IMG/VR virus record: IMGVR_UViG_3300037119_000419
Span: 1 to 26,231 of that record
Reading direction: 5' to 3' (one strand)
DNA: 26,231 nt
Source of the DNA: a virus
Shown here: positions 1 to 26,231 of the stretch, piece after piece
Layout: each line of letters begins with the position of its first letter
Position numbering within the stretch: the first letter of the stretch is position 1
Made by a program: the position numbers and the translations under genes
Notes under the pieces: model-generated
The model's database searches: none
Told to the model about the DNA's origin: nothing
What the model saw: only the letters and a program-made list of their open reading frames with translations

Positions 1-282
1 GTTGCTCCGGCAACTGCGCCGCGCTCGCTCAACGAAGCGGGCCGCTTGTCACCTGCGGGTGACCAGCCGGGTGACGTGACCGCCGCTGGCGGGCTGCGTA
101 ACTCGACCGGCAAGGGGTCCAGCCCGAGCATCGCCGAAGATGCAGAGGTGTCGGACATCCGCGTGGCTGCCGAGCGGCAGACCAAGGCCGACGCTCCGGT
201 TGCCGAGAAGGCTGGCGAAGGCGAGGGTGGCACTGACGCCGCCAGCGTCCCGACGGCCAAGAGCAATAAGAAGGCCAAGTAA
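1..282 (+). CDS. C-terminal fragment of a capsid-region protein
   Basis: The reading frame is open from the first base of the window to a TAA at 280-282, so this is the 3' end of a longer gene; a TTG at 46 is in frame but has no convincing ribosome site. The visible 93 residues are low-complexity, rich in Ala, Gly, Glu and Lys, and end in a Ser/Asn/Lys tail. No domain can be recognised. The gene lies directly upstream of the small virion protein and adaptor genes and is followed by an intrinsic terminator. In T7-like phages that is the position of the major capsid gene, so a portal, scaffold or capsid-associated protein is the best guess. The identity is inferred from context only. Confidence 0.6.
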   Translation, partial: VAPATAPRSLNEAGRLSPAGDQPGDVTAAGGLRNSTGKGSSPSIAEDAEVSDIRVAAERQTKADAPVAEKAGEGEGGTDAASVPTAKSNKKAK

Positions 283-289
283 CCACCTC

Positions 290-321
290 GGGGCTGGCCA
301 CTCGGTCAGCCCCACCTTTTT
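290..321 (+). terminator. Intrinsic terminator after the capsid-region gene
   Basis: A 10-bp stem is formed by GGGGCTGGCC (290-299) and GGTCAGCCCC (304-313), with one G-T wobble and a 4-base loop ACTC. It is followed by ACCTTTTTG with five consecutive T. This is a textbook rho-independent terminator lying in the 52-bp gap between two head-region genes. T7 has its T-phi terminator in the matching place, just after the capsid gene, where partial termination makes capsid mRNA more abundant than tail mRNA. That role is inferred here. The T tract ends one base before the GAAGGGA ribosome site of the next gene. Confidence 0.8.
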
Positions 322-334
322 GAAGGGACCCCCC

Positions 335-895
335 ATGAGCCAGAAATTTGAACCGATCAGCATCGACGAAGCCACCCCCGATCAGGTGCGCGCTTACGCC
401 GCGTCCTTCTTGGGTATCCCCGTGGACGACGTGTCCGACGGCGAGGTGATGGCCAAAGTCCGTGCAAGCATCGAGGGCACATCCATCTTCGTGGCCACAG
501 GCCCCGTTGAAGACGCAGACCAGACCGGCTCGAAGCCGCCCAAGGTTGACGCAGCCACCCAGAGCGGTGGCCTCGTTGGCTCCTATGGCCGCGATGACCC
601 GAAGGTCACTCTCACCCTCCACGCTGAAGAGCGTGACGGTGTCGTGGTCAACCGCCACAAGGAAGTCGGCGTCAACGGCGTCGTCTGGTTGCTCAAGCGC
701 GGTGAGAGCATCACCATTCCGTACCGAGTGTACTTGGCGCTCAAGAACGCTGAGCGTCACATCATCACCCACACCACCGATGGGGAACAGCGCGAACAGG
801 TCGTCCTGAATACGCCGTTCAACATCGAGCGGATGCCGCCGCAGGAAGAGATCGAGCAGTGGCACAAGCAGACTGACGCGGTCTTCGTTCCGTAA
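335..895 (+). CDS. Small virion (head-region) protein
   Basis: This 186-aa protein starts at ATG 335, preceded by GAAGGGA at 322-328; longer upstream starts in this frame would overrun the terminator and the previous gene. The N-terminal 50 residues are helical and acidic, with a PDQVRAYAASFLGI segment that looks like a small helix-extended-helix module. The C-terminal half contains VNGVVWLLKRGESITIPYRVYLAL, which reads like a compact beta-rich domain seen in phage structural proteins (shown split here: VNGVVWLLKRG, then TIPYRVYLAL). It overlaps the adaptor gene by one base (TAATG). Placement between the capsid region and the adaptor suggests a head-completion or decoration role. The exact family is not recognised. 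Confidence 0.75.
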   Translation: MSQKFEPISIDEATPDQVRAYAASFLGIPVDDVSDGEVMAKVRASIEGTSIFVATGPVEDADQTGSKPPKVDAATQSGGLVGSYGRDDPKVTLTLHAEERDGVVVNRHKEVGVNGVVWLLKRGESITIPYRVYLALKNAERHIITHTTDGEQREQVVLNTPFNIERMPPQEEIEQWHKQTDAVFVP

Positions 896-1587
896 TGGCC
901 ACGTTTCTGGAACTTGTTAAGGACCTCGCCAGACAGGACGGCTCGATTTCCGTCACGTCCATCACCTCTGTTGAAGCCCAGACTGGGCGGATCGAGAAGA
1001 TGGTCAACTGGGTGCAGAAAGCCTACAACAATATCCAGAACAGCCGCAGGGATTGGGGCTGGCTGATCGACGAGTTCGAGGTCAGCCTCATTCCCGGCAC
1101 GGCCATCTACACGCCGCTGTCGTTCAACCTCACCCGCTTCTCCAACTGGGTCCGCGACGACTGGGATGGCTACAAGCCCATGAGCCTGCGCGATCCGCTG
1201 ATTGGTCTGGCGGACGAGGGAGAGTTGGACGAGATCGACTACCGCGTATGGCGTGAACGCTATGGCCGTGGCGACCAGTCCTCAGTGTACTGGAACCGTC
1301 CGACTGAATGGGCGGTCACACCCAAGAACGAACTAGCCTTCGGGTCTGTACCCGACACGGCGTTCACGATCCGTGGCCAGTACCAGAAAGGGCCACAGCT
1401 TCTCGTGGCCAACAGCGACATCCCCGAGATGCCCGCCCGGTTTCATGACCTCATCGTGTGGGAGGCGCACAGGATGCTGCTGATCCACGATGGCGCGTAC
1501 CAAGAAAGCCAGTTCCCCACTCAGGAGATGGCCACCCTCCGGCACCAACTGGAGATGGACCAGTTGCCGGAGGTCGTGGTGCCGTGA
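895..1587 (+). CDS. Head-tail adaptor protein (SU10-type)
   Basis: This 230-aa protein begins MATFLELVKDLARQDG and continues with a T-G-R-I-x-K-M-V-N-W-V motif followed by A-Y-N-N-I-Q. This N-terminal signature (FLELV, QTG, LVNWV, A-x-x-x-I-Q) is typical of phage adaptor proteins of the Escherichia phage SU10 type, which form a ring beneath the portal. The length fits the family. The ATG is coupled to the upstream stop by TAATG, with no strong separate Shine-Dalgarno site. The stop overlaps the GTG of the next gene (GTGA). Known for the family: it connects the portal to the tail. Seen here: the N-terminal motif and the genomic position. Confidence 0.8.
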   Translation: MATFLELVKDLARQDGSISVTSITSVEAQTGRIEKMVNWVQKAYNNIQNSRRDWGWLIDEFEVSLIPGTAIYTPLSFNLTRFSNWVRDDWDGYKPMSLRDPLIGLADEGELDEIDYRVWRERYGRGDQSSVYWNRPTEWAVTPKNELAFGSVPDTAFTIRGQYQKGPQLLVANSDIPEMPARFHDLIVWEAHRMLLIHDGAYQESQFPTQEMATLRHQLEMDQLPEVVVP

Positions 1588-3155
1588 CCCAGCAGGTAAA
1601 GTATTTTCCCCTCGGCGGTGGCCTCGACATTGTCACCCCAGCCATTGTTGCTCGCCCCGGAACCGCGAGGGCGGCCACCAATTACGAGAGCGATATGACG
1701 GGTTACCGTCGCATCAGTGGCTATGAGAGGTACGATGGAAAACTCAGTCCTACAGACGCGTACGACGCCGCTTCTGATATTGTGCAGGGAGCCATCGACC
1801 GAGAGGCCGCCCGTCTTGCCATCACCACGGTTCCGGGGTCTGGGCCAATACGCGGTGTCTGGTATTACAATGGAAATACCTACGCTTTCCGAGATAATGA
1901 AGCGGCGACTGCTGGCTGTATGTACGTGGCCACAGCCGGGGGCTGGAGCTTGGTCAGTGCTGTCTTTCCCGCCGGGGGATCGTACGAATTCATAAACTAC
2001 AATTTCATCGGGGCCAGCGCGGGCCTCAAGATGTACGGCATCAACGGCGTCGGTAAGGGTTTCCAGTTCGACGGAGCGACGGTGGTCCTGATCGACACCA
2101 CCATGACGCCTGACGTTCCGATCAAGTTGGCCGCCCACAAGCGCCACCTCTTCTTCGCCTTTGCCGGTGGCTCAGTGCAGCACAGCAGCATCGGCGACCC
2201 GCTGGTCTGGAACCCACTCACTGGCGCTGCCGAGATCGCTGTCGGCGACGAGGTCACCGACCTCATGCCGTCGGCCCCGTCCAATCTGGTCATCATGGCC
2301 AAGAACAGCATCAACGTCCTGTACGGCAACGATGCCACCGACTGGCAGCTTGAGACGCTGACCAACGAAGCTGGCGCTCTGCCGTTCACAGCCGAGAAGA
2401 TCGGCCCGATCATCTACATGGACAACCGTGGTATCCGCGCTCTGGACACCACTCCGGCCTTCGGCAACTTCACCATCGGCACGATGACCCAGACGATTGG
2501 GCCGCTGCTCAAGTCCCGTCTGGCCGCAGGCAACACTCCCGTGGCCAGCATCCGCGTACGTACACGCGACCTGTACCGGGTGTTCTGGGCCGATGGCCTT
2601 GGCGTCAGCGTGTACTTGGGCAAGAAGCAGCCAGAGGTCATGCTGATCGACCTCGGCCTTCCGGTGACCTGCGCCGTGTCGGTGGAAACCACTGATAACA
2701 TTGAGAAAATCTGGTTCGGCTCAACCAACGGCATGGTCTATCAGATGGACAAGGGCCGCAGCTTCGATGGCAATGCCGTGGCCTATTACCTGCGCCTGCC
2801 GTTCAACCACATGGGTGGCCCGAACCTCACCAAGAGGTGGCACAAGGTGGCACTGGAGTATGACGCCGCCTCGACTATCAGTTTGAGCTTGGCCGGGGAG
2901 GTGGACAACGCCGACCCGGAAGAGCCTGTCATCGCTGAGCAGGAACTGCTCGGCTTCGGAGGGGGTGGCTTCTGGGGGTCCGTCAACTGGGATCAGTTCT
3001 ACTGGTCAGCACCAGTTGACGGAGAAGCTGTCGCCTATCTCGACGCGCTGGGCAAGAATATGTCATTGCTGCTGGGAGGGGAACAAGCGGACGAAGAGCC
3101 GCACACGCTACAGGGCATCACCCTGTCGTACACGGTAAGGGGAGCGATCAGATGA
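1584..3155 (+). CDS. Tail hub / head-stabilisation protein (P22 gp10-like)
   Basis: This 523-aa protein probably starts at GTG 1584, which overlaps the adaptor stop and has GGAGG at 1569-1573; the frame is open further upstream, but only as a shadow of the adaptor gene. The sequence is beta-rich, with regularly spaced Gly-Asn and Gly-Asp turns and short repeated strands such as IKLAAHKRHLFFAF and IYMDNRGIRALD. This pattern is typical of propeller-like hub proteins of the P22 gp10 / phage stabilisation group, which follow the adaptor gene in many podoviruses. The stop overlaps the fibre start (ATGA). The family assignment rests on sequence pattern and gene order, so a generic virion structural protein is the fallback. 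Confidence 0.7.
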   Translation: MTQQVKYFPLGGGLDIVTPAIVARPGTARAATNYESDMTGYRRISGYERYDGKLSPTDAYDAASDIVQGAIDREAARLAITTVPGSGPIRGVWYYNGNTYAFRDNEAATAGCMYVATAGGWSLVSAVFPAGGSYEFINYNFIGASAGLKMYGINGVGKGFQFDGATVVLIDTTMTPDVPIKLAAHKRHLFFAFAGGSVQHSSIGDPLVWNPLTGAAEIAVGDEVTDLMPSAPSNLVIMAKNSINVLYGNDATDWQLETLTNEAGALPFTAEKIGPIIYMDNRGIRALDTTPAFGNFTIGTMTQTIGPLLKSRLAAGNTPVASIRVRTRDLYRVFWADGLGVSVYLGKKQPEVMLIDLGLPVTCAVSVETTDNIEKIWFGSTNGMVYQMDKGRSFDGNAVAYYLRLPFNHMGGPNLTKRWHKVALEYDAASTISLSLAGEVDNADPEEPVIAEQELLGFGGGGFWGSVNWDQFYWSAPVDGEAVAYLDALGKNMSLLLGGEQADEEPHTLQGITLSYTVRGAIR

Positions 3156-5194
3156 GCGACTACTTCACCTACACTCCGCTGACCGCCAACACCGTGGCCA
3201 GAGCGGCGGACGTGAATGCGCGCTTCCAAGGCGTGGCCGCAGGCTTCGACCTGTTGCCGCCTCCTCAGTACATCACCGAGGACCGGCTGACCTACGCCAC
3301 GGATACCGGGCTGGCCAACGCCTACATCGCCAATCCGACCATCCCGATCACGGCGTACAACACCGGCCTCCACATCGTGGTTCAGGCCATCAACGCCAAC
3401 ACTGGCGCTTCCACGGTGAACGTCTCTGGTCTGGGCGTGAAGCAGATCGTGCGCGCTGACGGTACACCGTTGCAGGCTGGCGACATCGCTGCGGGTCAGG
3501 TTCTGGACATGACCTACGACGGGGCCGCCTTCCGTTTGGCCATGGCCTTCGCCGACATTTCCCCGGCGGGCGTCGCCGCCAAGATCGCGTTGGCTGGCAA
3601 CATCGTCGTCAACGGCAATCTCGATGCCGACACGATTACCTGCAATGGCGTGACGCTCGACGCTCTGACCACCTTCGGCGTGTCGCTGATCGAGAGCGCG
3701 AACGCGACGGCTGCTCGCGGCCTGCTGGGTCTTGGCACCATGGCCACGGAGAGCGCAGCGTCATACGCGCTGCTGGCCTCGCCGACGTTCACGGGAACTC
3801 CGCTGGCTCCCACTGCTGCGCCGGGCACGAACACCACCCAGTTGGCCACGACAGCTTTTGTCACCGCTGCCGTGACTGCTGCGGGCAGCGTCTCGGATAC
3901 TGCGTACGGCGTCGGCTGGAACGGGGTGACCACCGTCGCTCCATCCAAGAACGCGGTGTACGACCAGATCGAGACCCTTTCTGCGGCCACTACTGCGTCA
4001 CTGGCCACCAAGTCCAATCTCGCTGGAGGTAACGCCTTCACTGGTGCCCAGAGCTTTGCCGGTGCCGTCGCGCTCGATGGCGGGGCGACTGTCCCCGATG
4101 ACGCCTATGGCGCTGGCTGGAATGGGTCGCTTGGCGTGGCCACCAAGAACGCGATCTACGACAAGATCGAAACCGTCATAGCTGGCGGCGGCGTAGCGGA
4201 CGGCGACAAGGGTGACATCACCGTCGCATCCGGTGTGTGGACCCTCGACAATGGCGTGGTCTCGCTGGGCAAGATGTCCAACCTCGCGGCCAACAGCTTC
4301 ATCGGCAACAACACCGGGGGTGCGGCCACGCCGATTGCGCTGACGGTAGCACAGGCCAAGACACTGCTGGCGCTGGAGAATGTCAGCAACCTCTCGCCAG
4401 CTAACCTGCCGATCTCCACGGCCACGCAGACGGCGCTGGACCTGAAGGCCCCGCTGGCCAGCCCTGCGCTGACTGGCGTCCCAACCGCTCCCACGGCTGC
4501 TGACGGCACCAACAGCACCCAGATCGCCAGCACCGGGTTCGTCCAGTCTGTCATCTCGTTCAAGGCCAACCTCGCCAGCCCGACGTTCACCGGCACCCCG
4601 GCTGCGCCGACACCGGCCACGGCTGACGACACGACCAAGATCGCCACGACCGCGTACGTGAAGGCGAACCTGACCAGCTACCTGACCAGCGCCAACGCTG
4701 CGTCCTCGTACCTGACGATTGCCAATGCTTCGGCGACGTACCTGACGCAGGCGTCAGCGACTTCGACCTATGCGCCTCTGGCGTCTCCGGCATTGACTGG
4801 TACACCAACGGCTCCAACGGCTGCTGCGCTGACCAGCACGACGCAGGTGGCCACGACGGCTTTCGTGCAGGGCGAACGCGCGCCTCGTATCCAGAGCGTT
4901 ACCTCTTCGGCGACAGTTACCCCGACGTTCCTCAACGACGAGGTCACGATCACCGCTCAGGCTGCCGGTCTGTCCTTGGCCAATCCGACCGGCACGGCCA
5001 TCGTTGGCCACGGGATCGTGATCCGCATCAAAGACAACGGGACCGCTCGCTCCATTAGCTACGGCTCCCAGTACCGCGCCATCGGCGTGACCCTGCCCAA
5101 CACGACGGTCATCAGCAAGACGCTGTACTTGGGCATGATCTGGAACAGCACCGACAGCAAGTGGGATGTCGTGTCTGTGGCTCAGGAGGCGTAG
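3152..5194 (+). CDS. Tail fibre protein with repeated shaft modules
   Basis: This 680-aa protein starts at ATG 3152, preceded by AAGGGGAG. The first 130 residues look like a virion-attachment domain. The shaft carries four copies of a tail-fibre repeat, LASPTFTGTPxAPTA...TTQxATTAFV, at about residues 207, 434, 473 and 542. It also has two copies of an AYGxGWNG...KNAxYDxIET module at about residues 250 and 317. The last 100 residues form a distinct beta-rich tip that ends in LGMIWNSTDSKWDVVSVAQEA. Trimeric fibres of this kind bind the host surface receptor. Nothing marks a variable repeat, and no reverse transcriptase lies nearby. The next gene follows without a gap. Confidence 0.9.
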   Translation: MSDYFTYTPLTANTVARAADVNARFQGVAAGFDLLPPPQYITEDRLTYATDTGLANAYIANPTIPITAYNTGLHIVVQAINANTGASTVNVSGLGVKQIVRADGTPLQAGDIAAGQVLDMTYDGAAFRLAMAFADISPAGVAAKIALAGNIVVNGNLDADTITCNGVTLDALTTFGVSLIESANATAARGLLGLGTMATESAASYALLASPTFTGTPLAPTAAPGTNTTQLATTAFVTAAVTAAGSVSDTAYGVGWNGVTTVAPSKNAVYDQIETLSAATTASLATKSNLAGGNAFTGAQSFAGAVALDGGATVPDDAYGAGWNGSLGVATKNAIYDKIETVIAGGGVADGDKGDITVASGVWTLDNGVVSLGKMSNLAANSFIGNNTGGAATPIALTVAQAKTLLALENVSNLSPANLPISTATQTALDLKAPLASPALTGVPTAPTAADGTNSTQIASTGFVQSVISFKANLASPTFTGTPAAPTPATADDTTKIATTAYVKANLTSYLTSANAASSYLTIANASATYLTQASATSTYAPLASPALTGTPTAPTAAALTSTTQVATTAFVQGERAPRIQSVTSSATVTPTFLNDEVTITAQAAGLSLANPTGTAIVGHGIVIRIKDNGTARSISYGSQYRAIGVTLPNTTVISKTLYLGMIWNSTDSKWDVVSVAQEA

Positions 5195-5620
5195 GTGGGC
5201 CTGCCGATCAAGTCCATGTTTGGCACCGCACTGCTGGTTGACCTGCCAGCGTCGATGGCCGCCGCTTCAGGAAACATCGAACCGGCGACAGCGACGGCAG
5301 TTATCTCCATCCGCAACGATGGAACATGGACGGCTACGGGCGACCCCAACAGCGGTAGCACATGGAAGCTCGTGGGTGCGGTGGGCGACTACGACGTGCG
5401 GGCCACGATTACTGGCGGCGCGCTGACAGGCACCGATAGCGGCACCGGGACGTGGCTCAATCTAGCCGCGACCCGCTCATGGGGCTGCTTCCAACTGGCA
5501 GTTGGCTCATCGTTTGCGACGCTGACCATCGAACTTAGCCGGGCTGGTCTGGCCACGGTTATCGAAAGCTGCACTGCCAGCATCTCCGCCGAAGTCTTTG
5601 ACGACGGAGGGGGACCATAG
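5195..5620 (+). CDS. Small beta-rich tail-associated protein
   Basis: This 141-aa protein starts at GTG 5195, immediately after the fibre stop, with a strong AGGAGG at 5184-5189 inside the end of the fibre gene. The sequence is almost entirely short strands and Gly/Thr-rich turns, with ISIRNDGTWTATGD near residue 34, DYDVRATITGG near residue 70 and SWGCFQLAV near residue 96. Small beta-sandwich proteins of this pattern often sit beside phage tail fibre genes. A role as fibre tip, chaperone or host-surface accessory is inferred from its place and fold pattern only. Confidence 0.7.
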   Translation: MGLPIKSMFGTALLVDLPASMAAASGNIEPATATAVISIRNDGTWTATGDPNSGSTWKLVGAVGDYDVRATITGGALTGTDSGTGTWLNLAATRSWGCFQLAVGSSFATLTIELSRAGLATVIESCTASISAEVFDDGGGP

Positions 5621-5623
5621 GTC

Positions 5624-5998
5624 ATGAGCTTGCTCCAGTCCCCGACCCTCTTCACTGCGGTGGCCTATTACGTCATCGGCCTCGTCCTGTTGTTCGTGGC
5701 CATAGCAGTTCTGGTCACCAACCCAGTGAACCGCGTGTTCCTCGTCGGGAAGTATCTCACCCCAGAGGGGGCGCGCGTACTCATGCGGTCGTGGCCACTG
5801 GTATTCATGTTTGCCCTCTTCATCTTTTCCTGCGCTGTCGAGCATCACCTGCACTGGCGCTACGAGAATGGCTTGGAAGTTGATTACGCTTACGTCCTCT
5901 TCATGGGGTGGATCGAAGCGGGAATTTCCCTGATAACAGCGGCCATCGTCTTGCTCGGTGTAATAGTGTGGGGAGTGAGGAAGTGGACCAAGAGATGA
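5624..5998 (+). CDS. Three-segment inner-membrane protein, holin candidate
   Basis: This 124-aa protein starts at ATG 5624, preceded by GGAGGGGG at 5606-5613. Hydrophobic segments are visible at about residues 10-33, 52-72 and 90-118, giving three likely transmembrane helices with a basic end (VRKWTKR). An EHHLHWRYENG stretch lies in the second loop. It opens the lysis region, and its stop overlaps the next start (ATGA). Length and topology fit a class I holin, which would open the inner membrane for the endolysin. A second holin-like gene lies downstream, so which one sets lysis timing is unclear. Confidence 0.7.
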   Translation: MSLLQSPTLFTAVAYYVIGLVLLFVAIAVLVTNPVNRVFLVGKYLTPEGARVLMRSWPLVFMFALFIFSCAVEHHLHWRYENGLEVDYAYVLFMGWIEAGISLITAAIVLLGVIVWGVRKWTKR

Positions 5999-6381
5999 TT
6001 AGCGGCCCCGGCTCACAAGGTCTCCTGATTACCGTCGGGGGCTGGGCTGTGGCCATCATCATCGCCCTCATCACGCTCGTCGCCCAGATCAGGAAGGGTG
6101 GCGCTGACGAAACCGCCGTGGTTCTGACCAAGTGGAAGGAACTGGTTGACGCCCACGAGAAGCAGATCGAGGGCCTGCGTGGAGAGATGGACTCCATGCG
6201 TGGCCGTATCCGTGAACTGGAGGAGATGGTCGAGCGCCAGACGGATGAAATCAAGGACCTCACCAAGCAGCTTGAGGGCGAGCGCCGACAGGCGCAGCAG
6301 CAAGCCAAATCGTTCAGGAACCAGCTACGCGCTCTTGGAAAGAACGACGTACCATCGGAGAAGAGCAATGGAGGAAAGTAA
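5995..6381 (+). CDS. Membrane-anchored coiled-coil protein, possible i-spanin
   Basis: The 128-aa product has one N-terminal transmembrane segment (about residues 8-27, IIIALITLVAQ at its end). A long charged coiled coil follows, about residues 45-110, rich in Glu, Arg, Gln and Lys with heptad spacing. ATG 5995 overlaps the upstream stop as ATGA. An in-frame GTG at 5983 with GGAG seven bases upstream is a real alternative and would add four residues. The topology matches the inner-membrane spanin subunit (Rz) that helps disrupt the outer membrane during lysis. No nested Rz1 frame with a lipobox was seen; the lipoprotein at 7609 could be the partner. The function is inferred from topology. Confidence 0.65.
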   Translation: MISGPGSQGLLITVGGWAVAIIIALITLVAQIRKGGADETAVVLTKWKELVDAHEKQIEGLRGEMDSMRGRIRELEEMVERQTDEIKDLTKQLEGERRQAQQQAKSFRNQLRALGKNDVPSEKSNGGK

Positions 6382-6736
6382 CCGTACCCCTGCCCCGTGG
6401 TGGATGCCCGATGCCCGGAGCTTCATCGGCATCGGCGTCTTCGCGCTGACCGTCATGATCCTGTGGATGATGAAGGAAGACAGTAACTTGCGAGGGGACG
6501 AGTTCTTCCAGACTATCGCCACGGTCATCATCGCCAATGGCCTCATGGCCGTCATCGCGTGGGCGTACGCGGCCACCAAGGGCGGCGGTGAGCAGGCAGC
6601 CAAGAACGCGGTGATTGCCGAGAAGCTGGCTGGGAAAGACACCCAGAAGGTCGAGGTGGTCAACAAGCCCAGCGACCCGGTGCCCACCACCGACAACGGC
6701 AGTACCGAGGAGCTACCCCCTTATGCTCAACCGTAA
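6368..6736 (+). CDS. Two-segment membrane protein, holin candidate
   Basis: This 122-aa protein starts at ATG 6368, inside the end of the coiled-coil gene. Two hydrophobic segments are visible, about residues 18-36 (IGIGVFALTVMILWMM) and 46-67 (FQTIATVIIANGLMAVIAW). A charged, proline-containing soluble tail follows. A short membrane protein with two helices directly upstream of the endolysin is the usual arrangement of a holin. The stop overlaps the endolysin start by 14 bases. It is the better holin candidate of the two because it abuts the endolysin, but no diagnostic motif separates them. Confidence 0.7.
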   Translation: MEESNRTPAPWWMPDARSFIGIGVFALTVMILWMMKEDSNLRGDEFFQTIATVIIANGLMAVIAWAYAATKGGGEQAAKNAVIAEKLAGKDTQKVEVVNKPSDPVPTTDNGSTEELPPYAQP

Positions 6737-7496
6737 GCCAATCTTCGATGCCGTCCGGGTACTCCGAAATGGCCAAGGGTTCACGCTCGCTGAAGTGGCG
6801 ATCCTCGATGCTGGGATCGACGCAGCTTTCGGGGTTGCTGCTGAACTCGTGGCCACGGCACCACAGATTGGCCTGACCGATCTCGACTTCACTCAGGCGG
6901 CGCAGCGTCTCGGCTGCACCGTGGCCCAGATCAGGGCGGTCGATGAAGTCGAAAGCGGTGGCGGTTGGTTCAAGGACGTGCGCGGTGACATCCTCGCGCT
7001 TGATGGCCCCGGTGGATTTCTTGATGGCCCCAACCTGCCGAAGATACTGTTCGAGGCTCACGTCTTCGACCGGCTGACCGGGGGCAAGTACCGTGCCTCT
7101 CACCCCAACATCTCGTCCAAGTCATGGAACCGGGCACTATATGTCGGTGGTCAAGGTGAATACGCCCGCCTCTTCAAGGCCATGCAGCTTGACCGCGAGG
7201 CGGCCCTCAAGAGCGCGAGCGCAGGCCGCTACCAGATCATGGGGTACAACCATGTCCTTGCTGGCTTCTCCACGGTCGAGGCGTACTGGGATGCGATGAA
7301 GGCCAGCGAGGCCGCACAGTTGGCCGCGTTCGTCCACTACGTGAAGACGGCAAAACTGGACGACGAGCTACGCAGGATCAGCAATGTTCACGCTGACTGC
7401 ATCCCCTTTGCGAAATTATATAATGGCAGCGGGTACGCCAAAAATAACTACCATGTTAAGATCGCCCGCGCCCACAAGAAGTGGAGTGGATCATGA
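6723..7496 (+). CDS. Endolysin, N-acetylmuramidase family
   Basis: This 257-aa protein starts at ATG 6723. Residues about 1-60 form a helical N-terminal module. From about residue 70 it matches the phage N-acetylmuramidase family (formerly DUF3380): VDEVESGGGW with the likely catalytic Glu77, then KILFEAHVFDRLTGGKY, then ASAGRYQIMGYNH, and a C-terminal FAKLYNGSGYAKNNYHVKIA block. The enzyme cleaves the glycan strand of peptidoglycan between MurNAc and GlcNAc. No signal peptide is visible, so export through a holin pore is expected, consistent with the two holin candidates just upstream. The stop overlaps the next start (ATGA). Confidence 0.9.
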   Translation: MLNRKPIFDAVRVLRNGQGFTLAEVAILDAGIDAAFGVAAELVATAPQIGLTDLDFTQAAQRLGCTVAQIRAVDEVESGGGWFKDVRGDILALDGPGGFLDGPNLPKILFEAHVFDRLTGGKYRASHPNISSKSWNRALYVGGQGEYARLFKAMQLDREAALKSASAGRYQIMGYNHVLAGFSTVEAYWDAMKASEAAQLAAFVHYVKTAKLDDELRRISNVHADCIPFAKLYNGSGYAKNNYHVKIARAHKKWSGS

Positions 7497-7612
7497 CCAA
7501 ACTCACCAAGAAAATCAGGAAGCTGTGGCGCAGTGCCGTAACGGGGCGTTTCGTCTCGAAGGCATTTGCGTTATTGAACCCTAAGACGACCACAGAGGAG
7601 AAGGTGAAATGA
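7493..7612 (+). CDS. 39-residue conserved-type phage microprotein
   Basis: ATG 7493 overlaps the endolysin stop (ATGA), and the TGA at 7610-7612 overlaps the ATG of the lipoprotein gene (ATGA), so the ORF is locked between two translationally coupled genes. The product begins MTKLTKKIRKLW and contains SAVTGRFVSKAFALLNPKTT. The pattern S-A-x-T-G-R/K-F-V-S-K-x-x-A-x-x-N/H-P-x-T-T is one I recognise from many short phage proteins of unknown function encoded near lysis genes. It is very basic at the N-terminus. Exact tiling between its neighbours makes it a real gene despite its size. Confidence 0.8.
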   Translation: MTKLTKKIRKLWRSAVTGRFVSKAFALLNPKTTTEEKVK

Positions 7613-7977
7613 AGAAGCTGATCCTTGTGGCCATGGCATCAATGTCGTTGGCTTCATGCGGCCTGCCGACCCTGATTACAGGGGTGCCGCCAGCGCCCGT
7701 GGCCGTGGCCAACCAGACCATCCTCGACGAGAAAGTCGGGATCGCGGTCGAGACCGCCTACAAGGCGTGGCGGCTGGCCGTCGAACTGGCGGTGGATACC
7801 AACCTCCTCAATGGCGAGAAGGCGGCTCGCGTTGCCGAGATCGACCAGAAAATGTTTGAGGCCACGCTGTTAGTGCAGGCTGCCTACAAGGTGGGCAACG
7901 CCAACCAGTACGCCTCGGCGGCCCGCGAGGCCAACGATCTCATCAAGCAGGGCATCGCCCTCATGCGGGAGAAGTAG
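7609..7977 (+). CDS. Lipoprotein, possible outer-membrane spanin
   Basis: The 122-aa product has a classical lipoprotein signal: MKK, a hydrophobic stretch, then the lipobox L-A-S-C with the lipidated cysteine at residue 17. After a short proline-containing linker the mature part is helical (about residues 37-120) and Ala-rich. The start at ATG 7609 is coupled to the microprotein stop, and GAGGAGAAGG precedes it. A small lipoprotein beside the endolysin and a membrane-anchored coiled-coil protein would fit an o-spanin, although o-spanins are usually proline-rich rather than helical. A superinfection-immunity or envelope role is also possible. Confidence 0.75.
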   Translation: MKKLILVAMASMSLASCGLPTLITGVPPAPVAVANQTILDEKVGIAVETAYKAWRLAVELAVDTNLLNGEKAARVAEIDQKMFEATLLVQAAYKVGNANQYASAAREANDLIKQGIALMREK

Positions 7978-7978
7978 A

Positions 7979-8194
7979 ATGTTCGGATTGCCCGTCATCC
8001 TCAAAGCCATTCAGGCGATTGGCCCAATCACTGCCGCGCTGCCGGACGTGAAGAAGCTGATCGACCAAGGCATCGCCGCTCTCAGCACCAAGGATCAGGC
8101 TGTGGCCAAGGACGCTTACGACGATCTCATCGCCGATAACGCCGCCGGTCACGCCCGCCTCCAAGACAAGCTGCGCGAAGCGGCCCGTCGATAA
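7979..8194 (+). CDS. Small helical protein of unknown function
   Basis: This 71-aa protein begins MFGLPVILKAIQAIGP, one base after the lipoprotein stop, with GGGAGAAG at 7967-7974 as the ribosome site. It is predicted helical with an amphipathic first helix and a charged second half (KDAYDDLIADNAAGHARL), with no motif I recognise. Its tight spacing after the lipoprotein places it in the same lysis-region transcript. It may be a peripheral partner of the lipoprotein. Confidence 0.65.
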   Translation: MFGLPVILKAIQAIGPITAALPDVKKLIDQGIAALSTKDQAVAKDAYDDLIADNAAGHARLQDKLREAARR

Positions 8195-8215
8195 CCTCGG
8201 TAGGGGAGCGTAACC

Positions 8216-9643
8216 ATGGCCATCAACCCGGCGACAGGTCTGGAAGACCCTGAATACCAGCCGATCACCACCCCACCGGGTGGCCTTTTGGCGTCGGCGG
8301 TTGGTACCCCCATGGAACCGCTCCCCCCGATTGACCCGAATACCTACGAGAACGACGACATCGTCGCTCAGATGAACCGCATCACGTCTCAGGACAGCGA
8401 CTACATGAAGCTGGCCGCGACGAGCGGATTGCAGCAGGCCAACAAGCGGGGCCTTCTCAATTCGTCGATGGCGGTCGGTGCCTCTCAGGCCGAGGCCATC
8501 CGTGCCGCTGCACCGCTGGCTGCCCAGAACTCGCAGTCGATGGCATCTCGCAACCTCGCCCGAGTGCAGGGCTTCTTGGAGCGCGAGAAGCAGCAGGCCC
8601 AGTTTGGCCACGAGATCGGTATGCAGGAGCGGCAGTTGACCGCTGCCGAGGAAGCCCAGCTTCGCGACATCACCGCTCAGGAACAGATGCAGACCCGCCA
8701 GTTGACGGCGGCAGAGCAGGCCCAGCTTCGGGATATTTCCAACAAGCTGGCGATGCAGGGCATCGACATCAACAACCAGCAGCAGATGCAGAATGCCCAG
8801 CTTACGGCGGCTGAGCAGGCACAGCTACGAGACATCCAGAACAAGATCGCCATGCAGGCGACGGACGTGGCCACGCAGTTGGAAATGCAGATGCGCCAAC
8901 TGTCGTCGGCGGACCAGCAGCAGCTACGCGAAATCTCGGCCCGCATGGAAATGCAGGGTATCGACATCGAGAGCCAGCAGTTCCTCCAGCTTCGCGCCCT
9001 CCAGAACGCTCAAGACTTGGCGCAGATGAACATCGACGCCGAGAGCGAACGCCTTGGCCGCCAGCTTACTGCCGCAGAGGAACAGCAAATCCGCGACCTC
9101 GCCAGCCGCGAGAGCTTGCTGGAGATGGAACTGACCAGCCGCGAGATGCTGACGCAGGGCGATTGGCAGCAGCAGATGGAACGGCTGATCCTGTCCGAGG
9201 AGGGGGCCACCGACCGCGCCAACCTCGACGCATCGACCCGCGTCCAGTTGATGGAGCTTGAGAACCTGAGCCAAGAACAGATGGCCACGCTCAACTACTA
9301 TCTCCAGTCCAACCAGATTTACTCGCACAGCCTTGATAGCCTGTACGCCAACAAGGATATGCCAGCCCCTGCGCGTGACTTGGCCATCCAGAATTTCCTC
9401 GCCCTGCGGAACGCGTCGGCCAACCTCCCGGCGCTGATCTTCGGGACCAACCTCAACTGGCCAACCTCGACGCCCGCTCCAGACGGCACGGCACCACCGC
9501 CAACCACGGCCCCGACGCCTACGCCGACGCCTGAGTACACCCCTCCTCCCACGTCGGCGGCTGAGGCCACCGGCCAAGCTATCACGCAGGGTGGCCTGTT
9601 TGGCCTCAAGCAAGCAGTCCAGACTGGGCTAATCGGGCCATGA
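8216..9643 (+). CDS. Coiled-coil virion protein with 11-residue periodicity
   Basis: This 475-aa protein starts at ATG 8216, preceded by GGGGAG at 8203-8208. Residues 139-303 consist of Gln-rich repeats beginning (R/A)QLTAAEQAQLRDI. Three consecutive copies are exactly 33 residues long (161-193, 194-226, 227-259) and are flanked by 22-residue units. These are all multiples of 11, the signature of a hendecad, right-handed coiled coil. A second helical region follows, then a Pro/Thr-rich linker (about residues 418-450) and a short C-terminal segment. The gene opens the ejection cassette and its stop overlaps the GNAT start (ATGA). A virion or internal-core role is inferred. Confidence 0.75.
   Translation: MAINPATGLEDPEYQPITTPPGGLLASAVGTPMEPLPPIDPNTYENDDIVAQMNRITSQDSDYMKLAATSGLQQANKRGLLNSSMAVGASQAEAIRAAAPLAAQNSQSMASRNLARVQGFLEREKQQAQFGHEIGMQERQLTAAEEAQLRDITAQEQMQTRQLTAAEQAQLRDISNKLAMQGIDINNQQQMQNAQLTAAEQAQLRDIQNKIAMQATDVATQLEMQMRQLSSADQQQLREISARMEMQGIDIESQQFLQLRALQNAQDLAQMNIDAESERLGRQLTAAEEQQIRDLASRESLLEMELTSREMLTQGDWQQQMERLILSEEGATDRANLDASTRVQLMELENLSQEQMATLNYYLQSNQIYSHSLDSLYANKDMPAPARDLAIQNFLALRNASANLPALIFGTNLNWPTSTPAPDGTAPPPTTAPTPTPTPEYTPPPTSAAEATGQAITQGGLFGLKQAVQTGLIGP
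8630..9124 (+). repeat. Coding tandem repeats, 66- and 99-bp units
   Basis: The repeats lie inside the coiled-coil virion gene and begin at about 8630, 8696, 8795, 8894, 8993 and 9059. Unit lengths are 66 or 99 bases (22 or 33 codons), so the basic module is 33 bases or 11 codons. The DNA copies have diverged more than the encoded (Q)LTAAEQAQLRDI core, which suggests selection on the protein rather than recent duplication. Confidence 0.8.
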
Positions 9644-10134
9644 TCCGGGCAGCCAAATTCGCCGACACCCCGGCCATCGAACGCCTGCTCCGCGATGCCC
9701 ATCGGCGGTCCAAGTATCTTGGCCGTACGGGGATCAACGACAAGGCGCTCAACGACATGGTCATGGGCCTCATCGCTGGCCAGAACCAGAAGGGTCCGCA
9801 GGCCACGTACATGGTGGTGGCCGAGACGAACGATGGAAGCATCGTCGGCTTCATGGCTGGAAGTCTGAACCGTGCGTACAATTTCCTCGATGGCCTCGTG
9901 GCCAACGACGTGTTCCTCATCAATGAAGGCTCGCCCATGTCCGCTAGGCGGATGGTTGATGGCTATCTCAACTGGGCCAAGAGCAATCCGAAAGTGATTG
10001 AAATTGGGCTGTCGTGGTCTGACGCATTGATCGGTGGCGAGGCAGCAGCCAAGCTGTACAAGATGCTGGGGGCCAAGATGGTCGGCGAGCAATACGAGAT
10101 CAGGCTGGATGTGGAACAGAAGGTGGCAGCATGA
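9640..10134 (+). CDS. GNAT-fold acetyltransferase-like protein (gp13-like position)
   Basis: This 164-aa protein begins MIRAAKFADTPAIERLL, the usual first strand and helix of GNAT enzymes. A middle strand follows, ATYMVVAETNDGSIVGFMAG, and then a C-terminal block with EIGLSW and AAKLYKMLGAKMVGEQYEI, a typical GNAT end. The acetyl-CoA loop (Q/R-x-x-G-x-G/A) is not clearly conserved; the segment SPMSARRMVDGYL occupies its place. Catalysis is therefore uncertain. T7-like phages carry a small protein, gp13, just before the ejection genes, sometimes annotated as an acetyltransferase, and this gene holds the same position. It overlaps both neighbours by four bases. Confidence 0.8.
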   Translation: MIRAAKFADTPAIERLLRDAHRRSKYLGRTGINDKALNDMVMGLIAGQNQKGPQATYMVVAETNDGSIVGFMAGSLNRAYNFLDGLVANDVFLINEGSPMSARRMVDGYLNWAKSNPKVIEIGLSWSDALIGGEAAAKLYKMLGAKMVGEQYEIRLDVEQKVAA

Positions 10135-10595
10135 GCAAGCGTATCCAACTTTCCCAAGGGCTAGACGCCATCGTCGATGACGAGGACTACGAGGTCCTGC
10201 GCCAGTGGCGATGGAGTGTGAGCGAGGTAAAGGGCTATACCCGCTATGCTGTCAGGCAGGACCCAGATACCAGACGCCTTGTGCTGATGCACCGCCAGAT
10301 CATGGAGGCCACAAAGGGCAAGGTCGTTGACCACATTAACGGAGACGGCCTCGACAATCGGCGTGGTAATCTTCGGCTCTGTACGCAGGCGCAAAATTTG
10401 GCCAATCGCGGCAGGCAGAAAAATAAAACTCTATCCCGCTACAAAGGGGTGGTCCCTCATTACAACAGGTGGGCCGCTCGCTGTAACGGTAAGCACGTTG
10501 GTATGTACGCCTGCGAAACGGCAGCCGCTCTTGCCTACGACCGTGCTGCCAAAAACCGCTATGGCGACTACGCTCGCCTGAACTTGGGAGGTTAG
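10131..10595 (+). CDS. HNH homing endonuclease with AP2 DNA-binding domain
   Basis: This 154-aa protein opens with a strand-rich segment (IQLSQGLDAIVDDEDYEVL, WRWSV) typical of AP2-HNH endonucleases. The HNH core is LMHRQIM (about residues 52-58) followed by VVDHINGDGLDNRRGNLRLC (about residues 66-85). The AP2-like end is SRYKGVVPHYNRWAARC...VGMYACETAAALAYDRAA. Such enzymes nick or cut DNA to spread their own gene. The 10380-10450 stretch is visibly AT-richer than its neighbours. The gene is free-standing, coupled by ATGA to the GNAT gene, and does not interrupt another reading frame. Confidence 0.92.
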   Translation: MSKRIQLSQGLDAIVDDEDYEVLRQWRWSVSEVKGYTRYAVRQDPDTRRLVLMHRQIMEATKGKVVDHINGDGLDNRRGNLRLCTQAQNLANRGRQKNKTLSRYKGVVPHYNRWAARCNGKHVGMYACETAAALAYDRAAKNRYGDYARLNLGG

Positions 10596-10596
10596 A

Positions 10597-11514
10597 ATGT
10601 CCAATCCTTTCAAGGCGATAGGAAAAGTTTTTAAAAAAGTAGTAAAAGTCGTCAAGAAGATTGCCCTCCCCGCGCTGATGATCGGCGCTGTCGTACTCAC
10701 TGGAGGGGCCGCCCTTGGCGCGTTGCCTGCACTAGGCACCATCCTTGGAAGTGTCGGAATATCAGGGACGTTGGCCTCCGTCTTAGGGGGCGCGATAAGT
10801 ATGGGCGCTACCGGGGCTGTCCTCGGTGGCGTCATCGGAGCAGCTACTGGACAGGGCTTCATGAAGGGGGCCACGACTGGCTTCCTTGGTGGTGCGCTGG
10901 CTGGCGGTGTCGGCGGCGGCCTTGGAATGATTGGTGCCAACGGCATCTTCGGTGGCGGCGCGGCGGCGGCTGGCGCCACTGGCCACGCTCTGGGCGGCGC
11001 AACGACGGCGGCCACTGGCGGCGCTGGAAGTGCGGCTGGCGGTGTATTCGCTGGCGGGATGGCTGGTGCCAGCACGGCTGGCCAAGTCGGTATCGGTCTG
11101 GCCAACGGGACCATTGCTCTGCCCACGGCAACAGCGGCAGCAGCGGCTGCGCCAACGGCGGCGGCTGGCGGCGGCCTGCTTGGAACGATTGGAAAGATCG
11201 GCCCAACGCTTCTCACGGTTGGTGGCCAAGTCCTGTCCGGGTTCGCGCAGGGCAAGGCGGCAGAGGCTCAGGCCGAAGCCGAGGCCGAGGCGGACAAGGC
11301 CGACTTTGACCGCATCTCGTTCAACTACGGCTTCAAGAATATCTACAAGGGCAAGGACGACAACATCCCGACGAGCCAAGAGCAGTTCTACCAGTACGCT
11401 CCGCTCGACCACGCCTATCCGGCTGGGCTTCTGGGGAACATGGGTCAGCAGCAGCCATCGGCTGGCCGGTACCAGATCATCAATGGTGAAGTCGTCTTCG
11501 TGGGAGGGGCATAA
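10597..11514 (+). CDS. Gly/Ala-rich ejection protein (gp14-like)
   Basis: This 305-aa protein starts at ATG 10597, preceded by GGGAGG at 10586-10591. The first 25 residues form a strongly basic amphipathic helix (FKKVVKVVKKIALPALMIGA). About 180 residues follow of Gly/Ala-rich, weakly hydrophobic sequence with GxxxG-like spacing. A charged AEAQAEAEAEADKAD helix comes next, and then a compact C-terminus with NYGFKNIYKGKDD. Such proteins can insert into membranes. In the T7 layout the protein after gp13 is gp14, which forms the outer-membrane pore of the ejection channel. The assignment rests on order and composition, not on a recognised family. Confidence 0.7.
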   Translation: MSNPFKAIGKVFKKVVKVVKKIALPALMIGAVVLTGGAALGALPALGTILGSVGISGTLASVLGGAISMGATGAVLGGVIGAATGQGFMKGATTGFLGGALAGGVGGGLGMIGANGIFGGGAAAAGATGHALGGATTAATGGAGSAAGGVFAGGMAGASTAGQVGIGLANGTIALPTATAAAAAAPTAAAGGGLLGTIGKIGPTLLTVGGQVLSGFAQGKAAEAQAEAEAEADKADFDRISFNYGFKNIYKGKDDNIPTSQEQFYQYAPLDHAYPAGLLGNMGQQQPSAGRYQIINGEVVFVGGA

Positions 11515-12179
11515 TGGAAGCCGCTGGTATTCTTGGAGGTGGAGCCAACCGTGGCTCCGGCACTGCACCCACCGGCTTTCTACCCGGTCAGGAGGACGAG
11601 GCCGAAGAGCAGCCCAACGTCTCCCCCGAGGAGCAGCAGGAGTATGACACCTTCGTCCAGAACGCGATGGAGATCATGTACACCTCCGAGGGCAAGGTGC
11701 AGGACGAGGTCATGTCCCGCCTGTCCACTGGCAACAAGCCGATTGATACGCTGGCCCAGACCACGGTGTGGCTGGTCATGCTGATCGAGCAGGACGCCAA
11801 GCGCAACGGGATGCAGATCAGCAACGACGTGTTGATCCACGCTGGACGCGAGGTCATGGAGCAGTTGATCGAGATCGCCGAGGCTCTGGGTCTGCACGAA
11901 TTCAAGGAGGCGGAAATCCAAGGCGCTTGGTATCAGGCGCTGGATATGTACCGCGAGGCCAACACGGGAGAGGGTGGCCGCATCGACGAGACCGAGGCCA
12001 GCACCGCGTTCCAGTTGCTCGACGAGGCAGCCAAGGAAGGCCGTGCCGACGATGTCATCCCCGGCTTCGAGGCTGAAGCCGAGCGCGGTTTGGCCATGGC
12101 CCAGATGGATCAGAATGATCCTGACGCCGAGGCCCCGGAAGAGAAAACCCTGAACCAGAAGGGAGCGCCGAATGGCTAA
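11514..12179 (+). CDS. Helical acidic virion protein of the ejection cassette
   Basis: This 221-aa protein has a one-base overlap with the upstream stop (TAATG) and GGGAGGGG at 11502-11509. After a Gly-rich N-terminus, residues about 35-150 are helical: YDTFVQNAMEIMYT, LAQTTVWLVMLIEQDAKRNG and VLIHAGREVMEQLIEIAEAL. The tail is acidic and disordered. I recognise the general pattern from virion proteins encoded upstream of very large ejection genes in other podoviruses, but cannot name a family. Its stop region overlaps the next start by eight bases. Confidence 0.7.
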   Translation: MEAAGILGGGANRGSGTAPTGFLPGQEDEAEEQPNVSPEEQQEYDTFVQNAMEIMYTSEGKVQDEVMSRLSTGNKPIDTLAQTTVWLVMLIEQDAKRNGMQISNDVLIHAGREVMEQLIEIAEALGLHEFKEAEIQGAWYQALDMYREANTGEGGRIDETEASTAFQLLDEAAKEGRADDVIPGFEAEAERGLAMAQMDQNDPDAEAPEEKTLNQKGAPNG

Positions 12180-12747
12180 TATGGGTCTTCTTGGTGCCCT
12201 CGGTGGGCTTGGCCAAGGTCTCCAGACAGTGGGCCGCGACATCTATGCGCGGCGTGAGCGAGCCTTGGAAGAGGCGCGCAAGGAAGCCGAGTACCAGCGC
12301 CGTCTGGCTGACGTTCGTCAGGACAAGCAGGAAGCGCGGCAGTTCGACATCGACAAGACCGCTGCCATTCAAGGACGCCAAGACGCCCGCTTCCTAGCCG
12401 GTGAACAAGGCAAGGACCGCCGCCTCTTACAGACACAGACGCATCAGGCGGCCCGCGATGAAACCAAGTTCAGCCGGGACAAGGAGCTAATCAAACTCCG
12501 CAACGTGCTGGACTCGGAAAAGGAAGCGAAGGGTGACACCCGCCGCGCCCAACTCAAGAAAGAGGCGAACAGGGACGATGTGGCCACCGTGCAATACGGC
12601 AAGCCCAATGCGGAGGGTTACGCGGAGGTCATCTTCCTTCTCAAGGATGGATCGACGCGCAGAACTGGCATCCCGGTGTACAAGCCCAAACTTGACTATG
12701 CACCGAAGCAGGATGAAGACGAGGACGAAGACCAAGACACCTTGTAA
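12172..12747 (+). CDS. Charged coiled-coil protein upstream of the giant gene
   Basis: This 191-aa protein begins MANMGLLGALGGLGQGL, a Gly/Leu-rich amphipathic start. A long Arg/Glu/Gln-rich helix follows (about residues 20-135) with coiled-coil character. A small beta segment (VATVQYGKPN...AEVIFLLKDGSTRRTGIPVY) comes next, and then a very acidic tail. It overlaps the previous gene by eight bases and ends nine bases before the giant gene's GTG. The N-terminus resembles other phage proteins that dock in the internal core. A scaffold or partner of the giant protein is inferred; no family is recognised. Confidence 0.7.
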   Translation: MANMGLLGALGGLGQGLQTVGRDIYARRERALEEARKEAEYQRRLADVRQDKQEARQFDIDKTAAIQGRQDARFLAGEQGKDRRLLQTQTHQAARDETKFSRDKELIKLRNVLDSEKEAKGDTRRAQLKKEANRDDVATVQYGKPNAEGYAEVIFLLKDGSTRRTGIPVYKPKLDYAPKQDEDEDEDQDTL

Positions 12748-12756
12748 GGGATAGCT

Positions 12757-15700
12757 GTGGCCACGAACTTCGACCTCCTTCGCCGCAGCAGCCTGTTCCC
12801 GTCAGGAGGCGGGGGCCTGCTTGGCCTCGGAGATCGGCCACTCACCCCCGAAGAAGAAGAGGAATTGCTGCGGCAGCAGATGCTGGCAGCCAACGATCCT
12901 CTCGCGCCACTGCCCGACGTGCGTCCGGAAGAGCCGGTAGCCACGGAAGACAAGCCATTTCTCCCGCCTGTCGAGGAAGACAAGCCTCTGGTGGACCCGC
13001 TTGCGCCGCTCCCTGACGATGAGCTTCTGCCGGTTGAGGCAGTGGCCACAAACACCAAGGGAAAGAAGCGCCCGGCGCAAGAAACTGTCGTTGAGGACAA
13101 GCCGCTCATAGCCCCTGAAGAGGAAGAGCCGTCGCTGTTCATGCCGCTTGAAGGTGTGATGCAGGAAATCGGAAAGCGCGGCGAGCTTCCTGAGAACCTG
13201 CGGGCCGCTGGTATTGCCCGCACAAACACCGCGTACCAGCGCGCCGTGGCCGCTCAGGAAGAGGCCGACAAGGTGGTCGATGCCGAGCGCATTGACGTGG
13301 CCAGCCCGCTTCGCAGCAAGTTCGATAGCCAAGTCGCTGGCTACATCGCTGGAGCGTGGAAGGAACACCAAGGCGACCCAACCAAGGTCGCAGCCTTCAC
13401 CAAGAAGCTGGCCGAAAGCTATGGCACGAACTGGGGCTACACCCCGGAGAGCATGAAAGAGACGCTGGAATTCATCAAGGATAACCCGCGTTCTCTGGAG
13501 GCTGGTATCTCCTTCAAGGGTCAGAAACTTACACCAGACCAACTGGCACAGGCCAAAGAGGAATTGGCCGCCGCCACCACCGATGGCCAGATTGATGTCC
13601 AGAGGCTGACCCGCCCGTACACCGACCAGCCGGTCGAGGCGCTGGTTGAGGGTCTGCGCGGTACGGCCACGGCCACGGTTGGCGGCATGATTTCATCCGC
13701 ACCGGAAGCGATGATCCAGTCGGTCGAGCGTTTGACTGGGAACCCATCGCTGGGGGCCGCGATACGTGATGGCATCGAGCCGGTGGCCAAGAACATCAGG
13801 CTTGCTGGGCGGGCGCTTGGCGCAGGCGGCGAGGCTTGGCGCGAGCGGGCCAATCCCGGCTACAAGGAAGGCACAAACGAGTATTACGCCTTCCAGACGG
13901 TCACTGCGTTTGCCGAGTTGGGCGCGGCATTCTCCGCAGCGTCAGCCACCAAAAGCCCGAACGTCGGTGCGGCCATCATCGCCGCCCGCGTGTTCGGCGA
14001 ACAGAACAACGACAGTCTCGAACGTGGACGTACGCCACAGCAGGCATTCGTCGATGGGACAGCCATGGCCGTGGCGGAATTCCTGCCTGAGCGGATGGTC
14101 GTCAAGCAGTTGCTGGGAACCACCGGCAGCAAGGCTTTGGACATCGTCAAGGGCATGGGTGGGGAGAGCCTTCAGGAAATCACCACCGAGATTATTACCA
14201 TGGGCTACGAGGCCGGGATTTTCGGTGATGATGTTACCGTCAAGCAGGCCCTGCAAAGGATGTTCGACGCCGGGATTATCGGCGCTGGCGCGGGTGGTGG
14301 TGTGGCCGCGACGACAGGTGGTGCGCGCAGCGCGGCAGAGACCAAGACCGCAGTCGCCTTGCGTGACCGTATCGCCACTTGGGCCAATCAGCGGCTGGCC
14401 ATGGGCGCGATCAATGACGGCGACATCAACGCCACTAGCGAGCAGGTGGCCAACGCATTCAATCCGTCGCGAGTAGCAGGCGGGGTAGTTCAGCAGAGCG
14501 GCGTATCCATGGACGAGCTTCGCAAGTCGAAGCTGCCAGCCGTGCCCCGTGTCCTTGAAGGTGAGCGGCCATACCGCCCGGTGCTGGTCAAGCCGACACC
14601 TGAGCCGGTCAACCGCGATGGCCAGCCTGAGAAATTCGCACTGCCAAAGGGGCGGGTGACTTCCAAGTTTGGCCCACGCCAGACCTTCCGCACCGCTAAC
14701 GGCCAGATGGCCAGCAGCAATCACGCAGGCGTGGACATTGGACTTCCGTCTGGTGCAGCCGCTCCGGCTGGTGCGTCGGGCGTGGTCGTGGCCGCTGGCC
14801 CACGCGGCGGCTACGGCAATCAGGTCGTCATCCAACACGCTGACGGGACCACCTCTTCGTACAGCCACCTCAGCCGGATTGGCGTGAAGGTCGGACAGGA
14901 GATTGCCCAAGGCCAGAGCGTCGGCAAGGTCGGCAAGACCGGCAATGCCACTGGCCCTCACCTCCACATCGAACGGCGTGATCGTCAGGGACGCGCGGTC
15001 AATCCCGAGACCGGCGCAATCGTGGCCACGTCACGCAATGCCGAGACCAAGGAGTGGGAGGACGACACCGAGTACACCGAAGACCAGACCGAGGTGGACA
15101 ACTTCTACGACGACATGATCGACCAGCAGGAGTTGGACGACACATACACCGAGGCGACCGGCCAGCAGTGGGACCCTCAGGACTTTGAGCCGACCGAAAG
15201 CGAAGAGGTTGAGCCTGCCGTTGCCCGAGGTGATGCTCAGCCCGCACAGGCCGAGACCCCCGCTCCCCGCACAGGAGCCGCGCTAGACGCGCTTGAGAGC
15301 GAAGAGGTACCCGAGCCTACCCGCGTACAGGAAAACGTCTCTACGAGGCTCACAGAGGCCAAGGATCGCAATCCCGCTGCACAGGCAATGGCAGAGGAAC
15401 GCCGCTCTGGTGGCGGCAACCGCCTGTTCGACATTCAGGAAGAGGCCGACTACTCCCAGCCGCTCCCCAACGAAGAGACGATCTTCGGTTCGGATGATAG
15501 CGGCGTGGGCACCGGCGAGGTGGTCGGCTTCATCAACACCCAGACCAAACAGAGCCGAGCAATCGGAGAGCCACCTGCTGCTGATGTGACGCTTCCCCCA
15601 TCGACAGCAGAGCCGACGCAGGAGGTCCAGCCCACCACGCCTGCGTCGGCACCTATCGAGACCACCGTTCCCGAGACACAGGAGTTCGGTGGCCTGAGCG

Positions 15701-18700
15701 TTGAAGACCGCACGTCGCTGTACGAAGCCCTGCCCGCACCGCCGCAGACCGCGAGCGAGGATGTGAAGATGGGGCGTGGTGATGGTCAGGCAGTGGCGCT
15801 TGGATTGGCTGAGCCTCAGGACTTGAGCGCCAAGCCCAAGGCTTATGTTACCGCCTATAACGTGGGATTGCAGGAGGGGTCGAAGGCTCTGGCTAGTGCA
15901 GCCGGGGAGAGTTTTGTGTCCACTGCTGGGCCAGCATTGGCCACAACGCAGGAAATTCCAGAAGGTTCCGCAGAAATTATTTCGGAGCCTGCCGCACCAA
16001 CCACCCCTGTGGATGGCCTTAGTGTAGATGGGGCGGCACCTTCGGGTATCGCGGAATTCATGGACCAGCAGGCGACGGCGTTGGATGCTGCGCCCGTTCC
16101 CGTCAGCAACGACCGTCGCATGGAGGTCGCTGCCACCGTCGAGAAGATCGAAGACAAGATGTTCGACTTCGAGACTGACGACGCTCCCAAGTCCAAGGTC
16201 AAGGCGTACCTCAAGGGCTTGGTCAAGAAGGGCGTGATGGAGCAGGCCGACCTCGACGCCATGGATTACCTGTTCAAGGACAGGGACATGGGCGTGGAGG
16301 ACATCACCTCCGAGGTCAGGGGCGCTCTGGAAATGTGGGCTGAGCGTGAGCTTGGCGGTGCAGCGCCTGTGGCCAGAGACCGCCGCACCAGCGGGCCGAC
16401 CAAGATCGAGGACGCGGTTCCCGGTTACGCCAAGGTGGCCAAGCATCTCACTCCAGAGGAGCGGGCACGGGTCAAGCGTTCGGCAGCACAGAAGCTGGTC
16501 GCGCTGTGGGATAAACTCCCGACGCCTACCGAGATGGCGGCTGTGGCCATCAGCGCCCGCGACGCTCGTGGCTGGTACGAGGCCAGCGCCAAGGCATTGG
16601 TCGAGGTGTTCGGCCACAAGGACGCTACTCGGTTCGCCGCCCTGCTCGCGGCCACGTCGCCGCAGAACAGCGTCAGGCTGAACCTCTACAACGCCCTCAA
16701 AATCTGGACCGGCTGGAACCGCGCTGGCCGACCGACCGACCGCAAGTCTATCGTCAAGATCATGGGCGACAACGTGGCCGGGGATAAGGGTCTTGGCTCT
16801 GTCCTCAATGCGTGGATCAACAACACCGTCACGGCGCTCAGCGACCCTGTCGAACAGCTTGTGCTGTCGGGACCCAAGGTCAACAGCTTCTTCCACAACC
16901 TGATCGGCGAGGTGGACGAGGTCACTAACGACGCATGGATGGCGGCGTTCGCTGGCGTGGACCCGACTTTCATCAAGGGCACGACGGTTGGCAAGAGGAA
17001 GGCTACCAAGTCGGTGGGCTACATGGCCTACGCCGCCCGCGTTCGGAAGGCTGCCGAGGTGGCCAGCAAGCGGACGGGCGACAACTGGACGCCTGCCGAA
17101 ATCCAAGAGACCGTATGGTCATGGGCCAAGACGGTGTACGAGATGCGGGACAAGGCGGGTGAGAACCGTACCGTCCAGCAGTTGCTTGATGCCGGTGCCG
17201 TAACAACTGCCGACATTGCCAACACCGAGGACTTCGCGGTCCTCTTCACGAACAACTTGTTCGCCAACATTCTAGGGGAGGCAGGTTATGGCCAGCCGAG
17301 CGGAATTCGTCAGCGCGGTGGAGCAGATGCTTCAGTCGCAGGAGGCGTACGAAGCGTCACTGACGCAGAAGGAACAGGATTTACTGAACGAGATTTCACC
17401 CGTAACCTCCAGCGAGCAGGAGGGCGGCTCGAACGTGTCCGCCAAGAGCGACGAGGAGGAAAGCTAAGTGAGCGCAGAAAGCAGGAAGGCGCTGGAAGCC
17501 AGCAAGCCGAAGCCAGAGGACTACCCGAGCGAGGACCAGTTTCTCGAAGCGAAGAGCCGGTGGCTATCGACAGTCGGAAGAAACTTGGCTTTGACAAGCC
17601 GCTCCCCGGCCAGCCCCAAGCGGTAGAGGTACCGGGCTACGGCAAGGTAGCCTTCGGTCCACTCCCGGTCGCCCAGCAGGCGGCGCGGGATTACATGGCC
17701 AGCATTGGCCAGACCTACACGCCAACCAAGGTCGCGCCGTCTGTCAACGTCGAGCGCGCCACTCGCATCGCCACTGCCTTCGATACCCTTGAGCATAACC
17801 CTCAGGACCCCGATGTGCAGGCGGCGTACAAGGCCATGGTTGACGAGACCATTGCCCAGTGGAAGGCCATCGAGGCCACCGGCCTGAAGGTGGAGTTCAT
17901 CGACTTCGCCAAGACCGGCGACCCCTATGCGGCCACTCCTCGCCTGATGCAGATCGACGTGGCTGAGAACAACCATATGTGGGTGTTCAAGACTGACGAC
18001 GGCTTCGGCTCTGACGAGACCATCGACGTGTCGGATAACCCGCTGCTGGCGCTGACCGACATCTACATCGGTGGCCACCAGCTTCGAGCCAATGATGTCT
18101 TCAGGATTGTCCACGACTACTTCGGCCATGTGAAGGATGGCCACGGCTTCAGGGCCAAAGGCGAAGAGGGTGCATGGCAGGCGCACTCGCAAATGTACTC
18201 GCCGCTCGCGCGCCGTGCGATGACCACCGAGACGAGGGGCCAGAATAGCTGGGTCAACTATGGCCCGAACGGTGAAACAAACCGGGATGCCAACAGCGCG
18301 GAGACGGTGTACGCTCCGCAGAAGGTCGGGCTGCTGCCGCAGTGGGCCGTGGAGGAGGGTGCGCTACAAGCGCCAGCATTCAGAGAGAGGGTTGAAGATG
18401 GCACAGAGCAAAGGACCGAGCGCGGAGGACGTGAAGCTGATGACCAAGATGGCCAAGGCTCACCCGAACTGGAGCGGCCTCCAGTCAACGAAGACGGAAC
18501 CGTCACCCTCCAGCACTACACCACCGCCGAAGGATTAACCGAGACCGACCCCACCCTGTGGGGCCAGACGAAGATCGCCTTCACCCGCGAGGAGCGGGCG
18601 TACATGATGCAGGCCCCGCCGCGTACCTACTTCGGTATCGCTACTGGCCAGCCCGGAGGATACAAGCAGGAATTCCAAGGCCGCACCGAGGTCGAGGCCC

Positions 18701-21700
18701 GCCTGCCGATGGACCGCCTGTACGATGTGGGCGCTGACCCGGATAACCTGTGGGTCCAAGGCAAGGCGCACATCGGCGAGCGCAATATCAAGGACGCTGG
18801 CCACGCTGGCTACTGGCACAAGAACCCCGAGCTTGGTCTGGTGGCGGTCGTCTTCGAGCCAGTGCAGGTCAAGGCCACGGCGAAGGCCAAGGACAAGCGG
18901 CAGACCGCGTACGAGCGCATCGGCTCCAAGCGCGCATTCCGTGCCGACATTCTCCAGACGGTGCTGGACGAGTTGGGCAGGATGGGAATTGCCGAGGGGC
19001 GCAGCGACCTCAAACTCAGCGTCATCTCCGACTTTGGCGGACGTACCTATGATGGCCGCTACTACTATCCCCAGACGTGGGACGACCATCCCCTGATTGA
19101 GATCGTGGCTCTTAGCCACAAGGGCGCTCGCATCACCGCACGTCACGAGGCCATCCACTGGATGCGTGACCAAGGGATCATCTCTCGGACGGAGTGGCCG
19201 TACCTCGCCAAGTGGGCCAAGAACAACGCGAACCTGATGGCGTGGGCCAAGGCCAACTACCCCAGCAAGGATGGCTTCACCCTCGAAGACCAGATCGAGG
19301 AGGCCGTGGCCGAAGGCTTTGCTCGCTGGAACGGTGGTGACCCAGCACTGGTGACCGCCAAGGACAGTATCGTGGCCACGGTATTCGCCCGCATTCGTGA
19401 GATCATTCGCTCCATTCGCGAGGCATTCGGCGCTGCCGGTATTACCCGTGGTGAGTTGAACGAGGCTGCCCGCCTGATGGCCGCCATTCGCGGTGGAGAT
19501 CAGGTCCGCAAGTACGACGCAGCCAAGCAGCCCAGTGGCTTTGGCCGTCGCAGCCCGTACCTCTCCAGCATCAGCCGGGATATGCTGGCTGGCCGCATCA
19601 CCCCCGAGCAGGCGCAGATGCTGCGGAATAACCCGAAACCCAAGGACCAAGCCGGATGGCATGGTACCAAGGCCGAGGACATTGATAAATTCTCGCTCGA
19701 CTTCATGGGCACCGGAGAGGGGGCGCAGGCTTTCGGCTGGGGGCTGTACTTCGCCCAGAAGCAGGCGGTTGCTGATTGGTACCGCCGCAAGCTGACCATG
19801 AACCAGAACCTGCCGACGGTGCGCGCAGTCAAGGTTGGTGGCCAGCCGCTGTCCGAGTGGATCATGGATCGCTTTGGCTCTGGCCACGGCACTGCCGCAG
19901 TCGAGGTGGCCGACCGTGTCTTCGAGTACCTGACCACCAACCAGCCATACAACGGCTGGCTCGACGCGCTTCAGGTGCAGTTCGAGAAGGACATGGTCGA
20001 GTACATGGCCGACGCCGAGGCCAATGAAGATGCCGCAGAGATCGAGGCTCTGGCCAACGAGGCCCAGAAGGTCGAGATGATCTTCGATAACCTTCGCATG
20101 AAGAAGGTCGAGTTGGACACCGGGGCCACGAAGGGTGCGCTGTACAAGGTCGAGGTTCCCGAGAACGAGGACCTGCTGGACCTTGACGCTCCGCTCAGCA
20201 ACCAATCGCCCAAGATCACCAAGGCGCTGGAGGCCATCGAAGCCGAGGTCAACATCGAAGACTACACCGAGATGGATTTTTGGGACCTCACTGGGCAGGA
20301 GTTGCAGAACGTCCTCAAGGTGGCCGTCTATCAGGACGCGCTGCCGATTACCGGCGATGCCATGGAGACCGCCGTCGAGAACGGTGAGGCACCAAAGGCA
20401 GTGAGCCTTTACCTCCGTGACAAGGGTGTGGTTGGTTCACGCTACCTTGACCGTGACAGCCGTGGCCAGCCAGAGAATGAGGCCACGCGCAACTTCGTGA
20501 TCTTCGATGACGGCGTCGTGGAAATCCGCGCCAAGACGGTGACGGGCCGTGGCTACAGGGACCGCGTCGTTCGTGCGCCGCAGGCTGGCCCGCTGAGCGA
20601 CCCGACCAAGCCGAACCCCGGCATCTTCCGCCGCATCCATGACCAGACCATGTCCTTCCTGACCATGCTTGGCAGCGCCCATGGCAAGGGCGACTGGGAT
20701 GCAGCCGACAGCTTCATCGACGCCTTCCGCCGCAAGGTGACCCAGCGGTACCAGCAAGTCATCAAGACGCAGCAGCGCGTGGCCGCCGAGCAGGGGCTGG
20801 ACCGCCTGCCGCCTGAGCAGAACGTGATGGAGAACATCACGGCTGACGAGCGTGGCTACAAGCTCCAGCACCTGACCGATAACATGATCCGCCCGATGGC
20901 CGAGGAAATGCAGGCTCGCGGTGTGAGCATGGACGACCTTGGCCTGTACCTCTACGCCCGCCACGCACCAGCACGTAATGCCCGCATCGCCGCCATCAAT
21001 CCGGAGTTCCGCGCACCGGATAAACCGGGGTCGGGCATGACCAACGTGGACGCGGCCAACATCATGGCCCAGTTCGTGGCCGAGGGTAAGGACGCGGACC
21101 TAGCAGCAGTGGCCGTGTACATCGACCGCATGATCGAGATGGCCCAGCAGGAGCGCCTACAGTCTGGCCTCCTGACGCAGGATGCCCTCGACGCAGGCTT
21201 CCAGCCACAGGACCACTACGTCCCTCTCCGTGGCAACGAGAACATCGAACCCGAGATGGAGATGACGTTCCCCATTTCGTCGCGCAAGGGTGGTGGCTTC
21301 TCAGTGGCAGGCGGCGAAGGCCACCGGATGTATGGCCGCGAGAGCAGGGCCAACCTCGAAGAGATCGTCGGCTACACCATCACGCAGGCGCAGGAAGCAA
21401 TCGACAGGTCCTACCGTAACAAGGTGGACACGGTCATGCTCAATATGTTCAGGGCTGTGCCTGACCCCAACTTCGTGTCCATCGACAGGGTCAAGCGGGT
21501 ACCTGTCTGGAACAAGGCCAAGGGTCAGGTCGAGTACCAGATGCAGACCCGCATGAACGACCCGCTGGAGCAGCAGCGCACCATCTTCGTGAAGGATGGC
21601 GACACCATCCACAAGATGACCTTCAACGACCGCAACCCTTCGGCCATGCGCTTCGTCAAGGCAGCCAAGAACCTCGGTGTCCAAGAGTTGAACCGTGGCC

Positions 21701-23487
21701 TCCAGCTTATGAGTGTGTTCACGCGGCTGTGGTCAAAGTCGAATACCCAGTGGAACGTGGACTTCATTCTGGCCAACGCCACGAAGGACATCCAGACCGG
21801 CGTCCTCAACGCCAGCACCCTCAACACCAAGGGTCTGCGTCGGGCCATGATTAAGAACATCGCCTCGCTGAAGCCGCTCATGGCCAGCCTGATGGGCAGC
21901 ATGAACAAGGCCGGGGCCGGGGCCACGTCCACCAACCCGTGGTTCCAGACGTACGCAGAGTTCGAGGCCAATGGCGGCAAACTCAACTATGGCCAGATCA
22001 CCCCGCTGGAAGACGCTATCCGCGAGGCCAAGGCCGAGATGAAGAACGCTGGCCGCAGCAACGCCAACCCGATCAAGTGGGCAAAGGCCACCTTCTCGTT
22101 CATCGACCACGTCAACTCCGGCTTCGAGAACATGACCCGCCTCGCTGCGTACAAGGCGCTGCGTGATGGCGGCGTCCCTGCCAAGCAGGCGGCTGAGGCG
22201 GTGCGTGAACTGACCACCAACTTCCAGCAGCATGGCGAGTGGGGGCCGAAGGTCAACGCGGCCTATGGCTTTGCGAACGCGTCCATCATCGGCGGTGCCC
22301 GCTTCATGAAGACCGTGGCCACGAACCCCATGGTCCTGACTGGGCTGGTCCTGACGGGTATGTTGGAGGACTTCCTCAACTCGATGCTCGATGACGACGA
22401 CTGGGACCAGTACACCGAGGAAGACAAACACGCGAACTTCATCCTCATGTTGCCTGAGAGTTTCGGGTTCGACCTGAAAATCCCTGCTGGCTATGGCCTC
22501 AACGCCTTCATCACCACTGGCCGCAAGATGAGCGAGCTATGGCGCGGGAAGAAGAACAAGGACGGCACCGAGCTATCGCTGCTGGAGGCCAGCGCCGACG
22601 TGGCCATGGGCTTCATCAATGCGTTCAGCCCGATCACTGGCCAATCGTTCTGGAATATCGTGTCGCCCACCGTCCTCGACCCCATCGTCAACATCTACCG
22701 GAACGAGAACAACTGGGGCAAACCGATCATGCCACCTCAGGCTTTCCGCAAGGAGCAGGAGAAGCCCGACAGCCAGTTGGCGTTCGATAACACGCACCAG
22801 TTCTGGAAGACCGTGGCCGAGGGGATGAACGCACTTGGCGGTGGCAGCAAGGTCGAGCCGGGGTTCACCCCGCTGGACGTGTCGCCTGAGAGTATCAAGC
22901 ACGTCACCTCCGAGACCGTGGGTGGCATGGGCCGCACCTTCATGCGGACGCTCAGCCTCGCGGGCAAGCTGGCCAAGGGTGAGGACGTGGGTCCGAACGA
23001 CATTCCCATCGTGCGCCGCTTTGCTGGCCTACCGTTCGGCGCGGCATCGGCCAAGGACGAGCAGACGGGTGCGTTCTATGATCGCATCAACGAGGCGCGC
23101 AAGGTCGTGGCCAGAGCCAAGGCGACCATCTTGGAGTACGGCAAGGACAGCCCCGAGTACGCCAAATTCCGCAAGGAAAACGAGCGGGTCATTGAGTTTG
23201 CCGACAGCCAGAAGAAGGCCGAGAAGCGGCTGCTGGCCATCAACACGGCAGAGAATGCGGCTGAGAGGTTCGGCAGCAAGGGCGGCTGGACGCGCAGCAA
23301 GCAAGCCGTACAGCGCGACAGGAACGCGCTGGTGAAGATGGGCTTCATCATCAAGAAGGGTGAGGTGCTGACGCCCGAGCAGGTGGCCAAGGTCAAGCAG
23401 CGGGCCAAGGAGCGGAAGGCTACGCTGGCCGAGGAGTACAACGCGGCGTACCTTGAAAAGGTAATGGGCGACCAACCCGAAAGCTGA
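12757..23487 (+). CDS. Giant multidomain polyvalent ejection protein, 3576 aa
   Basis: The gene starts at GTG 12757 with AAGGG at 12746-12750. Domain order by residue: acidic, proline-containing leader (1-150); helical region (150-290); Ala/Gly-rich ejection-type region (290-530); M23 endopeptidase (630-745); acidic linker (745-1230); possible HhH-like domain (1231-1460); Arg/Gly-rich linker; unnamed HDYFGH domain (1605-1865); linker; HYT...RTYFG domain (1918-2042); HExxH metallopeptidase (2052-2197); ADP-ribosyltransferase (2295-2600); long helical region; LPD38-type region (about 3080-3330). It holds the place of T7 gp16. Polyvalent proteins are thought to enter the host with phage DNA and carry several effector enzymes. 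No stop interrupts the frame, so a ribosome starting at 12757 must make the whole chain unless it is later cleaved. Confidence 0.93.
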   Translation: MATNFDLLRRSSLFPSGGGGLLGLGDRPLTPEEEEELLRQQMLAANDPLAPLPDVRPEEPVATEDKPFLPPVEEDKPLVDPLAPLPDDELLPVEAVATNTKGKKRPAQETVVEDKPLIAPEEEEPSLFMPLEGVMQEIGKRGELPENLRAAGIARTNTAYQRAVAAQEEADKVVDAERIDVASPLRSKFDSQVAGYIAGAWKEHQGDPTKVAAFTKKLAESYGTNWGYTPESMKETLEFIKDNPRSLEAGISFKGQKLTPDQLAQAKEELAAATTDGQIDVQRLTRPYTDQPVEALVEGLRGTATATVGGMISSAPEAMIQSVERLTGNPSLGAAIRDGIEPVAKNIRLAGRALGAGGEAWRERANPGYKEGTNEYYAFQTVTAFAELGAAFSAASATKSPNVGAAIIAARVFGEQNNDSLERGRTPQQAFVDGTAMAVAEFLPERMVVKQLLGTTGSKALDIVKGMGGESLQEITTEIITMGYEAGIFGDDVTVKQALQRMFDAGIIGAGAGGGVAATTGGARSAAETKTAVALRDRIATWANQRLAMGAINDGDINATSEQVANAFNPSRVAGGVVQQSGVSMDELRKSKLPAVPRVLEGERPYRPVLVKPTPEPVNRDGQPEKFALPKGRVTSKFGPRQTFRTANGQMASSNHAGVDIGLPSGAAAPAGASGVVVAAGPRGGYGNQVVIQHADGTTSSYSHLSRIGVKVGQEIAQGQSVGKVGKTGNATGPHLHIERRDRQGRAVNPETGAIVATSRNAETKEWEDDTEYTEDQTEVDNFYDDMIDQQELDDTYTEATGQQWDPQDFEPTESEEVEPAVARGDAQPAQAETPAPRTGAALDALESEEVPEPTRVQENVSTRLTEAKDRNPAAQAMAEERRSGGGNRLFDIQEEADYSQPLPNEETIFGSDDSGVGTGEVVGFINTQTKQSRAIGEPPAADVTLPPSTAEPTQEVQPTTPASAPIETTVPETQEFGGLSVEDRTSLYEALPAPPQTASEDVKMGRGDGQAVALGLAEPQDLSAKPKAYVTAYNVGLQEGSKALASAAGESFVSTAGPALATTQEIPEGSAEIISEPAAPTTPVDGLSVDGAAPSGIAEFMDQQATALDAAPVPVSNDRRMEVAATVEKIEDKMFDFETDDAPKSKVKAYLKGLVKKGVMEQADLDAMDYLFKDRDMGVEDITSEVRGALEMWAERELGGAAPVARDRRTSGPTKIEDAVPGYAKVAKHLTPEERARVKRSAAQKLVALWDKLPTPTEMAAVAISARDARGWYEASAKALVEVFGHKDATRFAALLAATSPQNSVRLNLYNALKIWTGWNRAGRPTDRKSIVKIMGDNVAGDKGLGSVLNAWINNTVTALSDPVEQLVLSGPKVNSFFHNLIGEVDEVTNDAWMAAFAGVDPTFIKGTTVGKRKATKSVGYMAYAARVRKAAEVASKRTGDNWTPAEIQETVWSWAKTVYEMRDKAGENRTVQQLLDAGAVTTADIANTEDFAVLFTNNLFANILGEAGYGQPSGIRQRGGADASVAGGVRSVTDAEGTGFTERDFTRNLQRAGGRLERVRQERRGGKLSERRKQEGAGSQQAEARGLPERGPVSRSEEPVAIDSRKKLGFDKPLPGQPQAVEVPGYGKVAFGPLPVAQQAARDYMASIGQTYTPTKVAPSVNVERATRIATAFDTLEHNPQDPDVQAAYKAMVDETIAQWKAIEATGLKVEFIDFAKTGDPYAATPRLMQIDVAENNHMWVFKTDDGFGSDETIDVSDNPLLALTDIYIGGHQLRANDVFRIVHDYFGHVKDGHGFRAKGEEGAWQAHSQMYSPLARRAMTTETRGQNSWVNYGPNGETNRDANSAETVYAPQKVGLLPQWAVEEGALQAPAFRERVEDGTEQRTERGGREADDQDGQGSPELERPPVNEDGTVTLQHYTTAEGLTETDPTLWGQTKIAFTREERAYMMQAPPRTYFGIATGQPGGYKQEFQGRTEVEARLPMDRLYDVGADPDNLWVQGKAHIGERNIKDAGHAGYWHKNPELGLVAVVFEPVQVKATAKAKDKRQTAYERIGSKRAFRADILQTVLDELGRMGIAEGRSDLKLSVISDFGGRTYDGRYYYPQTWDDHPLIEIVALSHKGARITARHEAIHWMRDQGIISRTEWPYLAKWAKNNANLMAWAKANYPSKDGFTLEDQIEEAVAEGFARWNGGDPALVTAKDSIVATVFARIREIIRSIREAFGAAGITRGELNEAARLMAAIRGGDQVRKYDAAKQPSGFGRRSPYLSSISRDMLAGRITPEQAQMLRNNPKPKDQAGWHGTKAEDIDKFSLDFMGTGEGAQAFGWGLYFAQKQAVADWYRRKLTMNQNLPTVRAVKVGGQPLSEWIMDRFGSGHGTAAVEVADRVFEYLTTNQPYNGWLDALQVQFEKDMVEYMADAEANEDAAEIEALANEAQKVEMIFDNLRMKKVELDTGATKGALYKVEVPENEDLLDLDAPLSNQSPKITKALEAIEAEVNIEDYTEMDFWDLTGQELQNVLKVAVYQDALPITGDAMETAVENGEAPKAVSLYLRDKGVVGSRYLDRDSRGQPENEATRNFVIFDDGVVEIRAKTVTGRGYRDRVVRAPQAGPLSDPTKPNPGIFRRIHDQTMSFLTMLGSAHGKGDWDAADSFIDAFRRKVTQRYQQVIKTQQRVAAEQGLDRLPPEQNVMENITADERGYKLQHLTDNMIRPMAEEMQARGVSMDDLGLYLYARHAPARNARIAAINPEFRAPDKPGSGMTNVDAANIMAQFVAEGKDADLAAVAVYIDRMIEMAQQERLQSGLLTQDALDAGFQPQDHYVPLRGNENIEPEMEMTFPISSRKGGGFSVAGGEGHRMYGRESRANLEEIVGYTITQAQEAIDRSYRNKVDTVMLNMFRAVPDPNFVSIDRVKRVPVWNKAKGQVEYQMQTRMNDPLEQQRTIFVKDGDTIHKMTFNDRNPSAMRFVKAAKNLGVQELNRGLQLMSVFTRLWSKSNTQWNVDFILANATKDIQTGVLNASTLNTKGLRRAMIKNIASLKPLMASLMGSMNKAGAGATSTNPWFQTYAEFEANGGKLNYGQITPLEDAIREAKAEMKNAGRSNANPIKWAKATFSFIDHVNSGFENMTRLAAYKALRDGGVPAKQAAEAVRELTTNFQQHGEWGPKVNAAYGFANASIIGGARFMKTVATNPMVLTGLVLTGMLEDFLNSMLDDDDWDQYTEEDKHANFILMLPESFGFDLKIPAGYGLNAFITTGRKMSELWRGKKNKDGTELSLLEASADVAMGFINAFSPITGQSFWNIVSPTVLDPIVNIYRNENNWGKPIMPPQAFRKEQEKPDSQLAFDNTHQFWKTVAEGMNALGGGSKVEPGFTPLDVSPESIKHVTSETVGGMGRTFMRTLSLAGKLAKGEDVGPNDIPIVRRFAGLPFGAASAKDEQTGAFYDRINEARKVVARAKATILEYGKDSPEYAKFRKENERVIEFADSQKKAEKRLLAINTAENAAERFGSKGGWTRSKQAVQRDRNALVKMGFIIKKGEVLTPEQVAKVKQRAKERKATLAEEYNAAYLEKVMGDQPES
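14644..14991 (+). other. M23 peptidase domain of the giant protein
   Basis: Residues about 630-745 carry the full M23 (LytM-type) zinc endopeptidase pattern. It begins RVTSKFGPRQ, followed by SNHAGVDIG with zinc ligands His656 and Asp660, SYSHLS with His704, GxxVGKVGKTGNATGPHLHIE with His735 and His737 (H-x-H). All catalytic residues are present, so it should cleave peptide cross-links in peptidoglycan. In T7 the matching ejection protein uses a lytic transglycosylase instead. The domain probably opens the cell wall locally for DNA entry. Confidence 0.92.
16447..17140 (+). other. Possible HhH-glycosylase-like domain of the giant protein
   Basis: Residues about 1231-1460 are helical: GWYEASAKALVEVFG, FAALLAATSPQNSVRLNL, GPKVNSFFHNLIG, then EVTNDAWMAAFAG with Asp1392. 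The order of an ATSPQ helix, a G-P-K-V turn and a following x-x-D-x-W resembles the helix-hairpin-helix and catalytic-Asp layout of endonuclease III-type glycosylases. I recall stand-alone phage proteins of this pattern carrying only a DUF label. The fold proposal is inference; the repeated motif pattern is what is seen. Confidence 0.4.
17275..17281 (+). promoter_or_regulatory. Strong Shine-Dalgarno site inside the giant gene
   Basis: GGGGAGG lies six bases upstream of the ATG at 17288, which opens a 59-codon ORF in a frame different from that of the giant gene. It is one of the best ribosome sites in the window, and the giant frame has no need of it. Confidence 0.65.
17288..17467 (+). CDS. 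59-residue ORF overprinted in the giant gene, first linker
   Basis: The ORF runs from ATG 17288 to TAA 17465-17467, in frame +2, while the giant gene reads frame +1. It encodes an acidic helical peptide that starts MASRAEFVSAVEQMLQ and ends SAKSDEEES. A GGGGAGG site sits six bases upstream. I counted 47 of 59 codons ending in G or C in this frame, against 23 of 59 in the giant frame over the same bases. Neighbouring genes prefer G/C-ending codons, so this frame behaves like the coding one. The giant frame here is an Arg/Gly-rich linker with no motif. No family is recognised. Confidence 0.55.
   Translation: MASRAEFVSAVEQMLQSQEAYEASLTQKEQDLLNEISPVTSSEQEGGSNVSAKSDEEES
17453..17459 (+). promoter_or_regulatory. 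Shine-Dalgarno site for the second overprinted ORF
   Basis: GAGGAGG lies eight bases before the GTG at 17468, inside the last codons of the 59-residue ORF. The stop and start are joined as TAAGTG, a typical phage coupling arrangement. Confidence 0.6.
17468..17626 (+). CDS. 52-residue ORF overprinted in the giant gene
   Basis: The ORF runs from GTG 17468, immediately after the stop of the 59-residue ORF and in the same frame (+2), to TAG 17624-17626. The peptide begins with SAESRKALEASKPKPEDYP, continues DQFLEAKSRWLS and ends basic. Over its first 31 codons I counted 25 G/C-ending codons, against 13 of 31 in the giant frame. After about 17560 the giant frame regains a normal protein-like sequence (SRKKLGFDKPLPG), so the two frames seem to exchange there. 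Whether the ORF is translated today cannot be told from sequence. Confidence 0.45.
   Translation: MSAESRKALEASKPKPEDYPSEDQFLEAKSRWLSTVGRNLALTSRSPASPKR
17569..18349 (+). other. Unnamed HDYFGH domain of the giant protein
   Basis: Residues about 1605-1865 form a compact domain that I cannot name. Conserved-looking features are AFDTLEHNPQDPDV, DPYAATPRLMQIDV, VHDYFGH with His1786 and His1791, GEEGAWQAH with Glu1803, Glu1804 and His1810, and MTTETRGQNSWVN with Glu1825. The spaced His and Glu residues look like a metal site, so a hydrolase or metal-dependent enzyme is possible. I recall similar sequences in other phage proteins of unknown function. No known catalytic motif is matched. Confidence 0.5.
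18384..18391 (+). promoter_or_regulatory. Shine-Dalgarno site for the third overprinted ORF
   Basis: AGAGAGGG lies six bases upstream of the ATG at 18398, which opens a 46-codon ORF out of frame with the giant gene. Confidence 0.55.
18398..18538 (+). CDS. 46-residue ORF overprinted in the giant gene, second linker
   Basis: The ORF runs from ATG 18398 to TAA 18536-18538 in frame +2. The frame is open further upstream, but only ATG 18398 has a ribosome site. The peptide starts MAQSKGPSAEDVKLMTKMAK, continues HPNWSGLQ and ends in a Ser/Pro/Thr tail. Over the first 30 codons I counted 25 G/C-ending codons, against 14 of 30 in the giant frame, where the sequence is an Arg/Glu/Asp-rich linker (EQRTERGGREADDQDGQG). 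The 3' end overlaps the start of the following HYT domain. No family is recognised. This is the same situation as at 17288, in the next linker. Confidence 0.5.
   Translation: MAQSKGPSAEDVKLMTKMAKAHPNWSGLQSTKTEPSPSSTTPPPKD
18508..18885 (+). other. HYT...RTYFG domain of the giant protein
   Basis: Residues about 1918-2042 read LQHYTTAEGLTETDPTLWG, then FTREERAYM, PPRTYFGIATGQPGGY, MDRLYDVGADPDNLW, and IKDAGHAGYWHKN. I recall this order (H-Y/F-S/T, DP..G, ER, RTYF, LYD..DP, DAGY.GY) from other large phage and mobile-element polyvalent proteins. It may be an ADP-ribosyltransferase-like or nuclease-toxin fold, with His1920 as a candidate active-site residue. That functional idea is inference. Confidence 0.5.
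18910..19345 (+). other. Metallopeptidase (HExxH) domain of the giant protein
   Basis: Residues about 2052-2197 contain YYYPQTW, then ITARHEAIHWMRDQGII with the zincin motif H2130-E2131-x-x-H2134. About 45 residues further on is EEAVAEGFARW, where Glu2182 or Glu2186 could be the third zinc ligand. This agrees with the metallopeptidase family described in polyvalent proteins. It could process the giant chain itself or cut host proteins; neither is shown by the sequence. Confidence 0.75.
19640..20600 (+). other. ADP-ribosyltransferase domain of the giant protein
   Basis: Residues about 2295-2600 match the ADP-ribosyltransferase group found in polyvalent proteins. AGWHGT with His2302 is the NAD-binding start, followed by GTGEGAQAFGWGLYFAQ (about 2320-2336), and a late block VGSRYLDRDSRG...RNFVIFDDGVVEI (about 2560-2590) that ends the fold. 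A roughly 200-residue helical insertion separates the two halves. Such enzymes transfer ADP-ribose from NAD+ to host proteins. The target is unknown. Confidence 0.75.
21994..22744 (+). other. LPD38-type C-terminal region of the giant protein
   Basis: Residues about 3080-3330 carry the pattern TTNFQQHGEWGPKVNAAY, FANASIIGGARFMKTV, a hydrophobic stretch NPMVLTGLVLTGML, and FDLKIPAGYGLNAF. This resembles the C-terminal domain named LPD38 in large phage polyvalent proteins. In those proteins it is thought to help loading into, or exit from, the virion. The downstream 245 residues are charged and helical. Confidence 0.7.
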
Positions 23488-23495
23488 TCGCCCAT
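23464..23495. terminator. Hairpin between the converging operons
   Basis: A perfect 8-bp inverted repeat, ATGGGCGA (23464-23471) and TCGCCCAT (23488-23495), has a 16-base spacer and straddles the stop codon of the giant gene. Rightward there is no T tract (CCCCCTGTG follows). Leftward the stem is followed by TACCTTTTC, which contains four T. It sits where the late rightward and early leftward transcripts meet, so a weak two-way or leftward terminator is plausible. Confidence 0.45.
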
Positions 23496-23532
23496 CCCCC
23501 TGTGTCCGCTCTTCGTAGGACCGCCGTGGTAA

Positions 23533-24465
23533 CTATCCGCGAGTAACCTTAAGTCCCCGGTCTTGCAACTCCAAGAGCAGGTCCACCGTGTCCACCTTCG
23601 ACAGGTCAAGCTGTTCAGGCGGTGCCGTCTTGGCGCGGTAGTCAATCGGCGGGGTTGGCACCGGCTCCGCTACCCGCATCGGGATGGGCGGCTCAGCCCT
23701 GCGGATAGTCATTTCAGGTGGGCGCAGTGCGGGGAACGCCGTGGCCATGGGATTAGGCTTGGTCGTATGCACCGGCATATCGGTGTGCAACTCGCCGCGT
23801 ACCTCGTTGAACAGGGCAGCGCGGCCAGCGCCGGTCAGGACCATGTCGCGCTGATGCTTGCGCTCATGATGCAGCCAGCCACGCCGTACCATTTCATTGG
23901 CCACTCGGCTGAGCGCGCCGGTCCCGGCCCTGCGATTACCACCATCGCCATACCCCATCTTGATGGCAATGTCCGTCATGTACGGAGCCTCGCCGTACTT
24001 GTCCCAATGATCGACCAAGATTTCAGCGAAACGCTTGGCGTTGTCCATGAAACCCTGTCGTTGCTTGCGGGTCTTCCCGCCAATCTGACTGCTCTCCACT
24101 GCCTTTACCTCCGTCTTGCCCATCTTCGGTCGATTGTCTTGAAGGTCCAGCGCGGGCTGGGTCTGAACCTTGGCGGCGATGATCTGGATATGCCGTGGCC
24201 ACTGGCCGTCGTCATAGATCAGGCCGCGTTCCTGCATACGTTTCAGGTGGTAGCCCACCTGACCACCGGACAGGCCGGTCTCCTTGGCGATGTACTGGTT
24301 AGAGGGAGACACGCCGTTCATCGTGTTCTGAAAGTGCATGATCGCACCGATGATTTCAGCCCACTTGTCCACCGTGTCCATGTGTTCGTAGCCACGCTGC
24401 TGCTCGCGCTGCGTCGTGCGCCAGTTCAGAGCCTCAAGCTGCTCACTGATCGGCTTCGTTACCAT
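23533..24465 (-). CDS. Double winged-helix DNA-binding protein
   Basis: The 310-aa form begins MVTKPISEQLEALNW at 24465, with GGAGG six bases upstream; the frame extends 39 codons further, but only as a shadow of the HTH gene. Residues about 45-90 form a winged helix (SNQYIAKETGLSGGQVGYHLKRM, then a wing ERGLIYDDGQW). A second winged helix is likely at about residues 155-215 (APYMTDIAIKMGYG...LSRVANEMVRRGWLHHE). The C-terminal 90 residues are Pro-rich, with a final amphipathic helix (VDLLLELQDRGL). A transcription regulator is likely, and a replication-initiation role is an alternative. Its start overlaps the upstream HTH gene by 23 bases. Confidence 0.75.
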   Translation of the reverse strand: MVTKPISEQLEALNWRTTQREQQRGYEHMDTVDKWAEIIGAIMHFQNTMNGVSPSNQYIAKETGLSGGQVGYHLKRMQERGLIYDDGQWPRHIQIIAAKVQTQPALDLQDNRPKMGKTEVKAVESSQIGGKTRKQRQGFMDNAKRFAEILVDHWDKYGEAPYMTDIAIKMGYGDGGNRRAGTGALSRVANEMVRRGWLHHERKHQRDMVLTGAGRAALFNEVRGELHTDMPVHTTKPNPMATAFPALRPPEMTIRRAEPPIPMRVAEPVPTPPIDYRAKTAPPEQLDLSKVDTVDLLLELQDRGLKVTRG

Positions 24466-24664
24466 TGCGTCCTCCACGCTTGCGGTTGGCCCAGACCTCA
24501 GCGATGAAAAACTCCACCACCTGAGGGTCGTACGTAGCTTGGGTCCCCTTCCCTGCGGGTTGCACGAAGGGTGGACCCTCACCCCTCGCCCGCCATGATC
24601 GGATGGTCGCTGGCGACACCCCCAATCGCTTGGCCACCTCTGGCCCTGTCATGTGTCGGCTCAT
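24443..24664 (-). CDS. Excisionase/MerR-like HTH protein
   Basis: This 73-aa protein begins MSRHMTGPEVAKRLGVSPATI at ATG 24664, with GAGG seven bases upstream. Residues 5-30 are a MerR/AlpA-type helix-turn-helix (MTGPEVAKRLGVSPATIRSW, then RARGEGPPF), the pattern common to phage excisionases and small regulators. A QATYDP turn and one helix follow, then a basic tail. It probably binds operator or attachment DNA. No integrase is seen in the window, so a regulatory role is preferred over excision. Confidence 0.8.
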   Translation of the reverse strand: MSRHMTGPEVAKRLGVSPATIRSWRARGEGPPFVQPAGKGTQATYDPQVVEFFIAEVWANRKRGGRNGNEADQ

Positions 24665-24972
24665 TTGTTGCCTCGCTGTTCCACGCAGAAATCGCAGGGG
24701 CAGTTGGCCCGCATCCATGCCTCGAATTTCTTGGCCTCGGCAGGAGACAGGTCACATGGCGTGAGAGCCATGGCCGATGGCAGTGAGCCAGTGGTGATGA
24801 ATATCCACGGCGTATGGAACGAGACCGCCAACACCGACATGATCTTCGCGCCCAGCGGTGGTGCCCACGGCTTCGGTGGCACCATCACCCGCATCCCGAA
24901 CATGAACCAGCACAGGCCAGCCGCAAACCAAAGGGCCACGGCGGCTCCGATAATGGTGAATACCATGGTCAT
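24661..24972 (-). CDS. Small membrane protein with a C-terminal cysteine cluster
   Basis: This 103-aa protein starts at ATG 24972, overlapping the recT-like stop (ATGA), with GAGGAG upstream; an in-frame ATG at 24966 is an alternative. Hydrophobic segments lie at about residues 3-27 (FTIIGAAVALWFAAGLCWFMF) and 43-62. The soluble end carries four cysteines in PCDLSPAEAKKFEAWMRANC-P-CDFC, with a C-P-C-x-x-C cluster that could bind zinc or form a redox pair. No family is recognised. Its coupling to the recombination genes is the only functional hint. Confidence 0.7.
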   Translation of the reverse strand: MTMVFTIIGAAVALWFAAGLCWFMFGMRVMVPPKPWAPPLGAKIMSVLAVSFHTPWIFITTGSLPSAMALTPCDLSPAEAKKFEAWMRANCPCDFCVEQRGNK

Positions 24973-25736
24973 ACGTCCAACTCCTCGGGCTTGGCTTCGC
25001 CTTCTGGCGCTGCCCCTTCCATCGGTGGGGCCTCGACCTCACCCTCGCTGGCCAGCTTGAGTTGCGGCGGGGCCTTGGCTTCAATCTCGATCATGTCCTC
25101 GATTTCCTCGCGGATGGCCAAGCCAGCCAGCGCGTCAGCGAACCCGTCACGTAGCGGGAACGTCCGCGCCCTGATCTTGAGCATCCGGTCGGGATGTTCG
25201 AGCCATGGAATTTTCTTGGCGTTCATCCAAAGATGGGCGCGCTTCGCCATGGCCACGGTGAAGACGCCTTCGTAGAAGCCTTCCTGTCCACGCCGTCCGA
25301 TGGTCACCTTCCAGCCGTAGTCCTCGGGCCACTTGTTCAGGTCCTTGTCGGTCGGCATGGTCCCCACCTGCTCTTCCTTGATGGAAGAAATCAGGTTCTT
25401 GGATTGCACCAAGGCCATGGCTGCATCGCCCCAGATAGTCGGGCGTCCGCTGATGATGGCGATTTGGCGAAGGCCATAGAGTGGGGGCAAGCCAGCTTCG
25501 AGCGCGGCCATGATGCCGAGCAGGACCTTGTTCTTGTCGAAGTCGCCAGTGCCCTTGATCTTGTAGCTGTCAGGAGCGAAGCCGCCGATGATCGCTGCGG
25601 TCGCCATGCGTACCGCTTCCTCGACCGTCTTCGGTGCGATGTAGCCCTTCTCGTTGACGACAAGCTGGGACTTCTCGGTTGTGGCCACAGCCTTGGTCTC
25701 TTCGGTCGGCTGGTCTTCGGTGTGTTCGGTTTCCAT
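24969..25736 (-). CDS. RecT-family single-strand annealing protein
   Basis: This 255-aa protein starts at ATG 25736 with AGGAGG six bases upstream. The core (about residues 40-210) has the RecT hallmarks: NKVLLGIMAALEAGLPPLYG, then LRQIAIISGRPTIWGDAAM, and LEHPDRMLKIRARTFPLRDGFAD. An acidic, disordered C-terminus of about 40 residues follows, a common protein-contact tail. RecT proteins anneal complementary single strands during phage replication and recombination. The usual exonuclease partner is not visible in this window and may lie to the right. The gene is followed by a coupled membrane-protein gene. Confidence 0.88.
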   Translation of the reverse strand: METEHTEDQPTEETKAVATTEKSQLVVNEKGYIAPKTVEEAVRMATAAIIGGFAPDSYKIKGTGDFDKNKVLLGIMAALEAGLPPLYGLRQIAIISGRPTIWGDAAMALVQSKNLISSIKEEQVGTMPTDKDLNKWPEDYGWKVTIGRRGQEGFYEGVFTVAMAKRAHLWMNAKKIPWLEHPDRMLKIRARTFPLRDGFADALAGLAIREEIEDMIEIEAKAPPQLKLASEGEVEAPPMEGAAPEGEAKPEELDV

Positions 25737-25745
25737 CTGTTCCTC

Positions 25746-26030
25746 CTATGCCAACTTGATTTCGGTACCGAGCGCCTTGGTCAGGGCCTTCGCGTATCGC
25801 TCAGCCTCTTCCTTATGGGCGGCGACAAGTCGCTCTGCCATTTCGGACTCGGTGATGATGCCCTTGTCCACCATCAGCTTCCACAGGGCGCTGCTCTCGA
25901 CTAGCGCCACGTTGATGCCGACGCGTAGCTGCTTCGGGGTGGCGGCGGCTCTCTCCAGACCGCCAGTCCCAATCTGCATGGCCACACCGCTTTGCATGGC
26001 GTGGACTGCGGCACGGTATTTCTCGTTCAT
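25746..26030 (-). CDS. Small helical protein in the recombination operon
   Basis: This 94-aa protein starts at ATG 26030, with GGAGA seven bases upstream. The sequence is helical: YRAAVHAMQSGVAMQIG near the start, VALVESSALWKLMVDKGIIT in the middle, and a Lys/Glu-rich amphipathic end (HKEEAERYAKALTKAL). I recognise no motif. The stop lies ten bases from the recT-like start, so the two are probably co-transcribed. Small unknown proteins beside recT genes are common in phages. Confidence 0.7.
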   Translation of the reverse strand: MNEKYRAAVHAMQSGVAMQIGTGGLERAAATPKQLRVGINVALVESSALWKLMVDKGIITESEMAERLVAAHKEEAERYAKALTKALGTEIKLA

Positions 26031-26203
26031 TCTATCTCTCCAAAGTCAGTCGCTGCCCACGTCAGGCTTTCGTCCTCGGTGGTAATGACAGGTTCAAAAT
26101 CTACCCACGGTCCCTCGCCGTACGCCTTGGCGCACCGGACCCACTTGCGCTTGAGAAACTGGATTGCGCTGTCGGTGACCATGAAGCTGGTGCCTCTGGC
26201 CAT
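26027..26203 (-). CDS. 58-residue unknown protein (frame open to the window edge)
   Basis: ATG 26203, with GAGG seven bases upstream, opens a 58-aa reading frame (MARGTSFMVTDSAIQFLKRK, then WVRCAKAYGEGPWVDFEP, ending in an acidic tail). The stop overlaps the next start as ATGA. The same frame is also open upstream of the ATG to the right edge, so the gene could be longer. It is too short for standard ORF cut-offs, but its coupling and ribosome site support it. No family is recognised. Confidence 0.65.
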   Translation of the reverse strand: MARGTSFMVTDSAIQFLKRKWVRCAKAYGEGPWVDFEPVITTEDESLTWAATDFGEIE

Positions 26204-26231
26204 GATGCGGCCTCGGGTAACAGGCGCGATG

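Follow-up and report, generated by a model that had tools for sequence, protein, structure and literature searches.

A podophage protein with a two-striped hendecad rod that varies in steps of eleven residues: a candidate DNA ejection tube

The locus examined here raises the question of what a long Gln-rich helix built from 11-residue units does in a short-tailed phage, and why its length should follow the repeat. The window, meaning the whole 26,231-nucleotide stretch analyzed (IMG/VR record IMGVR_UViG_3300037119_000419), carries an open reading frame whose product a sequence-only reading had described as a virion protein with an array of 11-residue repeats, forming a right-handed coiled coil that might act as a spacer or channel element across the periplasm. 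Its gene context suggests that the product is indeed a virion protein. The gene and its parts are as follows.

8216..9643, + strand: open reading frame of the hendecad rod protein, 475 aa, 0 cysteine
8200..8208, + strand: Shine-Dalgarno-like stretch GTAGGGGAG upstream of the ATG at 8216, read directly
8216..8350, + strand: N-tail, aa 1-45, Pro-rich, mostly of low model confidence
8351..8569, + strand: conserved N-block, aa 46-118, containing RGLLNSSMAVGA; N anchor Asn82
8573..9196, + strand: hendecad region, about aa 120-327 (the register table and shuffles cover aa 120-354)
8633..8671, + strand: core 1, aa 140-152, one mismatch
8699..8737, + strand: core 2, aa 162-174, exact
8798..8836, + strand: core 3, aa 195-207, exact
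8897..8935, + strand: core 4, aa 228-240, five mismatches
9062..9100, + strand: core 5, aa 283-295, four mismatches
9248..9448, + strand: conserved C-block, aa 345-411, with a motif of the SLYANKDMP..R type, C anchor Asn379 and two model helices
9449..9640, + strand: C-tail, aa 412-475, Pro/Thr-rich, of low model confidence

The repeat is real. Over aa 120-354, the similarities at lags 11, 22 and 33 exceed the best value reached at any lag from 2 to 40 in all 2000 shuffles, and lag-7 similarity is slightly negative. The core that had been called constant is exact in just two of its five copies when mismatches are counted against QLTAAEQAQLRDI (1, 0, 0, 5 and 4), and the copies, which begin at aa 140, 162, 195, 228 and 283, are spaced by 22, 33, 33 and 55 residues, so that the multiples of 11 stand and the restriction to 22 or 33 does not. 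The pattern can be followed register by register, with an unbroken series of 13 units (aa 126-258) that have Gln at register 0 and one of 18 units (aa 130-317) with a hydrophobic residue at register 4. The array is present at 8630-9124 (aa 139-303), where about 165 residues and 25 nm had been assigned to it, and its real extent is longer, about aa 120-327, which at 0.15 nm per residue makes some 30 nm. The original observation is thus confirmed as to the repeat and corrected as to span, spacing and core. Tandem Repeats Finder reported no DNA-level array here, which suggests that the 11-mer units are old. In an AlphaFold2 monomer, helices span residues 84-194 and 199-327 (pTM 0.29; an oligomer is beyond a monomer model), and the anchors Asn82 and Asn379 lie 297 = 27 x 11 aa apart.

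To place the protein among relatives, we relied on the N-block, which as the sole query led to a family from podophages and prophages in which two conserved blocks are bridged by a hendecad stretch. Used whole, the rod protein retrieved no relative from PHROGs, Pfam, phage tblastn, PDB or viral contigs, its only Pfam match falling below the cut-off (E 0.026), and neither phage searches with three members (L013, L107 and L133) nor one with a typed C-block gave a match. In PHROGs, 0 of 15 family members matched, and among 11 further members there were only weak matches to families of unknown function (best E 0.0038, for L011). The family has no convincing Pfam or PHROG match, and what its members do give is accessory or weak. 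Among its 91 proteins are the copy from the window itself (L001), a 24-aa fragment (L138) and several truncated where a contig stops.

Across this family, rod length changes almost only in 11-residue steps. The claimed step could have been contradicted by the distance between the two anchors, and it held: 37 of 42 cluster representatives, and 19 of the 22 that had played no part in training, have a distance exactly divisible by 11 (nominal binomial p ~2e-17, with representatives treated as independent), and the exceptions are 4, 4, 7, 8 and 10 mod 11. Another count of the register lock gave 23/27. These counts of quantisation omit 36 of the 91 proteins, in which the C-block score was < 20 or an anchor was unplaced; several omitted proteins with a low C-block score have distances not divisible by 11, but their anchors are unreliable. 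On one tree at least 32 changes of length are required, yet five changes of length mod 11 suffice. The N-tail, measured in 41 full-length representatives, has no clear 11-aa step (R 0.24 vs 0.85 for the anchor distance). Two cultured phages that were checked later have anchor distances of 66 (a Vibrio phage) and 209, both 0 mod 11, and StenR, whose anchor was placed by eye, is at 7 mod 11. Odd and even numbers of hendecad units are about equally common (19 and 17 of 36), and a hairpin with two equally extended arms is therefore not suggested.

The absolute length itself varies widely. Anchor distances run between 66 and 898 aa, and between 66 and 594 aa where they are exact multiples. In the shortest members hendecads are nearly absent and little remains beyond the end blocks, so the conserved function does not lie in a tube of fixed length. 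The proposed match to the periplasm was not borne out: with exact multiples extending from the 66 aa of the Vibrio phage to 594 aa in L146, whose contig is binned as a Gammaproteobacterium, envelope width alone does not set rod length, and variation this wide argues against a fixed periplasmic spacer.

The rod helix itself is not the usual one-core coiled coil; it bears two stripes of hydrophobic residues, and the face that separates them is rich in Q/N. Family-mean Q/N and hydrophobic spectra have their sole peak at 98.2 degrees, the angle of an 11/3 helix and not that of a heptad (102.9), as the sequence-only reading had proposed. Individual members are noisy, with single spectra peaking at various angles; lag-11 z is >= 2 in 27 of 32 rows, and lag 7 comes close to lag 11 in vB_Pun_Y3 (z 3.3 vs 3.5) and exceeds it in StenR (z 2.4 vs 1.7). 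In 32/32 members stripe 1 surpasses both polar faces in hydrophobicity, and stripe 2 surpasses the two faces in 32/32 and 31/32, so that all comparisons hold in 31/32; the stripes were defined from the same family table as that used for the comparison. The narrower polar face is richer in Q/N/R in 27/32 members, and the other is richer in small residues in 29/32. Each of the control coiled coils, P22 gp26 and T7 gp17, has one stripe. Second-harmonic hydrophobicity was dropped as a proof of two stripes, being strong in P22 gp26 also, and a register table with arcs was used instead. The earlier interpretation accordingly retains its 11-residue period and step, and loses its classical right-handed coiled coil with one a-d-e-h core along with the match to the periplasm.

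The surroundings of the gene are those of a podophage tail and ejection cassette, with homologues of several neighbors found around the family gene at many of 92 other loci.

895..1587, + strand: podophage tail adaptor/tube protein (phrog_10775), homologue upstream at 72/92 loci
1458..3155, + strand: nozzle/gp12-like tail protein (PHROG name: amidase), homologue upstream at 77/92 loci
3152..5194, + strand: tail fibre
9640..10134, + strand: acetyltransferase (phrog_1249), homologue at 17/92 loci
10597..11514, + strand: Gly-rich hydrophobic protein, candidate outer-membrane pore or ejection protein, match downstream at 53/92 loci (a count that omits nine matches upstream of the family gene)
11514..12179, + strand: cassette gene, function not assigned, cysteine-free in 21/21 homologues examined
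12172..12747, + strand: small protein of the same cassette, no family match
12757..23487, + strand: 3576-aa polyvalent protein (M23 peptidase, LPD38), 0 cysteine

The rod gene thus opens the cassette, after the nozzle and fibre genes and ahead of the ejection genes, in a slot that needles also use. Similarly, in Vibrio phage 219E41.2 the rod gene is followed by phrog_2534 ('released from the phage upon host infection') and phrog_770 ('DNA transfer protein'), and vB_Pun_Y3 has a similar gene order. The family is also depleted in cysteine: 89 of 91 proteins are cysteine-free, the others being L027 (two) and L106 (three, in the N-tail), compared with 1 of 74 nozzle and 13 of 72 adaptor proteins; neighbor cysteines, first taken from stop-to-stop frames, were recounted from the start codon best fitting the length of the window protein. 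Among known ejection proteins, P22 gp7, gp20 and gp16, DEV gp71-73, phiX174 H and T7 gp15 and gp16 have none, and T7 gp14 has one; the needle P22 gp26 is cysteine-free too, as are the StenR capsid protein and adaptor and the Vibrio nozzle, which are clearly not ejected.

The gene slot, cysteine depletion, two-striped helix, Q/N face and a motif in common with phiX174 H make a channel role for the rod protein plausible. The best explanation, to which we give an even chance, is that the gene encodes a podophage pilot or ejection protein forming a tube for DNA in the manner of phiX174 H. Several helices would stand side by side, each touching a neighbor through each stripe, and would build an alpha-helical tube with its polar amide face (Gln/Asn with Asp/Arg) lining the lumen, as in the H tube; the protein would exit the virion along with the other ejection proteins and may extend or line the DNA path across the envelope. 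Each additional 11-mer would lengthen the tube by ~1.6 nm with the end blocks still in phase, since insertions and deletions of whole elevens would keep the angular register between these blocks while length may change. Variable 11-residue rods were known before from siphophage tape measures, and one hendecad DNA tube, that of phiX174 H, had been solved; the near-exact quantisation found here opens a way to ask whether the conduits of short-tailed phages can vary freely in length, and whether lining a helical tube with amides is a widespread means of passing DNA.

The phiX174 H tube is described as a 170-Angstrom decamer with hendecads, 18 of its 23 lumen residues being N, Q or R, in which hendecads give way to heptads after a kink (PMC7354561). 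Like the family, the four H proteins compared are cysteine-free; phiX174 H also has Gln-rich hendecads, and an I..NT.L[ST] motif follows the hendecads in both; in alignment, Mimer H has an insertion of exactly 11 aa within its hendecads. The H lumen is amide-lined, and the conserved Q/N-rich face of the family may likewise point into a lumen. H differs in its switch from hendecads to heptads and in belonging to ssDNA phages, and the likeness is limited to ~20 residues. An initial profile comparison with phiX174 H detected no homology, and the motif tests followed from it. With the C-block model, domain scores were 11.6 for WA45 H, 10.2 for Mimer H, 7.9 for phiX174 H and 5.8 for G4 H, and only two of 1869 background ORFs scored > 5.8, both of them pieces of broken family genes. 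The hhalign score was 25.6, as against <=14.1 in 200 column permutations. The full-sequence score of phiX174 H, 9.5 bits, was reached by 1 of 5000 shuffles in a like-for-like control; that of Mimer H was -0.9 after bias correction. With a widened C-block model phiX174 H gave no signal, and with models of H 151-271 or of full H, background ORFs reached 8 bits (2 and 4 of 1869) and 0 family proteins did. Sequence homology to H over the tube domain was thus not detected, and only the 20-residue motif stands out; a test at fixed angle was no help for phiX174 H, in which 11/3 and 7/2 helices are mixed. That the family is a dsDNA counterpart, perhaps a distant relative, of microvirus H, a self-assembling amide-lined alpha-helical DNA tube evolving in whole hendecads, is therefore offered tentatively, as a doubtful extension; if true, one tube principle would be at work in phages of two viral realms, with tube length evolving freely.

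The main rival, which we regard as possible but unlikely, is that the protein serves as a needle or plug of the tail, with three chains in a coiled-coil rod that would seal the nozzle and meet the cell first, and with a stem length drifting by hendecads. P22 gp26 occupies the matching slot, after nozzle gp10 and before gp14-gp7-gp20-gp16, and shares rod shape and lack of cysteine with the family; a needle stem is, moreover, compatible with free length. Among predicted viral structures, the top match bears the name of an intramolecular chaperone domain, and such domains sit on trimeric fibres. The N4 tail plug gp53 is encoded beside the ejection cassette (PMC12633501), and undecads are found in the stalk of a trimeric adhesin (PMC6191539). 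Against this, gp26 has heptads and, like T7 gp17, one stripe, whereas the family has two and no single core; profile likeness to gp26 is absent (hhalign probability 0.1%), and Pfam matches of 44 members (E 0.001) include no S74/chaperone domain. Right-handed hendecad coiled coils of the tetrabrachion type have one core, with a single hydrophobic face at a, d/e and h. The undecads of NadA3 bury a and h in one core (PMC6191539), and the family, which has the 11-residue period in common with both, differs from them by its two stripes.

The podophage ejection proteins T7 gp14-16, P22 gp7/16/20 and DEV gp71-73 resemble the family in gene neighborhood, helical prediction and the trend toward no cysteine; unlike the family, all have a lag-11 z <=1.5. 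Sf6 gp12, another podophage ejection protein, is reported to be a decamer with a 25-Angstrom channel (PMC4755594). With hhalign against single sequences, no likeness was found to DEV gp72/gp73, T7 gp13/gp14 or P22 gp26/gp14, and Foldseek against the PDB gave no match at E < 0.1 for either of two models; among predicted viral structures there were three matches at E < 0.001, all to uncultured phage proteins. The C-block hairpin of L068 aligns with the T7 gp14 fold (7ey7_A) at VIA-align Z 8.1 over 90 residues and 3.8 A, within the range of common helical arrangements.

An internal scaffold resembling a tape measure, whose helices would wind round the portal barrel or line the tail and set assembly geometry without ever serving as a conduit, is improbable. 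The number of 11-aa units, marked by W/F, does vary in siphophage tape measure proteins (Belcaid 2011, PMC3271669), the family likewise varies in its number of such units, and [FW]-x10 runs of at least four occur in 11 of 91 family proteins vs 1 of 4550 shuffles; in DEV, a helical ejection protein is described as surrounding the portal inside the particle (PMC10925440). The window's own protein, however, has no [FW]-x10 run, the full 7-marker pattern (the published Pattern 1) occurs in only 1/91, and tape measures belong to long-tail genes whereas the gene set here is of podophage type, which would leave no long tail to measure. Among the matches listed in a literature search on hendecad or 11-residue repeats in phages, there was no such podophage protein. 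Least probable is a flexible helical linker, in which 11-mers would merely keep the helix continuous between end blocks, for while tandem duplication alone yields multiples of 11 without selection and the shortest members retain little more than those blocks, non-11 insertions and deletions would also arise, yet only 5/42 representatives show one despite deep divergence, and the helix faces are conserved in register across the family.

The window, a linear virus record of 26,231 bases, encodes a protein in which an 11-residue repeat is established:

8216-9643, + strand, hendecad rod protein ORF, 475 aa

Over residues 120-354 of this protein, none of 2000 shuffles reaches, at any lag from 2 to 40, the similarity observed at lags 11, 22 and 33; there is no signal at lag 7, and the repeat that the sequence-only reading had located at residues 139-303 is thereby confirmed. 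The core QLTAAEQAQLRDI, which that reading took to be constant, is exact in two of five copies (starting at residues 140, 162, 195, 228 and 283), the others carrying one, five and four mismatches; likewise, the repeat lengths, described as 22 or 33 residues, are all multiples of 11 from core to core (22, 33, 33 and 55), but one of them is 55. Gln occupies register 0 in 13 consecutive units (residues 126-258), and register 4 is hydrophobic in 18 (residues 130-317).

Searches of PHROGs, Pfam, cultured phages, PDB and viral contigs with the whole window protein returned no relative. The conserved N-terminal block (N-block, RGLLNSSMAVGA) as query matched 33 loci, a second profile matched 32 on largely the same contigs, and 80 of 127 loci were retained from a third. 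Ten matches came from GTDB genomes, including Aminobacter, Fulvimarina, three Azospirillum and Prosthecobacter, which like the other GTDB hosts belong to Gram-negative lineages. Cultured members are Pseudoalteromonas phage vB_Pun_Y3 and 27 Vibrio phage records, with a weak match in Stenotrophomonas phage StenR_269 (E 0.1); the matched cultured-phage genes carry the annotation hypothetical protein. The family is well established and, after removal of duplicates, comprises 91 proteins, including the window's own copy and some truncated proteins, all of which contain the N-block by construction. Most terminate in a C-block, which comprises the pattern I..N..L....R plus a final helix, and the middle region is rich in Gln and Asn. 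Among the 32 rows of the first set, 27 reached a z of at least 2 for similarity at lag 11 and two did so at lag 7; W/F marker runs of four or more occur in 11/91 family proteins compared with 1/4550 shuffles, and none was found in the window protein. The C-terminal end of one member (L027:2705-4792) matches a Hint domain under the Pfam cut-off, and DUF4214 domains, carried by six of the 44 members scanned, flank the rod N- or C-terminally at loci L105, L107, L110 and L112.

The length between the end blocks is firmly quantised. The anchors are the Asn residues of NSSMAVG and of the C-block; in the first alignment the distance between them is an exact multiple of 11 in 23 of 27 members (span 77-594), and the remaining four are all 4 mod 11. 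In other proteins the C anchor was placed by a C-block model trained on 22 first-alignment sequences; 55 of the 91 proteins scored at least 20 bits and formed 42 clusters, and the 36 whose C anchor was weak or missing were excluded from the counts. Relatives had been expected to change in length by 11, and they do so in 37 of 42 cluster representatives (exceptions 4, 4, 7, 8 and 10 mod 11) and in 19 of the 22 outside the training set (nominal p ~2e-17, fixed class). Distances range from 66 to 898 aa, the longest being an exception and the exact multiples covering 66-594. As a control, N-tail length gave R 0.24 versus 0.85 for anchor distance; C-tail length was intermediate (R 0.40, p 0.0015), which we ascribe to the many members that stop right after the C-block. 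On one end-block tree, at least 32 changes of length compare with five of length mod 11. Two cultured phages checked later have distances of 66 and 209, StenR_269 (anchor placed by eye) has 150, or 7 mod 11, and odd and even unit numbers are nearly equal (19 versus 17 of 36). Tandem duplication alone would yield multiples of 11 but would not purge other indels, and the scarcity of non-11 indels therefore points to selection on angular register. In the member L090:9902-12841, 803 aa (73 units) separate the anchors, the C anchor being low-scoring (9.3 bits), and the very regular repeats suggest recent expansion.

A two-face pattern along the helix is equally well established. When the N anchor sets the register, hydrophobic residues cluster in two arcs, at registers 2, 6 and 10 and at 0, 4 and 8. 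In hydrophobicity the first exceeds both polar faces in 32/32 members of sufficient length, and the second exceeds the narrow face in 32/32 and the wide face in 31/32, counts that express consistency between members and not an independent test, since the arcs were taken from the same family table. On the narrow polar face (registers 3 and 7), hydrophobic residues average 1% of positions and Q/N content is highest (38%); its Q/N/R content exceeds that of the opposite face in 27/32 members, and small residues are commoner on the latter in 29/32. Mean Q/N and hydrophobic spectra peak at 98.2 degrees with no peak at the heptad angle, in agreement with the proposed hendecad period, and spectra of single members are noisy. 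A harmonic ratio tried as a stripe test was dropped, as it failed to separate the family from one-arc cases. By a hand estimate from two harmonics, the stripes may lie ~135 degrees apart, with wide error, an angle that a ring of about eight identical helices would give, again with wide error.

The rod protein may form a multimeric tube, line its lumen and act in ejection. In kind, the tape measure proteins with 11-aa units (PMC3271669) and the phiX174 H tube are the nearest documented systems. A simple periplasmic spacer, as the sequence-only reading had entertained, is disfavoured by the roughly tenfold variation in length and by minimal members almost without a rod. A tail needle is the main alternative to the ejection tube: P22 needle gp26 occupies the same gene slot as the family gene. 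Against the needle, register tables of the same kind show one arc each for gp26 and T7 gp17.

The gene slot itself is established. Upstream in the window lie genes for a tail adaptor, a nozzle-like protein and a fibre, followed by small genes and an endolysin gene; downstream are those for an acetyltransferase, an HNH endonuclease and a Gly-rich hydrophobic protein, then for two small proteins and the 3576-aa M23/LPD38 protein. The 92 other loci comprise 90 from the family together with vB_Pun_Y3 and StenR_269, some being near-duplicates and many truncated; 72 of them have adaptor homologues, 77 have nozzle homologues and 53 have a downstream match to the Gly-rich protein (nine upstream matches excluded). 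In vB_Pun_Y3 the family gene is followed in order by genes for an acetyltransferase, the Gly-rich protein, two further products and a 3421-aa protein. The last proteins of the cassette in Vibrio phage 219E41.2 match phrog_2534, described as released upon infection, and phrog_770, a DNA transfer protein. The N4 plug gene gp53 adjoins ejection genes (PMC12633501).

Several neighbouring genes drew separate observations. The HNH endonuclease (10131-10595), between the acetyltransferase and Gly-rich genes, has no match at E 1e-4 across the 92 other loci and is thus perhaps a recent mobile insertion in the virion gene block. The GNAT-type acetyltransferase (9640-10134) lies within the virion cassette; 17/92 other loci have a homologue close to the family gene, and one is annotated in vB_Pun_Y3. 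The 1458-3155 product bears the PHROG name amidase, a doubtful label because it occupies the nozzle slot and homologues are annotated as stabilization or tip attachment protein (amidase in Vibrio phage D65). A 30-base tandem repeat (2.3 copies, 4679-4747) lies within the tail fibre gene.

AlphaFold2 predicts helices at residues 84-194, 199-327, 335-378 and 384-409 of the window protein (mean pLDDT 73, pTM 0.29), with low confidence at the break at 195-198. For the minimal member L068 (152 aa), C-terminal helices are predicted at 67-105 and 111-145 (pLDDT in the block reaching 98; pTM 0.49). PDB structure searches with both models gave no clear match; the likeness to T7 gp14 (7ey7_A; Z 8.1, 90 residues, 3.8 A) is in the range of common helical arrangements. 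In the open nozzle gp14 forms two antiparallel helices in six copies (PMC11784390), and the modelled likeness may serve as a lead only.

PMC7354561 describes the phiX174 H tube as decameric, 170 Angstrom long and comprising three hendecads, with N, Q or R at 18/23 lumen residues. A comparison with H, prompted by functional analogy, pointed by profile to H 205-224 against the C-block, not significant alone. Domain scores of the C-block model were 11.6 (WA45), 10.2 (Mimer), 7.9 (phiX174) and 5.8 (G4), and full-sequence scores 13.8, -0.9, 9.5 and 7.7, the four H proteins being mutually related. Only two of 1869 background ORFs exceeded 5.8 in domain score, both broken-off family gene pieces by sequence and locus (L116, L138), and 1/5000 shuffles reached the phiX174 full-sequence score; a wider C-block model gave no positive domain score for phiX174 H. 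By hhalign the pair scored 25.6 over 20 columns (probability 32%; E 0.0005 for the single pair), whereas none of 200 column permutations scored above 14.1. In reverse, a model of H 196-245 matched 4/91 family proteins and 0/1869 background ORFs at 8 bits, and 10/91 and 4/1869 at 5 bits, all family matches covering the C anchor; whole-tube or full-length H models favoured background ORFs over family proteins. The sequence comparison is taken as support for a local motif and not as proof of descent. Mimer H (L158:217-1290) has an 11-residue insertion in its hendecads relative to phiX174, G4 and WA45.

Cysteine is absent from 89/91 family proteins, 1/74 nozzle proteins, 13/72 adaptors, 35/43 Gly-rich proteins and 21/21 products of the 11514 gene. 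P22 gp7/gp20/gp16, DEV gp71-73, phiX174 H and T7 gp15/gp16 also have none, and T7 gp14 has one; since P22 gp26, along with a few capsid or tail proteins, is cysteine-free too, this lack does not tell an ejection protein from a needle. The window's polyvalent protein (M23 peptidase, LPD38; 12757-23487, 3576 aa) is cysteine-free, as are the DEV vRNAP (3398 aa) and the vB_Pun_Y3 giant protein (3421 aa).
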